A program made the position numbers and the translations under genes. This document shows positions 1-64,000 of a DNA stretch of 64,000 nucleotides, one piece after another; the first letter of the stretch is position 1; every line of letters starts with the position of its first letter. The stretch is from Sedimenticola selenatireducens (GTDB taxonomy: Bacteria; Pseudomonadota; Gammaproteobacteria; Chromatiales; Chromatiaceae): assembly GCF_007625115.1 (NCBI RefSeq), contig NZ_VMNH01000013.1:186001-250000 (forward strand). The letters run 5' to 3'. A model generated the notes under the pieces. The model was not told where the DNA came from. It did no database searches and saw nothing but the letters and a program-made list of their open reading frames with translations.

Positions 1-401
1 ATGTGTGGGCTTCGGTAAGTCAGGAACACTGATCCGGGATGGGATTGCAGTGTGTAGATGCCAACTGTCAGCGGACAAATGGAGAGGTTCGCGGGGTGAG
101 CGCTGGACATCTGATGGGATAGCTTGATGTTGCAGAACTCAAATGACTCGGCTTTTTCATAAATGGCATTGGCAAGGCCGGTGTCGGCTGCAGTGCGGTT
201 GAACATGTCGCTGATGTGCAGGGTGTTTGTGATCAGCATGCCGCGGCCAGTGATGGCGATATCCAGATTGGATTTGATCGAATCATAGTCGTCCTGCAGC
301 TGGTAGACGACGATAGGGGCGTCTTTAGGGGTAATGGGTTCCTGGGCCAGCGCCAGTGTGCTATGGGTAAGTAGTAAAATCAGTGTGAGGTGGCGCATCA
401 T
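1..401 (-). CDS. Partial secreted DUF302-like protein
   Basis: The reading frame starts at an ATG at 399-401 and runs off the left edge of the window, giving about 133 visible residues. An AAGGAG ribosome binding site sits about 7 bases upstream. The first 20 residues form a classical Sec signal peptide (MMRHLTLILLLTHSTLALA, cleavage before QEPIT). The mature part reads like a DUF302 domain: a short DSIKSNLDIAITGRG stretch, then HISDMFNRTA, a long helix, and a FEFCNIKLSH segment. The function of DUF302 proteins is largely unknown; some bind small ligands. The family call is from memory of sequence pattern. The C-terminus is not in the window. Confidence 0.6.
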   Translation of the reverse strand, partial: MMRHLTLILLLTHSTLALAQEPITPKDAPIVVYQLQDDYDSIKSNLDIAITGRGMLITNTLHISDMFNRTAADTGLANAIYEKAESFEFCNIKLSHQMSSAHPANLSICPLTVGIYTLQSHPGSVFLTYRSPH

Positions 402-505
402 TGACTCCTTTAATACCTGATGTGCATGAATAACATTAGGGTAACAGGTGAGAAGCAGCAGTAGTCACCTATATTCCCCTTTAATACAGATATACAGATA
501 GATAA

Positions 506-1885
506 TTATTCAAATTCAGCGATACGCTCCTGCCAGATCTGGGCCTGCTGGATGATCTCCTGGCTGTCGAGCGTGGTAAGGCGGCCACCGTGGAGAACCT
601 GCTTTCCGGCGATCCACACATCCGTTACTTTCTCTCTGCCGGTGGCATAGACGAGCTGGGATATCGGATGATAGATCGGTTGTGTCTCCAGACCTCCCAG
701 ATTGACCGCCGTGAGATCGGCGGCCTTACCCGCTTCCAGTGAGCCTGTCTTATCGGCAATGCCTAATGCAATGGCACCATTGATTGTCGCCATGCGTAGG
801 GCTGTGTGTGCCGGTATGGCACTCGCGTCATTGGCGATACCTTTGGCAAGCAGTGCGGCAGTGTGCATCTCACTGAACATATCGAGATCATTATTACTGG
901 CCGCGCCGTCGGTTCCAAGGGCGATATTAATGCCTGCCTGATGGAGCGTTGCCACTGGGCAGAAGCCTGAGGCCAATTTCAGATTGGATTCAGGACAATG
1001 AACCACACTGGCTCCACTGCTGGCGAAAAGTTCGATCTCTTCCGGTTCAAGCTGGGTCATGTGTACGGCGGTTAGGGCGGGGGAGAGGAGTCCCAGCTGT
1101 TGGAGCCGTTCAATCGGCCGGTTACCGTAGTGACTTATCCCCTGGCTAATCTCATCTTTGGTTTCATGCACATGCATGTGTATAGGGATCTCCAATTCAT
1201 CAGCCAGTACCCGAATGCGTTTAAATGGGGCGTCGGACACGGTATAGGGGGCATGGGGTGCAAAGGCGGTGCTGATCAGGCTGTGACTGCGAAACTGATC
1301 ATGTACCTCCAGTCCTCGGCTGATGTACTCATCGGCGTTATTGGCCCAGGCTGAGGGAAAGTCAATAGTGATCAGGCCGACAACGGCTCGCATGCCGGCT
1401 GCGGCACAGACCTTGCCGGTGACCTCTGGGAAGAAGTACATGTCGTTAAAGCAGGTGGTGCCACCTCGGATCATCTCTGCGATGGCCAGGCGAGTGCCAT
1501 CGGCAATGAATTCTTCGTTGATCCAGCGTCCTTCCGTAGGCCAGATGTGCTCGTTAAGCCAAGTCATCAGTGGCAGGTCATCTGCCAAGCCGCGCATCAA
1601 ACTCATGCTGGCATGGGTGTGGGCATTGATCAGCCCGGGTATCAGCGCATGCCGTGGGAGCTCATGTACGCTCTTGGGTTGATACTTTGCACGGGCCTGG
1701 TCGGCGGGCAGTATCTCCAGGATTTTACCTCCCTGGACGGCCAGGGCGTGATCAATGAGGACCTGCTGCTCAGGAATGACCGGAATAATCCATCGAGCAA
1801 ATATGAGTGTATCAATTATCAAGTGTCTGTCCGTTTGGTGTGCGCCTGTCGGGCTTAATCGGTTAGAATAAACCGAATTTGCCAT
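506..1885 (-). CDS. mtaD: 5-methylthioadenosine / S-adenosylhomocysteine deaminase
   Basis: This is an amidohydrolase of the TRZ/ATZ family that deaminates methylthioadenosine (MTA) or S-adenosylhomocysteine. Visible metal and active-site motifs are [15 protein letters not shown] (HxH), [16 protein letters not shown] and [14 protein letters not shown] (metal-binding Asp). The open frame extends to 1945, but the upstream 20 residues look non-coding, so the start is placed at the ATG at 1885 (459 aa). Even this is slightly long for the family (about 440 aa), no good ribosome site is visible, and a TTG start just before IIDTLIF is possible. It is divergent from mtnA, the next-but-one step of MTA salvage. 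The same pair is adjacent in Pseudomonas, where MTA is deaminated to methylthioinosine before phosphorolysis. Confidence 0.88.
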
Positions 1886-1898
1886 GGGTTTAAACAAG

Positions 1899-2960
1899 AT
1901 GGAAGCACAACCGCTCACGATTCGCGCGAATCCTGATAAAGCCATTGTCTGGGAACATGATCGACTCTATCTGCTGGACCAGCGAATTTTGCCTACACAA
2001 GAGGGTTATATCGAGTTACAGACGGCAACCGCTACCGCTGATGCAATCCGCGATATGGTAGTACGCGGTGCGCCTGCCATTGGCATAACGGCCGCATTTG
2101 GTGTGGTGCTGGCAGCACGCTCCGCTTTCAAGGCATCAACTGAAAACTGGCGTGAACTGATTCAGGATGAGCTGGATATTCTGGCTGCATCACGCCCGAC
2201 GGCGGTGAATCTTTTCTGGGCCTTGTCGCGAATGAAGCAACTGATTGCATCAATGGGTGAGGAAAATCCAGAACCACGACTTTTGCAGGAAGCGATGCTG
2301 ATTCATCAGCAAGATATCGCAGCTAACAAAGCAATGGGGGCATTGGGTGCTGCCCTGATTGAAGGCAATACCTCTGTCATTACCCATTGCAACGCCGGTG
2401 CGTTGGCCACGGGAGGCTATGGCACCGCATTGGGTGTGATTCGCAGTGCCCATGCCGCCAATAAAATCGAAAGGGTCTATGCCGATGAGACGCGCCCCTG
2501 GATGCAGGGATCCCGATTGACGGCCTGGGAATTGGCTCAAGACAGTATTCCTGTCACGCTTTTGACGGATGGTGCAGCAGCCAGTCGAATGGCGCGAGGG
2601 GGAATTGGTTGGATTATCGTGGGCTCTGATCGCATTGCAGCCAATGGTGATGTGGCGAACAAGATCGGCACTTACAATTTAGCGGTGGCGGCAAAATTCC
2701 ATGGTGTGAAGGTCATGGTAGCGGCACCGACCTCCACGATTGACATGTCGGCAGCCTCTGGCGCTGACATTCCTATTGAATTCAGAGATTCTGCCGAAGT
2801 GCTCAAATGGCATGGCCGCCAGATCGCGGCGCCGGGTGTTGATGCCTGGAATCCTGTATTTGATGTGACGCCAGCGGCTTTGGTTGATGCGATCGTCACC
2901 GAACGTGGGGTTGTATTATCGCCAAATAGTAAAAAGATGGCTGAATTGATGGGCGTTTAA
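1899..2960 (+). CDS. mtnA: Methylthioribose-1-phosphate isomerase
   Basis: MtnA converts 5-methylthioribose-1-phosphate to methylthioribulose-1-phosphate in methionine salvage. It belongs to the eIF2B-alpha-like family. Motifs seen are [32 protein letters not shown] (with the catalytic Cys), [16 protein letters not shown] and [18 protein letters not shown] (with the catalytic Asp). The length of 353 aa is normal. Two in-frame starts exist, ATG 1884 and ATG 1899; neither has a clear ribosome site. I prefer 1899 because 1884 would overlap the divergent deaminase start within one CCATGG. A strong stem-loop follows the stop. Confidence 0.93.
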
Positions 2961-2966
2961 GCTGAG

Positions 2967-3000
2967 AGCCGCAAAATGCCGTTTTCAGCGGCTTTTTTTT
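2967..3000 (+). terminator. Rho-independent terminator after mtnA
   Basis: AGCCGC (2967-2972) pairs with GCGGCT (2988-2993), with an inner AAAA/TTTT pairing, followed by a run of T up to 3000. It lies 6 bases after the mtnA stop. Confidence 0.85.
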
Positions 3001-3033
3001 CAGGTAGTACCTTCCCGGAATGTGTTATTATAA

Positions 3034-3051
3034 GCGGCTTAGAAAAGCCGC
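3034..3051 (+). promoter_or_regulatory. Stem-loop in the gyrA leader
   Basis: GCGGCTT (3034-3040), loop AGAA, AAGCCGC (3045-3051): a perfect 7-bp stem without a T tract. It lies about 85 bases upstream of the gyrA ATG. A TATTAT hexamer at 3026-3031 could be a -10 box, which would put the stem at the very 5' end of the transcript; no convincing -35 is visible. The arms share the core AGCCGC/GCGGCT with the preceding terminator. Confidence 0.4.
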
Positions 3052-3135
3052 GAGTCAGGTCTATGAATATCTTGGCCTGGGTTGTCCCAAATTAGAAAGA
3101 AAGTTGTCTTAAAAGACAGGGTTAATGAACCGCTT

Positions 3136-5739
3136 ATGACCGATTTTGCCAAAGAAGTCCTCCCGGTCAATCTCGAAGATGAGATGCAGGCGTCCTATCT
3201 CGATTATGCCATGAGCGTTATCGTCGGACGCGCCCTCCCTGATGTACGTGACGGACTGAAACCCGTCCATCGGCGTGTGCTTTACGCCATGAGCGTGCTG
3301 GGAAATGACTGGAATAAACCCTATAAGAAATCTGCCCGTGTGGTGGGTGATGTCATTGGTAAGTATCACCCGCACGGTGATACCGCTGTTTATGACACCA
3401 TCGTACGTATGGCCCAGCCTTTCTCCATGCGCTATATGCTGGTCGATGGTCAGGGTAACTTCGGTTCTGTGGACGGCGATGCGCCGGCTGCGATGCGTTA
3501 CACCGAAGTACGCATGGCTCGAATCGCCCACAGCATGTTGGACGATCTCGATAAAGAGACCGTTGATTTCACCGCCAACTATGATGAATCGGAGCATGAG
3601 CCGGCGGTATTGCCAGCCAGGACCCCTAATCTGCTAGTCAATGGTTCCACCGGTATTGCGGTGGGCATGGCGACGAATATTCCGCCGCATAATCTGACAG
3701 AGACCGTCAACGGCTGTATTGCGCTGATTGATGATCCGAGTATCACCATTGATGGGCTGATGGAATATATTCCAGGACCCGATTTTCCCACGGCAGCCAT
3801 TATTAATGGTGCTCGAGGCATCCATGAGGCCTACCACACGGGTCGTGGCCGCATCTATGTGCGGGCGCGCACCGAAATTGAGACCAACGAAAAGACCGGT
3901 AAGCAGACCATCGTGGTTCATGAGCTACCGTACCAGGTCAACAAGGCCCGCCTGCTGGAAAAGATTGCCGAACTGGTCAAAGAGAAGCGCATAGAGGGTA
4001 TTACCGAACTACGTGATGAGTCCGATAAGGATGGCATGCGTATGGTGATTGAATTGCGTCGCGGTGAAGTGGCCGAGGTGATATTGAACAACCTCTATCA
4101 GCACACCCAGATGCAGAATGTATTCGGCATCAATATGGTCTCCCTGGTGGATGGTCAACCACGCCTGCTCAATCTGAAGCAGATGCTGGAGTACTTCATC
4201 CGCCATCGTCGTGAGGTGGTCACCCGCCGGACCCTGTTTGAACTACGCAAGGCGAGAGATCGCGCCCATGTGTTGGAAGGTCTTGCCGTTGCGCTGGCCA
4301 ATATCGATGAAGTGATCAAGATGATCCGCGAAGCGGCCAGCCCGGCCGATGCCAAGCGCGGTTTGCTCGAACGTCATTGGAAGTCGGGTGCTGTCGAAGC
4401 GATGTTGGAGCGGGCCGGTTCCAACGCTTCACGTCCCCAGGAACTGGCCGCAGAGTTTGGACTCGGTGAGCAGGGTTACCGCCTGACCGAGACTCAGGCC
4501 CAGGCAATTCTTGATCTGCGTTTGCATCGATTGACAGGTCTTGAGCAGGATAAAATATTAAACGAATACAGTGAGATAATAGATAAAATTAAAGATTTAC
4601 TTGATATTTTATCTAGCCCTGATCGATTGATGCAGGTGATTCGTGATGAGCTGATTGCCATACGCGATCAATATGGTGATGAGCGTCGTACTGAGATTAT
4701 CACCACCCGACTGGATCTCACGTTGGAAGATCTGATAACGGAAGAGGACGTGGTTGTTACGCTTTCGCATGCCGGATACGCCAAAGCCCAGACGCTGGAT
4801 ATCTATCAAGCTCAACGGCGTGGCGGAAAAGGCAAGACAGCCACCAGTACCAAAGACGAAGATTTTGTTGATCAGCTGTTTGTGGCCAATACCCACGATA
4901 CGATTCTCTGCTTCTCAAGTCGGGGGCGGGTCTACTGGATGAAGGTCTATGAACTGCCGCAGGCCGGTCGAAATGCCCGCGGCAAGCCGATTGTCAATCT
5001 TCTACCACTGGAAAAAGATGAGCGGATCAACGCCGTTTTGCCTATTCGTGAGTATTCCGAAGATAAATACATCTTCATGGCGACCAGTTCAGGTACCGTG
5101 AAGAAGACACCGTTGATTAATTTCTCGCGACAACGCGCCAGTGGCATTATTGCTGTGGATCTGCGGGAAGATGATCAGTTGATCGGTGTTGCAGTAACGG
5201 ATGGCCAGCAGGATATCATGCTGTTTACCTCGGCCAGCAAGGCGATTCGCTTTAACGAATCTCAGGTGCGCCCGATGGGACGTACCGCCTGTGGTGTACG
5301 TGGTGTGAAACTGGCTGAAGGCCAGCAGGTGATCTCATTGATGATTGCTGAGTCGGGTAAGACGGTACTCACTGTGACCGAAAATGGCTATGGTAAGCGC
5401 ACCCCGGTTGAACAGTTCCCGTTACGGGGTCGTGGTGGTATGGGTGTGATCTCCATCAAGGCGTCTGCCCGCAATGGTGAGCAGGTAGGTGCGGTGCTGG
5501 TGGATGAAGGCGATGAGGTGATGCTGATTACCGATGGTGGCACGTTGGTACGTACCCCTATTTCCGATGTATCAGTTATGGGGCGTGATACCCAGGGCGT
5601 CACCATGATTCGTCTCTCCAAGAAGGAGAAGCTGGTCAAAATCGAGCGCATTGAGTCGCTTGAGGGTGACGATGATGATTCTGAGGTCGATCTCGCTGAT
5701 GACGCCGCCGATAGGGATACTGAATCTACCGAGGAGTAA
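3136..5739 (+). CDS. gyrA: DNA gyrase subunit A
   Basis: GyrA is the DNA-cleaving subunit of gyrase, working as A2B2 to introduce negative supercoils. The frame is open from a TTG at 3082, but starting at ATG 3136 gives [16 protein letters not shown] and makes numbering coincide with E. coli: Thr83 and Asp87 in [10 protein letters not shown], and catalytic Tyr122 in AAMRYTE. The length is then 867 aa. The C-terminal wheel carries the GyrA box QRRGGKG and ends in an acidic tail ([10 protein letters not shown]...). Residue 83 is Thr, as in Pseudomonas aeruginosa wild type, rather than the Ser of E. coli; this is not by itself evidence of quinolone resistance. A stem-loop overlaps the stop codon. 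Confidence 0.97.
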
Positions 5740-5752
5740 CACTCCTCGTTTT
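5730..5752 (+). terminator. Terminator overlapping the gyrA stop codon
   Basis: CGAGGAGT (5730-5737) pairs with ACTCCTCG (5741-5748) around a three-base loop AAC, followed by TTTT. The TAA stop (5737-5739) is inside the hairpin. The T tract is short, so it may be a partial terminator or attenuator that sets the gyrA/serC ratio. Confidence 0.6.
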
Positions 5753-5779
5753 ATAAAATAGAGAGCTGGAGAGTTAATG

Positions 5780-6859
5780 ATGTCACGAGTCTACAATTTC
5801 AGCGCTGGGCCAGCGGCCCTGCCGGAAGAGGTACTGAAGCAGGCCCAGGAAGAGATGGTCGATTGGCACGGTTGCGGTATGTCCGTCATGGAGATGAGCC
5901 ATCGTGGCAAAGAGTTTATGTCTATCGCAGCGCAGGCTGAAGCTGATCTGCGTGAGCTGATGGCAGTGCCTGCCAATTACAAAGTGCTGTTTCTCCAGGG
6001 CGGTGCCTCCAGTCAGTTCTCAATGGTCCCGATGAACCTGCTACGGGGCAAGAGCAGTGCCGATTATATCAATACCGGCTCCTGGTCTAAAAAAGCCATC
6101 TCTGAGGCGAAAAAATACTGTAATGTCAATGTGGTAGGTGAAACACCTGCGGGACAATTTACCGTTCCTGCTGCCGATTCGCTACAGCTCAATGCTGATG
6201 CGGCCTATCTGCACTACACCCCAAATGAAACTATTCAGGGTATCGAGTTCCCCTATCTGCCAGAAAGTGGTGACGTACCCTTGGTAGGAGATTTCTCCTC
6301 TACTATCCTTTCCCGTCCAGTCGATGTATCCAAGTATGGTGTGATCTATGCGGGTGCCCAGAAAAACATCGGCCCTGCTGGTTTGACGGTGGTGATTGTC
6401 CGTGAAGATCTGATTGGTGAGACCATTGCCGGCACACCGGCCATGTTTGATTACCAGATACAGTCGGAAGGCGAGTCCATGTATAACACACCACCGACCT
6501 ACGGTTGGTATCTGGCCGGCCTGGTGTTCCAGTGGTTGAAGAGTAAAGGTGGACTTGCCGGGATGGCTGAGATCAATCAACGCAAATCTGCTGCGTTGTA
6601 TGCCGCAATTGACGCCTCAGATTTCTACAATAATCCGGTTGAGGTGAATTGCCGCTCCTGGATGAATGTGCCCTTTACCTTGGCGGACGCAGAACTGGAC
6701 GCGAAGTTCCTGGCTGATGCGAAAGAGGCCGGTCTTGTGACGCTGAAGGGACATCGCTCTGTCGGTGGTATGCGTGCCAGCATCTATAACGCCATGCCGG
6801 AGGCTGGCGTGCAGGCCCTGATCGATTTCATGGCTGATTTCGAAAAGCGTAACGGCTGA
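5780..6859 (+). CDS. serC: Phosphoserine aminotransferase
   Basis: SerC transfers an amino group from glutamate to 3-phosphohydroxypyruvate in serine synthesis, and also acts in PLP synthesis in many gammaproteobacteria. The sequence begins MSRVYNFSAGPAALPEEVL. It contains the FLQGGASSQF loop and the PLP lysine in GAQKNIGPAG. The length of about 359 aa is typical. Tandem ATGs occur at 5777 and 5780; GGAGAG at 5768-5773 has better spacing for the second. The gene lies directly after gyrA and before a serA-type dehydrogenase, so two steps of serine synthesis are adjacent. Confidence 0.96.
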   Translation: MSRVYNFSAGPAALPEEVLKQAQEEMVDWHGCGMSVMEMSHRGKEFMSIAAQAEADLRELMAVPANYKVLFLQGGASSQFSMVPMNLLRGKSSADYINTGSWSKKAISEAKKYCNVNVVGETPAGQFTVPAADSLQLNADAAYLHYTPNETIQGIEFPYLPESGDVPLVGDFSSTILSRPVDVSKYGVIYAGAQKNIGPAGLTVVIVREDLIGETIAGTPAMFDYQIQSEGESMYNTPPTYGWYLAGLVFQWLKSKGGLAGMAEINQRKSAALYAAIDASDFYNNPVEVNCRSWMNVPFTLADAELDAKFLADAKEAGLVTLKGHRSVGGMRASIYNAMPEAGVQALIDFMADFEKRNG

Positions 6860-6897
6860 TTATTCAGGGACGTGGGATAGATAGAGATAGGGTGGTT

Positions 6898-6926
6898 TTG
6901 ATGTAATAAAATAATACGCGTAATTT
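6898..6926 (+). promoter_or_regulatory. Candidate sigma-70 promoter downstream of serC
   Basis: TTGATG (6898-6903), a 17-base spacer and TAATTT (6921-6926). It lies in an AT-rich gap upstream of the serA-type gene. A TATAAT at 6955-6960 has no matching -35. This is by eye only. Confidence 0.25.
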
Positions 6927-7011
6927 ATTAAAAACAATGAATTACGAATTATTTATAATCTATTTTGTTGCGCTTTTTTAGCGATAAATCGTACCGCCCT
7001 CAGCAACCCGA

Positions 7012-7047
7012 TACCGGGGAGGTTATTCTCCCCGGTACTCTTTGTTT
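7012..7047 (+). terminator. Terminator or attenuator between serC and the dehydrogenase gene
   Basis: TACCGGGGA (7012-7020) pairs perfectly with TCCCCGGTA (7029-7037), followed by the T-rich CTCTTTGTTT. It ends 56 bases before the next ATG. It may terminate serC transcripts or, if the upstream promoter candidate is real, act as a leader attenuator of the downstream gene. Confidence 0.65.
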
Positions 7048-7103
7048 AATCTCCAGATGTGCTGCGTTCCCTTATTAAAATATAAAAAAGAGGGAGAACA
7101 TCT

Positions 7104-8279
7104 ATGCACAAAATATTGACCTTGAATAACATTTCCGTGGCTGGATTGGATCGGCTACCCCGAGACAGTTTTGAAATTGCTTCGGAGATTACTCACCCGG
7201 ATGCCATTCTGCTGCGCTCCTACAAAATGCACGAAATGGAGATCCCCAAGACGGTGAAGGCGATTGGGCGTGCTGGCGCGGGGGTCAATAATATCCCTGT
7301 CGATCGTATGACCGAACAGGGTGTGGTGGTGTTCAATGCCCCTGGTGCCAATTCCAATGCAGTAAAAGAATTGGTTTTGGCAGGCATGCTGATGGCAGCA
7401 CGCAATATTGGCCAGGCCTGGGCCTTTTCTAAAGGATTAAGTGGCGAAGATGCCGAGATCAATAAAGCGGTTGAGGCGGGCAAAAAGAATTTCGTCGGTT
7501 TTGAATTGCCCGGACGTACCCTGGGTGTGATTGGCCTGGGTGCGATCGGTGTCAGGGTGGCCAATGCGGCCCATGCTCTGGGTATGAATGTCATCGGTTA
7601 CGATCCAACCATTACTGTCAGAAGTGCCTGGCAGCTCTCATCGGATATCAAGCAGGCCTTGAGTGTGGATGACCTGGTTTCACGCTGTGACTTCATTACC
7701 TTCCATGTACCACTGATTGAATCAACCAAGCACATGATCAACGCAGAGCGTCTCAAGTGCATGAAAAAGAACAGTGTACTGCTGAATTTTGCCCGTTCCG
7801 GCATTATTGATGATGAGGCTGCAGTAGCTGCCCTCGACAGCGGTAAACTGTATGCCTACATCTGTGATTTCCCCAGTAACCTGCTGAAAGATCATCCCCG
7901 TTGCATCACTCTGCCGCACTTGGGTGCATCCACAGCAGAAGCAGAAGAGAACTGTGCAGTGATGGTTGCTGACCAGGTACGCAGTTATCTGGAAGATGGC
8001 AATATCACCAACTCTGTCAATTTCCCAGAGATTAATCTGCCACGAAACGGCGGGCATCGCATTGCTGTAGTGAATTCCAATGTGCCTAATATGTTGGGTC
8101 AAATCTCCACGGATCTGGCGGAGGGTGGTCTGAATATCATCGATATGTTGAATAAATCCAGAAACGATGTGGCGGTTACCTTGATTGATGTCGATGCGGC
8201 ACCGGATGAGGCGACATTACAACGCATTGAGAATATAAAGGGTGTACTCTCTGTGCGCTGCATGGGTTGCTCTGAATAA
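7104..8279 (+). CDS. serA: D-3-phosphoglycerate dehydrogenase (SerA type) with ACT domain
   Basis: This enzyme oxidises 3-phosphoglycerate to 3-phosphohydroxypyruvate, the first step of serine synthesis, feeding the SerC reaction encoded upstream. The 391 aa contain a 2-hydroxyacid dehydrogenase core with GRTLGVIGLGAIG (NAD-binding, about residues 137-149), NFARSGIIDD (catalytic Arg region) and TLPHLGAST (catalytic His). A C-terminal ACT-like domain begins around RIAVVNSNVPNMLGQIST (about residue 318). It is the short form, lacking the intervening domain of long SerA proteins. A GAGGGAGA ribosome site precedes the ATG. A 14-bp stem terminator follows. Confidence 0.9.
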   Translation: MHKILTLNNISVAGLDRLPRDSFEIASEITHPDAILLRSYKMHEMEIPKTVKAIGRAGAGVNNIPVDRMTEQGVVVFNAPGANSNAVKELVLAGMLMAARNIGQAWAFSKGLSGEDAEINKAVEAGKKNFVGFELPGRTLGVIGLGAIGVRVANAAHALGMNVIGYDPTITVRSAWQLSSDIKQALSVDDLVSRCDFITFHVPLIESTKHMINAERLKCMKKNSVLLNFARSGIIDDEAAVAALDSGKLYAYICDFPSNLLKDHPRCITLPHLGASTAEAEENCAVMVADQVRSYLEDGNITNSVNFPEINLPRNGGHRIAVVNSNVPNMLGQISTDLAEGGLNIIDMLNKSRNDVAVTLIDVDAAPDEATLQRIENIKGVLSVRCMGCSE

Positions 8280-8290
8280 TCCAGTGGACT

Positions 8291-8332
8291 ATCGGCTGAA
8301 CACCTGATTAGGCTCGGTGTTCAGCCGATTTT
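8291..8332 (+). terminator. Strong rho-independent terminator
   Basis: A perfect 14-bp stem, ATCGGCTGAACACC (8291-8304) with GGTGTTCAGCCGAT (8316-8329), an 11-base loop, and a T tract (8329-8332). It ends transcription of the serA-type gene. Confidence 0.9.
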
Positions 8333-8459
8333 AGTTGGAGGCACTTAATATAGCGTCTATTAAGCTAAGAAAGGGCGCTCGTCGGTTGAATCGCCATGAG
8401 GTAGAATGCCCCCTTTTAAATTGGAACGCTACAAATGTTCCGTACTTGGCCTGAGAATT

Positions 8460-9545
8460 ATGAGTGACTCGGATAAACTTGATCAAATCAGAGCGCGTAT
8501 TGATGGACTGGATAATCAGATCCAGGAGTTGATCAATCAGCGAGCCGCCGCCGCTCAAGAGGTGGCCCAGATTAAGCTTTCGGAAGATAAGGATGCCTTT
8601 TTTTATCGTCCGGAACGTGAAGCCGCCATTCTTAGGACCATCAAGGCACGCAATACCGGCCCGATGGGCAGCGAGGAGATGGCGCGCCTGTTTCGTGAAA
8701 TCATGTCGGCCTGTCTTGCCCTTGAGTTGCCGATGCGCGTCGCCTTTCTTGGCCCAGCTGGAACCTTTACCCAGGCGGCAGCACTGAAGCACTTTGGTCA
8801 CTCTGTTGAAACCGTACCGATGCACGCCATTCCAGATATCTTTCGTGAAGTGGAATCGGGCAATGCCCACTATGGCGTGGTACCCGTCGAGAACTCAACC
8901 GAGGGCGTAATCAACCATACCCTGGACATGTTCATCTCTTCCTCGCTCTCCATATGTGGTGAGGTGATGATGCGTATCCATCACCACCTGTTGAGTCAAG
9001 AGTCTGATCTGGCATCAATCAAGCGGGTCTACTCTCATCAGCAATCCTTGGCCCAGTGCCGGCTCTGGCTGGATCGCAATCTGCCTCACGCTGAACAGAT
9101 CACCGTCGGCAGTAATGCCGAAGCGGCGCGACTGGCAGGAAAAGAGAGTGGCAGTGCGGCGATTGCGGGTGAAATGGCGGCAGAGCTTTATCAGCTGAAG
9201 GGATTAGCACGGAATATAGAGGATGAGCCGGACAACACCACCCGTTTTCTGGTGGTTGGACGCCAGAAGGCCTCACCCAGTGGCGAAGATAAAACCACCT
9301 TGATGTGTGCCACACGTAATGTGGCGGGTGGACTCAGCGCGTTACTGACACCGTTGGCAGAGCATGGCATCAGTATGTCCCGAATCGAATCACGCCCTTC
9401 CAGACAGGGCAACTGGGATTATCTGTTCTTTATTGATATCAATGGGCATCGGGATAACCCGACTGTTCAGAAAGCCATCGCCGCTCTGGAGAATGAATCC
9501 AGGCTGCTCAAGGTATTGGGCTCATATCCAAACGCCGTACTTTAA
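8460..9545 (+). CDS. pheA: Bifunctional chorismate mutase / prephenate dehydratase
   Basis: PheA converts chorismate to prephenate and then to phenylpyruvate for phenylalanine. Domains in order: an AroQ chorismate mutase (about residues 5-90, DKLDQIRARIDGLDNQIQEL...), prephenate dehydratase (about 95-275, with FLGPAGTFTQAA, VVPVENSTEG and the TRFLV motif) and a C-terminal regulatory ACT domain (ESRPSRQGNWDYLFFIDI) that normally binds phenylalanine. The frame is open from 8406, but MSDSDKLDQIR at 8460 aligns with the family start (361 aa). It sits 18 bases upstream of hisC and is probably co-transcribed with it. Confidence 0.96.
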   Translation: MSDSDKLDQIRARIDGLDNQIQELINQRAAAAQEVAQIKLSEDKDAFFYRPEREAAILRTIKARNTGPMGSEEMARLFREIMSACLALELPMRVAFLGPAGTFTQAAALKHFGHSVETVPMHAIPDIFREVESGNAHYGVVPVENSTEGVINHTLDMFISSSLSICGEVMMRIHHHLLSQESDLASIKRVYSHQQSLAQCRLWLDRNLPHAEQITVGSNAEAARLAGKESGSAAIAGEMAAELYQLKGLARNIEDEPDNTTRFLVVGRQKASPSGEDKTTLMCATRNVAGGLSALLTPLAEHGISMSRIESRPSRQGNWDYLFFIDINGHRDNPTVQKAIAALENESRLLKVLGSYPNAVL

Positions 9546-9563
9546 TAGCCAAGGTAATCCATC

Positions 9564-10676
9564 ATGACTGATAAACCGAACCAGTTTCTTGACATAGCTG
9601 TACCTGGGGTGACCAATCTGAAGCCCTACGTTCCAGGTAAGCCGATCTCTGAATTGGAACGTGAGCTTGGGATTACCGATTCGGTAAAGCTGGCGTCCAA
9701 TGAAAACCCACTTGGCTGCAGTGAGTTAGCCAAGGCCGCCATCCAGGCTGAACTTGCAGATGTGGCGCTCTATCCTGATGGGGGGGGCGTGGCCTTGCGG
9801 ACGGCGTTGGCTGCCAAACACAACGTTGCACCCAATTGCATTACCCTGGGCAATGGTTCTAATGATGTCCTGGATATGATTGCTCGAGTGTTCCTGGCAC
9901 CGGGTTATGAATCACTCTTTTCCCAGTATGCCTTTGCGGTGTATCCGATCAGCAGTCAGGCGGTTGGGGCCACACTGAATATCGTGCCTGCGAAAGATTA
10001 TGGTCATGACCTGGAAGAGATGCTCAACCGGGTAGGTGAGAAGACCCGTGTGGTCTGGATCGCCAATCCCAACAACCCAACCGGTACCTGGCTCAATAGT
10101 GAGGAGCTGGAAGGTTTTATTGCGGCAGTACCGGGCAATGTCATTGTGGTTGTGGATGAGGCTTATATCGAATATGTGGATGAAGCGGACTATCCCGATG
10201 CCAGTCTTTGGCTGGATAAATATCCTAACCTGATTGTTACCCGTACCTTCTCCAAGAGTTATGGACTGGCCTCCCTACGGGTTGGCTATGGCTTGGCTCA
10301 TCCTGATATTACTGATCTGCTGAACCGGGTCAGACAGCCGTTTAATGTCAATAGCATGGCCTTGGCGGCAGCATTGGCTGCACTGGATGACCAGACCTTT
10401 ATCCAGCGTTCCGTAGAAACAAATCGGCAGGGTATGGCGCAGCTGACCAGTGCATTTGAAGCCATGGGTCTGGAGTATATTCCTTCAGTAGGCAACTTCG
10501 TGACAGTGGATCTGGGTCGTTCGGCTGCAGAGATTGATCAGGCCCTGCTGCGTGCGGGCTGCATCACCCGACCGGTAGCCAATTACGGGCTACCCAACCA
10601 TCTGCGTATCACTGTTGGACTTGAAAATCAGAACAGTCGTGTGCTGGCTGCACTGAAACAGGCATTAGCAGGATGA
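9564..10676 (+). CDS. hisC: Histidinol-phosphate / aromatic aminotransferase (HisC2 type)
   Basis: This is a class I/II PLP aminotransferase of 370 aa. The N-terminus GVTNLKPYVPGKPISELERELG, the VKLASNENPLG motif, NPNNPTGTW and the PLP lysine in TRTFSKSYGLASLRVGYG are typical of HisC. Its place between pheA and tyrA, as in Pseudomonas, suggests the HisC2 paralogue acting in phenylalanine/tyrosine synthesis as well as, or instead of, histidine synthesis; this specificity is inferred from context. It overlaps tyrA by 4 bases (ATGA), indicating translational coupling. Confidence 0.93.
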   Translation: MTDKPNQFLDIAVPGVTNLKPYVPGKPISELERELGITDSVKLASNENPLGCSELAKAAIQAELADVALYPDGGGVALRTALAAKHNVAPNCITLGNGSNDVLDMIARVFLAPGYESLFSQYAFAVYPISSQAVGATLNIVPAKDYGHDLEEMLNRVGEKTRVVWIANPNNPTGTWLNSEELEGFIAAVPGNVIVVVDEAYIEYVDEADYPDASLWLDKYPNLIVTRTFSKSYGLASLRVGYGLAHPDITDLLNRVRQPFNVNSMALAAALAALDDQTFIQRSVETNRQGMAQLTSAFEAMGLEYIPSVGNFVTVDLGRSAAEIDQALLRAGCITRPVANYGLPNHLRITVGLENQNSRVLAALKQALAG

Positions 10677-11554
10677 TGATTCGACGGCTGGCAATCATCG
10701 GCGTTGGATTGATCGGTGGATCGCTGGCGCGGGCCCTGCGTAATGCGGGCGCGGTAGGCGAAATTGTGGGCTGTGGACGTGGCAAGGAGAATCTTGATAA
10801 GGCCGTTGAGCTGGGAGTGGTTGATCGTTATAGCCACGATGTGGGTGAGGCGATCCGTGGGGCAGACATGATCTTCCTTGCCGTGCCACTCGGGGCTATG
10901 CGGGAGACATTTGCAGCCATGAAAGGGCATCTCTCGGCTGATGCTGTGATCACCGATGGGGGTAGTGCAAAATTCAGTGTCATTGATGATTGTCGCGAAG
11001 TGTTTGGTGAGGTCCTATCCAATCTGGTGGCGGGTCATCCTATCGCAGGGACTGAAAATAGTGGGGTAGAGGCCTCATTCGCGGAGCTCTATCAGAACCG
11101 CCGGATTATCCTGACCCCAACGGCTGAGACTGCGGATGATGCGCTGGCTCGGGTGCAGGCAATGTGGCAGGCGTGTGGGGGCGAGATAACACTGATGAGC
11201 GTCGAACACCACGATGAGGTACTCGCAGCAACATCCCATTTGCCCCATATGCTCGCCTTTGGGCTGGTCGATACGCTGGCGCAGATGAAAGAGAATGATG
11301 AGATTTTCCGCTATGCGGCCGGTGGCTTTCGTGATTTTACGCGTATTGCATCGAGCAACCCGGTGATGTGGCGTGATGTCTGCGTTGCCAACCGTCGGGC
11401 GTTGGGGAAAATGATGTCGCATTACCTGAACGAGATGCAGGAACTAGCTCAGACCATTGAGCGGGGCGATGGTGAGGCGTTATTGGAGATCTTCACCCGG
11501 GCAAAACAGGCTCGGGATCGCTATATTGATGGTGTGCTGGATTCGACCGAATAA
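10673..11554 (+). CDS. tyrA: Prephenate dehydrogenase
   Basis: TyrA oxidatively decarboxylates prephenate to 4-hydroxyphenylpyruvate for tyrosine. The 293 aa start with a Rossmann motif, AIIGVGLIGGSLARALR. HPIAGTENSG, TATSHLPHMLAF-type and ASSNPVMW segments of the family follow. It is a single-domain form: no chorismate mutase at the N-terminus and no AroA fused at the C-terminus. In Pseudomonas the same position holds a TyrA-AroA fusion; here the next gene is an unrelated DUF1289 gene on the other strand. Confidence 0.95.
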   Translation: MMIRRLAIIGVGLIGGSLARALRNAGAVGEIVGCGRGKENLDKAVELGVVDRYSHDVGEAIRGADMIFLAVPLGAMRETFAAMKGHLSADAVITDGGSAKFSVIDDCREVFGEVLSNLVAGHPIAGTENSGVEASFAELYQNRRIILTPTAETADDALARVQAMWQACGGEITLMSVEHHDEVLAATSHLPHMLAFGLVDTLAQMKENDEIFRYAAGGFRDFTRIASSNPVMWRDVCVANRRALGKMMSHYLNEMQELAQTIERGDGEALLEIFTRAKQARDRYIDGVLDSTE

Positions 11555-11578
11555 ACCGCCCTTGTTACTCTTGGGTGC

Positions 11579-11782
11579 TCAACTCAACATTGGTCGGTAT
11601 TTGATTCGTCGCTGATATCTTCTTTGTCGACAGATAACCAGCTTTTCCGTCCGTTCGAACGGGGTATAAGCGTTCCACTGTTTAATCTCTTCAAGCGAGC
11701 GGCCACAGCCGATGCAGATGTCGTCATCATCGAGGGTACACATACGCACACAGGGTGACTTTATCGCTTCATCCAGGTTCAT
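11579..11782 (-). CDS. DUF1289 small cysteine-containing protein
   Basis: A 67-aa protein beginning MNLDEAIKSPCVRMCTLDDDDICIGCGRSLEEI. The C-x3-C ... C-x2-C pattern is the DUF1289 signature, a probable metal site of unknown function. A basic tail (RQRRYQRRIKYRP) follows. The start is set at ATG 11782 because GGTAGG lies 7 bases upstream; a GTG codon directly before it is in frame. It is convergent with tyrA, 24 bases away. Confidence 0.85.
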   Translation of the reverse strand: MNLDEAIKSPCVRMCTLDDDDICIGCGRSLEEIKQWNAYTPFERTEKLVICRQRRYQRRIKYRPMLS

Positions 11783-12293
11783 CACTGTACCTACCTTGCA
11801 TACATCTGAAACGATCCAGAATTAAATCGATACAAAATAGCAATCCAAAAACCGGTGTCATATGAACAATTGTAGATCAAACGGCAATTCTTCCCGGGAA
11901 GTTCATACCAAGTGGGTAGGAAAAAAATCAATAAAGTAGTAATTAAATCCATGTATAAACAATAAGATAATGCCTTTATCAGGGTATGAAAGCGGCCAAA
12001 TCCTCTATTTTTTCGTTTGTGTATTCTGAATGAGGCTTCTCATGATAGGATTTTACTCTTAAGTATTGGCTCAACACGGTTCTGTAAGGTAGTATTGGGG
12101 TCTAATTTATCAATATACCCAGTAAGTTGGCTTCTTAACTTCAGGTTATGAGTGAAAAATTAAGTGTTAGAGACCGTGGTATCAGTCACAGTGTACAAAT
12201 TGGTTACAAGAAAATAGGTTCTTTGTCCCTTATCCAAGTAAGGGTGTTTTAATACTCGATTTATCACAGAGAAACACATAGCGTAGGGAGAAC
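11783..12293. promoter_or_regulatory. Upstream region of the exopolysaccharide operon
   Basis: About 510 bases without a credible gene separate the DUF1289 gene and the first EPS gene. It is AT-rich. It contains a perfect 12-bp palindrome CTTCCCGGGAAG at 11890-11901 (possible operator) and a stem-loop CCCTTA-TCCAAG-TAAGGG at 12227-12244 followed by TGTTTT (possible attenuator), 50 bases before the ATG. I saw no clear -35/-10 pair and no GG-N10-GC sigma-54 site by eye. The long leader suggests post-initiation control of the operon. Confidence 0.4.
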
Positions 12294-12938
12294 ATGCTCG
12301 TGCCTATCTACAAACTACTTACAGCGCGTCGGATACTACTTCAATGCATTTTGCTGTCCTTGATAGTGTTACTTACAGGGTGCGCATCAAAATATCCGCA
12401 GGTTACAGGTGACCAGGTTCAGGCTGAACAAGATTTTGATTATCTCATCGGTCCTGGCGATAGCCTGAATATCTTTGTCTGGGGTAACACTGAACTGACA
12501 GTAACCGTACCGGTGCGCCCAGATGGCAAGATCACCACCCGTTTGGTGGAAGATATCGAGGCCAGCGGAAAGACGCCTACCCAGTTAGCGCGTGACGTTG
12601 AGAAGGCCTATTCTGAGTACGTTAAAAATGCTGTTGTAACCGTAATTGTGGATAGTTTTGTTGGTATTCCATCACAACAAGTTCGGGTTGTGGGTGAAGC
12701 GGCAGAGCCACTATCGGTACCGTTCAGAAAACACATGACGCTGCTTGATCTTATGGTTGCCGTCGGTGGTCTGACAGAGTTTGCTGACGGAAACAAGTCT
12801 GTTCTGATTCGTAATCAGAATGGCGAGCAGCAAGTCTATAATGTCAGACTTGAAGACCTGATTAAGGAAGGTGATATTTCTGCCAACCTGGCTTTGATGC
12901 CTGGGGATATCATGATTATTCCTGAAGCATGGTTTTAG
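12294..12938 (+). CDS. XrtA-type polysaccharide export lipoprotein (Wza/EpsA-like)
   Basis: This is an outer-membrane polysaccharide export protein of the Poly_export/SLBB class. A lipoprotein signal ends in LLTGC with Cys30 as the lipid site. The Poly_export domain follows (DYLIGPGDSLNIFVWGNTELTVTVPVRPDGKITT), then an SLBB-like domain (QVRVVGEAAEPLSVPFRKHMTLLDLMVAVGGLTEFADG). At 214 aa it is shorter than Wza and has no C-terminal outer-membrane helix, as usual for the exosortase-A-associated form. AGGGAGA precedes the ATG. It opens the EPS operon; its partners are the chain-length protein and kinase encoded next. Confidence 0.9.
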   Translation: MLVPIYKLLTARRILLQCILLSLIVLLTGCASKYPQVTGDQVQAEQDFDYLIGPGDSLNIFVWGNTELTVTVPVRPDGKITTRLVEDIEASGKTPTQLARDVEKAYSEYVKNAVVTVIVDSFVGIPSQQVRVVGEAAEPLSVPFRKHMTLLDLMVAVGGLTEFADGNKSVLIRNQNGEQQVYNVRLEDLIKEGDISANLALMPGDIMIIPEAWF

Positions 12939-13019
12939 TAGTCGTTTGTTGTTGAATATTGAAACCCCAATCATTGGATGAACGATGGTCCACCCGTTTT
13001 ATGGGTGTAGCAGGGAATA

Positions 13020-14606
13020 ATGCAAGAGCTACTTGAACAGTTATATGAGTATTTGTCTGGCATATGGCGCTACCGCTGGGTAGCGCTTATTGCTGCTTGG
13101 GTGGTGGCTATTGCCGGATGGGTGTTTGTTGCCCAGTTGCCCGATAAATTTATGGCAACAGCGCGTCTGCATGTAGATTCGAATAGTGTTTTGCGTCCGC
13201 TATTGAGAGGTCTTGCGATCCAGCCAGACGTTGGGCAACGCGTTGCACTCATGAGTAAGACCCTCTTAAGCCGCCCCAACATGGAAAAGTTGATGCGGAT
13301 GGTCGATCTTGATCTGAAAGTCAGAAATGATTCAGATAAAGAAGGAATAATCACCGAGTTACGTGATAATGTCGGCCTGTCTGGCGATAGTAGAAACGCT
13401 TCACTCTATTCCATTTCCTATACCCACTCTGATCGATTGATCGCTCAACGGGTAGTGCAGTCCCTTATCTCTATCTTTATCGAGAGTACGCTGGGTGATA
13501 AGCGAAAGGACAGCGCAGGCGCCCAAGAATTCTTGGACAAACAAATTGCCGAGTATGAAGTGAGACTTGCTGAGGCGGAAGGCCGCTTAGCTGATTTCAA
13601 ACGTCGCTATGTTGGCACAATGCCGGGTGAGCAGGGTGGCTACTATCAGCGTCTGGAGATGGCGCGGGGGCTGCTGAGTGGAGCTGAGCTTGAGTTGCGC
13701 GAGGCAGAAAATAGACGAAACGAACTCAAGCGGCAACTAGCGGGTGAAGAGCCCGTATTTATACCGAGCGGGACTGAAGAGTTTGGGGTCGAATCAAAGT
13801 TGGATCAAAGGATACAGAACTTACAAACTCGCATGGATGATCTCCTGCTGAAATACACCGATAAACATCCTGATGTTATTGAACTGAAAGCTATCATTGC
13901 TGATCTCGAAAAAGAGCGTGAAGAGGAGTTGGCAACGCGTTCAGAAGCTCAGATGGCCTCTCCGCAACAAGGTCTACAATCCAGTCCTGTTTATCAACAG
14001 ATGCGCAGCATGCTTGCTGAGTCAGAGGCCCGGGCAGCGGAGCTTCGTGTCAGGGCGGCCGAATATAAGAAGCGGGTAGAAGAGATCGAAGGTAAAGTAG
14101 ATCAAATACCTTTGATTGAGGCTGAGTTGCAACAACTCAATCGAGATTACCAAGCTGTTTCAGAACAGCATCAACAGCTACTATCCCGGAGAGAGTCTGC
14201 ACATCTATCCGAAAAAGCAGAGCAGGATGCCTCTGAAGTCAAGTTTCGTGTGATTGATCCACCTTTTGTTCCCTTGAAACCTACAGAGCCGAATAAACTG
14301 CTGCTGAATGCGGTTGTTTTTGTTGCGGGCTTAGGCGCTGGTATTGGATTGGCTCTTTTGATTTCAATCATTCGGCCCGTTTTTTATTCTCGTGGTGCTC
14401 TCAATCGTATAACAGGTTTGCCGGTGCTTGGCTCGGTTACACTAATAACGTCCGCAATGCAGACTCGAAAAGAGCGGATGGCAGGGGCCATGTTCTTTTC
14501 AATGATCTTATTGTTAGCAACGGCTTTTATCGGTGTCAGTTTGATGCAGGACTTGGGGATTGACCTGGTAGATAAATTGCAGAGTCTTAGAGCAAAGATT
14601 TTATGA
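13020..14606 (+). CDS. XrtA-type polysaccharide chain length determinant (Wzz/GNVR)
   Basis: An inner-membrane polysaccharide co-polymerase of 528 aa. TM1 is about residues 18-38, a long periplasmic coiled coil (about 160-400) includes the GNVR-like segment VSEQHQQLLSRRESA, and a proline-rich PPFVPLKPTEPN motif precedes TM2 (about 429-452). A third hydrophobic segment lies near 490-511. It sets chain length and couples the periplasmic export complex to the cytoplasmic tyrosine kinase encoded immediately after it, with a 4-base overlap. Confidence 0.9.
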   Translation: MQELLEQLYEYLSGIWRYRWVALIAAWVVAIAGWVFVAQLPDKFMATARLHVDSNSVLRPLLRGLAIQPDVGQRVALMSKTLLSRPNMEKLMRMVDLDLKVRNDSDKEGIITELRDNVGLSGDSRNASLYSISYTHSDRLIAQRVVQSLISIFIESTLGDKRKDSAGAQEFLDKQIAEYEVRLAEAEGRLADFKRRYVGTMPGEQGGYYQRLEMARGLLSGAELELREAENRRNELKRQLAGEEPVFIPSGTEEFGVESKLDQRIQNLQTRMDDLLLKYTDKHPDVIELKAIIADLEKEREEELATRSEAQMASPQQGLQSSPVYQQMRSMLAESEARAAELRVRAAEYKKRVEEIEGKVDQIPLIEAELQQLNRDYQAVSEQHQQLLSRRESAHLSEKAEQDASEVKFRVIDPPFVPLKPTEPNKLLLNAVVFVAGLGAGIGLALLISIIRPVFYSRGALNRITGLPVLGSVTLITSAMQTRKERMAGAMFFSMILLLATAFIGVSLMQDLGIDLVDKLQSLRAKIL

Positions 14607-15547
14607 GCATTATTGAGAAGGCTGTAGAAAAGCTTAATGCTGAAGGAAGCAAGTCCATTAGTGATGGCTTGAAAAGCCCTTCTGTAATGGAGAAAAGCCA
14701 CGCTTCCGACTTCAATGCCAATATTGATAAAGTCGAAGCGGTTGCTGCCTCCACAGCTAACAAGAGTGGGGCTTCAAGCAAACCCAGGCATTATATGGAG
14801 TTACCTTTGGCGCGTCTCGATGCGCAAGGAATGGTAACACCCGATAAACCAAGAAGCGGCATTGCAGAAGAGAACCGAATTATTAAACGGCCATTGCTGA
14901 TGAATATTGCCGGTCAGGTCTCAGCAGGTGCTAATAATCCAAACTTGATCATGGTCACCAGTGCTGAACCTGGTGAAGGTAAAACCTTTACGGCGATTAA
15001 TCTCGCGATCAGTATTGCGATGGAACAGGATAAGACGGTGCTTCTTGTCGATGCTGATGTGGCTAAAGCCTCTGCTGCGGCAATGCTAGGTATAGCCGAT
15101 GATGTGCCTGGTCTAATTGATCTACTAATGAATAAAGGAACACAGATCAGTGATGTCTTGTTACATACCAATATTCCTAATTTAAGAATTTTGCCTGCTG
15201 GACATCCCCACGAACGTTCTACGGAGTTGCTAGCAAGTGAAAGCATGCAGCAATTGATGGAGGAGTTGGCTCAACGGTATCCCGATCGGGTGATTGTATT
15301 TGATTCTCCCCCCCTACTATATACTACCGAGGCCGGTGTGCTTGCCAGTCTTATGGGGCAGATAGTTTTCGTTGTCGCAGAGAATCAGACACCACAGAAT
15401 AAAGTAACGGAAGCGCTGAGTCGTCTAGGCGAAGATAAAATTATTGGACTCGTCCTGAATAAATCTAAAAAACAGGGTAAGGGTGCATACGGCTATGGCT
15501 ACGGCTATGGCTATGGCTATGGTCGTGAACGCACAGGTAACGAATAG
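14603..15547 (+). CDS. XrtA-associated tyrosine autokinase (BY-kinase)
   Basis: A cytoplasmic bacterial tyrosine kinase of 314 aa. Walker A is SAEPGEGKT (about residues 120-128), Walker A' is VLLVDADVAK, and Walker B is VIVFDSPPLL. The C-terminus is a tyrosine cluster, alternating Gly-Tyr with six Tyr before RERTGNE, encoded by a hexanucleotide repeat. Autophosphorylation of such clusters controls assembly with the chain-length protein. The 4-base overlap with the upstream gene supports a physical complex. Confidence 0.92.
   Translation: MSIIEKAVEKLNAEGSKSISDGLKSPSVMEKSHASDFNANIDKVEAVAASTANKSGASSKPRHYMELPLARLDAQGMVTPDKPRSGIAEENRIIKRPLLMNIAGQVSAGANNPNLIMVTSAEPGEGKTFTAINLAISIAMEQDKTVLLVDADVAKASAAAMLGIADDVPGLIDLLMNKGTQISDVLLHTNIPNLRILPAGHPHERSTELLASESMQQLMEELAQRYPDRVIVFDSPPLLYTTEAGVLASLMGQIVFVVAENQTPQNKVTEALSRLGEDKIIGLVLNKSKKQGKGAYGYGYGYGYGYGRERTGNE
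15491..15520 (+). repeat. Five tandem GGCTAY hexamers encoding the Tyr cluster
   Basis: Units at 15491, 15497 (GGCTAC), 15503, 15509 and 15515. Each encodes Gly-Tyr in frame within the kinase gene. Gain or loss of units would change the number of phosphorylatable Tyr residues without a frameshift. Confidence 0.9.
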
Positions 15548-15559
15548 AGGCTGAATGGG

Positions 15560-17002
15560 ATGATCATATCGGGGAGATCGTATCCTATAACCAGAGTAAT
15601 TAGTTTGTCTGGTTTAACACTGTTTTCTTTCTCAGCTTTAGCTGCTGAATGGAACAGTACTGCAAGCATAAACGCCAGTGCAGTCTATACAGATAATGTG
15701 AATTTGGTCACTACTGGTAAAGAGAGTGATCTTACGCCAACGCTCACACCCAGCATTTCGCTTCATGGCAAAGGGGCTCGTGCAACCGTTGATTTAACAG
15801 CGGCAGCAGAGTTCAATGGCCAGGGTGGCGGCAATGATTCAGTTAATCCCAGGCTTCAGGCGGATGCTAAGGCGGAGCTTTTTGAAAGGGTAGCCTTTAT
15901 TGATCTTAATGCAACGGCTACACAAAATGCGATTGAACCGCTTGCGGTATCTGGCAGTGGTAATCTGAATAATCGTGGTAACAAAACCACCACCTATAGC
16001 TATAAAATTAGCCCTTACCTGAAGAGCAGGTTTAAAGGTCTGGCCGATACTGAGCTTCGTTATACCTATAATGATCTCAATCATAGCGAAGGAAGCGTGG
16101 GTGATACCAGCAGCGAAACGGTTAACCTTTCCATAACGAGTGGACCTGATTTTAAACTCTTTTCTTGGGGTGTGAATGCCAGTAATAAGGTAACCGATAA
16201 TGAACAGGGGCAGGTCAGTGAACTCAGCTCTGCTGATTTTGATCTGGGATACCAATTAAATAGGCGCTGGCGTGTGACGGGTTCTATTGGAACAGAGTCC
16301 AATGATTTCAACTCAGTATCCACCAACCGGGATGGATCACGTTGGGACATAGGGGCTGTATGGACGCCTAATCCAAGAACGGTATTTGATTTTGGTTTTG
16401 GGGATCGCTTCTTTGGTAGTACGAAACGATTCAGTTTTACCCATACAGGTAGACGGTCAACACTCACAGCGTCTTATTCACAGGATTTGACGGACTCCAC
16501 TACGCTACTTAGCGATCAAGTTGTATTTCAGGTAGTGGATCAATTTGGACAACCCATCATCAATCCTGTTACGGGAGATCCGTTTCTGCTAGCGCAGAAT
16601 ATATCAACTATTGGTAATAGCACATTTGTAAATGATCAGTTAACGGTCGGCTATTCGTTAAAGGGAAGACGAACCACCCTATCCTTAAATGGCAATATTT
16701 CTGAGCAAACCTACCAAGATTCAAGTCGTGAAGTTTCGCAGTATGGTCTTGGCGCATCAATTAATCGTCAACTTTCAGGTAAAATCTCGGGTGATTTGGG
16801 ACTGAACTGGAGCGAATCAGAAGAGAAGGGTACGGCATCCACACAATCAGATACCTGGCGATTAAGCGCCGGTATCAATCAAGAACTCGGACCCAAAACC
16901 AATCTCAGACTAAACTACAGCTTTACAGATCGTAGTTCTAATCAATCTGGGCAGAGTTATGAAGAGAATCGACTCTCTTTGACGCTCAATCACACACTGT
17001 AA
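15560..17002 (+). CDS. PEP-CTERM-locus outer-membrane beta-barrel protein
   Basis: A 480-aa secreted protein. The signal peptide ends near FSFSALAA. The mature chain is built of alternating polar/hydrophobic strands separated by Asn/Ser/Thr/Gly-rich turns (YSYKISPYLKSRFKG, TELRYTYNDLNHSEG, KTNLRLNYSFTD), ending RLSLTLNHTL as expected for a beta-barrel. This corresponds to the PEP-CTERM-system-associated outer-membrane protein usually found beside the XrtA kinase and is a candidate export porin. It lies 12 bases after the kinase gene, probably in the same operon. Confidence 0.85.
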   Translation: MIISGRSYPITRVISLSGLTLFSFSALAAEWNSTASINASAVYTDNVNLVTTGKESDLTPTLTPSISLHGKGARATVDLTAAAEFNGQGGGNDSVNPRLQADAKAELFERVAFIDLNATATQNAIEPLAVSGSGNLNNRGNKTTTYSYKISPYLKSRFKGLADTELRYTYNDLNHSEGSVGDTSSETVNLSITSGPDFKLFSWGVNASNKVTDNEQGQVSELSSADFDLGYQLNRRWRVTGSIGTESNDFNSVSTNRDGSRWDIGAVWTPNPRTVFDFGFGDRFFGSTKRFSFTHTGRRSTLTASYSQDLTDSTTLLSDQVVFQVVDQFGQPIINPVTGDPFLLAQNISTIGNSTFVNDQLTVGYSLKGRRTTLSLNGNISEQTYQDSSREVSQYGLGASINRQLSGKISGDLGLNWSESEEKGTASTQSDTWRLSAGINQELGPKTNLRLNYSFTDRSSNQSGQSYEENRLSLTLNHTL

Positions 17003-17016
17003 ATTTCGCGGTAAGT

Positions 17017-18168
17017 ATGTCAAAGCAACCTATTAAAGTCCTTTGTGTTGTGGGCGCTCGCCCCAACTTTATGAAAATTGCGCCAATCATGCGTGCTATT
17101 CAAAACGCAAGCCATCGTATTGAGGCCACCTTGTTACATACCGGGCAACATTACGACGCGGCGATGAAAACAGCCTTTTTTGATCAGTTGCACATACCTG
17201 AGCCTGATATTGATCTCGGCGTAGGCTCTGGAAGTCATACCGTGCAAACAGCCGAGATTATGTTGCGTTTTGAACCGGTGCTTGATGATTTGAAACCCAC
17301 GGCTGTTCTGGTACTTGGTGATGTTAACTCCACCATCGCTTGTGCATTGGTTGCAGTGAAAAAGGGTATTCCTGTCATTCATGTAGAGGCCGGTCTGCGG
17401 AGTTACGATCGTGGCATGCCTGAAGAGGTAAATCGTGTATTAACCGATCAGATTTCTGATCTTCTGTTTACCACAGAGCGCAGTGCTGAAGGCAATCTTG
17501 CCCGAGAAGGTATTGATACATCGCGTGTCCATTTTGTCGGCAATGTGATGATTGATACACTCCTCTATAATCTTGATCGGGCTGTTAATCCCGCAGAGAT
17601 GATAGCGGACTTGGCGTGTACTACTCAGCAAGCCAGTTTCCAGAAAGGCTATGCCTTGGTAACAATGCATCGTCCCTCGAATGTGGATAATCCTGGAAAT
17701 CTTAAAAGCTTGTTACAGACGCTCGGCAAGATCAGTACACAAATGCCGCTTATCTTTCCGATACATCCCCGGACAGCACAGCGCATCAAGGAAAACGGAT
17801 TTGAATCATTAATTGAATCAAACAGGATTATTCAATTGCCTCCACAGGGCTATCTTGAGTTACTCGGGTTAATGAAGCAGGCAAAGCTGGTGTTGACCGA
17901 TTCTGGTGGTATTCAGGAGGAGACAACGGCATTGGGTGTTCCCTGTGTGACGCTTCGTGAAAATACCGAACGTCCCATTACGGCTGATGAGGGCACCAAT
18001 ACTGTGGTGGGAATTGACCCGCAAGCGATTCATGCATGTGTCGATAATATCCTTCAAACCGGTGGGAAGTCGGGAAGGGTTCCAGAATATTGGGATGGAA
18101 AGGCGGCGGAAAGGATCGTTGAAGTTATTGCAAGCTGGGCAGCAGAGAACACTAGCGGGGCGATCTGA
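17017..18168 (+). CDS. wecB: UDP-N-acetylglucosamine 2-epimerase (non-hydrolysing)
   Basis: WecB interconverts UDP-GlcNAc and UDP-ManNAc, supplying a ManNAc-type sugar for the polysaccharide. The 383 aa show GARPNFMKIAPIMRAI, LHTGQHYD, HVEAGLRSYDRGMPEE and the C-terminal DSGGIQEE and CVTLRENTERPIT motifs, all typical. The stop overlaps the next start by one base (TGATG), so it is translationally linked to the deacetylase gene. Confidence 0.95.
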   Translation: MSKQPIKVLCVVGARPNFMKIAPIMRAIQNASHRIEATLLHTGQHYDAAMKTAFFDQLHIPEPDIDLGVGSGSHTVQTAEIMLRFEPVLDDLKPTAVLVLGDVNSTIACALVAVKKGIPVIHVEAGLRSYDRGMPEEVNRVLTDQISDLLFTTERSAEGNLAREGIDTSRVHFVGNVMIDTLLYNLDRAVNPAEMIADLACTTQQASFQKGYALVTMHRPSNVDNPGNLKSLLQTLGKISTQMPLIFPIHPRTAQRIKENGFESLIESNRIIQLPPQGYLELLGLMKQAKLVLTDSGGIQEETTALGVPCVTLRENTERPITADEGTNTVVGIDPQAIHACVDNILQTGGKSGRVPEYWDGKAAERIVEVIASWAAENTSGAI

Positions 18169-19034
18169 TGTTAAATGGTGGCAAGTCACCTGATCAGCAG
18201 CAGATCATTAATGCAATGACGGTTGATGTGGAAGATTACTTTCACGTTTCTGCTTTTGAAAACCACATCAAAAAAAACCAATGGGAAGGATTGGAGTGCA
18301 GGATCGAGCGTAATATCGATCGGATTCTGGATCTCTACCGTCAGCATAACATTAAAGCCACATTCTTTACCTTAGGCTGGGTCGCCGAGCGATATCCGGC
18401 ATTAATAAAAACAATTGCACAAGATGGTCACGAAATAGCTTGCCACAGTTACTGGCATCGGCGGGTGAGTAGCCAAACTCAATCTGAGTTTGCTGAAGAG
18501 ATAATCGATACAAAAAAGCTGCTGGAAGATCTGAGCGGACAGGAAGTTATCGGCTATAGAGCACCCAGTTACTCTATTGGAAAAGAGAGCTTGTGGGCAC
18601 ATGAAGTGCTGGAAAAGGCAGGCTATCGCTACAGTTCAAGTATCTATCCCATCAGCCATGACCACTATGGTATACCTGATGCTCCGCGTTTTGCCTATCG
18701 GCCCATTGCCGATTCTGATTTTCTTGAAATACCAATTACTACATCTTTTTTACTCAATAAAAAATTCCCAGCCGGTGGCGGGGGTTATTTTCGTTTTTTC
18801 CCCTATTTTTTTTCCAGAGCTTTACTCAATCGGGTAAATCGTACGGATCAGCAACCAGGGATATTCTATTTTCATCCCTGGGAGATCGATCCGGATCAAC
18901 CCAGGCAGTGCAATATCAGCCTTAAAACCACATTTAGGCACTATCTCAACTTGAATCATACTGAAAAGCGTCTCGCACGTCTTTGTAGCGACTTCAGATG
19001 GGGCAGGATGGATGAGTTGTTTTTATCTGCATAA
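18168..19034 (+). CDS. XrtA-system polysaccharide deacetylase
   Basis: A 288-aa NodB-type deacetylase. Metal and catalytic motifs seen are MTVDVEDYFHVSAF (Asp-Asp region), HEIACHSYWHRR (His pair), YRAPSYSIG and FYFHPWEIDP. This family usually removes N-acetyl groups from GlcNAc-like residues. No signal peptide is visible, so the substrate is probably a lipid-linked intermediate on the cytoplasmic side, or export is unconventional. A possible two-part terminator follows. Confidence 0.92.
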   Translation: MLNGGKSPDQQQIINAMTVDVEDYFHVSAFENHIKKNQWEGLECRIERNIDRILDLYRQHNIKATFFTLGWVAERYPALIKTIAQDGHEIACHSYWHRRVSSQTQSEFAEEIIDTKKLLEDLSGQEVIGYRAPSYSIGKESLWAHEVLEKAGYRYSSSIYPISHDHYGIPDAPRFAYRPIADSDFLEIPITTSFLLNKKFPAGGGGYFRFFPYFFSRALLNRVNRTDQQPGIFYFHPWEIDPDQPRQCNISLKTTFRHYLNLNHTEKRLARLCSDFRWGRMDELFLSA

Positions 19035-19072
19035 TCTGATCGACACTGGAAAAACAGGCTCTCAATTAAGTA

Positions 19073-19098
19073 ATAACCTTTTTTTAAAAATAGGTTAT
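19073..19098 (+). repeat. AT-rich inverted repeat
   Basis: ATAACCT (19073-19079) and AGGTTAT (19092-19098) around a T/A-rich centre that can extend the pairing. There is no following T tract. It lies just upstream of the probable terminator at 19114-19170. Confidence 0.4.
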
Positions 19099-19113
19099 AT
19101 CAATCAATATTCT

Positions 19114-19170
19114 AGGTAATCGATATGCACTCCCCTGTACAATGGGAATTATTAAGGAATTACCTTTTTT
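19114..19170 (+). terminator. Probable terminator after the deacetylase gene
   Basis: AGGTAAT (19114-19120) pairs with ATTACCT (19159-19165), followed by five more T. An inner TCCC/GGGA pairing (19131-19134 with 19144-19147) may shorten the loop. It suggests that 12294-19034 and 19268 onward are separate or partly separated transcription units. Confidence 0.45.
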
Positions 19171-19267
19171 AATTTCTAAATTGTTAGATGAGCGTGCCGA
19201 TACTAAGAGTGTTTAACTGAATTAGGTCGACCTTGTTCGCCTGGTATTTGTAGAGAAGGAATTTAAA

Positions 19268-20347
19268 GTGAGTGAAACGGGCAACCAAATCAATTCCAGT
19301 GAGCTAGCTTTTAAATCAAAGCCCATCACCGTCACAGAACTGACATCGGGTGATTTCTCTCGCTGGGATTCTTTTGTCAACCAGGCAGACGAAGGGACTT
19401 TTTTCCACCTTTCCGGGTGGAAAGTGGTGCTCGAGCGTGCATTCAATTACCGCACCTACTATCTCTATACGGAACAAGAGGGAGAGATAACCGGCGTACT
19501 TCCCCTAGGGCACATCAAAAGTCTACTGTTCGGTAATACGCTTATTTCAGTGCCTTTCTGTGTCTACGGTGGAATCCTCGCTGTCAATAGTGAAGCGGCC
19601 TCAGCATTGCGGGATAAAGCAACAGAAATTGCGGAGGGTCTAGGTGTTGATGCACTGGAACTAAAAAACAGGGCGCCATCGGATTCTGGGTGGCCAGTCA
19701 AAGATCTTTATGTGACGTTCCGTAAAGAGATCTCAGGTGATGCTGAGGAGAATCTAAAGGCGATACCGAGGAAACAGCGCGCGATGGTCCGGAAGGGGAT
19801 TAACGCGGGTCTATGCAGTGAGTTTTGTTCTGATACCGATCGATTTTTCCGTGTTTACTCCGAAAGTGTTCGGAATCTGGGAACCCCGGTCATGCCTGCA
19901 AAGTATTTTCGAATACTACAGGAAGTATTTGGGAGTGCCTGTGATGTCTTAATGATTACTCACGAAGGGCAGGATATAGCCGGGGTTATGAGCTTCTATT
20001 ATAAGGATGAGGTATTGCCCTATTATGGGGGAAGTATTCCTCTAGCCCGCAATCTAAAGGGGAATGACTTCATGTATTGGGAACTCATGCGTCAGTGTGG
20101 GGAGCGGGGTATTCGCATTTTCGATTATGGTCGAAGCAAGGTTGGGGCTGGATCATACAGTTTTAAGAAAAACTGGGGTTTTACACCCGAACCACTGCAT
20201 TACGAATACTATCTTGTGAAATCTGCTGCAATACCTGAGATTAATCCTAATAATCCTAAGTATGATCTTTTTATAAAGGCCTGGAAAAAGCTTCCACTCT
20301 CGGTTGCTAATGCAGTGGGTCCTGTTCTTGCCAGAAGTTTGGGCTGA
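19268..20347 (+). CDS. FemAB-like XrtA/PEP-CTERM-associated protein
   Basis: A 359-aa GNAT/FemAB-fold protein. It starts at GTG 19268, supported by AAGGAA about 7 bases upstream. The segment EENLKAIPRKQRAMVRKGINAGL and the C-terminal DFMYWELMRQCGERGIRIFDYGRSKVGAGSYSFKKNWGF are characteristic. FemAB relatives transfer aminoacyl groups from aminoacyl-tRNA; in the exosortase locus the substrate is unknown and may be a sugar or lipid-linked intermediate. It lies 10 bases upstream of the next glycosyltransferase gene. Confidence 0.88.
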   Translation: MSETGNQINSSELAFKSKPITVTELTSGDFSRWDSFVNQADEGTFFHLSGWKVVLERAFNYRTYYLYTEQEGEITGVLPLGHIKSLLFGNTLISVPFCVYGGILAVNSEAASALRDKATEIAEGLGVDALELKNRAPSDSGWPVKDLYVTFRKEISGDAEENLKAIPRKQRAMVRKGINAGLCSEFCSDTDRFFRVYSESVRNLGTPVMPAKYFRILQEVFGSACDVLMITHEGQDIAGVMSFYYKDEVLPYYGGSIPLARNLKGNDFMYWELMRQCGERGIRIFDYGRSKVGAGSYSFKKNWGFTPEPLHYEYYLVKSAAIPEINPNNPKYDLFIKAWKKLPLSVANAVGPVLARSLG

Positions 20348-20357
20348 CTGCTCTGTT

Positions 20358-21578
20358 ATGAAGCCACCACTACTCTATCTCTGTCATCGGATTCCCTATC
20401 CACCCAATAAAGGTGACAAGATTCGCTCGTACCATCTTTTACGATATCTATGCGAGCATTACGAAGTGTATTTAGGGGCTTTTATTGACGATCCTAATGA
20501 TTGGAAATATGTCTCCGTTGTTAATGAGATGTGCAGTGAAAGTCTCTTCTTGGCCTTAAACCCGTCACGAGCAAAAATACGCAGCCTGACTGCCCTGGTA
20601 AATGGTGAGGCACTCACCCTGCCTTATTACTTCAATCGAAAAATGGCGGAGTGGGTTAACCAAATAGTTACTCAGAAACATATTGAACGTGTGATTGTTT
20701 ATTCGTCAGCAATGGCACAATACGTTGAAGAGAATAATTCAACTATTACAAAACGCGTAATTGACTTTGTTGATATTGATTCAGATAAGTGGCGCCAATA
20801 CGCAGAAAAGAAAACCTGGCCGATGAATTGGATTTATCGACGTGAAGCCAAAAAACTGCTTTCTTATGAAAAATTCATATCTACAAGTTTTGATGCGAGT
20901 CTGTTTGTATCATCGGCTGAAGCCGATCTGTTTCGTTCATTGATAGCGACAAGTGATGAGGAAATTACCTATTATAATAATGGTGTTGATACAGACTATT
21001 TCTCTCCCTCATCTGATTTTGTAAACCCGTATCCAGAGGATAGAGATATTGTAGTTTTTACCGGGGCGATGGATTATTGGCCAAATATCGATGCGGTCAT
21101 CTGGTTTGCACAGGAAGTGTTGCCTGAAATAGCGCGGCACAACCCTGATTTGTACTTCTATATTGTCGGAAGTAATCCGTCTGAAAACGTGAGGAAGTTA
21201 GCCGATTTACCGCGTATCGAGGTAACCGGTCGGGTAGAGGATATTCGTCCTTACTTACAATTTGCAAAAGTAGCCGTTGCGCCGATGCGAGTTGCGCGGG
21301 GTATTCAGAATAAGGTGCTTGAGGCGATGGCAATGGAAAAGACCGTTGTTGTTACTCCTCAAGGTTATGAAGGGATAAATGCAGTAATTGGGACAGAAGT
21401 GATAATCGCAGAAAACGCGCAGGAAATGATTAACATAATTCCTAAAGTGGTTTCTGGGGATTATCCGAGAATGGGATCTATTGCCAGAAGCAGAGTACAA
21501 TCTGACTTCAACTGGGAGGCGAACCTACCTATAGTGGGCCATTGGCTTGAGGCAGATAAAGGGAATTATGACAGATAA
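20358..21578 (+). CDS. PEP-CTERM/XrtA-system glycosyltransferase (Stp1 type)
   Basis: A GT-B glycosyltransferase of 406 aa, beginning MKPPLLYLCHRIPYPPNKGDK. The nucleotide-sugar part contains VVFTGAMDYWPNIDAVIWFAQEVLP and RIEVTGRVEDIRPY, with APMRVARGIQNKVLEAMAMEK near the donor site. The open frame begins at 20304 inside the preceding gene, but the family start is clearly 20358. It overlaps the exosortase start at its 3' end. Confidence 0.9.
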   Translation: MKPPLLYLCHRIPYPPNKGDKIRSYHLLRYLCEHYEVYLGAFIDDPNDWKYVSVVNEMCSESLFLALNPSRAKIRSLTALVNGEALTLPYYFNRKMAEWVNQIVTQKHIERVIVYSSAMAQYVEENNSTITKRVIDFVDIDSDKWRQYAEKKTWPMNWIYRREAKKLLSYEKFISTSFDASLFVSSAEADLFRSLIATSDEEITYYNNGVDTDYFSPSSDFVNPYPEDRDIVVFTGAMDYWPNIDAVIWFAQEVLPEIARHNPDLYFYIVGSNPSENVRKLADLPRIEVTGRVEDIRPYLQFAKVAVAPMRVARGIQNKVLEAMAMEKTVVVTPQGYEGINAVIGTEVIIAENAQEMINIIPKVVSGDYPRMGSIARSRVQSDFNWEANLPIVGHWLEADKGNYDR

Positions 21579-23163
21579 ATCAACAAGTGAGCTGACTCAG
21601 ACAAATACAGCGCCATCTGGGATATGGTCTAGCGCCATTCCCGTACTGATTCTAATGCTCGTGGGTTTGCTGGCAATATTTTATGAAACCGTCTGGTCAA
21701 TGGTTTCTATCTGGTATCGTTCAGAAACCTTTGCGCATGGATTTATTATTCTCCCCATTACACTCTGGTTGATCTGGGAAAAACGCAAAGTACTCAGCAC
21801 GCTCCATCCGGTCCCTGAATACCGTGTATTAGTACTCCTGTCAGGTGCAGGATTTCTCTGGTTATTGGGCTATCTGGTAAGTGCCCTGGTAATCCAGCAA
21901 TTAGCACTCGTTAGCTTAATTATCTTTAGTATTTGGGTGGTACTTGGAAACAGGATTACTTGGCTTATCTCATTTCCATTAGCGTATCTTTTTTTTGCAG
22001 TACCGATGGGTGAGGATCTGGTACCTCATTTAATGGAAGTAACCGCGACCGCGACGGTATTTCTGATCAAAATGACGGGTGTTCCCGTATTCAGGGAGGG
22101 ATTGTATTTTTCATTACCTTCCGGTAACTGGTCGGTGGTGGAAGCCTGCAGTGGTGTTCGCTATTTAATTGCTTCCGTCACCTTGGGAGCGCTCTATGCT
22201 TACCTTACTTACAGCGCTGTCTCTAAGCGGGTAATTTTCATTATTGTATCGGCTATTGTGCCAATTATTGCCAATACCCTTAGGGCCTACATGATCGTCA
22301 TGCTTGGTCATATGAGTGATATGAAAATTGCCACAGGTGTTGATCATCTGATTTACGGCTGGCTCTTTTTCGGTTTGGTCATGCTGATTCTATTTGCCAT
22401 TGGTGCAAGATGGCGTGACGATTCTAAAAGTTTCGTAGATGGGACGGAAGGAGAGGGACACATTTCTAATCAAAAGCCGTTTAGTAGTCGTTCGAATCTG
22501 CTGGCATCAGTTGCCATATTATCTGCCGTAAGCGTGTGGCCACTCCTCGGCTATGCCATGACCCATCGCTCTGTTGATTACTCCACAGCTACTGTCACAT
22601 TACCAAGCGCCCTGGGCGAGTGGCGTGGAGACAATGATCCAGTCAGCGACTGGCAACCCCGTTTTCTGGGTACAACGCACTCCACATTGATCAGTTACCG
22701 TTTAGGCGACAATGCAGTTGATCTATCTGTTGGTGTTTATGGTAAACAGGAAGAAGGCAAAGAACTGATCAACAGCAAGAACGCGCTAATGGGTATAGAC
22801 GAGGACCCTGCCTGGCGCATATCTGAACACAAAAAAATCAACATTGAGCATTCGGGCAGCACTCTTCCTGTTGATCAGTATCTTATAAAGGGAAAAGACC
22901 ATTCGTATCAGGTGCTCAGCTGGTATCGCATAGGCGACTATCACACATCAAGCCGCTATCAGGGTAAATTACTTGAGGCATACTATCGACTCACATTTGG
23001 CCGACAGGATAGTGCGCGTGTGGTGATGGTTATTCCACATAATCCTGATATGACACAATTACAGTTGCCTGATCAAAAATTCTTTGACTTGTTGATTCCT
23101 GCACTGGGAAAAGAGTTGGATCTTTTCGCGAGTACCCCATTAGCTAATCGTAAAGAACAATAA
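21568..23163 (+). CDS. xrtA: Exosortase A with fused EpsI domain
   Basis: A polytopic inner-membrane cysteine transpeptidase that recognises PEP-CTERM sorting signals. From start 21568 (GGGA just upstream) it has 531 aa. About eight TM segments (residues 15-290) carry the triad: Cys194 in VVEACSGVRYL, Arg239 in NTLRAYMIV and His260 in GVDHLIYGW. A hydrophilic C-terminal EpsI domain follows one more TM (about 310-530: LGEWRGDNDPVSDW, SVGVYGKQEEGKELINS, SWYRIGDYHTSSRYQ). This fused arrangement is common for exosortase A. No PEP-CTERM substrate gene was found in the window. Confidence 0.96.
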   Translation: MTDKSTSELTQTNTAPSGIWSSAIPVLILMLVGLLAIFYETVWSMVSIWYRSETFAHGFIILPITLWLIWEKRKVLSTLHPVPEYRVLVLLSGAGFLWLLGYLVSALVIQQLALVSLIIFSIWVVLGNRITWLISFPLAYLFFAVPMGEDLVPHLMEVTATATVFLIKMTGVPVFREGLYFSLPSGNWSVVEACSGVRYLIASVTLGALYAYLTYSAVSKRVIFIIVSAIVPIIANTLRAYMIVMLGHMSDMKIATGVDHLIYGWLFFGLVMLILFAIGARWRDDSKSFVDGTEGEGHISNQKPFSSRSNLLASVAILSAVSVWPLLGYAMTHRSVDYSTATVTLPSALGEWRGDNDPVSDWQPRFLGTTHSTLISYRLGDNAVDLSVGVYGKQEEGKELINSKNALMGIDEDPAWRISEHKKINIEHSGSTLPVDQYLIKGKDHSYQVLSWYRIGDYHTSSRYQGKLLEAYYRLTFGRQDSARVVMVIPHNPDMTQLQLPDQKFFDLLIPALGKELDLFASTPLANRKEQ

Positions 23164-23166
23164 AAT

Positions 23167-25059
23167 ATGTGCGGAATTGTTGGAATTTTTGACACGACCG
23201 GTGTGAGGGAGATCGATAGAGATCTACTCTCAAGAATGAATGAGACCCAGTTTCATCGCGGCCCGGATGAGGGAGGTCTTCACACTGAGCCGGGACTGGG
23301 ATTTGGACATCGCCGTTTGTCGATCATTGATCTCGCCAGCGGTCAGCAACCACTCTTTAATGAAGATCACACCGTAGTAGTAACTTATAACGGTGAGATC
23401 TATAACTTCCCTCAATTATCTGATGAGCTGAAGGCCCTTGGTCACCAGTTTCGGACGCACTCAGATACAGAAGTTATCGTGCATGCCTGGGAAGAGTGGG
23501 GCGAATCCTGTGTTGAAAGATTTCGCGGTATGTTTGCCTTCGCCGTATGGGACAGAAACAGAGGAACACTCTTTCTGGCCCGTGATCGTCTTGGTATTAA
23601 GCCACTCTTCTACGCACTATTACCCGATGGCCGATTTATCTTTGGTTCTGAACTGAAGTCGTTACGGGTTCATGACACACTGCCAACCACGATTGATCCA
23701 GCCGCTGTTGAAGAGTACTTCACCTTTGGTTACATACCTGAGCCACGGACTATTTTTAAACAGGTATATAAGCTCTCACCCGGTTTTAGTTTAACCTTGA
23801 AAAGAGGGGCGGGGTTACCCGAACCAAAACAGTACTGGGATGTCGCGTTCAAATCACATGGACTTCTCTCTGAGTCGAGTGCTGGTGATGAACTGATAGC
23901 ACGCCTCGAAGAGGCCGTAAAAATCCGCATGATGGCGGAAGTACCTCTTGGTGCATTTCTGTCTGGAGGGGTGGACTCGAGTGCGATTGTTGGACTAATG
24001 GCAGGGCTTTCTGATCAGCCTGTCAATACCTGTTCCATATCCTTTGGTGATCCCAAATTCAATGAGTCCCAGTACGCAGCCCTTGTTGCAAAAAAATTTA
24101 AAACTGCCCATCGTGTTGAACAGGTTGACCCGGACGATTTTGATCTGATCGACCACTTGGCTGATCTTTATGATGAGCCCTATGCTGACAGCTCAGCATT
24201 GCCCACATTCCGTGTCTGTGAGTTGGCCAAGAAGGAGGTCACCGTTGTATTGTCCGGCGATGGTGGTGATGAAAATATGGCAGGGTATCGCCGCTACCGC
24301 TGGCATACCTATGAAGAGCGGATGCGTAACTTACTACCCGCATCTCTTCGGCAACCACTTTTTGGATTGTTAGGAAAGGCCTATCCCAAAGCGGATTGGG
24401 CACCCCGTGTCTTCCGGGCAAAATCCACTTTTGAGTCGATGGCAAGAGACACACTACAGGGCTACATGCACAGTGTTTCGATACTCTCGAATCAGATGCG
24501 TAGCCAACTGTTCAGCGATTCACTGAAAAAAGACCTTCAAGGCTACCATGCCATTGAAGTGTTCAAGCGACATGCTAAACAATCGCCTACAGACCACCCG
24601 CTTTCATTGGTTCAGTATCTCGACCTCAAGACTTATCTCGTTGGAGATATCTTAACCAAGGTTGATAGAGCCAGTATGGCGCATGCTTTAGAAGTGCGCG
24701 TCCCGATATTGGATCACCACTTGGTTGACTGGATGTCAGGTTTATCACCTGATATGAAACTGCGCGGTACCGAAGGTAAGTATCTATTCAAAAAGGCCCT
24801 TGAACCCATGTTGCCCCATGAAATTCTCTATAGAAAAAAAATGGGCTTTGCTGTGCCTTTGGCCAGCTGGTTCAGAGGCCCCCTTAAAGAAAAAGTACGC
24901 AACAATCTGTTGAGCCGAGAGATGCTCGATTCTGGACTGTTTAATCAACGTTATCTTGAAACCTTAGTCAACCATCATCAATCGGGTGTTAGGGATTATA
25001 GTGCCAGTATCTGGACACTCCTCATGTTCCATTCATTTCTTAAGAAAATGTCAGCCTGA
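23167..25059 (+). CDS. XrtA-system amidotransferase (asparagine-synthase type)
   Basis: A 630-aa class II glutamine amidotransferase. The N-terminal MCGIVGIFDT supplies the nucleophile Cys2, HRGPDEGG and TYNGEIYN complete the glutaminase site, and the PP-loop LSGGVDSS starts near residue 264 in the synthase domain. The C-terminus has KTYLVGDILTKVDRASMAHALEVRVPILDH. In XrtA loci this gene probably amidates a sugar or uronic acid carboxylate rather than making asparagine; that is inference. It follows the exosortase gene by 3 bases. Confidence 0.93.
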   Translation: MCGIVGIFDTTGVREIDRDLLSRMNETQFHRGPDEGGLHTEPGLGFGHRRLSIIDLASGQQPLFNEDHTVVVTYNGEIYNFPQLSDELKALGHQFRTHSDTEVIVHAWEEWGESCVERFRGMFAFAVWDRNRGTLFLARDRLGIKPLFYALLPDGRFIFGSELKSLRVHDTLPTTIDPAAVEEYFTFGYIPEPRTIFKQVYKLSPGFSLTLKRGAGLPEPKQYWDVAFKSHGLLSESSAGDELIARLEEAVKIRMMAEVPLGAFLSGGVDSSAIVGLMAGLSDQPVNTCSISFGDPKFNESQYAALVAKKFKTAHRVEQVDPDDFDLIDHLADLYDEPYADSSALPTFRVCELAKKEVTVVLSGDGGDENMAGYRRYRWHTYEERMRNLLPASLRQPLFGLLGKAYPKADWAPRVFRAKSTFESMARDTLQGYMHSVSILSNQMRSQLFSDSLKKDLQGYHAIEVFKRHAKQSPTDHPLSLVQYLDLKTYLVGDILTKVDRASMAHALEVRVPILDHHLVDWMSGLSPDMKLRGTEGKYLFKKALEPMLPHEILYRKKMGFAVPLASWFRGPLKEKVRNNLLSREMLDSGLFNQRYLETLVNHHQSGVRDYSASIWTLLMFHSFLKKMSA

Positions 25060-25069
25060 GACTTAAGAG

Positions 25070-26281
25070 ATGAAAATACTCCACATACTTGATCACTCTA
25101 TACCGCTGCACAGTGGCTATACTTTTCGCACACGGGCCATCTTAGAGCAACAACGCAAGCTGGGATGGGAAACGGCCCATATCACGAGCAGTAAGCACAC
25201 TGCAGAGTATCAAGATACGGAGGAGGTAGATGGTTTACTTTTTTATCGAACACGACCTTCTGAATCCGCTTTAACACGCTTACCCCTGATGAACCAGATG
25301 GATGTGATCAACTCTTTAACCAAAAGATTGGATCAGGTGATTTCCATCGAAAAACCGGATGTCCTGCATGCTCATTCACCCAGTCTTAATGGAATAGCGG
25401 CCATTCGTGCAGGCAGAAAGCATAATCTTCCGGTGGTGTATGAGTGTCGTGCTTTCTGGGAAGATGCTGCAGTAGATCACGGCACCAGTAAAGAGTGGGG
25501 ATTACGCTATCGCATTACCCGGGCACTAGAGACCTATGCCTTTAAAAACGCTGATGCTGTAACTACGATTTGTAGTGGCCTTAAAGGTGATATTCAGGCG
25601 AGGGGCATTCGCCCAGATAAAATCACCGTGATACCTAACGCAGTTGATCTGGTGCACTTTTCACAGCGTCAAGATGCGGATGATCGTCAGCTTTCGGATG
25701 AATTAAAACTTACGGATAAAAAGGTGCTGGGTTTTATCGGCTCATTCTATGCCTATGAAGGCTTGCTGCTGTTGGTAAGTGCATTGCCTGACATTCTCAA
25801 AAAAGCACCGGATACACGATTATTATTGGTTGGCGGTGGCCCGGATGATGCAAAGTTAAAGCAACTGAGTAATGAACTTGGACTCCAGGACAAAATTATT
25901 TTTACTGGACGCGTACCCCATGCAGATGTAACCCGGTATTACAATCTGGTCGATATTTTTGTTTATCCCAGACTGCATATGCGTCTGACTGATCTGGTTA
26001 CCCCATTAAAACCACTCGAGGCAATGGCGCAGGAAAAACTGGTACTCGCTTCGGATGTGGGTGGTCATAAAGAACTGATTCGTGATGGAGAGAATGGACG
26101 CTTGTTCAGGGCAGGCGATAAAACCTCTTTAGCTAACGCAGCGCTTGATATGATTAAAAAAACTGACGATTCGAGCGAATTACGTCGGAACGGACTTGAG
26201 TATGTAGAGAAAGAGCGGAACTGGGTTGTGAGCGTGGCGAACTATAAAAACGTTTACAGCGCTTTATTGGCCGGAGAATAA
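25070..26281 (+). CDS. PEP-CTERM/XrtA-system glycosyltransferase, GT4
   Basis: A 403-aa GT-B enzyme. It begins MKILHILDHSIPLHSGYTFRTRAILEQQR, a start typical of one exosortase-A-associated GT4 family. Donor-site motifs are VIPNAVDLVHF, GFIGSFYAYEGLLLL, LLLVGGGPD and PLKPLEAMAQEKLVLASDVGGHKEL. It probably adds one sugar during repeat-unit assembly. It lies 10 bases after the amidotransferase gene. Confidence 0.9.
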   Translation: MKILHILDHSIPLHSGYTFRTRAILEQQRKLGWETAHITSSKHTAEYQDTEEVDGLLFYRTRPSESALTRLPLMNQMDVINSLTKRLDQVISIEKPDVLHAHSPSLNGIAAIRAGRKHNLPVVYECRAFWEDAAVDHGTSKEWGLRYRITRALETYAFKNADAVTTICSGLKGDIQARGIRPDKITVIPNAVDLVHFSQRQDADDRQLSDELKLTDKKVLGFIGSFYAYEGLLLLVSALPDILKKAPDTRLLLVGGGPDDAKLKQLSNELGLQDKIIFTGRVPHADVTRYYNLVDIFVYPRLHMRLTDLVTPLKPLEAMAQEKLVLASDVGGHKELIRDGENGRLFRAGDKTSLANAALDMIKKTDDSSELRRNGLEYVEKERNWVVSVANYKNVYSALLAGE

Positions 26282-26326
26282 TATGCCTCCATTCCATATC
26301 AACAATATCAGTGGATAGCAAAAGAT

Positions 26327-27445
26327 ATGGATTTGGTTAAACCACAAAGCATCGCACTTGTTGGCCCTTTGCCACCGCCCTTTGGTGGAATGGCCAATCA
26401 AACACTGCAACTTGCAAAGTTACTTGAAGGTGAGGGTGTGGAAGTGGTATTGGTTCGTACCAATGCTCCTTATCGGCCGAAATGGATGGGTAGGATAAAG
26501 GGAGTTCGTGCACTGTTTCGACTTATTCCGTATTTGCTGAATATCTGGATGACACTCCAGAAGGTTCAGCTTGTGCACCTCATGGCCAATTCAGGTTGGT
26601 CCTGGCACCTCTTTGCTGCGCCTGTAATCTGGATGGCGCACCTCAAAAAAGTCCCTGTAGTAGTGAATTATCGAGGAGGTGAAGCCAATGCGTTTCTTAC
26701 AAAGTCCAATTCCTGGGTAAGGCCAAGTTTGCGACGTGTCGCCAAAGTGGTTGTCCCCTCTGGGTTTCTGGCGCAGGTATTTGCAAGCTTCGATGTCGCA
26801 TCAGAGGTGGTTCCAAACATTATTGACCTGGATCGGTTTAGCAGTGACGAAAAACGAACACTGAATAAATCTTCACCCCATTTTATTGTTTGTCGAAATC
26901 TTGAGGCAATTTATGATGTGGAGACCGCCATCCGGGCTTTTTCATCGATTGTTGCATCTTATCCTCAAGCACGACTAACCATTGCAGGTGAAGGTCCAGA
27001 ACGGTCCGCTCTTGAACAGCGGGTGAAGGATCTCTGTCTTGAGCCGCAGGTTGCCTTTACCGGTAGGTTGGATCCTGAAAAAATGGCGTCGCTCTATAAG
27101 TCAGCCGATGTTATGTTGAATACAAGTCGTGTCGATAATATGCCCAATGCGCTTTTGGAGGCCATGTCAGCAGGTGTACCCATTGTGTCTACCGATGCGG
27201 GCGGTATTCCCTATATGGTGGAGAATGATCAGACCGCTTTACTTCGGCCGGTCGGGGACTGGCAAGGTATTGCGGATGCGGCGCTTATGCTTTTGCAGCA
27301 GGATACGCTTTATCAACGACTATCTGAGAATGGGGTTGAGGATGTCTTTCGCTACCGCTGGAAATCAGTTCAACCTCTGTGGATGGCTATATATTCAGAG
27401 GCTTTAGGAAATAAGCCGAATAATCTTTGTGCAACCATTCAATAA
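26327..27445 (+). CDS. Glycosyltransferase family 4
   Basis: A 372-aa GT-B enzyme. The N-terminal acceptor part begins SIALVGPLPPPFGGMANQTLQLAKLL. The donor part has VPNIIDLDRF, TIAGEGPERSALEQ, AFTGRLDPEKMASLYKSADVMLNTSRVDNMPNALLEAMSAGVPIVSTDAGGIPY, with the E-x7-E type donor motif. The sugar specificity cannot be read from sequence. It is in the same direction and close spacing as its neighbours. Confidence 0.88.
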   Translation: MDLVKPQSIALVGPLPPPFGGMANQTLQLAKLLEGEGVEVVLVRTNAPYRPKWMGRIKGVRALFRLIPYLLNIWMTLQKVQLVHLMANSGWSWHLFAAPVIWMAHLKKVPVVVNYRGGEANAFLTKSNSWVRPSLRRVAKVVVPSGFLAQVFASFDVASEVVPNIIDLDRFSSDEKRTLNKSSPHFIVCRNLEAIYDVETAIRAFSSIVASYPQARLTIAGEGPERSALEQRVKDLCLEPQVAFTGRLDPEKMASLYKSADVMLNTSRVDNMPNALLEAMSAGVPIVSTDAGGIPYMVENDQTALLRPVGDWQGIADAALMLLQQDTLYQRLSENGVEDVFRYRWKSVQPLWMAIYSEALGNKPNNLCATIQ

Positions 27446-27470
27446 TGAACTAACAGCCACACATATAATT

Positions 27471-28823
27471 ATGTCTCTATATACAAAACTGGTCAGCAAA
27501 TTTCTATTCCCCCTTCATGAGCAATTGAAAGGACACGATACCGTTGCGATCAGAAAAGAGATGGAGCAGAGCCAATGGTGGGATAGGGAGCAGATTAATA
27601 ACTTTCAATTGGCTCGTCTAAAAAAATTGATGACTCATGTTTATCAGCATGTACCCTATTATCGCAACGTCATGGATGAGCGTCAGCTAAAGCCAACTGA
27701 TATTTCAACGCTTGAAGATTTACAGCGCCTGCCGTTCCTGACAAAGCCTTTGATCAAGCAACATACCGATGAACTGAAATCTGATACCCATCCCCAACTC
27801 CAGCGATTCAATACCGGTGGTTCGACAGGTGAGCCGCTGATCTTTTATATAGGAAAAGAGCGTGTCACCCATGATGTTGCCGCCAAGTGGCGTGCGACAC
27901 GTTGGTGGGGTGTCGATATCGGTGATCCAGAGATTGTGGTATGGGGATCCCCCGTTGAGCTAGGTGCTCAGGACAGAGTGCGTGAGTTAAGGGACAAACT
28001 ACTCAGAACGGAGCTGATCCCTGCCTTTGAGATGTCTGATGATAATCTGAGTAGATTTGTTGAAAGAATTCGCCAGACGAGGCCAACGATGCTGTTTGGC
28101 TATCCATCGTCACTCTCATTGATTGCACGACATGCCAGGAAGCAAGGCATTGCTATGGATGATCTCGGCATAAAAGTCGCCTTTGTCACCTCTGAGCGAC
28201 TATACGACGAACAGAAAAATGACATTGAATCAATATTTGGATGCCCCACCGCCAATGGGTATGGCGGCAGAGATGCGGGCTTTATAGCCCATCAATGTCC
28301 CTCAGGTAGTATGCACATCACAGCGGAAGATATCATTGTAGAGCTTATCGATAGCAATGGGGATGTAGTCCCACACGGTGTGCCAGGCGAAGTGGTCATT
28401 ACGCATCTCGCAACGGGCGAGTTTCCCTTTATCCGCTATCGAACTGGTGACGTCGCTGTGTTGGATGATGCAATCTGTGAGTGTGGTAGGGGGCTGCCAT
28501 TACTCAAAGAGATTCAAGGTAGAACGACTGATTTTATTGTGGCCCAGAATGGCACAGTAATGCATGGGCTGGCGTTGATTTATATCCTGCGTGACATACC
28601 AACAATACAAGAATTTCAGATTGTTCAAGAGAGCCTTGATCAAATTACAATTAAACTTGTCGTGTCAGATGAGTATAAAGAAACAGATACTCAAAAGATT
28701 GTAGAGGGCTTTCAAGCGCGGCTCGGAGAGAAAGTTGAAGTAAGTATTAAAAAAGTTGACAAGATAGTCGCAGAAAAATCAGGAAAATTTCGATATGTCA
28801 AAAGTAATCTAAAGCTCACTTAA
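27471..28823 (+). CDS. PaaK/CapK-like adenylate-forming enzyme
   Basis: A 450-aa member of the phenylacetate-CoA-ligase-like superfamily, as often found in capsule loci. The nucleotide loop FNTGGSTGEPLIFY, GYGGRDAGFIAHQ, FIRYRTGDVAVLD and a C-terminal domain with KSGKFRYVKSNL are visible. The start is taken as ATG 27471 (MSLYTKLVSKF); the frame opens at 27429 inside the previous gene. It probably activates an acyl or amino acid group for transfer to the polysaccharide, but the substrate is unknown. A second, different AMP-forming ligase is at 48153-49748. Confidence 0.82.
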   Translation: MSLYTKLVSKFLFPLHEQLKGHDTVAIRKEMEQSQWWDREQINNFQLARLKKLMTHVYQHVPYYRNVMDERQLKPTDISTLEDLQRLPFLTKPLIKQHTDELKSDTHPQLQRFNTGGSTGEPLIFYIGKERVTHDVAAKWRATRWWGVDIGDPEIVVWGSPVELGAQDRVRELRDKLLRTELIPAFEMSDDNLSRFVERIRQTRPTMLFGYPSSLSLIARHARKQGIAMDDLGIKVAFVTSERLYDEQKNDIESIFGCPTANGYGGRDAGFIAHQCPSGSMHITAEDIIVELIDSNGDVVPHGVPGEVVITHLATGEFPFIRYRTGDVAVLDDAICECGRGLPLLKEIQGRTTDFIVAQNGTVMHGLALIYILRDIPTIQEFQIVQESLDQITIKLVVSDEYKETDTQKIVEGFQARLGEKVEVSIKKVDKIVAEKSGKFRYVKSNLKLT

Positions 28824-28927
28824 TCAGTCATGGATATTCATACCCCTTAGTGTAACACTCGTTAAGCTATAACTAATAAAACTCGAATGCAAAACACTCC
28901 ATCAACTACAGCAATGAACACATCTCA

Positions 28928-30424
28928 ATGAATGCACCTGCAGAAAGTATAAATCGACGGATGGCAAAAGGAGCAGGATGGAGCGTAATTTCCCGGCTGA
29001 TTGTGCGCAGCCTTGGATTTATAAGTACCCTTATACTGGCTCGATTACTGGTCCCGGAAGATTTTGGCCTAGTTGTTGTTGCAACAACCTGTGTCGGCAT
29101 TATTGAGGTTATGGGAGAGTTTGGTCTCGATACAGTGCTAATCACTCGGCAGGATGCCTCAAAAAGCGTATATGACACCGCGTGGACTTTACAGGTGTTG
29201 CGAGGAGCTGTTCTGTTTCTATTGGTATTTCTGGGCTCTGAATATTTGGCATCATTATTTGATGATGTCAGGCTGGTTGCTGTGCTCAACTGGTTGGCAC
29301 TCGGGGCGCTTGTTCAGGGCTTTGCAAATATTGGTATTGTGGAATTCAGGAAAGAGCTCTTACTCCACAAGGAACTCATATTTCAGGTTATTCAAAAGCT
29401 GGCATCTTTTTTTATTACGCTAATATTTGCTTACTACTGGAGAAATTACTGGGCACTTGTAGCGGGTATATTGACTGGCCATGTGATTGGGCTTTTGTTG
29501 AGTTACCGCATGGTGACATACCGGCCTAGTTTTGACTTATCGGAATGGAAGTCCATTTTCCATTTCTCCAAATGGCTGGTGATTATTAATATTCTAAATT
29601 ATGTGTCTAATCGTTCAGATAACTTGATTATAGGGAGTGCTGTAGGTGCTAAATGGGTTGGTCTGTACGGTGTGGCAAATGAGGTCGCGAGTTTACCCAC
29701 AACAGAACTCATATATCCTATACAACGGGCACTTTTTCCAGGCTTCTCAAAAATAGCATCTGATCTGGATGAACTAAGGAGGACTTATCTCGCGACATTT
29801 TCACTCGTTGTGATGCTTGCTGCACCGCTCGGTATTGGAATCGCGCTTGTTGCCGATCCAATGGTTAAAGTTATCCTTGGTGATAAATGGCTCCTCGCCA
29901 TTCCGCTATTGGAAATATTGGCTATCAGTGGTGCATTTCGTGTTATGGGCGCCAGTGCTGGCTCTGTAATGTATGCCTTGGCTAGAGTAAAAACAGTAAC
30001 CATGATTGCTGGGGTCAGTACTATTACACGCGTTATCCTGCTTGTATGGTGGACTCATCTCGACGGAGCAGAAGGAGCGGCCTGGGCCATATTAGCAACA
30101 ACAATATTCTCATTAATTATAAGCTTGAGTGTGCTAGCCAAGATGCTCAATCTTCCTCTATTCTTTGCTATCAGTAGCCTGTGGCGTACCGTTATATCGC
30201 TTATAGTGATGATCTATATGGTTTCGGCAATTGACCATATCCTGATATTTACAGATTCCTTCCGTGACTTGGTTACTCAACTCACGCTCAAGATTCTGCT
30301 AGGTGCTGTCACTTATATAGCGTTACATTTCCTGTTTTGGGTGTTGGTGGGTAAACCGAATAGTGCAGAAAAACGTATATTGGAACTTTTTTTTAGTGTG
30401 AAGAAGGAGACTATCACTAAATGA
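28928..30424 (+). CDS. Oligosaccharide flippase (Wzx-like)
   Basis: A 498-aa integral membrane protein with about 12-14 predicted TM helices. It begins INRRMAKGAGWSVISRLIVRSLGFISTLILARLLVPEDFGLV, the usual N-terminal signature of Wzx/MviN-type polysaccharide exporters. It would move the lipid-linked repeat unit to the periplasmic face for polymerisation. It is the only flippase seen in the locus. Its stop overlaps the next start (ATGA). Confidence 0.9.
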   Translation: MNAPAESINRRMAKGAGWSVISRLIVRSLGFISTLILARLLVPEDFGLVVVATTCVGIIEVMGEFGLDTVLITRQDASKSVYDTAWTLQVLRGAVLFLLVFLGSEYLASLFDDVRLVAVLNWLALGALVQGFANIGIVEFRKELLLHKELIFQVIQKLASFFITLIFAYYWRNYWALVAGILTGHVIGLLLSYRMVTYRPSFDLSEWKSIFHFSKWLVIINILNYVSNRSDNLIIGSAVGAKWVGLYGVANEVASLPTTELIYPIQRALFPGFSKIASDLDELRRTYLATFSLVVMLAAPLGIGIALVADPMVKVILGDKWLLAIPLLEILAISGAFRVMGASAGSVMYALARVKTVTMIAGVSTITRVILLVWWTHLDGAEGAAWAILATTIFSLIISLSVLAKMLNLPLFFAISSLWRTVISLIVMIYMVSAIDHILIFTDSFRDLVTQLTLKILLGAVTYIALHFLFWVLVGKPNSAEKRILELFFSVKKETITK

Positions 30425-31632
30425 AAAAAATGGTAGGGGATAGCAAACAGCATCAAGATAATTTGGAGCGGCTACGCATCCTCTATGTTCTGCCTGGTTA
30501 TCCAAGAATGGCGAATGGTCATCTCAGTTATGCCTCATGGTTGATTGATAAGATGAAGGATAAGCATGATATATCCGTTTTTGCCCCAGATGATTGTGCT
30601 GAAAAAACCATGCACTGTCATAAAGTAAATGATATTAATGTATACAAATTAATGATTCCAATGCCTATCAGCCGGCAGACTCCGATACGTACATTACTTG
30701 TTTGGTTGAGGTTTTTTCCTAGTGTAATTTATCAACTATATAAATTACTGGAAAGTAGAGAAATACAGGTCATTCATACAACTTACCATTCTTACAATTA
30801 TATCTTTAGAATTCTATGCTTTATAAAAGGAATAAAGTACATCGTCACTTTACACGGAAGTGAAACAGTATATTTTAATAAAATACCGTGGCAACATCGT
30901 AAGTTAGTGAGGTTTGTCATAAGAGGCGCCGATGCGGTCGTGGCAGTTTCAGTGGCACTGAAAAAATCGGCAGGCGATGTATTTCCAGAGATATCTGATA
31001 TTACTGCCATTCATAATGGTATCGATACAGAAGAAGTCCAAAGCGTCGATCAAAATAACGTTATTGTCGATTTTCCTCTAGAGTTACCAGATCGTTATTG
31101 TTTAATAGTAGGTCGCCTTCATCCAGTTAAGGGCATTGATATTGCCATTAATTCCTGGAATGAAGTGTATGCACATGATCCAGAGATCTATTTGTTGATA
31201 GTCGGGGATGGTGACGCTTACTCTGAATACCAGTCATTAATTAACACCTCAAATGCAAAAGAGCGAATTATTCTTCTTGGAGGGCAGGAGAATAGCACGG
31301 TAAGAATTCTGATGTCTAAAGCACTATTGCTTTTGCTACCTTCCAGATCAGAGGGACTACCGGCGGTTTGCCTTGAGGCAGGAATGGCCCGTCTGCCGAT
31401 TGTTGGATCAGATGTTGGGGGCGTTTCGGAAGTGATAGATGATGCGGTCAATGGTTATCTTGTTCCTACTGAAGATCCTGTAGCTTTGGCAACCAAAACC
31501 ATTGAGTTACTTACTGATGATGAGAAACGTATACGATTTGGAAATGAATTACGTTTCAAAGTACTTAATAATTTTGACAGTAGACTGTGCAGTAAAGCAT
31601 ATGATGAAATTTATAGGGCACTTTCTTTATAG
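30421..31632 (+). CDS. Glycosyltransferase family 4
   Basis: A 403-aa GT-B enzyme, translationally coupled to the flippase gene. Motifs: RILYVLPGYPRMANGHLSYASWLI at the N-terminus, TLHGSE, IHNGIDTEEV, LIVGRLHPVKGIDIAI, LLIVGDGDAYSEYQ and LPSRSEGLPAVCLEAGMARLPIVGSDVGGVSEVI. The base composition is visibly more AT-rich than in the upstream XrtA core genes, suggesting a variable part of the locus. Confidence 0.9.
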   Translation: MKKMVGDSKQHQDNLERLRILYVLPGYPRMANGHLSYASWLIDKMKDKHDISVFAPDDCAEKTMHCHKVNDINVYKLMIPMPISRQTPIRTLLVWLRFFPSVIYQLYKLLESREIQVIHTTYHSYNYIFRILCFIKGIKYIVTLHGSETVYFNKIPWQHRKLVRFVIRGADAVVAVSVALKKSAGDVFPEISDITAIHNGIDTEEVQSVDQNNVIVDFPLELPDRYCLIVGRLHPVKGIDIAINSWNEVYAHDPEIYLLIVGDGDAYSEYQSLINTSNAKERIILLGGQENSTVRILMSKALLLLLPSRSEGLPAVCLEAGMARLPIVGSDVGGVSEVIDDAVNGYLVPTEDPVALATKTIELLTDDEKRIRFGNELRFKVLNNFDSRLCSKAYDEIYRALSL

Positions 31633-31650
31633 TATGCATGGTTAAATATC

Positions 31651-31675
31651 ACTAATAATCTTTAATATTAGTTTC
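31651..31675 (+). terminator. Weak AT-rich stem-loop between glycosyltransferase genes
   Basis: ACTAATA (31651-31657) pairs with TATTAGT (31666-31672), then TTT. The low-stability stem may cause partial termination or have no function. Confidence 0.25.
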
Positions 31676-31701
31676 CGTGCTGATGATCAGAGTAAAAAAT
31701 A

Positions 31702-32901
31702 ATGTCCATGACGGATAATGAAAGTAATCGATCATATGTTTTGGATGGCTGTGAGTTTGTCGTTATGGCTCCGAATAGCTGGTCCGGTCAATGGATGAAT
31801 CGGCAACAACTGTTTAGTCGAATTGGACGATACTCAAAAGTTATATATAGCCAAGGCATCCCTTTTTCCTGGGAGTTAAGTGGTGCGTCACAATTGTTTG
31901 GTAATATAAAGAGCTATTTTAAGGATGATAATAATGTAACGGTCGATTTCCCATCTTCACTGCTTATACGTATAGGGAAGATACCTGTCCTCAATAAATT
32001 TGTATTGAAGTTGCACTCTAAAAACTTGGTTATGCAATCAAATAAAACACGAGTGCTCTATATTTTTCACCCGATGTTTGCCGAGTATATTGACACAATA
32101 GACCACGATATACTTGTCTACCACCCCTATGATGATTTCTCAAAGCAGGGAGTAATGAGTGAACAAAGTGTGGTGGAGGAGGCGTTGTTAATTAATCAAG
32201 CTGATATAGTCATCACTCCATCGCTGAGTCTAACACAAAATCTAAAGGTGGAGTATAACAGAGAAGATATCCATACTATTAATAACGGGGTAGACTTCGA
32301 TGCGTTTTCGACAGGGAACATTAATACCCAGGCCACCGAAATATCTAGTTTAGCCAAACCAAGAATTTGTTATATTGGAAGTATCAACATAAAAGTTGAT
32401 TTAGATCTTCTCTATTTACTTTCGAATGAATATGAACACGCAAGTATTATTTTAATTGGTAATGTAGGATTTCTGGGTCAGAAGAAAAGTGTGTTTGATA
32501 AACTAAAACAACAAAAGAATGTATATTTTTTAGGGTCAAAACCTCATACAGAGTTACCGGCCTATGCCAAGGCAATGGATTGTCTGCTCATGTGTTACGA
32601 CACTTCACCGAAGCTATGGGCCAAATATTCTTACCCTCTTAAACTCAACGAATATTTGGCCACTCGAGTGCCTGTTGTAAGCTGCGAACTCTCTTCTGTG
32701 GAGGGGCTTGAAGAGCTGGTTGATGTGGCATACACCAATGAAGAGTGGGTGAGCTCAGTTAGAAATATACTTGAAGGGAAGTACAGTAAGATTAATGCAG
32801 GTTATGAATACGCAGCCAAGCAGGATTGGTCGAATCGAGTTGATGCTATTGTTGAATTACTTAAGTGCAAACTCAATGAGCATAAATTATCCCGACATTA
32901 A
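31702..32901 (+). CDS. Putative glycosyltransferase
   Basis: A 399-aa protein resembling divergent GT-B enzymes. The N-terminus CEFVVMAPNSWSGQWMNRQQLFSRIGRYSKVIYSQ is unlike standard GT4 starts. Later segments HTINNGVDFDAF, RICYIGSINIKVDLDLLYLL, FLGSKPHTELPAYAKAMDCLLMCY and YPLKLNEYLATRVPVVSCEL match the donor half of GT4 enzymes. Starts at 31702 and 31708 are both possible and neither has a strong ribosome site. The coding sequence is AT-rich. Confidence 0.75.
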   Translation: MSMTDNESNRSYVLDGCEFVVMAPNSWSGQWMNRQQLFSRIGRYSKVIYSQGIPFSWELSGASQLFGNIKSYFKDDNNVTVDFPSSLLIRIGKIPVLNKFVLKLHSKNLVMQSNKTRVLYIFHPMFAEYIDTIDHDILVYHPYDDFSKQGVMSEQSVVEEALLINQADIVITPSLSLTQNLKVEYNREDIHTINNGVDFDAFSTGNINTQATEISSLAKPRICYIGSINIKVDLDLLYLLSNEYEHASIILIGNVGFLGQKKSVFDKLKQQKNVYFLGSKPHTELPAYAKAMDCLLMCYDTSPKLWAKYSYPLKLNEYLATRVPVVSCELSSVEGLEELVDVAYTNEEWVSSVRNILEGKYSKINAGYEYAAKQDWSNRVDAIVELLKCKLNEHKLSRH

Positions 32902-32951
32902 TAGCCCTTTATATAATACTAAAACGAACAGGATAACGGTAATAGATCGAT

Positions 32952-34235
32952 ATGCGTGACCTACTTTTAGTACTTATTGTTTTTGGTTCATTGCCGTTAA
33001 TTTTAAAGCAACCGTATATTGGAGTGCTTGTTTGGTCGTGGATTAGCTACATGAATCCCCATAAGCTGGCGTGGGGTTTTGCAAAGGGCTTTCCGTTTGC
33101 CTACATCGTGGCAATTGTTCTTTGTTTCTCAATTGTTTTTTCAAGAGAACGTTTAAGAATTCCGAGAACCGGTCTTACAGTTCTTTGGGGTATTTTTCTA
33201 TTCTGGATGTGTATAACAACGCTTTTTTCAATCTTCCCAGAGTATGCTACAGATCAGTTAATTAAAGTACTCAAGATACAACTGGTTACGATTTTTACTG
33301 TCATGCTTATGACATCAAGGCGAAAAATTGATCTATTAGTCTGGGTGATTGTACTGTCCATTGGATTTTATGGCGTTAAAGGAGGGATATTTACCCTTCT
33401 TGCTGGTGGCGAAGCGCGTGTATGGGGCCCTGCGGGAAGTTTTATCCAAGAGAATAATAGTCTGGCACTTGCGCTGCTGATGATTCTCCCACTTATTTAT
33501 TATCTGTACTTGCAAGCAAAAAATATTTGGATTAAGCGAGGATTACTGTTTTCTATGCCAATAGTGGCTTTATCTATATTTGGTTCACAATCACGTGGTG
33601 CCCTTATTGGTATTGTGGCAATGGGCCTATTTATGGTGATGAAGTCAAAACAGAAAGTATTGGCGTTCATGGCAATTATTATTATTGGCGTATTTGGTTT
33701 TATGTTTATGCCTCAGCAATGGCATGACCGAATGAGCACAATTGAGGAATATGAACAAGACGCCTCTGCAATGGGTAGGATTAATGCCTGGAAATACAGC
33801 ATAAATGTTGCAAATGATAGAATTACTGGGGCAGGATTTGATTCGTGGAGTAGTTTAACTTTTGCGCAATACGCCCCAGATCCCGATGCTGTTCATGCGG
33901 CACACAGTATTTATTTCGGTGTGCTTGCTGATCATGGCTGGATAGGTTTACTGCTTTGGCTTGGTATCTTAGTTGCGGCTTGGCGAAGCAATAGCTGGAT
34001 TATTAGAAATGCAAGGGACCATCATCAACTAAGTTGGGCTGTTAACCTCGCTCGAATGTTGCAAGTGAGCATGATTTCATACGGTTCAGCGGGGGCTTTC
34101 TTAAGTCTGTCTTACTTCGATCTTCCGTGGCACATCATTGCAATAATTGTCCTTGTAAAGGAAATTGTTAAAAAGACCCTGGTGTCGGGAGGAAAAGAAA
34201 AGGAAGTTTTATCTCAAACTAGGCTGGGTGTTTAA
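32952..34235 (+). CDS. Exosortase-A-associated O-glycosylation ligase (Wzy/WaaL-like)
   Basis: A 427-aa polytopic membrane protein starting MRDLLLVLIVFGSLPLILKQPYIGVLVWSWISYMNPHKLAWG, the recognisable start of the exosortase-A-associated ligase family. About ten TM segments surround a periplasmic loop with FIQENNSLALALLMILP, SRGALIG and VHAAHSIYFGVLADHGWIGLLLW, matching O-antigen ligase/polymerase signatures. The role is polymerising or transferring lipid-linked glycan. A second polymerase-like domain is in the 52124-56518 protein. Confidence 0.9.
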   Translation: MRDLLLVLIVFGSLPLILKQPYIGVLVWSWISYMNPHKLAWGFAKGFPFAYIVAIVLCFSIVFSRERLRIPRTGLTVLWGIFLFWMCITTLFSIFPEYATDQLIKVLKIQLVTIFTVMLMTSRRKIDLLVWVIVLSIGFYGVKGGIFTLLAGGEARVWGPAGSFIQENNSLALALLMILPLIYYLYLQAKNIWIKRGLLFSMPIVALSIFGSQSRGALIGIVAMGLFMVMKSKQKVLAFMAIIIIGVFGFMFMPQQWHDRMSTIEEYEQDASAMGRINAWKYSINVANDRITGAGFDSWSSLTFAQYAPDPDAVHAAHSIYFGVLADHGWIGLLLWLGILVAAWRSNSWIIRNARDHHQLSWAVNLARMLQVSMISYGSAGAFLSLSYFDLPWHIIAIIVLVKEIVKKTLVSGGKEKEVLSQTRLGV

Positions 34236-34241
34236 TTTGCC

Positions 34242-35198
34242 ATGTGGAAATCCATTGTTATATTTTTCTTTAGGCAAGCAGCATCCTATTTAGGGCGTAA
34301 TAAGCTATCGATTCTTATCTATCATCGTGTTCATGAAGTAGAAGACCCTATGTGCCCCGGTGAGGTTGATTCGAATAAGTTCAATTGGCAGATGGAACTC
34401 GTCTCAAAAATATTCACTGTTTTGCCATTAACGGATGCAGTTCAATTACTCCGAGAAAATAAATTACCCCCGCGTAGTCTCTGTATTACCTTTGATGACG
34501 GCTATGCAGATAATGAAACTGTTGCATTACCCATTTTACAAAGGCATGGCCTAACAGCAACGTTCTTTATTGCATCCGGTTATTTGGACGATGGGCGTAT
34601 GTGGAATGATACAATTATTGAGACTATTCGCTCTATTACAGCTGGAAAGCTGGATTTAACTGATCATGGATTTGGGGTGTTTCGACTAGAATCCATGGAA
34701 GATCGGCAGAATTGTGTTCAATCATTAATTTCGAAATTAAAGCATTTACCTCAAGAGAAAAGACTTCAAAAAACTTTGCAGATTGCCTCATTGACACCTA
34801 AGCAACTACCTACTGATCTTATGATGACAAGATCGCAGGTAAAAGCCCTGAGTGATGCAGGTATGGAGATCGGTGGGCATACTGTTTCACACCCAATTCT
34901 TTTGACCTTGAATCCTGATAGTGCGACTAAAGAAATACATAATGGAAAAATTCAGCTTGAGGAAATAACGGGAAATCCGGTTCGAACATTTGCGTATCCA
35001 AATGGGAAGCCAGGGGTGGACTATAGAATGGAGGATGTGGACATTGTTCGAAAATTGGGATTTGAATGTGCGGTATCAACACAATGGGGTGTTTCGAGTA
35101 ATACGACGGATCTCTATCAGTTAAAGCGATTTACGCCTTGGGATAATGCACCATTACGATTCCTCATGCGGTTAATGAGAAATTACTTTGCTACATAA
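34242..35198 (+). CDS. Polysaccharide deacetylase family protein
   Basis: A 318-aa NodB-fold protein, distinct from the deacetylase at 18168. It shows LSILIYHRVHEVEDPMCPGEV, SLCITFDDGYADN (metal Asp pair) and GMEIGGHTVSHPIL (His pair), then FAYPNGKPG. An N-terminal hydrophobic stretch (residues 1-15) may anchor it in the membrane. It starts 6 bases after the ligase gene and is the last gene of the plus-strand run. Confidence 0.88.
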   Translation: MWKSIVIFFFRQAASYLGRNKLSILIYHRVHEVEDPMCPGEVDSNKFNWQMELVSKIFTVLPLTDAVQLLRENKLPPRSLCITFDDGYADNETVALPILQRHGLTATFFIASGYLDDGRMWNDTIIETIRSITAGKLDLTDHGFGVFRLESMEDRQNCVQSLISKLKHLPQEKRLQKTLQIASLTPKQLPTDLMMTRSQVKALSDAGMEIGGHTVSHPILLTLNPDSATKEIHNGKIQLEEITGNPVRTFAYPNGKPGVDYRMEDVDIVRKLGFECAVSTQWGVSSNTTDLYQLKRFTPWDNAPLRFLMRLMRNYFAT

Positions 35199-35277
35199 CA
35201 GACAAGAGCTTTAGTATACAATTTGCACTGTTATTAAATACTACTTGGTGAAGTAAATGGTATTGTGTCGAATTGGA

Positions 35278-37125
35278 TTAATCATTATTTGCATGGGCGG
35301 CCAGCCAAAACTCCAAAACTGTTAATATCCAAACAAGCTCACCATAGTACGATGCATGACCATGGCGATGAAGATCTATAACCTGATCTAGAAATGACTG
35401 ATTGAAATAGTGTCGTTTTTTTAATTGCGATAATGTATCGTAAGCCATATCTTGGAGTGGTTTGTGGGTTCGCATCCATACCCCAAATGGCAGACCAAAC
35501 CCCTGCTTTTTCTTATTAATGGTTTCATCTGGAAGCCATCCCTTTAGTGATTCTTTATAAAAGTGACGAAGCTTCTGGCCATCTAATTTCCATTTGTCCG
35601 GTATTTTAGTTGAGAAATGAACAAGTTCATCGTCAAGCATTGGGTACGATACTTCAACTCCCGCCATAGCACACATATGACTTACTTTACGCAAGTCATT
35701 GTCGGCCAGAGTGTACTGCCAATCCAGATATAACATTCGATTCAGTGCTGTTGCATCGTTAGGCGTATTATAGATATTTCTCTGATACTCTAATGGTAGT
35801 GCTGGATCAACCTCAGAGAGAAAATCGGTTGAAAATATCTCTTCCGGTTGATGTCGATGAAGAAAATTATATGTCTGAAGGCGGTCTGGTAGTGGAATAT
35901 TTGCCTGAGTAATATAGCTTTTAATCTTTCCAAGAAGTGTCAGCTTACTGGGAAGTGCTGATGCAAGAGGTTCGATAGCGCCTGCTCTAATCCATCCGGG
36001 AATATGGTGATAGGCCTCAAAAACTCCCTGTTTAGCATAACGCTCATTACCTGCAAACAGTTCATCTCCACCATCACCTGCTAGTAGGCGTTCAATACCA
36101 TGTTCTTTTGCGAATTTCGCGCAAAAATACGCAGGTAGCGCAGATGAATTACCAAAAGGCTCGTCATAGCTTGTGGCTACTTTTGGCAGTGCCTCAACAA
36201 CATCTTCAGGTGTGACATAATATTCATGAAGCTTAACGCCAAAATGGTTTGCGGTAATTCTGGCAAAAGCCATTTCATCATAGCCTTTGGCGGAGAAGCC
36301 AATAGAGAATGCATCGGTCTGTTTATCAGCAATTTCTGACATCATTCCGACGACTGTAGAGCTATCAAGTCCCCCGCTTAGAAAGGCTCCAATCCGTAGT
36401 TGTGGATCAGAATATTTTTCAACTGATTTTTTTAGTAAGCCCTTAAGATCCCTGGTTAAACTATCAAAACCAGAAATGCTATTGCTCTCAAATTTAGGAG
36501 ACCAGTAATTTGATACCTTAATGTCTTTCCCGTCAGTGTCAAAGAAACTACCAGCAGGGAGTTTATGTATTCCTGTGTAGATAGAAGAGGGACTAGGTAC
36601 CATATGAAAATAAACGTAGTTGTAGATCCCCTGGTTACAGAGTGATGACGAAATATCGGGGTGTATGTGCAATGAACTCGCTGCCGATGAAAATACAACC
36701 CCACCGTTGATTTTCGCATAATATAGCGGGTGACGACCAAGGTGATCGACTGCACCGATACAACGAGTTTTATCTACGTCATTTATGATAACTAAAAAAT
36801 CACCTGAAAGACTCTTCAGAAATTCAATGTCATTTTTAAGATAGGCTGCTGAAATTGCTTTGGCGGGACCTTCATTCTGTAGCTTCAGATTTAACGCTTC
36901 ATCATCAAATACAGGCTTTCCTATCACTACAACGTTGCCTTTGTCTCCTAATTGGCAAATATCGCCTGTGGTAGCACATGCGCTATGTTGGTTAACTACT
37001 TCACTAAATGTGAGAGTGGTGTTTAGTGCACTCTGCATTGCCAATAAAGTGTCACTATTTCCACTATTGCGAGCATCAATATGATGCCAGCCACATAGAC
37101 CGGGTGTAAGGAATGTTGTAGGCAT
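35278..37125 (-). CDS. Asparagine-synthase-like enzyme lacking the N-terminal Cys
   Basis: A 615-aa AsnB homologue. The synthase PP-loop AFLSGGLDSSTVVG (about residue 250) and the C-terminal KKKQGFGLPFGVWMR are intact, so ATP-dependent activation is expected. The N-terminal glutaminase domain is present but starts MPTTFLTPGLCGWHHID; the Cys that is residue 2 in active enzymes is here residue 11 and cannot be the N-terminal nucleophile unless the first ten residues are removed. It may use free ammonia or an amine, like beta-lactam-synthetase-type relatives. It is the last gene of a minus-strand operon, 9 bases after the TPR gene. Confidence 0.85.
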   Translation of the reverse strand: MPTTFLTPGLCGWHHIDARNSGNSDTLLAMQSALNTTLTFSEVVNQHSACATTGDICQLGDKGNVVVIGKPVFDDEALNLKLQNEGPAKAISAAYLKNDIEFLKSLSGDFLVIINDVDKTRCIGAVDHLGRHPLYYAKINGGVVFSSAASSLHIHPDISSSLCNQGIYNYVYFHMVPSPSSIYTGIHKLPAGSFFDTDGKDIKVSNYWSPKFESNSISGFDSLTRDLKGLLKKSVEKYSDPQLRIGAFLSGGLDSSTVVGMMSEIADKQTDAFSIGFSAKGYDEMAFARITANHFGVKLHEYYVTPEDVVEALPKVATSYDEPFGNSSALPAYFCAKFAKEHGIERLLAGDGGDELFAGNERYAKQGVFEAYHHIPGWIRAGAIEPLASALPSKLTLLGKIKSYITQANIPLPDRLQTYNFLHRHQPEEIFSTDFLSEVDPALPLEYQRNIYNTPNDATALNRMLYLDWQYTLADNDLRKVSHMCAMAGVEVSYPMLDDELVHFSTKIPDKWKLDGQKLRHFYKESLKGWLPDETINKKKQGFGLPFGVWMRTHKPLQDMAYDTLSQLKKRHYFNQSFLDQVIDLHRHGHASYYGELVWILTVLEFWLAAHANND

Positions 37126-37134
37126 TTAGCTATT

Positions 37135-37800
37135 CTATTTATTGGGCCACTGGCCGGCTGCTTTTAATTTATTACGTAATCCCTGCAGAGGATAGGATTG
37201 TGCATATGCGATTTCGGCATGCTTTTTAGCCTCTGAGAACTTTTTTTGTGCGACTAGTAAAAGGCCATAATTATAATGTGACTGAATGTTATCAGGGTCG
37301 AGCCTCAGCGCGGTCTGGTAATTGGCATCAGCTTGCTTTAGCTTCTTTGAATTGTGTAGATACATGCCATATAACATATAAGTGGTTGCGTCATTTGGGC
37401 TGTAGTTAATTGCCCTTTGAAACCAGCATTCGGCTGAAATTGGAATGCTTTTTCCTATCCTTTTAAATTTTAAGTGATACCGCGAAATAGAATTAAGTGC
37501 TCTGTGGTGATTTGGCCAAGCTCTAAGTGTGTAGGCTAAGTCGCCATAGGGAAGGGAGGAGGTACTACCCTTAACTAAGGTTTCAACATTTGTAGTGAAA
37601 TGAGCTGACTCTACTAAATAGAGTTCTTTTGGATAATTTACTCGCTTCGTGTAATCAAAGGGTCCATATGAACCAATTGATCCAACACAAGGTCTGCCGG
37701 AGAAATCTTCACCAATAAATTGGGGATTCGTGTCAGCATAAAGAATGGTGGGTAATGTTGCAGCAAGTATACTAAGAAAAATGTTTTTCATATATGACAT
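37135..37800 (-). CDS. Secreted TPR-repeat protein
   Basis: A 221-aa protein with a Sec signal (MKNIFLSILAATLPTILYA, if started at the fourth codon) and a C-terminal TPR pair (NDATTYMLYGMYLHNSKKLKQADANYQTALRLDPDNIQSHYNYGLLLVAQKKFSEAKKHAEIA). The middle part has no recognised domain. It is probably a periplasmic scaffold for polysaccharide assembly; that is inferred from context. Starts at 37800 and 37791 are both possible. It lies 5 bases after the GT2 gene. Confidence 0.75.
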   Translation of the reverse strand: MSYMKNIFLSILAATLPTILYADTNPQFIGEDFSGRPCVGSIGSYGPFDYTKRVNYPKELYLVESAHFTTNVETLVKGSTSSLPYGDLAYTLRAWPNHHRALNSISRYHLKFKRIGKSIPISAECWFQRAINYSPNDATTYMLYGMYLHNSKKLKQADANYQTALRLDPDNIQSHYNYGLLLVAQKKFSEAKKHAEIAYAQSYPLQGLRNKLKAAGQWPNK

Positions 37801-37805
37801 GCCAT

Positions 37806-38756
37806 TTAAAAATAATTTAACGGTAATAGGAAAATAGCTCGGGGATCCATTTTAGATATTTTACCAATTAACTGGAGTGGTATATTTTTACCGTGCAATA
37901 TTCTATGAATAATAAGCCTGGAAATTTCTTTTCGTAACAATTTTATTTTACTATTCAGGAAAATTTGTAGGTCATTATCAAGTACCAGTTCAGTCATTGT
38001 TGTTTTTCGATATTTTAGTTCATTATACAATCGAATTAATAGCTCTGTTGAACCCCACTTTGCACCAGAATATACATTAACGCCACGACCACATCGACAC
38101 TCGGGTTTTGAAGAAAATGCTATTTTTTGAGTTTTCTTACAAACCTCAATCCAAAAAAGATAATCTTCTCCGGCACTGGTAAATTCTTCCCGGAATCGGA
38201 TTTTGTCAATGACCGTTTTTCTGATTACAACTGTCGGTGTGCCTATGATATTGCCAGTAATAATTTGGTTTATCATATTTCCGTTGTACTTATGTAGAAA
38301 CGGAGTATTACATATTTGACTATGCTCTTCTGGGTTTATTTTTTTTGCTCTTTTAAATGCACTGATATTTTGATCAAGCTGAAAAAAATCAGCAAAATAG
38401 AAATCGTATGATTCATTAAGCGCCATTACTGCGTTATAAATATGCTCAGGTTCCCACGTGTCATCTGAGTCAAGAAATGCTATGAAATCTGTAGTATCTT
38501 CAACTTTATCTAAGCCAAAATTCCTTGCGCTTGCAGGACCACCATTTACCTTGTCAAAGCATGATACTTTAATCCCATTTACTCTCGGCAACGATTTAAT
38601 TTCTTCAATTGCTGATATTGGAGATCCATCGTCAATTATGATTATATGAATAGAAATATTCGCTATGTTTTTCTGGGAAATGACCGAGTCAATAGCCTTT
38701 TTTAGTATCCCTAACTGTTTTTGATAGTAAGGAATAATTACTGCAACTTTTATCAT
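37806..38756 (-). CDS. Glycosyltransferase family 2
   Basis: A 316-aa GT-A enzyme. It starts MIKVAVIIPYYQKQLGILKKAIDSVISQ and has IIIDDGSPISAIEE, NGGPASARNFGLDKVEDTTDFIAFLDSDDTWEPEH (DxD metal site) and EDYLFWIEV. The start at 38756 is supported by an ATGA overlap with the upstream gene and GGAG 8 bases before. It is strongly AT-rich. Confidence 0.9.
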   Translation of the reverse strand: MIKVAVIIPYYQKQLGILKKAIDSVISQKNIANISIHIIIIDDGSPISAIEEIKSLPRVNGIKVSCFDKVNGGPASARNFGLDKVEDTTDFIAFLDSDDTWEPEHIYNAVMALNESYDFYFADFFQLDQNISAFKRAKKINPEEHSQICNTPFLHKYNGNMINQIITGNIIGTPTVVIRKTVIDKIRFREEFTSAGEDYLFWIEVCKKTQKIAFSSKPECRCGRGVNVYSGAKWGSTELLIRLYNELKYRKTTMTELVLDNDLQIFLNSKIKLLRKEISRLIIHRILHGKNIPLQLIGKISKMDPRAIFLLPLNYF

Positions 38757-39757
38757 TGAGTACTCCAATTGCGGTTCATATTAATACCAAAGTTCATGTA
38801 ATTAATATGATAAATAGTCCGCGCTTGATCACTCCACTTCGTATGCCAATCCATCACCTTCCCATAAAATTCGATTGATTTAACCTGCTTATCATCAAAC
38901 AGCTGACAAAAGATATCCTGCCGCATTAGGAAGGCAGGTGAAGATGTCTTGATATTTTCATCATACGTTGTTTTGAGTATGACGAACGTTCCCCCTTGTT
39001 CAATACACAAATCAGTAGCAACAATCTCATCATTATAGGCGTACTGATAGATTCTGCTTTTACCGTTTTTACTGAAAGCCTGGAGTAAATTTATATAAAA
39101 CTTACCTTGTGCATTATCAGTATGGATAGCTGTTCCGGTTTCCGATTTCCATCCAGCACTTTCAATCGCACCATAGACGCGAATGGCATCAGGAATAAAT
39201 TCATGATTTGTGATGGTATTAAGGGATAGTGTTACCTGTTCTTTATCTAATCTATTTCGTTGACGCTTCAAGTTGTGCCTAAGATTTTTTCCTCTTGCGG
39301 CCCAATATTCCTCAAATGTGCCTGTTAATTCAATTTTGGCGGTATCTATATAGTCAAGGGTGCTAATCTTATCAAGGGTATCTGGTCTTGGGTAAATATC
39401 AGGGTCTTGCTGCGTGATTCCGATTTTTAGTGCTATCCCCGGTAATGCTTTACACAATGCTCCTAATAGCTCATTGAGAGGAATACTGCTTTGATTTATC
39501 CAAAAACCTAGTGGAGATTGGGAGGGCTGGTAGGTGTCCCAAACGCCAAATTTACGCTTTTCAAGAACCGCCATTGTGGCGATCTGACCCTCTGCTTCAA
39601 AGAGCGCCAATTTCCTGTTATCGGCCCCAAATGCATCAAGTGCGCATGATATGAACGAAGAGTTTAAAACGGGGCTATTAGTCCCTTCCTGATTTATACG
39701 ATCCCACTCTTCCTGATAGTCGCAGAAAGCGCTGGCGGGTAGTACTCGCCATCCCAT
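38753..39757 (-). CDS. CelD/BcsL-type GNAT acyltransferase
   Basis: A 334-aa protein of the GNAT-like group often found in cellulose and exopolysaccharide loci. The core shows EEYWAARGKNLRHNLKRQRNRL, then IRVYGAIESAGWKSETGTAIHTDNAQGKFYINLLQAF and KTTYDENIKTSSPAFLMRQDIF, which align with the FemAB/CelD pattern. It probably acylates an amino sugar, for example the product of the aminotransferase encoded upstream. AAGGA lies 8 bases before the ATG. It overlaps the GT2 gene by 4 bases. Confidence 0.82.
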   Translation of the reverse strand: MGWRVLPASAFCDYQEEWDRINQEGTNSPVLNSSFISCALDAFGADNRKLALFEAEGQIATMAVLEKRKFGVWDTYQPSQSPLGFWINQSSIPLNELLGALCKALPGIALKIGITQQDPDIYPRPDTLDKISTLDYIDTAKIELTGTFEEYWAARGKNLRHNLKRQRNRLDKEQVTLSLNTITNHEFIPDAIRVYGAIESAGWKSETGTAIHTDNAQGKFYINLLQAFSKNGKSRIYQYAYNDEIVATDLCIEQGGTFVILKTTYDENIKTSSPAFLMRQDIFCQLFDDKQVKSIEFYGKVMDWHTKWSDQARTIYHINYMNFGINMNRNWSTQ

Positions 39758-39868
39758 ATTATTTTCCTTTTCCTAGGAGTGTTATTAATATATTGATTCT
39801 ATTGGTATTGTGGATCGATTTCCAATACAAATACTACGATTGAAAACAATAGTCCTACTATGCCGTTG

Positions 39869-41077
39869 TCAAGCAAATACTTGTTTTATAGTATCAATCA
39901 TCCAATCAATTTCTTCCCTATCAAGTGCTTGATGGCACGGGATCTGTATGAGGTGTCTGCTATAGAGAAAGCTGATTTGACAAGTGCTTTCATCAACGCC
40001 ATCAGAAACAAATTCCCATCTCATTAATGGAACACCAGCCGATCGGAGTTTGTAAAATCCTGGGTCTGGATTTTCCACATAAAGGGGAAATACATAGGGT
40101 ACCGTTGATGTACCAAGGGTTTCTTTCAGGGGATGATAGGCGCTGCATTCGCGTAGAGCATCTGCAAGATAGTTATAATTGTTCCTGCGCTTTTCGATAA
40201 GCGGAGAGTTTGGCAGAGTTTCAATCAATAGGTTTGTACTACGGGAGCTGCGAGTGTGTATCCATTCATGGTCAAAATCAAACCCCCCCCCTGATGCAAC
40301 GGGTGCACTTTTTGTGGACTGCCCTCGTTTTATACGGTTGTTTTTGACCGATCTCCACACGGCACTCATCATAGTCAAAGGGAGTATCAGTAGCCATTTA
40401 AGTACCGGGAGCCTTCCGTATTGGAAAGATTTTTCAAGATTATTTAATAATGACTGGAATTCGAAGCCCTTCCCACCAGAATGTAAGGTAACGCCTGATA
40501 GATCGTGGCGATTTGAGACCAGGCATCCTCCATCAAAGACCGGGAAAAATTTCATCAGGCTACCAATGGCATAGTCTCCATAGCTACCTACAGGTAAATT
40601 ATTGACTTCGCCAAAAAAAGCATGAGCGCAGTCCTCAATCAACAGAAGGCCATGTTCATCACAAAAAGCCCGTAACTTAGGCAGGTCTTGCATAAATCCA
40701 AAATAATGTGTTGCGAGTAGTGCTTTAGTGTTGCGGGTAAGCTTTTTAGCCACATCATCCAGGTCTATGGACATATCAGGTAGAATTTTGTAATAAGTGG
40801 GTAAAGCACCCGCATGGAGTATCGGGGCAACCATAGAACTACAATGATAGGCAGGCACAAGCACTTCATCACCCCGCGTTATTTTCCCCAATTCTAAGGC
40901 CAGAGCAATAGCCATCCGCCCACTTGTCAAATAAAGGGACTGCCCGACGTCGAGTAGATTGGCTGTTTTGTCATCACTTCCAAAAAATGCATTCGCAGTG
41001 AGTACTGGCCCCGGTGGAATTTTGGGACAGTCGTCAATTGGGGGCTGGGTGTGATCTGGGATGGTTGAGACTTCCAT
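39869..41077 (-). CDS. DegT/DnrJ/EryC1-type sugar aminotransferase
   Basis: A 402-aa PLP enzyme of the sugar-aminotransferase family. Motifs: EVLVPAYHCSSMVAPILHAGA, LLATHYFGFMQDLP, LLIEDCAHAFFGE (PLP Asp) and GSYGDYAIGSLMKFFPVFDGGCL, where the Lys fits the PLP lysine position by its spacing to GG. It would make an amino sugar nucleotide. It is the first gene of the minus-strand operon and faces the acyl carrier protein gene across a 199-base divergent region. Confidence 0.88.
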   Translation of the reverse strand: MEVSTIPDHTQPPIDDCPKIPPGPVLTANAFFGSDDKTANLLDVGQSLYLTSGRMAIALALELGKITRGDEVLVPAYHCSSMVAPILHAGALPTYYKILPDMSIDLDDVAKKLTRNTKALLATHYFGFMQDLPKLRAFCDEHGLLLIEDCAHAFFGEVNNLPVGSYGDYAIGSLMKFFPVFDGGCLVSNRHDLSGVTLHSGGKGFEFQSLLNNLEKSFQYGRLPVLKWLLILPLTMMSAVWRSVKNNRIKRGQSTKSAPVASGGGFDFDHEWIHTRSSRSTNLLIETLPNSPLIEKRRNNYNYLADALRECSAYHPLKETLGTSTVPYVFPLYVENPDPGFYKLRSAGVPLMRWEFVSDGVDESTCQISFLYSRHLIQIPCHQALDREEIDWMIDTIKQVFA

Positions 41078-41151
41078 GCAATTTATACTGATTATATCCA
41101 GGTAAATAATTAATTGATCTATTAGGCGTTGAAGTTCATGAATAATAACAC

Positions 41152-41179
41152 TTTCTGTGCCAATAAATTGTAATATAAT
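41152..41179 (+). promoter_or_regulatory. Candidate promoter for the ACP-hydrolase operon
   Basis: A perfect TATAAT at 41174-41179 with a weak -35 (TTTCTG at 41152-41157). It is followed at 41186-41203 by a 6-bp stem AGCATT/AATGCT that would lie at the start of the transcript. It sits in the divergent region between 41077 and 41277. Confidence 0.35.
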
Positions 41180-41276
41180 TCCCGCAGCATTATTCGCAAT
41201 GCTAGATAGTTATCATCAACATCTGTTTCTTAGATGCTAAGGTGTTTGCGGAAATTATATTTACTAGGAGATTTTG

Positions 41277-41528
41277 ATGTCCAATTTGTCGGATACGATT
41301 GAGATTATTGCCGAAGTGTTACAGCTAGGTGAACGGGCGACTCGTTTTGATGCCGATACCCCGTTACTGGGTAGTGTCCCCGAATTTGATTCAATGGCCG
41401 TTGTATCCGTAATCACAGCGATTGAAGACAACTATGGATTTATAGTTGAGGATGATGAGGTCTCTGCCGAGTTGTTTGAAACCGTGGGTAGCCTGCATGA
41501 ATTTATAGTTCAAAAAAGCGCTGATTGA
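41277..41528 (+). CDS. Acyl carrier protein, exosortase-system type
   Basis: An 83-aa ACP. The phosphopantetheine serine is Ser39 in VPEFDSMAVVSVITAIEDNYGF. AGGAG at 41266-41270 fixes the start at ATG 41277 rather than the TTG just before it. XrtA loci commonly encode an ACP beside two alpha/beta-hydrolases and an AMP-forming ligase, and that set is present here. It would carry an acyl or aminoacyl group during polysaccharide modification. It is followed 9 bases later by the fused hydrolase gene. Confidence 0.9.
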   Translation: MSNLSDTIEIIAEVLQLGERATRFDADTPLLGSVPEFDSMAVVSVITAIEDNYGFIVEDDEVSAELFETVGSLHEFIVQKSAD

Positions 41529-41537
41529 TCAGTACCC

Positions 41538-43274
41538 ATGCAATCCCGATTTATTCAAGGAAAAGCAGGGGCGATTCACCTCTCTCTCTTTCACCCCAAA
41601 AATACCACAGACAGTTGGGTGATCTGTTTTCCTCCTTTTGCCGAGGAGATGAATAAAAGTCGTAAAATGATGAGCGCCCAGGCTAGATCGTGGTCATCTA
41701 CTGGTATTGCGGTGGTTATTCCCGATCTGTACGGGACAGGTGATAGTGGTGGTGACTTTTCGGATGCAGATTGGGACACATGGTGTACTGATATGCTCGG
41801 ATTGGTTGCATGGATTAGAGGACAGGGGGGTAAAAAGATTTATTTCTGGGGTATACGGCTTGGTTCACTGCTTGCTCTGGAAGTCAGTAAACAACTTGCT
41901 GGAGTGGTCTCGGGTCTATTGTTTTGGCAGCCAGTCATCAATGGGCAGCAGTCAATGACTCAATTTCTGAGACTACGGATGGCTGCCAGTATGATGGATG
42001 GAACTCAGGAAAAGGTAAGTGACCTGAGAAGTCGGTTGGAAATAGAGGGTGCGTTAGAGGTTGCCGGTTATGAGTTATCTTCGAAGCTCGTATCCAGAAT
42101 TGATGAACTCTCGATGCAGAATATAACGCCTAATGCTGGCTTGCCGGTCTTTTGGTTTGAAATATCGAGTAATACTGAAAAGCCGTTGTCGATTGCGAGT
42201 AAGAAGATTGTTGATCAGTGGCGGCAAGAGGGCATAGATATTGATGCTGAATTAGTTGCGGGTGATCCCTTTTGGACAACGCAGGAAATAACGATGGCCC
42301 CAAGTCTGATTAAAAGAACCACAGATGCGCTTATAGCAAATAAAAGTATTTCAGAGGGTGAATCGGTATTTTTATTGACTGATCCTGAACCACAGGATTT
42401 TATCAGTGAGCATACGGCCTCTTTTACTTGTAATAATGAGTTATTGCCTGCCATTGTTCATCCAGGGAAAAGAGCAGCTAAGCGTGGTGTCTTGATTGTG
42501 GTTGGTGGGCCGCAGTATCGCGTGGGTAGTCATAGACAGTTCGTCCTTCTGGCGAGAGATTTAGCGGAGAAGGGCGTGCCTGCGTTTCGGTTTGATTATC
42601 GGGGTATAGGTGATGGGACTGGTCTCCTGACTGGTTTTGATAACATTAGTGATGATATCTGTTCAGCAATAGATTGTTTTCAAATGGAGTGTCCTTCTGT
42701 TACAGAAGTCGTGATTTGGGGGTTGTGTGATGCGGCCACTGCAGCCGCTTTTTATGCTCCATTGGATAATAGAATCAGTGGGCTTGTTCTGCTCAACCCT
42801 TGGGTGCGGAGTGAGGTAGGCGAGGCGAAAGCGTATATTAAGCACTATTATGTGAAGCGCCTGTTAAGCAAGGGTTTCTGGAAAAAAATAATTAGTGGAC
42901 GGTTTAATCTGTTGCAATCTTTACACTCACTTCGGCAAATGATCAGGAAGGCATCTGGAAGAACAGATAGTCCCTCGAATACCTCCACGAAGGATATCGA
43001 CATGATAATAAACACCCCTGGCTTATCCTTAGGCCATAAAATGGAGGATGCCTTGGGACAATTTAAGGGTAAGTTATTGTTTGTGCTCAGTGGCAATGAT
43101 TTAACAGCGGCGGAGTTCCAGCAAACAGTTGATGCATCGCCCCGTTTCCAGACTATATTGGATCAGGGAAATAGCCGGACCATAAAAATGGGGGATGCAG
43201 ATCATACCTTCTCCAGAAGAGTCTGGCGCAATTCAGTGGCTACCGAAACAGTGAATTGGCTGAAATCATGGTGA
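41538..43274 (+). CDS. Fusion of exosortase-A-associated hydrolase 2 and hydrolase 1
   Basis: A 578-aa protein with two alpha/beta-hydrolase domains. Residues 1-270 match the system's hydrolase 2 (CFPPFAEEMNKSRKM, DLYGTGDSGGDF); its elbow is YFWGIRLGS, with Arg107 where Ser would be expected. Residues about 285-578 match hydrolase 1 (GVLIVVGGPQYRVGSHRQFVLLARDL, FDYRGIGDG); its elbow is VIWGLCDAA with Cys397 as the probable nucleophile, and GDADHTF supplies the His. The two are usually separate adjacent genes. No frameshift or internal stop is visible. They probably act as thioesterase or acyltransferase on the ACP-bound group. Confidence 0.85.
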   Translation: MQSRFIQGKAGAIHLSLFHPKNTTDSWVICFPPFAEEMNKSRKMMSAQARSWSSTGIAVVIPDLYGTGDSGGDFSDADWDTWCTDMLGLVAWIRGQGGKKIYFWGIRLGSLLALEVSKQLAGVVSGLLFWQPVINGQQSMTQFLRLRMAASMMDGTQEKVSDLRSRLEIEGALEVAGYELSSKLVSRIDELSMQNITPNAGLPVFWFEISSNTEKPLSIASKKIVDQWRQEGIDIDAELVAGDPFWTTQEITMAPSLIKRTTDALIANKSISEGESVFLLTDPEPQDFISEHTASFTCNNELLPAIVHPGKRAAKRGVLIVVGGPQYRVGSHRQFVLLARDLAEKGVPAFRFDYRGIGDGTGLLTGFDNISDDICSAIDCFQMECPSVTEVVIWGLCDAATAAAFYAPLDNRISGLVLLNPWVRSEVGEAKAYIKHYYVKRLLSKGFWKKIISGRFNLLQSLHSLRQMIRKASGRTDSPSNTSTKDIDMIINTPGLSLGHKMEDALGQFKGKLLFVLSGNDLTAAEFQQTVDASPRFQTILDQGNSRTIKMGDADHTFSRRVWRNSVATETVNWLKSW

Positions 43275-44539
43275 AGCGTGTACTTATGGTGGCCTACCAT
43301 TATCCTCCTGTTCAAGTAAGCAGTGGTTTACAGCGAACCCTCGCTTTTTCAAAGTACATTCGTGAACATGGATGGGCACCTATAGTCCTGTCAGCAAATC
43401 CACGTGCATATGCCAATGTCAGTACGGATCAGCTGCAGGATATTCCTTCTGATATTCCTGTGGTTAGCGCTTTTGCGCTTGATACGAGTAAGCACCTCTC
43501 AATTGGGGGACGTTATCTGGATGCTCTGGCACTACCTGATCGCTGGTCCAGTTGGTGGCTTGGTGGTGTTTGGTCCGGTTTACGGATTATCCGTAAATAT
43601 AAACCAAAGTTGATATGGAGTACTTATCCAATAGCGACCGCTCACCTCATTGGATTAACACTTCACAAGCTGACAGGTTTGCCCTGGGTGGCTGATTTTC
43701 GAGATTCCATGACGGAGCCGACTTATCCGAGAGAAGGGGCCAGACGTAAAGTGTTTTTGTGGATCGAAAAGAGAACTGTTCACGCCTGCTCGAAAGCGAT
43801 TTTCACAACACCTGGCGCAGTTGAAATGTATAGGGAACGGTATCCTGATTTACCAAGTGATAAATGGCTATTGATGCCGAATGGTTATAATGAGGAGATT
43901 TTTTCAGAAATCGAAAATGTTGATTCACTCGGTGCAACTCAATCCCTGGTTAGAGAGGATGGCCCTATAACATTGGTACACAGTGGCGTTATATATCCAG
44001 ACGAAAGAGATCCAAAGCCTTTTTTTCAGGCAATATCTGAGTTAAAGAAACAGCATAAAATTAATGGAAAGGGATTAAAGGTTATCTTGAGAGCAACAGG
44101 CCATGATGAGCAATTTCGCCCCATCCTTGAGGATCTGAATATTCAGGATATAGTAAATCTGGAAACTGGAATACCTTATCGTGATGCATTAAAAGAGATG
44201 TTGTTAGCAGATGGGTTGATTATTTTTCAAGCAGCAAACTGTAATCATCAAGTCCCGGCGAAAGTTTATGAGTACTTCAGAGCTCGTAAGCCAGTATTAG
44301 CACTTACAGATGCAGCAGGGGATACTGCCAAAACATTGGCAGATGCTGGATTGACTGATATCGCCCCACTTGATGATTCCGAATTAATAAAGCAAACATT
44401 GTTGGCGTTTATGACTAAACTAAAGTCAGGCTCAGCGGCAATTGCTTCAGATGAAGCTGTAGCGAAGTACTCACGACAATCAGCTGCTCGATTATTAGCG
44501 AAATGGTTTGACGCGATTTTGCAATCAAAGGTTCAATAA
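43268..44539 (+). CDS. Glycosyltransferase family 4-like
   Basis: A 423-aa GT-B enzyme. It begins MVKRVLMVAYHYPPVQVSSGLQRTLAFSKYIREHGW, continues with WSTYPIATAHLIGLTLHKLTGLPWVADFRDSM, and has LMPNGYNEEIF and VPAKVYEYFRARKPVLALTD in the donor half. The start is at 43268, overlapping the hydrolase stop by 7 bases, so the two are translationally linked. Sugar specificity is unknown. Confidence 0.86.
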   Translation: MVKRVLMVAYHYPPVQVSSGLQRTLAFSKYIREHGWAPIVLSANPRAYANVSTDQLQDIPSDIPVVSAFALDTSKHLSIGGRYLDALALPDRWSSWWLGGVWSGLRIIRKYKPKLIWSTYPIATAHLIGLTLHKLTGLPWVADFRDSMTEPTYPREGARRKVFLWIEKRTVHACSKAIFTTPGAVEMYRERYPDLPSDKWLLMPNGYNEEIFSEIENVDSLGATQSLVREDGPITLVHSGVIYPDERDPKPFFQAISELKKQHKINGKGLKVILRATGHDEQFRPILEDLNIQDIVNLETGIPYRDALKEMLLADGLIIFQAANCNHQVPAKVYEYFRARKPVLALTDAAGDTAKTLADAGLTDIAPLDDSELIKQTLLAFMTKLKSGSAAIASDEAVAKYSRQSAARLLAKWFDAILQSKVQ

Positions 44540-44690
44540 TAGCCAATAGAATAGGTTTTTAGATTGAATGATGTATAGGCTAAATTGCGATGTAATAAAA
44601 GTAAGTTCGAGTTGAACACTGAGTAGCTAGCGGCGGTTATTCGTTTCTTGAATTCTAACTACGGTATAGATACTACAGGATGTATATAAT

Positions 44691-46946
44691 ATGCCTATTC
44701 TGCTAATTATTTTTTTTCTTCTTTTTCCATATGATTTTGCTTTTTCGGGAGTTGATCATTTGGCCGCCGATTATCGTCCTCTGCGTGGTAAAAATATTGA
44801 TGACTGTGCCAGTAAACTGAAATCTCGATCAGGTGGCTGGTGTGAGATTCGCCACAGTGACCTTTACCCATCAATTTCTTCTGTATGGCCTAAAAATATT
44901 GATAATAAAACGCGGATGATAACTGGTCCATCTTCAATTTTGCATGCATGGAATAGTGCTGCTTTTGACGCTTCAAGATATAAACTATTCTTTATGAGTG
45001 GTGGACATGCAGACTATGGTGGAAATGAAGTATATGAGTTTGATCTTAAAAATGGTTCATGGAGTAGAATTACTGAGCCTTCGCCATTGGATTACTTATT
45101 TATATCAAGAGATTATGATGCTGATAAGAAAAAACCATGGCGTAGACTGTGTTGGATACCTAACATCAACACAGTACCAGCAAGCACGCATACATATGAC
45201 GGGCTTATCTTTAGTGATATAACACAAACTATATTCTTGTATGTAATGGGTGCTGCTAATGGATCCTGTATTGAGGATCAGAGTGATAAATTTAAAAGTG
45301 ATCCCCTCGTCTTGGGAACAACTGCAGATACGATAGGTTGGTATGAATTCAATCCAAGTAATAAAATCACTCAAAACAACTTGCCTCCTTTATCCTGGAG
45401 AAAGGTATTAACTTTTGAGCAGTTGAAAAGTAAAGCAATACATCAAGGGTATCCGGTGAGTACACTACTCAATAATGGGAGTATTGTTTTCGGTTCCAGA
45501 TATAAAACAGTTAAGTACAATCCAGAAAACATAAGTCAACGATCCTTCTCGCCATTTTCAGCGCAGGCAGATTGGGGTGATGGAACAAAGATTTATGACT
45601 CTTACAGAAATATCGTATGGTCATTGCACAATAAGGCGCTACTTGCATTTGATGGAGATAGGGGGAGTTTTCTTTACAAGTTATCAGCTGATTCCCCACA
45701 TGGTAAATCCTTGGCGGTTGCTAAGGATAAGCGGTTGTATGCGTGGGATGGCACATCAAGCATTTCGGTTATTGACCCCGATGGTGATCGACAATGGAAA
45801 ACACTTGAGTGGAGTATTAATGGCCCACCAACAGGTGATGGCAGAGTCTACGGAAAATGGGTCTATCTGGATAAGGAAGATTTGTTTGTTGGATTATCAA
45901 CCCATAAAACGGGTGTGTGGGTATATAAACATCCTGAAAATCCGACTTACACACAGTACTCGAACATTAATCCACAAGATCTGGTTAATAAATCCAAGCC
46001 CGGTGATAAAGTTACAATCCCTCCTGGCACCTACCGGCATGGGATATTTGTCAACAAATCACTTCATCTTGGGCTTAATGGTGTTATTTTTAGGGGTACT
46101 GTCAACAAGAAAAGTATTATTAATATTTCCTGTGATAACTGTAACGTGTTGATCGATGATTTTGTCGGTGATGGTGCAGTCGCTAATTGTCAATGGGGGA
46201 ATTGTGCTGGGATTAAAGCTGAGGGAAATAATTTCAACCTAACCTTGAAGAATGCACGTATCAGTAAAACGGTTATGGGCGTTCTTACTGATAACCGTGG
46301 CGGTCAGGTGATACTTGAAGACAGTATAATAGAAGACACAGGAATAGGCGGTGGATCAAGTACGCTGGGCCACGGTTTTTACGCTGGTGATATCGATAAG
46401 GTGATCGTCAAAAATTCGATTGTTCGGCGCTCTTTTGGAAAGGGGCATATCTTTAAAAGTAGGGCGTCTGACACTTTGATTGAGAACAGTGTGCTCGCAG
46501 GACTAGATGGGCGTCACTCCAGAATCATTGATTTTCCCTGTGGGGGCAAACTGACCATTCGGAATAGTGTACTGCAACAAGGAAAGCAGACGGATAATAT
46601 TGATTTGATAAGTGTAGGTACAGAACCGCAAAACTGCGGTGGTGGAGTTCATTCATCAGATATATCAATAAAAAATAGTTGGTTGATATTTGATAGGGAA
46701 GAATCAGCGGATGAGCCATCCGCCGATTATGGCTTTAATAGAATATTTACCTGGCGCGCACCTGTTTCTCACTTTGATGTGTCACAGAACCGAATCATAG
46801 AGAGTACCGGACGTATGCGTTTTGATGGAGAAGATCATATTCCTGATATGAGCCGCCAGAATCAGATGTTTCAAAGCCGAAAGGATGCTGGTCTTGGACC
46901 TGTAGAGATACCCTATAAAGGCATTATACAAAAACCTCTATTGTAG
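44691..46946 (+). CDS. Large secreted beta-propeller / right-handed beta-helix protein
   Basis: A 751-aa protein with a Sec signal (MPILLIIFFLLFPYDFAFS). Residues about 60-410 contain kelch-like blades (FMSGGHADYGGNEVYEFDLKNGSWSRI, NKALLAFDGDRGSFLYKLS). Residues about 425-720 form a right-handed parallel beta-helix: VNKSKPGDKVTIPPGTYRHG, VIFRGTVNKKSIINI, VLIDDFVGDG, VIVKNSIVRRSFGKGHIFKS. Beta-helices of this type occur in polysaccharide lyases and epimerases, but I cannot identify a catalytic pair. There is no PEP-CTERM or other sorting tail at the C-terminus. Its 3' end overlaps the convergent decarboxylase gene by 23 bases. Confidence 0.7.
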   Translation: MPILLIIFFLLFPYDFAFSGVDHLAADYRPLRGKNIDDCASKLKSRSGGWCEIRHSDLYPSISSVWPKNIDNKTRMITGPSSILHAWNSAAFDASRYKLFFMSGGHADYGGNEVYEFDLKNGSWSRITEPSPLDYLFISRDYDADKKKPWRRLCWIPNINTVPASTHTYDGLIFSDITQTIFLYVMGAANGSCIEDQSDKFKSDPLVLGTTADTIGWYEFNPSNKITQNNLPPLSWRKVLTFEQLKSKAIHQGYPVSTLLNNGSIVFGSRYKTVKYNPENISQRSFSPFSAQADWGDGTKIYDSYRNIVWSLHNKALLAFDGDRGSFLYKLSADSPHGKSLAVAKDKRLYAWDGTSSISVIDPDGDRQWKTLEWSINGPPTGDGRVYGKWVYLDKEDLFVGLSTHKTGVWVYKHPENPTYTQYSNINPQDLVNKSKPGDKVTIPPGTYRHGIFVNKSLHLGLNGVIFRGTVNKKSIINISCDNCNVLIDDFVGDGAVANCQWGNCAGIKAEGNNFNLTLKNARISKTVMGVLTDNRGGQVILEDSIIEDTGIGGGSSTLGHGFYAGDIDKVIVKNSIVRRSFGKGHIFKSRASDTLIENSVLAGLDGRHSRIIDFPCGGKLTIRNSVLQQGKQTDNIDLISVGTEPQNCGGGVHSSDISIKNSWLIFDREESADEPSADYGFNRIFTWRAPVSHFDVSQNRIIESTGRMRFDGEDHIPDMSRQNQMFQSRKDAGLGPVEIPYKGIIQKPLL

Positions 46947-48156
46947 CCGGATGACTCAGAAAACCTTGAGGACTCGCATTGAGCCCATAAGCACCTGATT
47001 GATAAACAACAATCAAATCACCAATAGTAATTACCGGTAGTTCAATCTTATTGGCAAGGATATCGAGTGGCGTACAGAGTGGACCTACAACATTCACAAT
47101 TTCACTATTTTCACTGACTACATGGTTACCAACACAAACGGGATAGTTTTTTCGAATCACTTGGCCAAAATTCCCTGATGCCGCCAGATGGTGATGTAAT
47201 CCACCATTGGTTACGATAAAGGTTTCTCCCCGCGATATTTTTTTGTCAATCACCTCACAGACATAAACGCCGGCTTCTCCCACGAGATAGCGACCCAGTT
47301 CTATAACAATTTCTGCATCGGGTAATCGAGTCTTACATTCATCGACTAGACTTTGCAGATTGTCCGCCACAGGTTGCAGATCAAGCGGCTTTTCGCCTGG
47401 GAAGTAAGGAATACCAAAACCACCACCAATATTGAGCCAGGTAATAGGTGAGGGTGCATATTCTGCCATTCGATAGGCGAGTTCAAAGGTGTTTGTCTGG
47501 GCCTCAATGAGTGCTTCAGGCCGAAGATTCTGTGATCCACTGAAGATATGAAATCCCTGGAAATCCAGACTCAAGTTGGCAATACGCTTAAGCACATCCG
47601 GCACACGTTCAGCATCAATGCCAAAGGGTTTTGGGCCACCGCTCATTTTCATGCCAGAAGTTTTTAGTTCAAAGTCCGGATTAACGCGTACAGATACACG
47701 GGGTTGGATAGATAACTTGTTGCCAATAGTGGCAATGCGTTCCATCTCACCTTCTGATTCCATGTTGATGGTGACACCGGCTGCTACAGCAGCGGTCAGC
47801 TCTTTATCACTTTTTCCCGGACCGGCAAAACTGATCTTGTCTGCAGCCATGCCGGTATCCAGTGCAACCTTCATCTCACCCAAAGAGGCAACATCCAGTC
47901 CATCGGTCAATCCTGACAGGTGTTGAACCACCGCAGGCATAGAGTTGGCCTTGATGGCGTAATGCAGATGGATCTCTTTTGGCAGAATGGCGCGAAGTTG
48001 CTGTAGTCGATCTGTTATTACCTTGCGATCATAAGCATAGAAGGGGGTCTGTCCTACGCGGGATGCCAGTCTGGTGAGCGGAATTCCACCAATCAGCAGC
48101 TCGTTATCCTGAATGGGGAACTGCATCATATCTGCATGCTTGGGTGTCTCTTTCAT
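46924..48156 (-). CDS. PLP-dependent decarboxylase, exosortase-A-associated
   Basis: A 410-aa fold-III PLP decarboxylase of the DapDC/ornithine-decarboxylase type. It shows TPFYAYDRKVI, the PLP lysine in LHYAIKANSMPAVV, FAGPGKSDKEL, ISFAGP-type and GGGFGIPYFPGEKPLD (phosphate loop), and the substrate-side CTPLDILAN and YQSGAYGLNASPQGF. In XrtA loci it is paired with the AMP-forming ligase, as here with an ATGA overlap. It probably makes an amine or decarboxylated amino acid used by the ACP/ligase pathway; the substrate is unknown. Confidence 0.92.
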   Translation of the reverse strand: MKETPKHADMMQFPIQDNELLIGGIPLTRLASRVGQTPFYAYDRKVITDRLQQLRAILPKEIHLHYAIKANSMPAVVQHLSGLTDGLDVASLGEMKVALDTGMAADKISFAGPGKSDKELTAAVAAGVTINMESEGEMERIATIGNKLSIQPRVSVRVNPDFELKTSGMKMSGGPKPFGIDAERVPDVLKRIANLSLDFQGFHIFSGSQNLRPEALIEAQTNTFELAYRMAEYAPSPITWLNIGGGFGIPYFPGEKPLDLQPVADNLQSLVDECKTRLPDAEIVIELGRYLVGEAGVYVCEVIDKKISRGETFIVTNGGLHHHLAASGNFGQVIRKNYPVCVGNHVVSENSEIVNVVGPLCTPLDILANKIELPVITIGDLIVVYQSGAYGLNASPQGFLSHPATIEVFV

Positions 48157-49748
48157 GGCGCTGTTTTTCCCAGGAAGATATCCTTGTATTCAGTCGAGAG
48201 TCCTTTTCGGTCTATTTTTCCGTTCTGATTGCGTGGTAGGTTCGATTTTACCTCAATAGCCTGGGGAATCATGAAGTTTGGTAACTCCTTCTGGCAGTGC
48301 TTGAGTATGGCTTCACGATCGGTGTTTTCATCGCCCGCAATCACCAGCAAGATGGCCTGTCCCAAGACTGGATGTGTCAGACCTAACGCGGCCACTTCAT
48401 TGACCATTTTAGAGCTGTAGATAACCTCTTCAATCTCGGTTGGGCTAACCCGATAACCGGAGGTCTTGATCATCTCATCTTTGCGACTAATGAAGTAGAG
48501 ATAGCCCTCTTCATCTTTTTTTACCTGATCACCTGACCAGACCGCTATCTCTGTCAAGGGTATCTCTGAGAGTTGACTGGGGCTGGGTTTGAATCGCTCG
48601 GCGGTCTTTTCCGGATCATTCCAGTAGCCCATTGCAACCAATGCACCCCGGTGAACCAGTTCACCGGGCTCTCCAGGGGCGCATTCCGAGCCATCTTCTC
48701 TAATTACCAGAATTTCCGCGTTAGGTATCGCCTTGCCCATCGACTCAGGGCGGCTATTGACCTGATCGGGTGGAAGGTAGGTTGAACGGAAGGCTTCGGT
48801 AAGACCGTACATGAGAAAGATATTGGTTTGTGGAAGTGACTGCTGCAATTTTTGAGTGGTGGCCTTGGGCATCGCGCCACCGGAATTGGTGATATAGCGA
48901 AGTGTATTGACAGCGCCTTCGGGCCACTCGAGTTGTGCCAGCTGGTTCCATAGAGGTGGCACAGCGGCCAGCCCGGTGATTTGATAGCGTTCTACAGCGC
49001 GGATAACGTCTCTGGGCAACAGATAATCCATCAGCACGACGCTGGCCCCAACACTGAAAGCCGTGGTCATTTGACTTAAGCCATAGTCAAAACTGAACGG
49101 AAGTACAGCTAATAGTCGATCATCTGCATTGTTCTCTAGATACTCCGCCACACTTTCAGCCCCCGCTACCATGTTACGGTGGGAGAGCACTACGCCTTTG
49201 GGGTTACCCGTGCTGCCGGAAGTATAGAGAATGGCTGCCATGTCGGTATCAATGCGACGGTGTGTTTGGGTAACAATGTCAGAAGAGTGGGAGAAAGCCG
49301 TTTCCCAAGTGAGGATACTGATATTGGAGACAACAGGTAATTCAGTTTGCTGTTGTCCGACAATGATCACTGTACGCAGGTCGTGACACTGGGCCAGTGC
49401 ATCAGACAGCAACCTAAGACGATCAGCAGAAGTAATCAGTACCCGGACATTACAATCTTTCAGTATGTAGGCTACCTGATGGGGTTTGAGTAGCGGATTA
49501 ACGGGTACAAATACCCCGCCAGCCTGAGCTGCACCAAAGAGGCCAAACACCGTTTCCGGTTGTTTTGGCAGATAGATAGCAACCCGTTCAGATGGCGCTA
49601 GGCCTAATTGAATCAGTCCAGTGGCAGTTGAATCTATCTCTGTCTGAAGTGCCGCATAGCTGTACTCGGTATTTTTGTGGATAAGTGCAGTTGCGGTGGG
49701 GTTTTGTTGAGCAGAGTTTGCTATAAATTGGTGGATCAATCCTGACAT
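48153..49748 (-). CDS. Acyl-CoA ligase (AMP-forming), exosortase-A-associated
   Basis: A 531-aa ANL-superfamily enzyme. Core motifs: AILYTSGSTGNPKGVVLSHRN (P-loop), NIFLMYGLTEAFRSTYL, GYWNDPEKTAERF, VWSGDQVKKDEEGYLYFISRKDEMIKTSGYRVSPTEIEE and the catalytic Lys region NQNGKIDRKGL. In this gene context the acceptor is likely the ACP encoded at 41277, although that gene is 7 kb away on the other strand. The stop overlaps the decarboxylase start. Confidence 0.92.
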   Translation of the reverse strand: MSGLIHQFIANSAQQNPTATALIHKNTEYSYAALQTEIDSTATGLIQLGLAPSERVAIYLPKQPETVFGLFGAAQAGGVFVPVNPLLKPHQVAYILKDCNVRVLITSADRLRLLSDALAQCHDLRTVIIVGQQQTELPVVSNISILTWETAFSHSSDIVTQTHRRIDTDMAAILYTSGSTGNPKGVVLSHRNMVAGAESVAEYLENNADDRLLAVLPFSFDYGLSQMTTAFSVGASVVLMDYLLPRDVIRAVERYQITGLAAVPPLWNQLAQLEWPEGAVNTLRYITNSGGAMPKATTQKLQQSLPQTNIFLMYGLTEAFRSTYLPPDQVNSRPESMGKAIPNAEILVIREDGSECAPGEPGELVHRGALVAMGYWNDPEKTAERFKPSPSQLSEIPLTEIAVWSGDQVKKDEEGYLYFISRKDEMIKTSGYRVSPTEIEEVIYSSKMVNEVAALGLTHPVLGQAILLVIAGDENTDREAILKHCQKELPNFMIPQAIEVKSNLPRNQNGKIDRKGLSTEYKDIFLGKTAP

Positions 49749-49817
49749 CCTGATTTTTAACCTTTTGTTGAAACTATTCGGATCATGGTGCGTTTTCCTT
49801 GGTTATCATTGGTCTTG

Positions 49818-50960
49818 TTATGTGTTTGATAACTTATCATAGACAGCCACATAACGCTCCACCATTGCCGCAATACTAAAATGTTCCTCAGCCCGCAATC
49901 GGGCCGCCTGACCCTGTGACTTTCGTAATGATTTACCCCGGACGTACATCTCCAATGTTTTGGCCAGTGCGTGACTGTTTCCAGCTGGAACCAGTGTACC
50001 GGTCTTTCCATCCTCAACGAGTTCTGGATTCCCCCCAACAGCGGTGGCAATAACGGGTAATCCGCAAGACATGGCTTCCAGTAGAGTATTGGATATACCT
50101 TCGGCAAGTGAGGGTAAAACGAAAATATCCAATGATTGCATGAGGTTGGACACATCATCTCTCGCGCCGGGTGCCCACACTAAATCGGCATAGCCAGCTG
50201 TTGTGAGTCGCTCCATTACGGTATCTCTGAGCGGGCCATCACCGACAATGACAAGGCGTGCAGTCTGTTTCAAGTCTGGACAGTTGTTGAGTAACTGAAT
50301 AAACCCTTCAGCAAGATTCATCTGATCTTTAACCGGCTGGAAACGGCCGACGGTTCCAATAATGACGGAATCCTCGTTGGAAAACCCTTCCTTTGCTGGC
50401 AGAGATGGCTTTGCGTCTGGTGCTGGTTTGAACTTGTCAGTGTCGACGCCATTATAGATTTGGGTGATCCGTGAAGAATCGACGCCGATCTGTTCCTTTA
50501 GATAGCGCTCGAGGTCTTGCGAGAGGGGTATATATCGTTCAACGAGCGGGCGATGTAGACGCCGTAAGAGCTGTAATTTCTTATTGCTGCCATCCAGATC
50601 GTCTATATCTCTTCCATGTTCGCCATGAATGCGATGTTTAACCCCAGCCAGATAGGCCGGGAGTAGGGCGTCAAGTCCTGAAAGATTGCGCGAGTGAAGG
50701 ATATCTGGCTTGAGTTCTCTGAACACTTTAAAGAGTCGCCATTTTGCACCGATATCACGACCGGGCTTTTTATTGATGGCGATTACTTGAACATCATCGC
50801 GTTGCAGTCGATCTTTGAAGTCTGAGTAATCCTCCATACAGACAATTACATGACGGTAGCGATCTGCTGGAATCCGATTAATCAGATTGATTAATCCATT
50901 TTCCAGACCGCCGATCCATAAATGATGAATGACGTGTGCGATAAGTGGTGGTGATGTCAT
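49818..50960 (-). CDS. PEP-CTERM/XrtA-system glycosyltransferase (Stp2 type)
   Basis: A 380-aa GT4 enzyme. It begins PPLIAHVIHHLWIGGLENGLINLINRIP, characteristic of an exosortase-A-associated group, with HSRNLSGLDALLPAYLAGVKHRIHGEHGRDI, QIYNGVDTDKF, IGTVGRFQPVKDQ and FVLPSLAEGISNTLLEAMSCGLPVIATAVGGNPELV. It is the first gene of a minus-strand unit with the ligase and decarboxylase. There is no obvious ribosome site. Confidence 0.9.
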   Translation of the reverse strand: MTSPPLIAHVIHHLWIGGLENGLINLINRIPADRYRHVIVCMEDYSDFKDRLQRDDVQVIAINKKPGRDIGAKWRLFKVFRELKPDILHSRNLSGLDALLPAYLAGVKHRIHGEHGRDIDDLDGSNKKLQLLRRLHRPLVERYIPLSQDLERYLKEQIGVDSSRITQIYNGVDTDKFKPAPDAKPSLPAKEGFSNEDSVIIGTVGRFQPVKDQMNLAEGFIQLLNNCPDLKQTARLVIVGDGPLRDTVMERLTTAGYADLVWAPGARDDVSNLMQSLDIFVLPSLAEGISNTLLEAMSCGLPVIATAVGGNPELVEDGKTGTLVPAGNSHALAKTLEMYVRGKSLRKSQGQAARLRAEEHFSIAAMVERYVAVYDKLSNT

Positions 50961-51132
50961 TATTCTAATTGAGTCAAAGCTGCTGAATGTTAGGTGGTAT
51001 TCACTATAGAACTATCCATGCTAATGGCCGGATTATTTTTCTTGCGCGTTCAAGCATCGGGCATCGTCTCTTTGTATCTCATGGCAGATCAATTTACACT
51101 CACCGTTATAAAGTCGTTACGAGGTATTATCT

Positions 51133-51903
51133 ATGAGATTACCAGCCTTGGCTATCTATGGCATGGTGCTGTTGAGCCTGTTTTCTTCTCACGTCAACAG
51201 TGCAGAGCTGCCTGATATTATTGATCGAATCAGGCCGAGTGTGGTGGCAGTGGGTACTGTCATGCCCTTGAGGCGTCCGTCTGCCCAGTTTATGGGAACG
51301 GGTTTTGTTATCGGTAATGGTAATCTGGTCATCTCCAATCATCATGTGATTCCCGATCTGATCGATGTTGCTAAAAAGGAGACATTGGCGGTATTCAGTG
51401 GGCGAGGCGAAAAGGCCAAGGTACACCCAGCAAAGATTGTCAAGGCCGATCCTGATCATGACCTGGTTCTTTTGGAGATATCCAATGGGCCACTGCAGCC
51501 TATGTCACTGGCAGCGGAGACTGAAATTCGGGAGGGTGAGGCCATTGCATTTACGGGCTTTCCGATTGGAATGGTCTTGGGACTCTACCCGATAACACAT
51601 AGGGGCATTATATCTGCCATTACCCCGATAGTGATTCCATCGAATAACTCCAAGAACCTTACGGCAAAACAGATTCAGCGTATGCGCAATCGTTTCGAGG
51701 TGTATCAGCTGGATGGTACCGCCTATCCGGGCAACAGTGGTAGCCCGGTTTATGATGCACAGTCAGGACGGGTTGTAGGCGTTTTGAACAGTGTTTTTGT
51801 AAAGGAGTCTAAGGAGACTCTGCTGGAAAGACCCTCAGGTATCAGCTATGCAATTCCTGTTAAGTATGTTCATGCATTGTTGAAGGATGCTAAAAAACAG
51901 TAG
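51133..51903 (+). CDS. Periplasmic trypsin-like serine protease (S1C, no PDZ)
   Basis: A 256-aa protein with a signal peptide (residues 1-24, cleavage near NSA-ELP). The catalytic triad can be read as His71 in ISNHHVIP, Asp110 in PDHDLVLLEI and Ser202 in YPGNSGSPV. No PDZ domain follows, unlike DegP or DegS. A GAGGT motif lies upstream of the ATG. It sits alone, in the plus direction between minus-strand EPS genes. A quality-control or processing role in the exopolysaccharide envelope system is possible but only inferred. Confidence 0.85.
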   Translation: MRLPALAIYGMVLLSLFSSHVNSAELPDIIDRIRPSVVAVGTVMPLRRPSAQFMGTGFVIGNGNLVISNHHVIPDLIDVAKKETLAVFSGRGEKAKVHPAKIVKADPDHDLVLLEISNGPLQPMSLAAETEIREGEAIAFTGFPIGMVLGLYPITHRGIISAITPIVIPSNNSKNLTAKQIQRMRNRFEVYQLDGTAYPGNSGSPVYDAQSGRVVGVLNSVFVKESKETLLERPSGISYAIPVKYVHALLKDAKKQ

Positions 51904-52010
51904 ATTGTACGGGGTGGACACTTAGCTTCTGCTCACTCTATGTTGCAGCGTTACCCATTACCGTTATAGCCATGGCTAATTTCAGCTTTGATCACTGGTT
52001 GTTTAGATGC

Positions 52011-52055
52011 ATAGGGCGGGCTGTGCCCGCCGACGGCACCCATGGAGCGCCCTAT
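52011..52055. repeat. Nested palindromic element (REP/MITE-like or bidirectional terminator)
   Basis: The outer arms ATAGGGCG (52011-52018) and CGCCCTAT (52048-52055) enclose an inner perfect hairpin GGCGGGC-TGT-GCCCGCC (52015-52031) that shares bases with the left arm. It is much more GC-rich than its surroundings and lies between two convergent genes. It resembles the short palindromic GGCGGGC...GCCCGCC repeats dispersed in many proteobacterial genomes; copy number cannot be judged from one window. Confidence 0.55.
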
Positions 52056-52123
52056 AGTGAGTTACCAATGAAGAGACCACACACATAGTGTATAAGGAGG
52101 AGCAAACTACCCATGCCGCCAGG

Positions 52124-55100
52124 TTACAATCTGATATGAATGGTTCCCTCCAGCGCATCAGGGAACTCAACTAGGGTTATGCCAGCACTGTTTGAAACGT
52201 AATGTTTTTCGCTGCCGTTGAAAGAGAGCGTTATCTGGCTGCCGGGATTGCGTCCCAGGAGATAAAGGGTTTTATCACCCGCTTTTTTCATTAATGAAAC
52301 GCTGCTTTCATTCAGATCAGTAAGGAACAGAATCAAATTTTCCTGGCTGCGTGTGCCGTATACGTTGGAGCGATCAGTTTTTAGTGGACTGGGCTTTATA
52401 GTACTAAATTCATCGATACTAGGAGTTAATACCGTTAAAAAATGATCCTCCAGGTTTGCTTCTTCCGGCTGTATCTCAATGCGCCATTGACTGTCATCAA
52501 ACCAGGGCTGTTTGTTTACGCCCTCCACCATATTTTTGCCATCCAGATCGGAATCATCGCCATCCTTTTCAACGTAAAACTGATAGTCGGTTCCACCAAT
52601 CAGACGGGTAACGGCCTTTTCAGGATAGATTCGATCGACTCTTAACCTGCCCACACCATTTACTATCTTTAAGCTGTCCGATCGACTTTCTAATATTCCA
52701 TTGGATTCAGTGCCTTTTAATATGGTGGTGTTTTCCAGGGTGGGGCGGTTGATAGTGTGTAATAACCATTTCTTGGTGTAATCAGGATGGGTGCTGACGA
52801 TTTTATCGTGAATGAACAGTTGATCAGCTTCAACAAGATAGAGAAGTTCTCGGACAACCGAGGTGACCTTTCCATCTTCACCCGTTTCATCATAATGTGT
52901 GTTGTTGTAAGCAGGTGTGAGATCTGTAGCGAGATAGTGGTAGCCGTTTGTATTATCGAAGTCATATGCATTGAGTTTTCCACCTTCGAGGTGTTGTCCG
53001 TCATTCAACTGCTCGGCCCATTGGATGGTGCTGCTAATTGAACTACCGGTAGGCAGTGTGATGCGTTGTCCTCCAGCAGAAACGTTCTCTTTGAAGAATC
53101 TGTTGGGTTTGACCTCTTCATCTTTGCGAAGAATGAGCAGGGAGTTTTTGGATACGGTACGCAGACTGTAGTTGAGCCGATGCTCGTCGAAGAATCCACC
53201 GTAAGTACCGCTGTTGCTGACCAGTGGCGCACCTTTGAATAGGGTGAAATGACCGGCATCGTAATGACCATGATGGGTAAAGTTGTTGCCGGACCGTAGC
53301 GTAATAAAAGTGTCTTGCGGTGACCAACCTGAGCGGAAGTAGGCCATATTCATGGCATTTATTCCAAATAGGGCTGCAGTGGGTAGTCGTTGAGCAAAAC
53401 TAAGCGTCTTTTTAGTGGGCTGTGCTTCAGGAATAATGGAGGGGTCGTTGAACAGGATGAATCCCCAGCGATAATCCTGATAATAACTGGCATGGCGGTG
53501 CAACTCGCCAAGATAGTTTGAGTAGGCCGCCAGTACGGGGTCTTTGGTTGCTTGAGTGATGAGGTCGATGATTCGTCTTGTCTCATCTTTCAGGTCAACA
53601 CGGGGTCCTTCATCGCCCAGTCCGTGGGCCTTGTTATCTGGTCGGGTATTGTAAATGTGCCAGTAGCCAATGCGTCTGAGTGTCTCCATTACTTGGTCGT
53701 GATTTTCCGCAACCTCTAAGCCATTCAGATAGGCCGTGGTAGCGAGTGAGATCAGAAATGCACGATTATTAATCCAGTAGTTGTAGCCTTCAGGCCAGGC
53801 CTCAGTCATCGCTAAAGCCTTCAGGGATTCAAGGAAGTGTCCCTGAGCTTGAGTGATGAGGTTCAGGTCATCCGGATTCTCTGGATCCAAAACTATAGCT
53901 GCAAGCCAAGCAATTGAGGAGAGTGTAGCGCGTCCATGCCAAAGCGACATGTTGTCACCTTCAAGCAGTAACAGCGCGTGACGCAGAGCTCCGCGGATTC
54001 TTGCCTCAATAACTACTCGATCAGTCTCTTTTAGATCGGGATAGCGACGTATAAAATCATAGGCAAAGGCATAGTGCCAGAGATTACCATAACTCTCGTT
54101 ATTTCTGGCAACCTGCATGTAACCAGTTTTCAGCACATTAATAATCCGCTCGGCTGTGGCCGGTTTTCCGGTGCTTAACCAACAGGCTGTGAGCCCTGGT
54201 AGGCTGTTACTTGAGCAGGGAGAATAGTGTTTTCGGTCATAATCACTATATTGTTCAATCCGTTGCTTCATCTGTGGTGAGATGTCATTTCCAGGCCACT
54301 GAGAGAGTTCGGGAAATAGTATCCGAGGATGAGTGGCCCGAACTTTCCCAACCAATTTGTGATCACTGTGGAAACGGTTTGGTAGAAGGGCCTGTACCAG
54401 GTAGCCATCCTGTTGTCCCAGTTTATCCAGTGTGCGCAATGCCAACTGTCTGGGACCCATTCCCGTTACTCGCGTAGCACCCCAGGTTCCAAAGATTATG
54501 AATACAACTAGACTCGTGGCAATTATTCCCAATTGTCGAGAAGGGGGTAGCATGCGGAATTGCCGGAACAGTTTAGCTGGAATGCCGGGTGTCGCAGGTG
54601 TTGTTGGCGCTAGGACAAGTGCAGTTGATCGACTCGCCAACAGAATCCATGTGCATAAGAAGAGTAGTAGCGTCAGTTTGGGCTCATCTAAAATACTGTC
54701 GAAAAGACCCACCACCAACAACCCGGTGAGTGCAGGAAGATAGAGTAGAGGATAGCTATCCCGTTGCCGCAGGCGTTTTATTGAAATGAGCAGGCTGTAT
54801 AAGATCAGGAGAGTAAAAATAGCAAGACCAATCCAACCCCCTTCGAAGAAGGTATCAACCCAGATATTCTTTATATGCCAGCTAAGATGATTGCCTGAAT
54901 AGAAAAACCAGTGGTCCAAACCTTTATCAAAGCTACTATTACTGAGTAGACTCTTTCCACTGGGTGTGATGATTTGCACATCATCAATATCAAGACCCTT
55001 TGTCAAACCACGATTTAAGATCGAGATCTGCACCGGCCGAGAGCCATACCAATACTTCTTCCCTAGATCATTTACGCTGAATTTTTTATTGAAATTGACC

Positions 55101-56518
55101 CATTCTGTGCTTTTTGAACCGGTGTCAATTCCCATCCATTTACAGTTTTTGTAGGGTTGGTAAATCAGGCGTTCACATATCTCAACTAGTAGTCGGGTTG
55201 GCTGTTCTGTTCTTGGGCGCAATGATATGGAAAGCCGGTAAGTCCCTGGCTCAGAAACATCAAAGCGCTGAGTCAGAAACAGATCGCCGCTATTGTTGCT
55301 TTTATCCATGCGCAGAAAATTATTGGCATCTTCTTTGATGTGCAGCATCGTTGGCGGTAGTGAATCAACCGGGTGTGACCAGTAATAGTGTCTTGGAAAT
55401 GAGCCCCTTCCCATACCCCATAGCTTGTTCTCAGGGCTATTACCCATCATCTCAATGGCCGAGTTCCAATGAACAAATCTGCCAGAAAGATCACTACTAA
55501 CGGTACTGAAACGGTGCTTGATAAATTCTCCACTGATAAACGGTGCCGAAATAATCAGTGCCAACAGTAGAATGCCGCCCAGATACCATCCTTTCCCATG
55601 ATGCGAAGAGTCCACATGCCTTTTAAGATAAAACCAGGCGGCCAAGCCGGTAATGATTGCAATAATCACTGCAGCATAGTCAGCGCGGCTAAATGTGACG
55701 GCTAGACCGTAGAATGCGAATAAGAGTAGGCCAAATCCGATCAGATGGAGAAGGCGGGAATTCCGGATCAGGAACAGTGCGGTGATGAAGGGTAGAGAGA
55801 AAATTAGGTGCGCATCAAGCGGGGCGCCACCCGTGGTCATACCGGAAAACAGTGCTGTTACACGATAGGGTTTTGAGAAGTTAAAAACACCGGCAAATAG
55901 GGCGCGCTCCCAGAGTATTGCAGTAAGGTCGGCCGCGAGTCCGCCGATCATGCCAAAAATAAACAGCTGAGTGACCTTATTCCCTCTGTTGATGGCTTGA
56001 CCTAAAAGTGGCAAGAGCAAGAGTGCCCAGAAAAAACCTTTAGCCAACCGTAGACTGTTGTAGTGACTGTAGTAGCTGGTAAAAGCGTTAGCATCAATGG
56101 GTTGTAGAGGTAGCAGTCCCTTTAATGCTGTGTAGGTCTGCCAAATAATCAGCAGAAAAATCAGTGCCCAGCGTTTCCAATTGAGTTGTAACGGTGCAAT
56201 CCAGGCGTCACGACGTAATAGACCAGAAGCAACACTGACTAAAACAAGCAGATCGAACTCACTAAAAAATATACGGCCGGTAGTCGGGGTTAAATCCATT
56301 ACAGGCAGTAGAGTAGGGACCACAATCAGCCAGAGCCACGGATAGCGCCAGAGGAGTATAAAATAGGTACAAAGGCCAGCCCCAAGCCAAAGGTTTCCCG
56401 CTGGAAATTCCAGTAGTGTTATTGTGACAATCGCAAGCATTACGACTGCAAGCATGCATTGCAAAAATACTAGTGAGGATGATGCGCGATGAGTCGTAGA
56501 CGAGACAGATGGAGTCAT
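52124..56518 (-). CDS. Membrane O-antigen polymerase-like / heparinase II/III-like fusion
   Basis: A single 1464-aa frame. Residues about 15-345 and 550-630 are polytopic membrane segments with the O-antigen ligase/polymerase look (GLAVTFSRADYAAVIIA near 271-287; LWGMGRGSFPRHYY near 366-379). Inserted at about 385-525 is a periplasmic jelly-roll-like module (DLFLTQRFDVSEPGTYRLSISLRP). After another TM (about 662-680), residues 720-1030 form an alpha-rich region typical of the lyase toroid, and 1050-1464 a beta-sandwich with NNFTHHGHYDAGHFTLF (His1085, Asp1087), the heparinase II/III signature. It probably makes or transfers glycan and cleaves it in the periplasm. The start codon is uncertain. 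Confidence 0.82.
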   Translation of the reverse strand: MTPSVSSTTHRASSSLVFLQCMLAVVMLAIVTITLLEFPAGNLWLGAGLCTYFILLWRYPWLWLIVVPTLLPVMDLTPTTGRIFFSEFDLLVLVSVASGLLRRDAWIAPLQLNWKRWALIFLLIIWQTYTALKGLLPLQPIDANAFTSYYSHYNSLRLAKGFFWALLLLPLLGQAINRGNKVTQLFIFGMIGGLAADLTAILWERALFAGVFNFSKPYRVTALFSGMTTGGAPLDAHLIFSLPFITALFLIRNSRLLHLIGFGLLLFAFYGLAVTFSRADYAAVIIAIITGLAAWFYLKRHVDSSHHGKGWYLGGILLLALIISAPFISGEFIKHRFSTVSSDLSGRFVHWNSAIEMMGNSPENKLWGMGRGSFPRHYYWSHPVDSLPPTMLHIKEDANNFLRMDKSNNSGDLFLTQRFDVSEPGTYRLSISLRPRTEQPTRLLVEICERLIYQPYKNCKWMGIDTGSKSTEWVNFNKKFSVNDLGKKYWYGSRPVQISILNRGLTKGLDIDDVQIITPSGKSLLSNSSFDKGLDHWFFYSGNHLSWHIKNIWVDTFFEGGWIGLAIFTLLILYSLLISIKRLRQRDSYPLLYLPALTGLLVVGLFDSILDEPKLTLLLFLCTWILLASRSTALVLAPTTPATPGIPAKLFRQFRMLPPSRQLGIIATSLVVFIIFGTWGATRVTGMGPRQLALRTLDKLGQQDGYLVQALLPNRFHSDHKLVGKVRATHPRILFPELSQWPGNDISPQMKQRIEQYSDYDRKHYSPCSSNSLPGLTACWLSTGKPATAERIINVLKTGYMQVARNNESYGNLWHYAFAYDFIRRYPDLKETDRVVIEARIRGALRHALLLLEGDNMSLWHGRATLSSIAWLAAIVLDPENPDDLNLITQAQGHFLESLKALAMTEAWPEGYNYWINNRAFLISLATTAYLNGLEVAENHDQVMETLRRIGYWHIYNTRPDNKAHGLGDEGPRVDLKDETRRIIDLITQATKDPVLAAYSNYLGELHRHASYYQDYRWGFILFNDPSIIPEAQPTKKTLSFAQRLPTAALFGINAMNMAYFRSGWSPQDTFITLRSGNNFTHHGHYDAGHFTLFKGAPLVSNSGTYGGFFDEHRLNYSLRTVSKNSLLILRKDEEVKPNRFFKENVSAGGQRITLPTGSSISSTIQWAEQLNDGQHLEGGKLNAYDFDNTNGYHYLATDLTPAYNNTHYDETGEDGKVTSVVRELLYLVEADQLFIHDKIVSTHPDYTKKWLLHTINRPTLENTTILKGTESNGILESRSDSLKIVNGVGRLRVDRIYPEKAVTRLIGGTDYQFYVEKDGDDSDLDGKNMVEGVNKQPWFDDSQWRIEIQPEEANLEDHFLTVLTPSIDEFSTIKPSPLKTDRSNVYGTRSQENLILFLTDLNESSVSLMKKAGDKTLYLLGRNPGSQITLSFNGSEKHYVSNSAGITLVEFPDALEGTIHIRL

Positions 56519-57076
56519 TTCAGTTTGATTTCAGTGGTATGAAGGGCTAATCCATCAACTCAGTGACGACTATTTCTGATGGTAAGTGCTGCTTTATAAA
56601 TAATTGATGGGTCACTGCCGACTTGTCTATTATAGTGTGTCTCATTGATGATGGTAAACGATTGAATATACTGCCCAAAAATAAACAATTGATAGTGGAT
56701 GTTACACTCCAGGCTCGACTGAAAATGTATAATCCCCCAGGTTTTTGGATGATTCATAAGTTATATGAACGGGTATTGGATTATCCCGGCATCGAATGTA
56801 AAGGAAAAATATTCTTATAATTACGGATGTACCATGAGTGAATCAATAAGTTACGTGTGAAGCATACAGCCAAAAATTCATCTCCCTGTTGCCGGGTTTG
56901 CATGTCTCGGGCATTATGTATCGATTATTAGAACGTATATTTTGGAAGATATATCCAAATAGGATTGAGTACCATTGATGTTAGTTATTGTGGTTCTCGC
57001 AGCATTCTCAAGCAGCATATAGAGTCCAGATTTACTCAGCCTTGCACTGCTTTTGAATCTACAGATGGGAAGTTTC
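56519..57076. promoter_or_regulatory. Divergent intergenic region with interleaved inverted repeats
   Basis: About 560 bases lie between the polymerase-lyase gene (minus) and prsT (plus). Two 7-bp inverted repeats are interleaved: CCATCAA (56552-56558) with TTGATGG (56604-56610), and CAGTGAC (56561-56567) with GTCACTG (56611-56617). They could form mutually exclusive or pseudoknotted stems in the minus-strand leader, or be regulator sites. Small open frames here (for example 56623-56820) lack ribosome sites and homology I recognise. No clear promoter hexamers were found. Confidence 0.4.
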
Positions 57077-59845
57077 ATGAATAAGAAATTAAAGTTTGCA
57101 CTCTCTTTCACCTCACTATTGTTTATTGCCGGCTGCGGGTCTGTTGATGATCTGCAACATATCGAAAATGCAAAGAAATTCCTGGCAAATGGCGATCAGA
57201 AATCTGCGCTAATTGAACTTAAAAGTTCTATCCAACAAAATCCACAAAACGGCAACGCACGAACCCTGTTGGGACAGCTTTATTTGAAGGCAGGGAATTT
57301 TGCAGCAGCAGAGAAAGAGTTGAAAAAAGCGCTAGAACTTGGTGCAGATGACAATGAGATATTCCCTTATCTCAGCAAGGTACTCCTACAGTTGAGAAAA
57401 CTGGATGATGTCATTGCGATAAAGACGAGCCATCTCCGACCGAATGAACAAGGAGAGGTGCTAGCGGCACAGGGCGTTGCATTGTTGGTACGGAGTGACC
57501 ATGAAAATGCAATTAAGCAAATAGACCGTGCTGTAGAGATTGCCCCAGGCTCGGCTTATGTACATGTTGCAAAGGCCAGTGCTTTTATGATGGCTGAAAA
57601 GTCTCTTACAAACGCGCGAGAAGAGTTAAAGCGGGCATTTGAGATTGATAATAACTTCCCGGCTGCCTGGAGTCTGTTGGGCGATATCGAGGCCAATGAG
57701 AAGAATCTGGAATTAGCCCGTGACGCCTACACCAAATCGATGTCGCTAATGCCGACGAATCTGGCCGATCGCAACAAGCGTGTGACCGTCAATATCCTAT
57801 TGAATGATCTGAAAAAGGCGCAGTACGATCTGGATATTTTAAAAAAGATGCTTCCTGGTAACGCGGGTGTGGCCTTCTCTCAGGGGTTGGTGTATCTGGC
57901 ATCCAATAAGTTGGAAGATGCTAAATCCGCATTTGATTTGGCCCTGCTTGATCAGGATCGCTATCCCTTGTCGTTATTTTATCTTGCCTATGTCAATTAT
58001 CGTTTAGGCAGCATTGCCCAGGCAGAAACCCATGCAGAGCGGTATTTCACGTTAAATCCAGGGCATCTCGCCAACAGAAAATTACTGGCTGATATCAAGT
58101 ATTCAAAGAAAGAGTATGACTATGTTGATACGCTGATCAATCCGGTACTGGAAGCCAATCGAGAGGATGATGAACTCCTAAACATATTGGCAAAAACAAA
58201 ACTGATGCGTGGTGAGACTGCTGAGGGTATCGCTCTTCTTAATCAGATAGTAGAACGTAATCCAGAGTCTGCAGAAGCGAGGGTACGACTTGGGGCTGGA
58301 CTCTTGATGAGTGGTAATCAATCGGAGGGTTTTGCCCAGCTAGAGACTGCAATAGCACAGGATAAGGATGACCATCAAGCAGATACATTGCGGGTATTAA
58401 GTTACCTAAGATTGAAGGAAATGGAGAAAGCACATCAGGCAGCAGCTGATTTTCTGAAAAGAGCTCCTGAGAGTGAGATACCGCATAACTTGATGGGCAT
58501 GATTTTTATTGCAGAGAGGGATTTGCAAGGCGCCAGGAAAGCGCTGGAACAATCATGGAAAATCAAACCAGGCAATACCGATGCTGGTCATAATCTGGCA
58601 ATTCTGGCTATTCAGGATAAGCAATATGCCCAGGCTAGAGATTTTCTCAACGGGGTTATTTCGGCTCACCCTGACAATCTTGAAACCTTAGTGAAGTTGG
58701 CGGAACTGGATGTGATTGAGGGGAAAGCAGAACAACAAGTACAGCGGTTAGAAAGGGCGATTCGTCTATATCCTGGTGCTGTAAAGCCTCGTTTGATGCT
58801 GGCAAGGTACTATATCAATTCAGGGAATCCAGCGCAGGTGACCGGGTTGATAGAAACACTCGATTTTGAGGCACGAAAACAATTACCGGTTTTGGAAGTG
58901 CTTGCCATCCAGGCGATAGCGCAAAAAAATTACAAGGCTGTGGAAAAGTCCGCGTCAGATATCATAGCAAAGAAGCCGGATGGTCCGGAAGGTCACTATC
59001 TGTTGGCACAGGCCTATGCGGGGCAAGACAATCTGAAGTTGGCTGAGAAAGCCTTATTAACAGCAATTGAAAAGGATGATCAGTATTTACCAGCGCGTAT
59101 AGCGCTTCTACGACTCCTTGTGAAAAAACAGGATATTCCGGCGGTCGAGCGTGAAATCGCCTCTTTGAAAACATTTACCAGTAAAAATGAAGATGTAATG
59201 AAAGTGGCCTTTGCCCTTGAGGAATTAAAGGGTGATCAACAACAAGCGTTGAAACTTGCAGAAGAGGTGTTTTCAGCCTATCCAAATATTGACAATATGC
59301 TCGCCTTATCCAGACAGCGTTTACGGGTAGGAGACAGCGCAGGGGCGTTGAGTTTGCAGGAAAAATGGGCAGAGAGTCATAGTGAAGAGTACAACGCAAA
59401 CTTTATTCTGGCTGAATCGTATACTCGATTGAAGAAATATGATTTGGCAGCGAAGTATTATCAGCGTGCATTGGCTGTGGCACCTGATGATATAAGAGTA
59501 TTGAATAATTTGGCTTGGGTCATGCGAACTTATGATCCCGAGCAGGCATTAACCTACATACAAAGAGCGAATGAGTTAAAGCCAGGGTCAGTAGCCCTGA
59601 TGGACACATTGGCACTGGTCTACCTAGCCAATAAAGAGACAGAGCTGGCACTGCGCACAATCAAGGAGGTGGGCTATCTGGAGTCTAATAACCCAACTTT
59701 GCGTTATCACGAAGCGTTAATTAACTCGATGGCTGGAAATAACAAAATAGCGGTTGAGATTCTCACTGATCTGCTGAAAAAGGAGCAGGAGTTTTCAGAA
59801 AAAGCAGAAGCCAAGGCACTGCTCGAAAAGCTGAACAAGGGATAG
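57077..59845 (+). CDS. prsT: PEP-CTERM system TPR-repeat lipoprotein PrsT
   Basis: A 922-aa lipoprotein. The signal MNKKLKFALSFTSLLFIAGC ends at lipid-site Cys20. The rest is about 20 or more TPR units (for example NARTLLGQLYLKAGNFAAAEKELKKALELG; NFILAESYTRLKKYDLAAKYYQRALAVAPDD). Upstream in-frame starts at 57053 and 57065 exist, but GGGA at 57067-57070 and the signal-peptide fit select ATG 57077. PrsT is a standard companion of exosortase A and is thought to be an envelope scaffold for EPS or PEP-CTERM protein export. Confidence 0.92.
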   Translation: MNKKLKFALSFTSLLFIAGCGSVDDLQHIENAKKFLANGDQKSALIELKSSIQQNPQNGNARTLLGQLYLKAGNFAAAEKELKKALELGADDNEIFPYLSKVLLQLRKLDDVIAIKTSHLRPNEQGEVLAAQGVALLVRSDHENAIKQIDRAVEIAPGSAYVHVAKASAFMMAEKSLTNAREELKRAFEIDNNFPAAWSLLGDIEANEKNLELARDAYTKSMSLMPTNLADRNKRVTVNILLNDLKKAQYDLDILKKMLPGNAGVAFSQGLVYLASNKLEDAKSAFDLALLDQDRYPLSLFYLAYVNYRLGSIAQAETHAERYFTLNPGHLANRKLLADIKYSKKEYDYVDTLINPVLEANREDDELLNILAKTKLMRGETAEGIALLNQIVERNPESAEARVRLGAGLLMSGNQSEGFAQLETAIAQDKDDHQADTLRVLSYLRLKEMEKAHQAAADFLKRAPESEIPHNLMGMIFIAERDLQGARKALEQSWKIKPGNTDAGHNLAILAIQDKQYAQARDFLNGVISAHPDNLETLVKLAELDVIEGKAEQQVQRLERAIRLYPGAVKPRLMLARYYINSGNPAQVTGLIETLDFEARKQLPVLEVLAIQAIAQKNYKAVEKSASDIIAKKPDGPEGHYLLAQAYAGQDNLKLAEKALLTAIEKDDQYLPARIALLRLLVKKQDIPAVEREIASLKTFTSKNEDVMKVAFALEELKGDQQQALKLAEEVFSAYPNIDNMLALSRQRLRVGDSAGALSLQEKWAESHSEEYNANFILAESYTRLKKYDLAAKYYQRALAVAPDDIRVLNNLAWVMRTYDPEQALTYIQRANELKPGSVALMDTLALVYLANKETELALRTIKEVGYLESNNPTLRYHEALINSMAGNNKIAVEILTDLLKKEQEFSEKAEAKALLEKLNKG

Positions 59846-59885
59846 CATTCTGTTTTACAGTGGGTTATTGCGATTTGGCTGTAGT

Positions 59886-61028
59886 TTAATTGACTCGAAA
59901 GTCGGCGGTTTCACTGCCTGCCAGGATGCGGGAGCATAATCCGCGACAAAGATTCATTAATACCTTATTGGCCAATTGGCCTTCATGTTTCAAAAGACGT
60001 GATAGGCCTTTTTCATCAAGTGACAGAACCTTTACGTCATCTGTGGCTGCAATAATACTGGCTGTTCTGGGAACACCCAAGAAAAAGGCAATCTCACCAA
60101 TTACCTCACCTGGCGATACCATGGCGATCATCTGACCACCTTTCTCGACGGCAACGTGGCCGGATAGTAGAATGAACATGGTTTTTGCCGAGTTATCTTT
60201 CTCTATAATGTGGTTACCTTTTTTGCAGGCAATAATGTGGCTTTTTTGAATAAGTCGCTCGATCTCTTCTGCTTCGAGAGAATCAAATAGGCTGGGTGTA
60301 GTATTAAATGACCAATCTTTCCCAGGTGAGAGCGAACTGATTTCATCAAGAAATTGTGCTGTATTAGAAACCGTTAGGCTATGAACATTCGTTTTGTTAT
60401 CAATTACGTGTGTCAGTTCATCTGCAAAGCGGCAGTAAGCAAGGTCTTCCGGTTTGGTCAGCATGGCAAATGGTGAGCCAATTCGTTTCAGGTGGTCATA
60501 ATCACCTACGATCAATGCCATTGGAATGACAAGACCGATGCCGGGATAGGTGTAGGGGGTAGTAAACGGCCTGAACCCTAGCTTTAAATAAGAGTTCAGA
60601 TGGTGGGGTTCGCAGTCCAAAAGGACAATCTCAGCACGATGTTTAAGGACAAAATTCATTACTTCCTTATACATCCTCAGCGTTACATTGCTCCCTCTAT
60701 GCTCCTCTGTGACCATCAACCGCTCAACGATACAGATCTGATCTTGGCTTAATACACCGAGGAAGGGTGCAATACTGTAGGCCTCAATTAAAGAATCTGT
60801 AAAGGGAACATCTCCTCCCCAAAAGAGCCTGAGCGTTCCGATAGGTTCGCCATTTTGAATGGCAATAACGGCGCGTGCCGACTTATCGTATTCATCTCTC
60901 AGTTCCTGCTTTTCATGATCGCCTTTATCTTTAAGGCGCCCCATGCTTTTCACATAAATCTGATAACGTAGTCTGAAGGAAGCTTGATTGTCTTCTTCTG
61001 TTTCGGCAAATCTGACGCCATCCTGCAT
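59886..61028 (-). CDS. GNAT N-acyltransferase (PEP-CTERM-associated) fused to a cNMP-binding domain
   Basis: A 380-aa protein. The open frame extends to 61073, but GGGGAGG four bases before ATG 61028 fixes the start. Residues 1-195 resemble the PEP-CTERM/exosortase-associated acyltransferase, a relative of acyl-homoserine-lactone synthases: ASFRLRYQIYVKSMGRL, IGTLRLFW, ICIVERLMVTEEHRGSNVTLRMYKEVMNF, LLDCEPHHLNSYLKLGFRPF. Residues about 245-365 are a cyclic-nucleotide-binding domain with phosphate-binding cassette GEIAFFLGVPRTASI (Arg321). There is no DNA-binding domain. Acyl transfer controlled by cAMP or cGMP is suggested. It is convergent with prsT. Confidence 0.85.
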   Translation of the reverse strand: MQDGVRFAETEEDNQASFRLRYQIYVKSMGRLKDKGDHEKQELRDEYDKSARAVIAIQNGEPIGTLRLFWGGDVPFTDSLIEAYSIAPFLGVLSQDQICIVERLMVTEEHRGSNVTLRMYKEVMNFVLKHRAEIVLLDCEPHHLNSYLKLGFRPFTTPYTYPGIGLVIPMALIVGDYDHLKRIGSPFAMLTKPEDLAYCRFADELTHVIDNKTNVHSLTVSNTAQFLDEISSLSPGKDWSFNTTPSLFDSLEAEEIERLIQKSHIIACKKGNHIIEKDNSAKTMFILLSGHVAVEKGGQMIAMVSPGEVIGEIAFFLGVPRTASIIAATDDVKVLSLDEKGLSRLLKHEGQLANKVLMNLCRGLCSRILAGSETADFRVN

Positions 61029-61524
61029 AGAGCCTCCCCGATTACACACCACGTACCCTTGATCTAAAGTCACAGCTTATAACCCAAATTCTTGTGATGG
61101 ATGAAATATTTAAATATCAAGTGGTTCCTGCAAGAAGTTAGAACCATCACTACAACGTAATATAGTACCATTCCGGCACCTGATCTATCCAATCAGGGCG
61201 ATTTCATTGACTCAGTAAAAAGAACGGAAATAAAATCATATATCATGGATTGATTAATAGATACTAGCATTGTGGTCCTTTAACGCCCTCAAGTTAATGC
61301 AAAATTGCTTACAATTTAGGGCGGATTCTTTATCTCACACAAACAAAAGAATTAAATTCTATTTGGCGTGGATTGAAAGTATAGCCTCAGTACTAAACGA
61401 CACAGCTGATCGATTACCTTATGATGTGATATGTGCTTATTGATGCACTTAATTTCGATAGAAAAAAGTATTTGCAGAAACAGTGATATTAGCAATTCGT
61501 ATTGGAGTTCAAGGAACTGAATAA
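61029..61524. promoter_or_regulatory. Divergent intergenic region with nested inverted repeat
   Basis: About 500 AT-rich bases lie between the acyltransferase gene (minus) and the nitroreductase gene (plus). The notable structure is CGCCCT (61284-61289) with AGGGCG (61318-61323), enclosing AAATTG-CTTA-CAATTT (61302-61317); a T-rich stretch follows, so a small RNA 3' end or an operator are both possible. AAGGA lies 9 bases before the nitroreductase ATG. I found no protein-coding gene and no clear sigma-54 site. Confidence 0.35.
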
Positions 61525-62595
61525 ATGCTTAGAGATGAGATGCTGAAGCTAATACAGGCAGGCATACTGGCACCCTCTGCAGACAATATGCAGCCATGGA
61601 AATTTAGAATTGATGGTGATTGCCTTGAATTATCGCTAGACAGGAATTTGATGGGACTCTTCTTTGATCCTGCAGATGTTGCCAGTAAGATGGGTTGTGG
61701 CGCTGTTCTTGAAAATATTGATCAACAAGCACGCTCTATGGGATTAAGTATTGATATTGATCCTTATTCGGTGACTGATCAGAGCACTCCGATTCGAATG
61801 ACGTTTACCGCCCATGATCAACAGCGATCTGATCACTATGCAACTGAAGTGTTTTCGCGCTGCACGGACAGAGGGCTTTATAGAAAAAGTCTGCAGGTTA
61901 ATGAGGCCGATCGTAAAAAGTTAGATGACGCAGTCAGATCACTCAGTGATTATTCACTGACATTCTATGATCTTGATAATCAACGCAAAGCATTTACCAA
62001 GATAGTATACAAGGCGGATACTATACGCTTCAGTCATGAAGCAATACATAATGATTTTTACGATGTATTACGATTCGGCGATCATGCTGAAAAATCCAAA
62101 GATGGATTAGCCCAAGAGACGTTGGGTATTGAATCGGTTTTTATACCGATACTGCGCTATCTCAGGCCATGGAGATTAACCCATCTCTTGAACAGGATGG
62201 TAGGTTTGCACCATATGATGGCTTTGCGCGGCGTCTGGTTACCCATGGTTACATCACCCAGTTTGGTCTCAATCGTACATACAGGCCCCGCTGATTACCT
62301 CGATTTTGGAAGAGCCATGGAGAGGTTTTGGCTGCAGGCCACGAGCTGTGGCCTGAGTGTGCAACCGTTAGGGGCTTTCCCCCTCTTTCTGGCGAGACTA
62401 TCAACAGTTGATGGTGAAGGATTTTCCGATACTCAGATATCACAGTTAGAACGGTTGGAGGAAGCATTTGCAGATATAACGCCCTCTTACCAGGGTACGG
62501 ATAGACAACTGGTTATGCTGTTTCGAATAGGCTATTCAAAGTGCGCTCCAAACCGGTCAATGCGACGCACTGTAGAAACATTTCTCAGTGAGTGA
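61525..62595 (+). CDS. Nitroreductase family protein
   Basis: A 356-aa protein. The N-terminus MLKLIQAGILAPSADNMQPWKFRI has the SxDNxQPW-type FMN-binding start of nitroreductases, and the C-terminal half has DFGRAMERFWLQATSCGLSVQPLGAFPLFLARL. It is longer than classical nitroreductases (about 220 aa), like the nitroreductase half of ThiF-nitroreductase fusion proteins such as mycobacterial Rv1355c. The ThiF-like gene is convergent and 78 bases away. Probable flavin oxidoreductase; the substrate is unknown. Confidence 0.82.
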   Translation: MLRDEMLKLIQAGILAPSADNMQPWKFRIDGDCLELSLDRNLMGLFFDPADVASKMGCGAVLENIDQQARSMGLSIDIDPYSVTDQSTPIRMTFTAHDQQRSDHYATEVFSRCTDRGLYRKSLQVNEADRKKLDDAVRSLSDYSLTFYDLDNQRKAFTKIVYKADTIRFSHEAIHNDFYDVLRFGDHAEKSKDGLAQETLGIESVFIPILRYLRPWRLTHLLNRMVGLHHMMALRGVWLPMVTSPSLVSIVHTGPADYLDFGRAMERFWLQATSCGLSVQPLGAFPLFLARLSTVDGEGFSDTQISQLERLEEAFADITPSYQGTDRQLVMLFRIGYSKCAPNRSMRRTVETFLSE

Positions 62596-62616
62596 GAATC
62601 CTTGCGCTTGCTTATG

Positions 62617-62662
62617 ACCTAACAATTAATTGCTGATACAGGCGCCATTCAAGTTAGGTTTA
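62617..62662. terminator. Possible bidirectional terminator
   Basis: ACCTAAC (62617-62623) and GTTAGGT (62653-62659) form a 7-bp stem with a long loop, followed by TTT. It lies between the convergent nitroreductase and ThiF-like genes. Confidence 0.3.
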
Positions 62663-62673
62663 GTATGCTGAAT

Positions 62674-63531
62674 TTACAATCCGAGCAACCGTTTCGCTAT
62701 TGAAAATTTAATTTTCTGAATCGGATTTTTGTTGCCGAACCAGAGTGTGCCTTTCTTAAGTTTGTTAAGGCGTGCGTCATAGCAGGTATAGTAGGGGATC
62801 GGTTTCAACTCTTCTGGGTGAAGAATTGCGAGTAATGTCTGGGTGATGACCATTCCGGTAGCCAGTTTACAGCCACTGGCGATACTGGGTGCTTTGCGCT
62901 GGCTTAGATCGACCGATTCAGGGTCCACATATTTCAAATGGAAGCCCGCGGGTGCGCATCCAAGGGACATCTTTAATACCTGGTTTTCAAGGGATGCTGA
63001 ATAGTCAATATCAAAGTAATCATCAAATGACATGCCCTCATTGGTATAAATAAGCAGACCGACACCAAAGCCCAGCGGCACCCCGAAAATGGCAGGTATA
63101 TTCCGTTCCCTACAGGCGTTAATGATCATCCTGTGGGTCTCAATTTCAAAGAACTCAACAGCGTCAACAAAGACATCCACGCCATTCAAAAAAGCATCAA
63201 TATTTGATTCGTTAATGCCGTCCCCAAAGGTTTCAATATTTGATTCAGGATTGATATCCAAAGCCAGATCATGCATGACAGACATTTTGGGTTTGCCGAC
63301 TGCCGACATGGTGGCGCCGTACTGGCGATTGAAGTTACCGACTTCAAATTCATCAAAGTCAGAGATTTTAAAATTACCCACGCCAGCCCTTGCTAGCGTT
63401 ATGAGATAGTCCCCTCCAACACCTCCCATACCCGCAATTGCCACAGTGGCATTTTTAAGCCGCATCTGCTCCTGATCCGAGGTGATGCCATGGTTGCGTG
63501 AAAATGCAAGATTATAATCGAAACCACTCAT
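62674..63531 (-). CDS. ThiF/E1-like adenylyltransferase
   Basis: A 285-aa E1-like enzyme. The nucleotide loop is AIAGMGGVGG (residues 31-40), followed by ISDFDEFEVGNFNRQYGA (Asp and Arg of the ATP site) and VGKPKM. The paired CxxC zinc sites of many ThiF/MoeB proteins are not visible, and the C-terminal part (YVDPESVDLSQRKAPSIASGCKLATGMV) differs from ThiF. It would adenylate a carboxyl group, either a protein C-terminus or a small molecule. No ThiS-like partner is visible in the window. AGGTGG lies 9 bases before the ATG. Confidence 0.85.
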   Translation of the reverse strand: MSGFDYNLAFSRNHGITSDQEQMRLKNATVAIAGMGGVGGDYLITLARAGVGNFKISDFDEFEVGNFNRQYGATMSAVGKPKMSVMHDLALDINPESNIETFGDGINESNIDAFLNGVDVFVDAVEFFEIETHRMIINACRERNIPAIFGVPLGFGVGLLIYTNEGMSFDDYFDIDYSASLENQVLKMSLGCAPAGFHLKYVDPESVDLSQRKAPSIASGCKLATGMVITQTLLAILHPEELKPIPYYTCYDARLNKLKKGTLWFGNKNPIQKIKFSIAKRLLGL

Positions 63532-63577
63532 TATTTATTCCACCTGCTCTGAGTAAAATAGGTACTTTATCTGATCT

Positions 63578-64000
63578 TTACAATTTTGTTTCTGCGAGCT
63601 TTTTTGCGATAAAAGATCGGCTATCTGTCAATTTAATCTGCAGTTGATGAGTAAGCTGGCTCATGTCGGGTGTGAACTCATAGTGTCCGAGTAGCGCGAG
63701 AATACTCATCATATTTGCTCCGGCTGGCGTACCTTTCCGCATGATGACTTCAAGTGTCTTGAGTAGCCAGATGGGCAAGGGAATTTTCATGACTTTTTTA
63801 TTCAGTAAATGACCATAAAGATCAGCGACCTCTCGCCATGAGATGGCTTGAGGGCCTCCCAAATCAATGATCTGGTTTATCAGTCCAGGTTGGTTTACGG
63901 CATGAAGCATGCAGTTGGCGACGTCATCAATGCAGATAAATGACTGTCTAGTCTTACCGTTTCCAGGTAGTAGTGCGATACCATATTTTTCGAGTATGCC
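63578..64000 (-). CDS. Partial NAD(P)-binding atypical SDR / NmrA-like protein
   Basis: The frame is open to the right edge of the window; 140 C-terminal residues are visible. SFICIDDVANCMLHAVNQPGLINQIIDLGGPQAISWREVADLY matches the C-terminal part of atypical SDR (NmrA / NDUFA9-like) oxidoreductases. The N-terminal Rossmann motif lies outside the window. It is 46 bases downstream of the ThiF gene on the same strand, so the two may be co-transcribed. Confidence 0.7.
   Translation of the reverse strand, partial: GILEKYGIALLPGNGKTRQSFICIDDVANCMLHAVNQPGLINQIIDLGGPQAISWREVADLYGHLLNKKVMKIPLPIWLLKTLEVIMRKGTPAGANMMSILALLGHYEFTPDMSQLTHQLQIKLTDSRSFIAKKLAETKL

What the first reader, a model, noticed from the sequence alone, without database searches (positions are those of the whole stretch)
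52124..56518. One polypeptide joining a polysaccharide polymerase/ligase-like membrane domain to a heparinase-type lyase
The 1464-aa frame runs without interruption from polytopic O-antigen-ligase-like segments, through a periplasmic jelly-roll-like insert, to a heparinase II/III beta-sandwich with NNFTHHGHYDAGHF. Polymerase and lyase are normally separate genes. Physical fusion suggests that chain growth and chain cleavage are coupled at one site, either for length control or for release of the glycan from the carrier.
Basis: partly seen in the sequence, partly recalled or inferred. Interest (0 to 1): 0.78.

Follow-up and report, generated by a model that had tools for sequence, protein, structure and literature searches.

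The report
Glycan polymerase fused to heparinase-like lyase
A single bacterial membrane protein joins an enzyme of the kind that builds surface sugar chains to one of the kind that cuts them, and the same join is found in several other bacteria, which suggests that building and cutting (or editing) of the chain may be done together.

Summary
The 1464-aa frame (window 52124-56518, minus strand) is uninterrupted. Residues 1-632 are a Wzy/WaaL-type glycan polymerase or ligase with a CBM4-like jelly roll in its periplasmic loop; residues 659-1464 are a membrane-anchored heparinase-II-like enzyme whose His/Tyr/His triad is invariant in 34 of 34 aligned rows. Eight other species carry a complete fusion frame, so it is no assembly artefact. 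Trees of both halves reject a single fused clade (AU p 4e-7 and 7e-126): fusion recurred, or arose once and was lost often. The join is simple: stand-alone relatives of the lyase start with a like signal anchor, so topology is kept. Both halves occur, mostly as separate genes, in exosortase-A (XrtA) exopolysaccharide loci. In the same clade of the Wzy tree, two proteins carry a PL6-like or another beta-helix in place of the heparinase. Elsewhere VanZ is fused to Wzy or to a related heparinase, so all three pairings exist. My reading is a tethered polymerase-lyase that trims or clears the uronate-containing chain being assembled. Activity, substrate and coupling are inferred; C5-epimerisation is the main chemical rival. 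I found no report of the fusion in the searched library.

The parts
52124..56518 (-). Whole fusion gene, 1464 aa (P0001), stop codon included
   Evidence: complete fused homologues in 8 other species
55529..56518 (-). Residues 1-330: first 11 membrane helices of the Wzy/WaaL-type half, N-terminus predicted inside
   Evidence: AlphaFold model; Wzy_C 264-380; K+R in short loops 15 of 79 residues inside against 4 of 69 outside, helix limits set by hand; fold like WaaL 7tpg_B, TM-score 0.62 by target length, E 4e-3
54866..55528 (-). Residues 331-551: large periplasmic loop with CBM4-like jelly roll (about 390-540) and the WHxKN motif at its end
   Evidence: profile match to CBM 4mgq E 8.5e-7; Foldseek 1gui, 4mgq; H548 invariant in 16 of 16 rows
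54623..54865 (-). Residues 552-632: last three membrane helices of the Wzy half
54545..54622 (-). Residues 633-658: cytoplasmic linker rich in Pro and Thr, the join
   Evidence: 633-660 is 46% identical to G003 where the other six segments are 56-88%; pLDDT about 42-44
54467..54544 (-). Residues 659-684: membrane anchor that in stand-alone relatives is the N-terminal signal anchor of the heparinase
   Evidence: 33 of 34 stand-alone homologues examined have a hydrophobic 19-mer there; alignment
53384..54466 (-). Residues 685-1045: stalk and alpha/alpha-toroid of the heparinase-type half
   Evidence: AlphaFold model pLDDT 87.6; heparinase II is top Foldseek match, TM-score 0.71-0.72 by target length
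52127..53383 (-). Residues 1046-1464: beta-sandwich part of the heparinase-type half
53936..53938 (-). His861, aligned with His311 of the PL15 lyase Atu3025
   Evidence: invariant 34 of 34; alignment
53777..53779 (-). Tyr914 (WPEGYNYW), aligned with Tyr365 of Atu3025
   Evidence: invariant 34 of 34; alignment
53270..53272 (-). His1083 (THHGHYD), aligned with His531 of Atu3025
   Evidence: invariant 34 of 34; alignment; PDB title of 3afl names the H531A mutant
51133..51903 (+). Neighbour: trypsin-like protease, a recurrent neighbour of heparinase or Wzy genes
   Evidence: Trypsin_2 E 1e-26; found in 11 of 43 loci and 5 of 12
57053..59845 (+). Neighbour: PrsT, XrtA/PEP-CTERM system TPR protein
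   Evidence: TIGR02917, 578 bits, cut-off 312
21547..23163 (+). Exosortase A (XrtA) with EpsI domain, same locus
   Evidence: TIGR03109, 345 bits, cut-off 208
46924..49748 (-). XrtA-associated decarboxylase and acyl-CoA ligase, same locus
   Evidence: TIGR03099 and TIGR03098, over cut-off
32952..34235 (+). Second O-antigen-ligase-type protein of the locus: putative exosortase-A-associated O-glycosylation ligase
   Evidence: TIGR03097, 496 bits, cut-off 188

Best explanation
The gene encodes one inner-membrane protein of an exosortase-A exopolysaccharide system: a Wzy/WaaL-type glycan polymerase (or ligase) of about 14 helices whose periplasmic loop carries a carbohydrate-binding module, joined through a short cytoplasmic linker to the signal anchor of a periplasmic heparinase-II-like lyase. 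SHOWN (by sequence, prediction and comparison): the single frame, the folds, the conserved triad, the kept topology, repeated occurrence, and the two partners as separate genes elsewhere, many of them in XrtA-type loci. INFERRED: the Wzy half joins lipid-linked repeat units on the periplasmic face, the CBM holds the growing chain, and the tethered lyase cuts the same uronate-containing (perhaps N-acetylhexosaminuronate) chain by beta-elimination, so that over-long, stalled or misdirected chains are trimmed or cleared where they are made. This would be an AlgL-like housekeeping and length-limiting function built into the polymerase itself.
For: Frame and domains. Wzy fold and CBM. Heparinase II fold. 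Triad His/Tyr/His invariant in 34 of 34 aligned rows, separate and fused alike. Stand-alone heparinases have a like anchor (33 of 34 by hydropathy), so fusion keeps the domain periplasmic. Recurrence: fused rows need at least 4 changes in the heparinase tree and 5 in the Wzy tree; one clade rejected, AU p 4e-7 and 7e-126. In the window's clade of the Wzy tree, two rows carry a PL6-like (L064, 7o79 E 2.8e-5) or another beta-helix (L063) in place of the heparinase, behind what looks by eye like the heparinase anchor and stalk. XrtA over cut-off in 10 of 11 genomes with a whole or partly seen fusion. Homologues of the window's XrtA-locus genes lie beside 7 of the 8 other complete fusions. Uronate supply: the only match over cut-off to the nucleotide-sugar dehydrogenase family (1 of 6 matches) is TviB-like, beside a TviC-like epimerase and an XrtA-type ATPase, all three below their equivalog cut-offs. 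Precedent: AlgL clears periplasmic alginate during synthesis (PMC8829089, abstract seen).
Against: No activity or substrate is known. The fold also holds a C5-epimerase (human dermatan sulfate epimerase 6hzn, rank 16). Heparinase II zinc ligands as I recall them are only partly kept: the Asp424 position is Asn in 25, Thr in 4, Ser in 3, Lys in 1 and Asp in 1 of 34 rows, the His464 position Lys in 28 of 34. Foldseek gave no match to the Wzy model at E 0.001; WaaL came at 4e-3. In Sedimenticola hydrogenitrophicus the Wzy half is open and the lyase half is in pieces, so the lyase can be lost. Most Wzy rows carry no lyase (11 of 58 do). The locus has a second ligase-type protein, so polymerase versus ligase is undecided. 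Repeated fusion of neighbours can also be neutral.
Confidence: 0.5

Rival explanations
1. Ordinary operon fusion without coupling: two neighbouring genes of the exopolysaccharide locus lost the stop between them. The lyase is a plain inner-membrane-anchored periplasmic cleaning enzyme and gains nothing from the tether except equal amounts.
For: The two genes are neighbours elsewhere: L029, 3 bases apart on one strand; L012, same strand with one gene between; L008 and L031, divergent. The linker is the least conserved segment (46% identity). The lyase half is broken in one species.
Against: The join recurred by both trees, and in the window's Wzy clade other C-terminal modules stand in the same place, which a neutral accident does not predict.
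Confidence: 0.22
2. The C-terminal half is a glycuronan C5-epimerase, not a lyase: it flips uronates of the nascent chain right after polymerisation.
For: Human dermatan sulfate epimerase shares the fold (rank 16) and, as I recall, the His/Tyr/His set. The beta-helix in L063 gives a weak NosD-type match (E 6e-7, far under cut-off), a fold that as I recall also includes the epimerase AlgG.
Against: The profile search of solved structures lists 8 distinct sequences at E up to 1, all named lyase or heparinase and none epimerase (heparinase II E 9e-37, Atu3025 E 5e-5). The module in L064 is PL6-lyase-like.
Confidence: 0.15
3. The Wzy half is the ligase that moves finished glycan to a protein or lipid acceptor, and the lyase cuts glycan loose from the carrier or trims its end at that step (the release reading of the first reader).
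For: The fold matches the ligase WaaL. The XrtA system has a putative O-glycosylation ligase family (TIGR03097 name). VanZ, predicted in PMC12419801 (passages seen) to release or transfer carrier-linked glycan, sits mostly where no tail is fused: of 58 Wzy rows, 26 have an N-terminal extension of 300 or more, 16 a C-terminal tail of 250 or more, 1 both, 15 neither (related rows, so not independent).
Against: The locus already has the TIGR03097 protein. VanZ is also fused to heparinases (5 of 5 tested frames), so VanZ and lyase are not simple alternatives. A lyase cuts inside a uronate chain, not the carrier phosphate.
Confidence: 0.13

Closest known systems
WaaL O-antigen ligase / Wzy polymerases (Pfam Wzy_C, PF04932)
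   Same: Wzy_C match over cut-off, WaaL-like fold (E 4e-3), conserved Arg and His residues in the membrane/loop part
   Different: About 14 helices rather than WaaL's 12 (recalled) in the Wzy part, a CBM4-like module inside the periplasmic loop, and an anchored lyase at the C-terminus
Heparinase II (PL21) of Pedobacter and the PL15 lyase Atu3025
   Same: Toroid plus beta-sandwich fold, aligned His/Tyr/His triad
   Different: Membrane-anchored and fused to a polymerase-type protein, in a biosynthetic locus; two recalled zinc-ligand positions changed in most rows
AlgL, the alginate lyase encoded in the Pseudomonas alginate synthesis operon (PMC8829089, abstract seen)
   Same: Periplasmic lyase encoded with the synthesis genes; shown there to clear polymer from the periplasm
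   Different: AlgL is a free protein in what I recall as a synthase-dependent system; here the lyase is tethered to a Wzy-type protein. AlgL has an (alpha/alpha)5 toroid (section heading) and, as I recall, no beta-sandwich
VanZ-Wzy and VanZ-heparinase proteins found in this survey
   Same: Homologous Wzy half (VanZ-Wzy) or a heparinase of the same Pfam family (VanZ-heparinase); in 2 of 5 VanZ-heparinases the N-terminal module of more than 400 residues is the one of VanZ-Wzy, in the other 3 mainly VanZ itself matches
   Different: They pair VanZ with one of the two; the window protein pairs the two with each other, and its genome has no VanZ match at E 0.001

Membership tests
Wzy_C / O-antigen ligase superfamily | Significant Wzy_C profile match | tested here: met
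   E 2e-8, 34.6 bits over cut-off 31.7
Wzy_C / O-antigen ligase superfamily | Fold of WaaL | tested here: met
   7tpg_B TM-score 0.62 by target length, rank 3, but Foldseek E only 4e-3 and no match at E 0.001
Wzy_C / O-antigen ligase superfamily | Catalysed polymerisation or ligation of carrier-linked glycan | not testable with these tools
   needs an experiment
Heparinase II/III-like lyase (PL12/15/17/21 fold class) | Hepar_II_III_C profile match over cut-off | tested here: inconclusive
   22.5 bits for the whole protein (cut-off 24), 24.6 for the fragment; 29 of 34 aligned rows match at E 0.01; own-genome search found nothing at E 0.001
Heparinase II/III-like lyase (PL12/15/17/21 fold class) | Toroid plus beta-sandwich fold | tested here: met
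   model pLDDT 87.6; heparinase II E 4e-37, TM-score 0.71-0.72 by target length
Heparinase II/III-like lyase (PL12/15/17/21 fold class) | Catalytic His, Tyr, His | tested here: met
   H861, Y914, H1083 aligned with Atu3025 H311, Y365, H531, 34 of 34 rows
Heparinase II (PL21) proper | HepB equivalog score and three zinc ligands (recalled: H408, D424, H464) | tested here: not met
   97 bits against cut-off 600; H408 position His in 33 of 34, D424 position Asp in 1 of 34, H464 position His in 1 of 34
XrtA/PEP-CTERM exopolysaccharide system | Exosortase A and the XrtA-type export, chain-length, kinase and PrsT genes in the same locus | tested here: met
   TIGR03109, 03027, 03007, 03018, 02917, 03097, 03098 and 03099 all over cut-off in the window; XrtA over cut-off in 10 of 11 genomes searched
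AlgL-type periplasmic homeostasis lyase (works like) | Loss is harmful while the polymer is made, because polymer piles up in the periplasm | not testable with these tools
   needs an experiment
Glycuronan C5-epimerase of the same fold | Closer to epimerases than to lyases | tested here: not met
   no epimerase among 8 sequences at E up to 1; dermatan sulfate epimerase rank 16 by fold; activity not tested

The most novel reading that the evidence does not exclude
A class of polymerase-depolymerase enzymes: in exosortase-A exopolysaccharide systems the Wzy-type polymerase repeatedly takes up an exchangeable chain-cutting module (heparinase-II-like, PL6-like, other beta-helix) at its C-terminus, so that one protein both builds the chain and, by cutting it at the assembly site, sets its length or frees it. 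VanZ is a third interchangeable module of the same step.
Probability: 0.33. Interest if true: 0.85.

Novelty: new variant of a known kind. Interest (0 to 1): 0.68.

Why it matters
From general knowledge, not from a call: how Wzy-dependent exopolysaccharides get their chain length, and what becomes of stalled chains in the periplasm, is poorly understood, and Wzy enzymes are hard to work with. A natural Wzy-lyase fusion would say which lyase serves which polymerase and give a one-gene system in which cutting can be switched off by one residue. PEP-CTERM proteins and exopolysaccharide genes are tied to floc formation (PMC9850573 and PMC9012009, start of abstract seen in a search listing). The fusion and a TviB/TviC-like gene pair predict a hexosaminuronate polymer and an enzyme that cuts it.

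Tried and rejected
Assembly artefact or chance frame: rejected, complete fused frames in 8 other species.

Obligatory VanZ partner: not supported. Of 11 genomes with a whole or partly seen fusion, 4 have no VanZ match at E 0.001 (G000, G003, G951, G953), 7 have one, 4 of these over cut-off.

One fused clade: rejected in both trees. A single origin with many later losses is not excluded by those tests. In the Wzy test the rows with other tails (L063, L064, L098) and L065 counted as outsiders although they lie inside the window's clade, so part of the rejection comes from them. A second heparinase test without L013 also rejected one clade (p 1.5e-4). Two further clade tests (the window's Wzy clade alone; Chromatiaceae plus L013) did not run to an end and were not repeated.

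dN/dS as proof of selection on both halves: of little use, because synonymous sites are saturated between window and G003 (pS 0.67-0.82; ratios printed as 0 there mean dS could not be estimated). I rely on amino-acid identity only.

The C-terminal tail of L098 (about 400 aa) matched nothing in PDB at E 1 (part of it), nor did its whole frame in Pfam at 0.1 or NCBIfam at 1e-5; it stays unclassified. The tails of L067 and L068 look hydrophobic, not enzymatic, by eye.

Literature. No paper holds both 'exosortase' and 'heparinase' or both 'O-antigen ligase' and 'heparinase II'. PMC11340318 was opened on the chance that 'fused' meant a Wzy fusion; in the 12 of 35 places shown the word stands only for cloning. 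PMC12502699 was searched for WaaL residues, without use. The library lacks most subscription papers.


Full report
WHAT IS THERE. The window lies in a 4.03-Mb genome with 41 contigs (G000, contig C31:186001-250000), close to Sedimenticola (L002, S. hydrogenitrophicus, 71% identity; L001, S. thiotaurini isolate, 84%). The frame 52124-56518 is on the minus strand, ATG to stop, 1464 aa. Wzy_C matches 264-380 (E 2e-8, over cut-off) and Hepar_II_III_C 1077-1167 (E 9e-5, just under cut-off for the whole protein); NCBIfam HepB matches 950-1406 (E 6e-28, far under its equivalog cut-off). A genome search with Hepar_II_III_C alone missed it at E 0.001.

ANATOMY. I aligned the heparinase half with 33 relatives (A1) and the Wzy half with 15 (A2) and predicted both. 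The Wzy half (pLDDT 79.6) has about 14 membrane helices by my reading of the model and hydropathy. With helix limits set by hand, short loops assigned to the inside hold 15 K+R in 79 residues and those outside 4 in 69. Foldseek finds CBM4-type modules 1gui and 4mgq and, at rank 3, WaaL 7tpg_B (TM-score 0.62 by target length), all at E about 4e-3; nothing reaches E 0.001. The CBM match is also seen by sequence (4mgq, E 8.5e-7). The heparinase half (pLDDT 87.6) matches heparinase II best (E 4e-37, TM-score 0.71-0.72 by target length), then exoHep, Atu3025, GAGase II and PL17 lyases, with human dermatan sulfate epimerase at rank 16.

ACTIVE SITE. In the profile alignment with Atu3025, H311, Y365 and H531 of that lyase fall on H861, Y914 and H1083 of the window protein. 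All three are invariant in 34 of 34 rows. H531 is named in the PDB title of 3afl, and H202/Y257 of heparinase II in that of 3e7j; the roles of H311 and Y365 I recall. Of the heparinase II zinc ligands (recalled H408, D424, H464), the first position is His in 33 of 34 rows, the second is Asn in 25, Thr in 4, Ser in 3, Lys in 1 and Asp in 1, and the third is Lys in 28, Arg in 3, Ala in 2 and His in 1. It is therefore a member of the fold class with a full triad, not heparinase II proper.

HOW THE JOIN WAS MADE. Stand-alone homologues start with a single hydrophobic anchor, in most followed by a stalk of the kind 'yFqLTPxQ..vK..EKsgi'; 33 of 34 have a hydrophobic 19-mer there (KD 1.5 or more; the miss, L008, scores 1.24). 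The window protein keeps anchor and stalk at about 659-700. The cytoplasmic C-terminus of Wzy was thus joined to the cytoplasmic N-terminus of an anchored lyase, and both domains keep their sides of the membrane. The linker 633-660 is the least conserved segment against G003 (46% identity; anchor and stalk 56%; Wzy segments 74-88%; toroid 76%; sandwich 63%). In L029 the two genes lie 3 bases apart.

HOW COMMON. Complete single frames with both halves are in the window and 8 further species: L003 Motiliproteus MAG, L004 Methylococcaceae MAG, L005 Allochromatium palmeri, L007 Thiocystis violacea, L013 Thiobacillus MAG, L016 Thiorhodococcus mannitoliphagus, L044/G003, and G158/L060. I take G154, G222 and G220 to be L005, L007 and L016 again, from equal frame lengths and identities. 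Partly seen: G943 has both parts in a frame that runs off the contig; in G239 the frame stops inside the heparinase half about 120 bases before the contig end; L001 and G008 are cut at a contig edge. In S. hydrogenitrophicus the Wzy half is open (674 aa) and the heparinase half is in pieces. Surveys with P0001 (own genome counted in each, samples overlap): any match in 10 of 93 relatives, 42 of 210 genomes of the order, 31 of 370 of the class and 10 of 397 of the phylum. Complete fusions among these: 2 of 93, 6 of 210, 1 of 370 and 1 of 397. The fusion is rare.

HOW OFTEN IT AROSE. In the heparinase tree (43 rows) the 9 fused rows lie in four groups (Sedimenticola; L003 with L004; L013; Chromatiaceae) and need at least 4 changes; L001, undecided, counted as unfused. 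In the Wzy tree (58 rows) the 11 fused rows need 5, with the broken L002 counted as unfused. Holding them together as one clade is rejected (AU p 4e-7; p 7e-126). Gain by repeated fusion is the simplest reading; one gain with many fissions is not formally excluded. Heparinases of two Methylomonas MAGs without the fusion (L015, L039) sit beside the fused L004, which fits either a fission or separate fusions.

A MODULAR KIT. In the Wzy tree, the window's clade of 11 rows (SH-aLRT 100) holds 6 Wzy-heparinase proteins (two of them, L058 and L097, seen in part), two with a different beta-helix tail (L063, L064), one with an unclassified tail (L098), one plain Wzy (L065) and the S. hydrogenitrophicus Wzy; a further beta-helix tail, L091, lies outside it. 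The L064 tail matches a PL6 mannuronate lyase (7o79, E 2.8e-5) and Chondroitinas_B (E 4e-5, just under cut-off). The L063 tail is related to the window's own beta-helix protein 44691-46946 (E 2e-20). Both tails begin with a stretch that by eye resembles the heparinase anchor and stalk, which suggests that the enzyme domain was exchanged behind a kept anchor; this homology was not tested statistically. Outside this clade, 27 of 58 Wzy rows carry an N-terminal extension of 300 or more residues, and VanZ is over cut-off in 11 of the 11 such frames I sent to Pfam. Five of five long heparinase frames have VanZ plus Hepar_II_III_C; their heparinase is a more distant relative (25-29% identity over HEPC). 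The N-terminal module of the VanZ-Wzy proteins matches two of these five over more than 400 columns (E 2e-136 and 2e-107 in a search of five sequences) and the other three mainly over VanZ. Of 58 Wzy rows, 26 have an N-terminal extension only, 16 a tail of 250 or more only, 1 both (L067, whose tail looks hydrophobic) and 15 neither. All three pairings of VanZ, Wzy and lyase exist as fusions; I saw no triple among the frames examined.

CONTEXT. The window holds an XrtA exopolysaccharide locus. Of 11 genomes with a whole or partly seen fusion, 10 have XrtA over cut-off; the miss is a MAG (G949), whose locus L004 nevertheless has matches to the window's export, chain-length and kinase proteins. 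Homologues of the window's XrtA-locus genes lie beside 7 of the 8 other complete fusions; L013, on a 12-kb contig, shows none. The only match over cut-off (1 of 6) to the nucleotide-sugar dehydrogenase family in the genome is TviB-like (505 bits, equivalog cut-off 592), beside a TviC-like epimerase (474 bits, cut-off 760) and an XrtA-type ATPase (253 bits, cut-off 324.5), on contig C40. This fits a polymer with an N-acetylhexosaminuronate, the kind of residue a lyase needs, but the link between C40 and this locus is inferred.

WHAT IT MOST LIKELY DOES. The Wzy half builds (or transfers) the chain at the periplasmic face, the CBM holds it, and the lyase cuts the same chain when it is stalled, stray or long. 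AlgL is the precedent for a lyase that clears the periplasm during synthesis (PMC8829089, abstract). Shown here: architecture, fold, triad, topology by prediction, recurrence and locus. Inferred: the common substrate, cleavage rather than epimerisation, and the effect on length or release.

NOVELTY. Wzy-type enzymes, heparinase-fold lyases and XrtA loci are known kinds. I found no description of the fusion of the first two, its recurrence or the module exchange, which reach only an open-licence library. PMC12419801 (passages seen) treats VanZ fusions in exopolysaccharide loci; its main text holds neither 'exosortase' nor 'lyase' at a word start.

One search recounted the active-site columns and coordinates. 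Corrections made then: the zinc-position counts, the linker confidence, the VanZ tallies and the scope of several 'most' statements.

Noticed in passing
window 51133-51903 (+); also L001, L002, L004, L012, L014, L015, L029, L038, L039, L042, L044, L132, L133, L135, L140, L142: A trypsin-like protease (Trypsin_2) with a signal-peptide-like start is a recurrent neighbour of heparinase, Wzy and VanZ-heparinase genes: 11 of 43 loci, 5 of 12 (L142 is the G003 place of L044 again). Whether it processes the fusion or a PEP-CTERM protein is unknown.
   Followed up: partly
window 44691-46946 (+): 751-aa protein whose C-terminal part gives a weak NosD-type beta-helix match and is related to the tails fused to Wzy in L063, L071 and L091: a second possible glycan-active enzyme of the locus.
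   Followed up: partly
L132:4178-7732, L133:1740-5519, L133:5528-9082, L134:5012-8545, L135:2905-6468: VanZ-heparinase fusion proteins of about 1180-1260 aa, two in tandem in L133.
   Followed up: partly
L138:7398-10682 (-): Wzy with an unclassified C-terminal domain of about 400 aa, near a PrsT-like gene (27% identity).
   Followed up: partly
L002:9971-13813; L140:7548-10424: The lyase half is broken (S. hydrogenitrophicus) or ends early near a contig end (G239) while the Wzy half stays open: possible natural loss of the lyase.
   Followed up: partly
L005, L007, L016, L060: The Chromatiaceae fusions have well over 100 extra, largely hydrophobic residues between the Wzy helices and the CBM loop, as do the plain Wzys L038, L041 and L051.
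   Followed up: no
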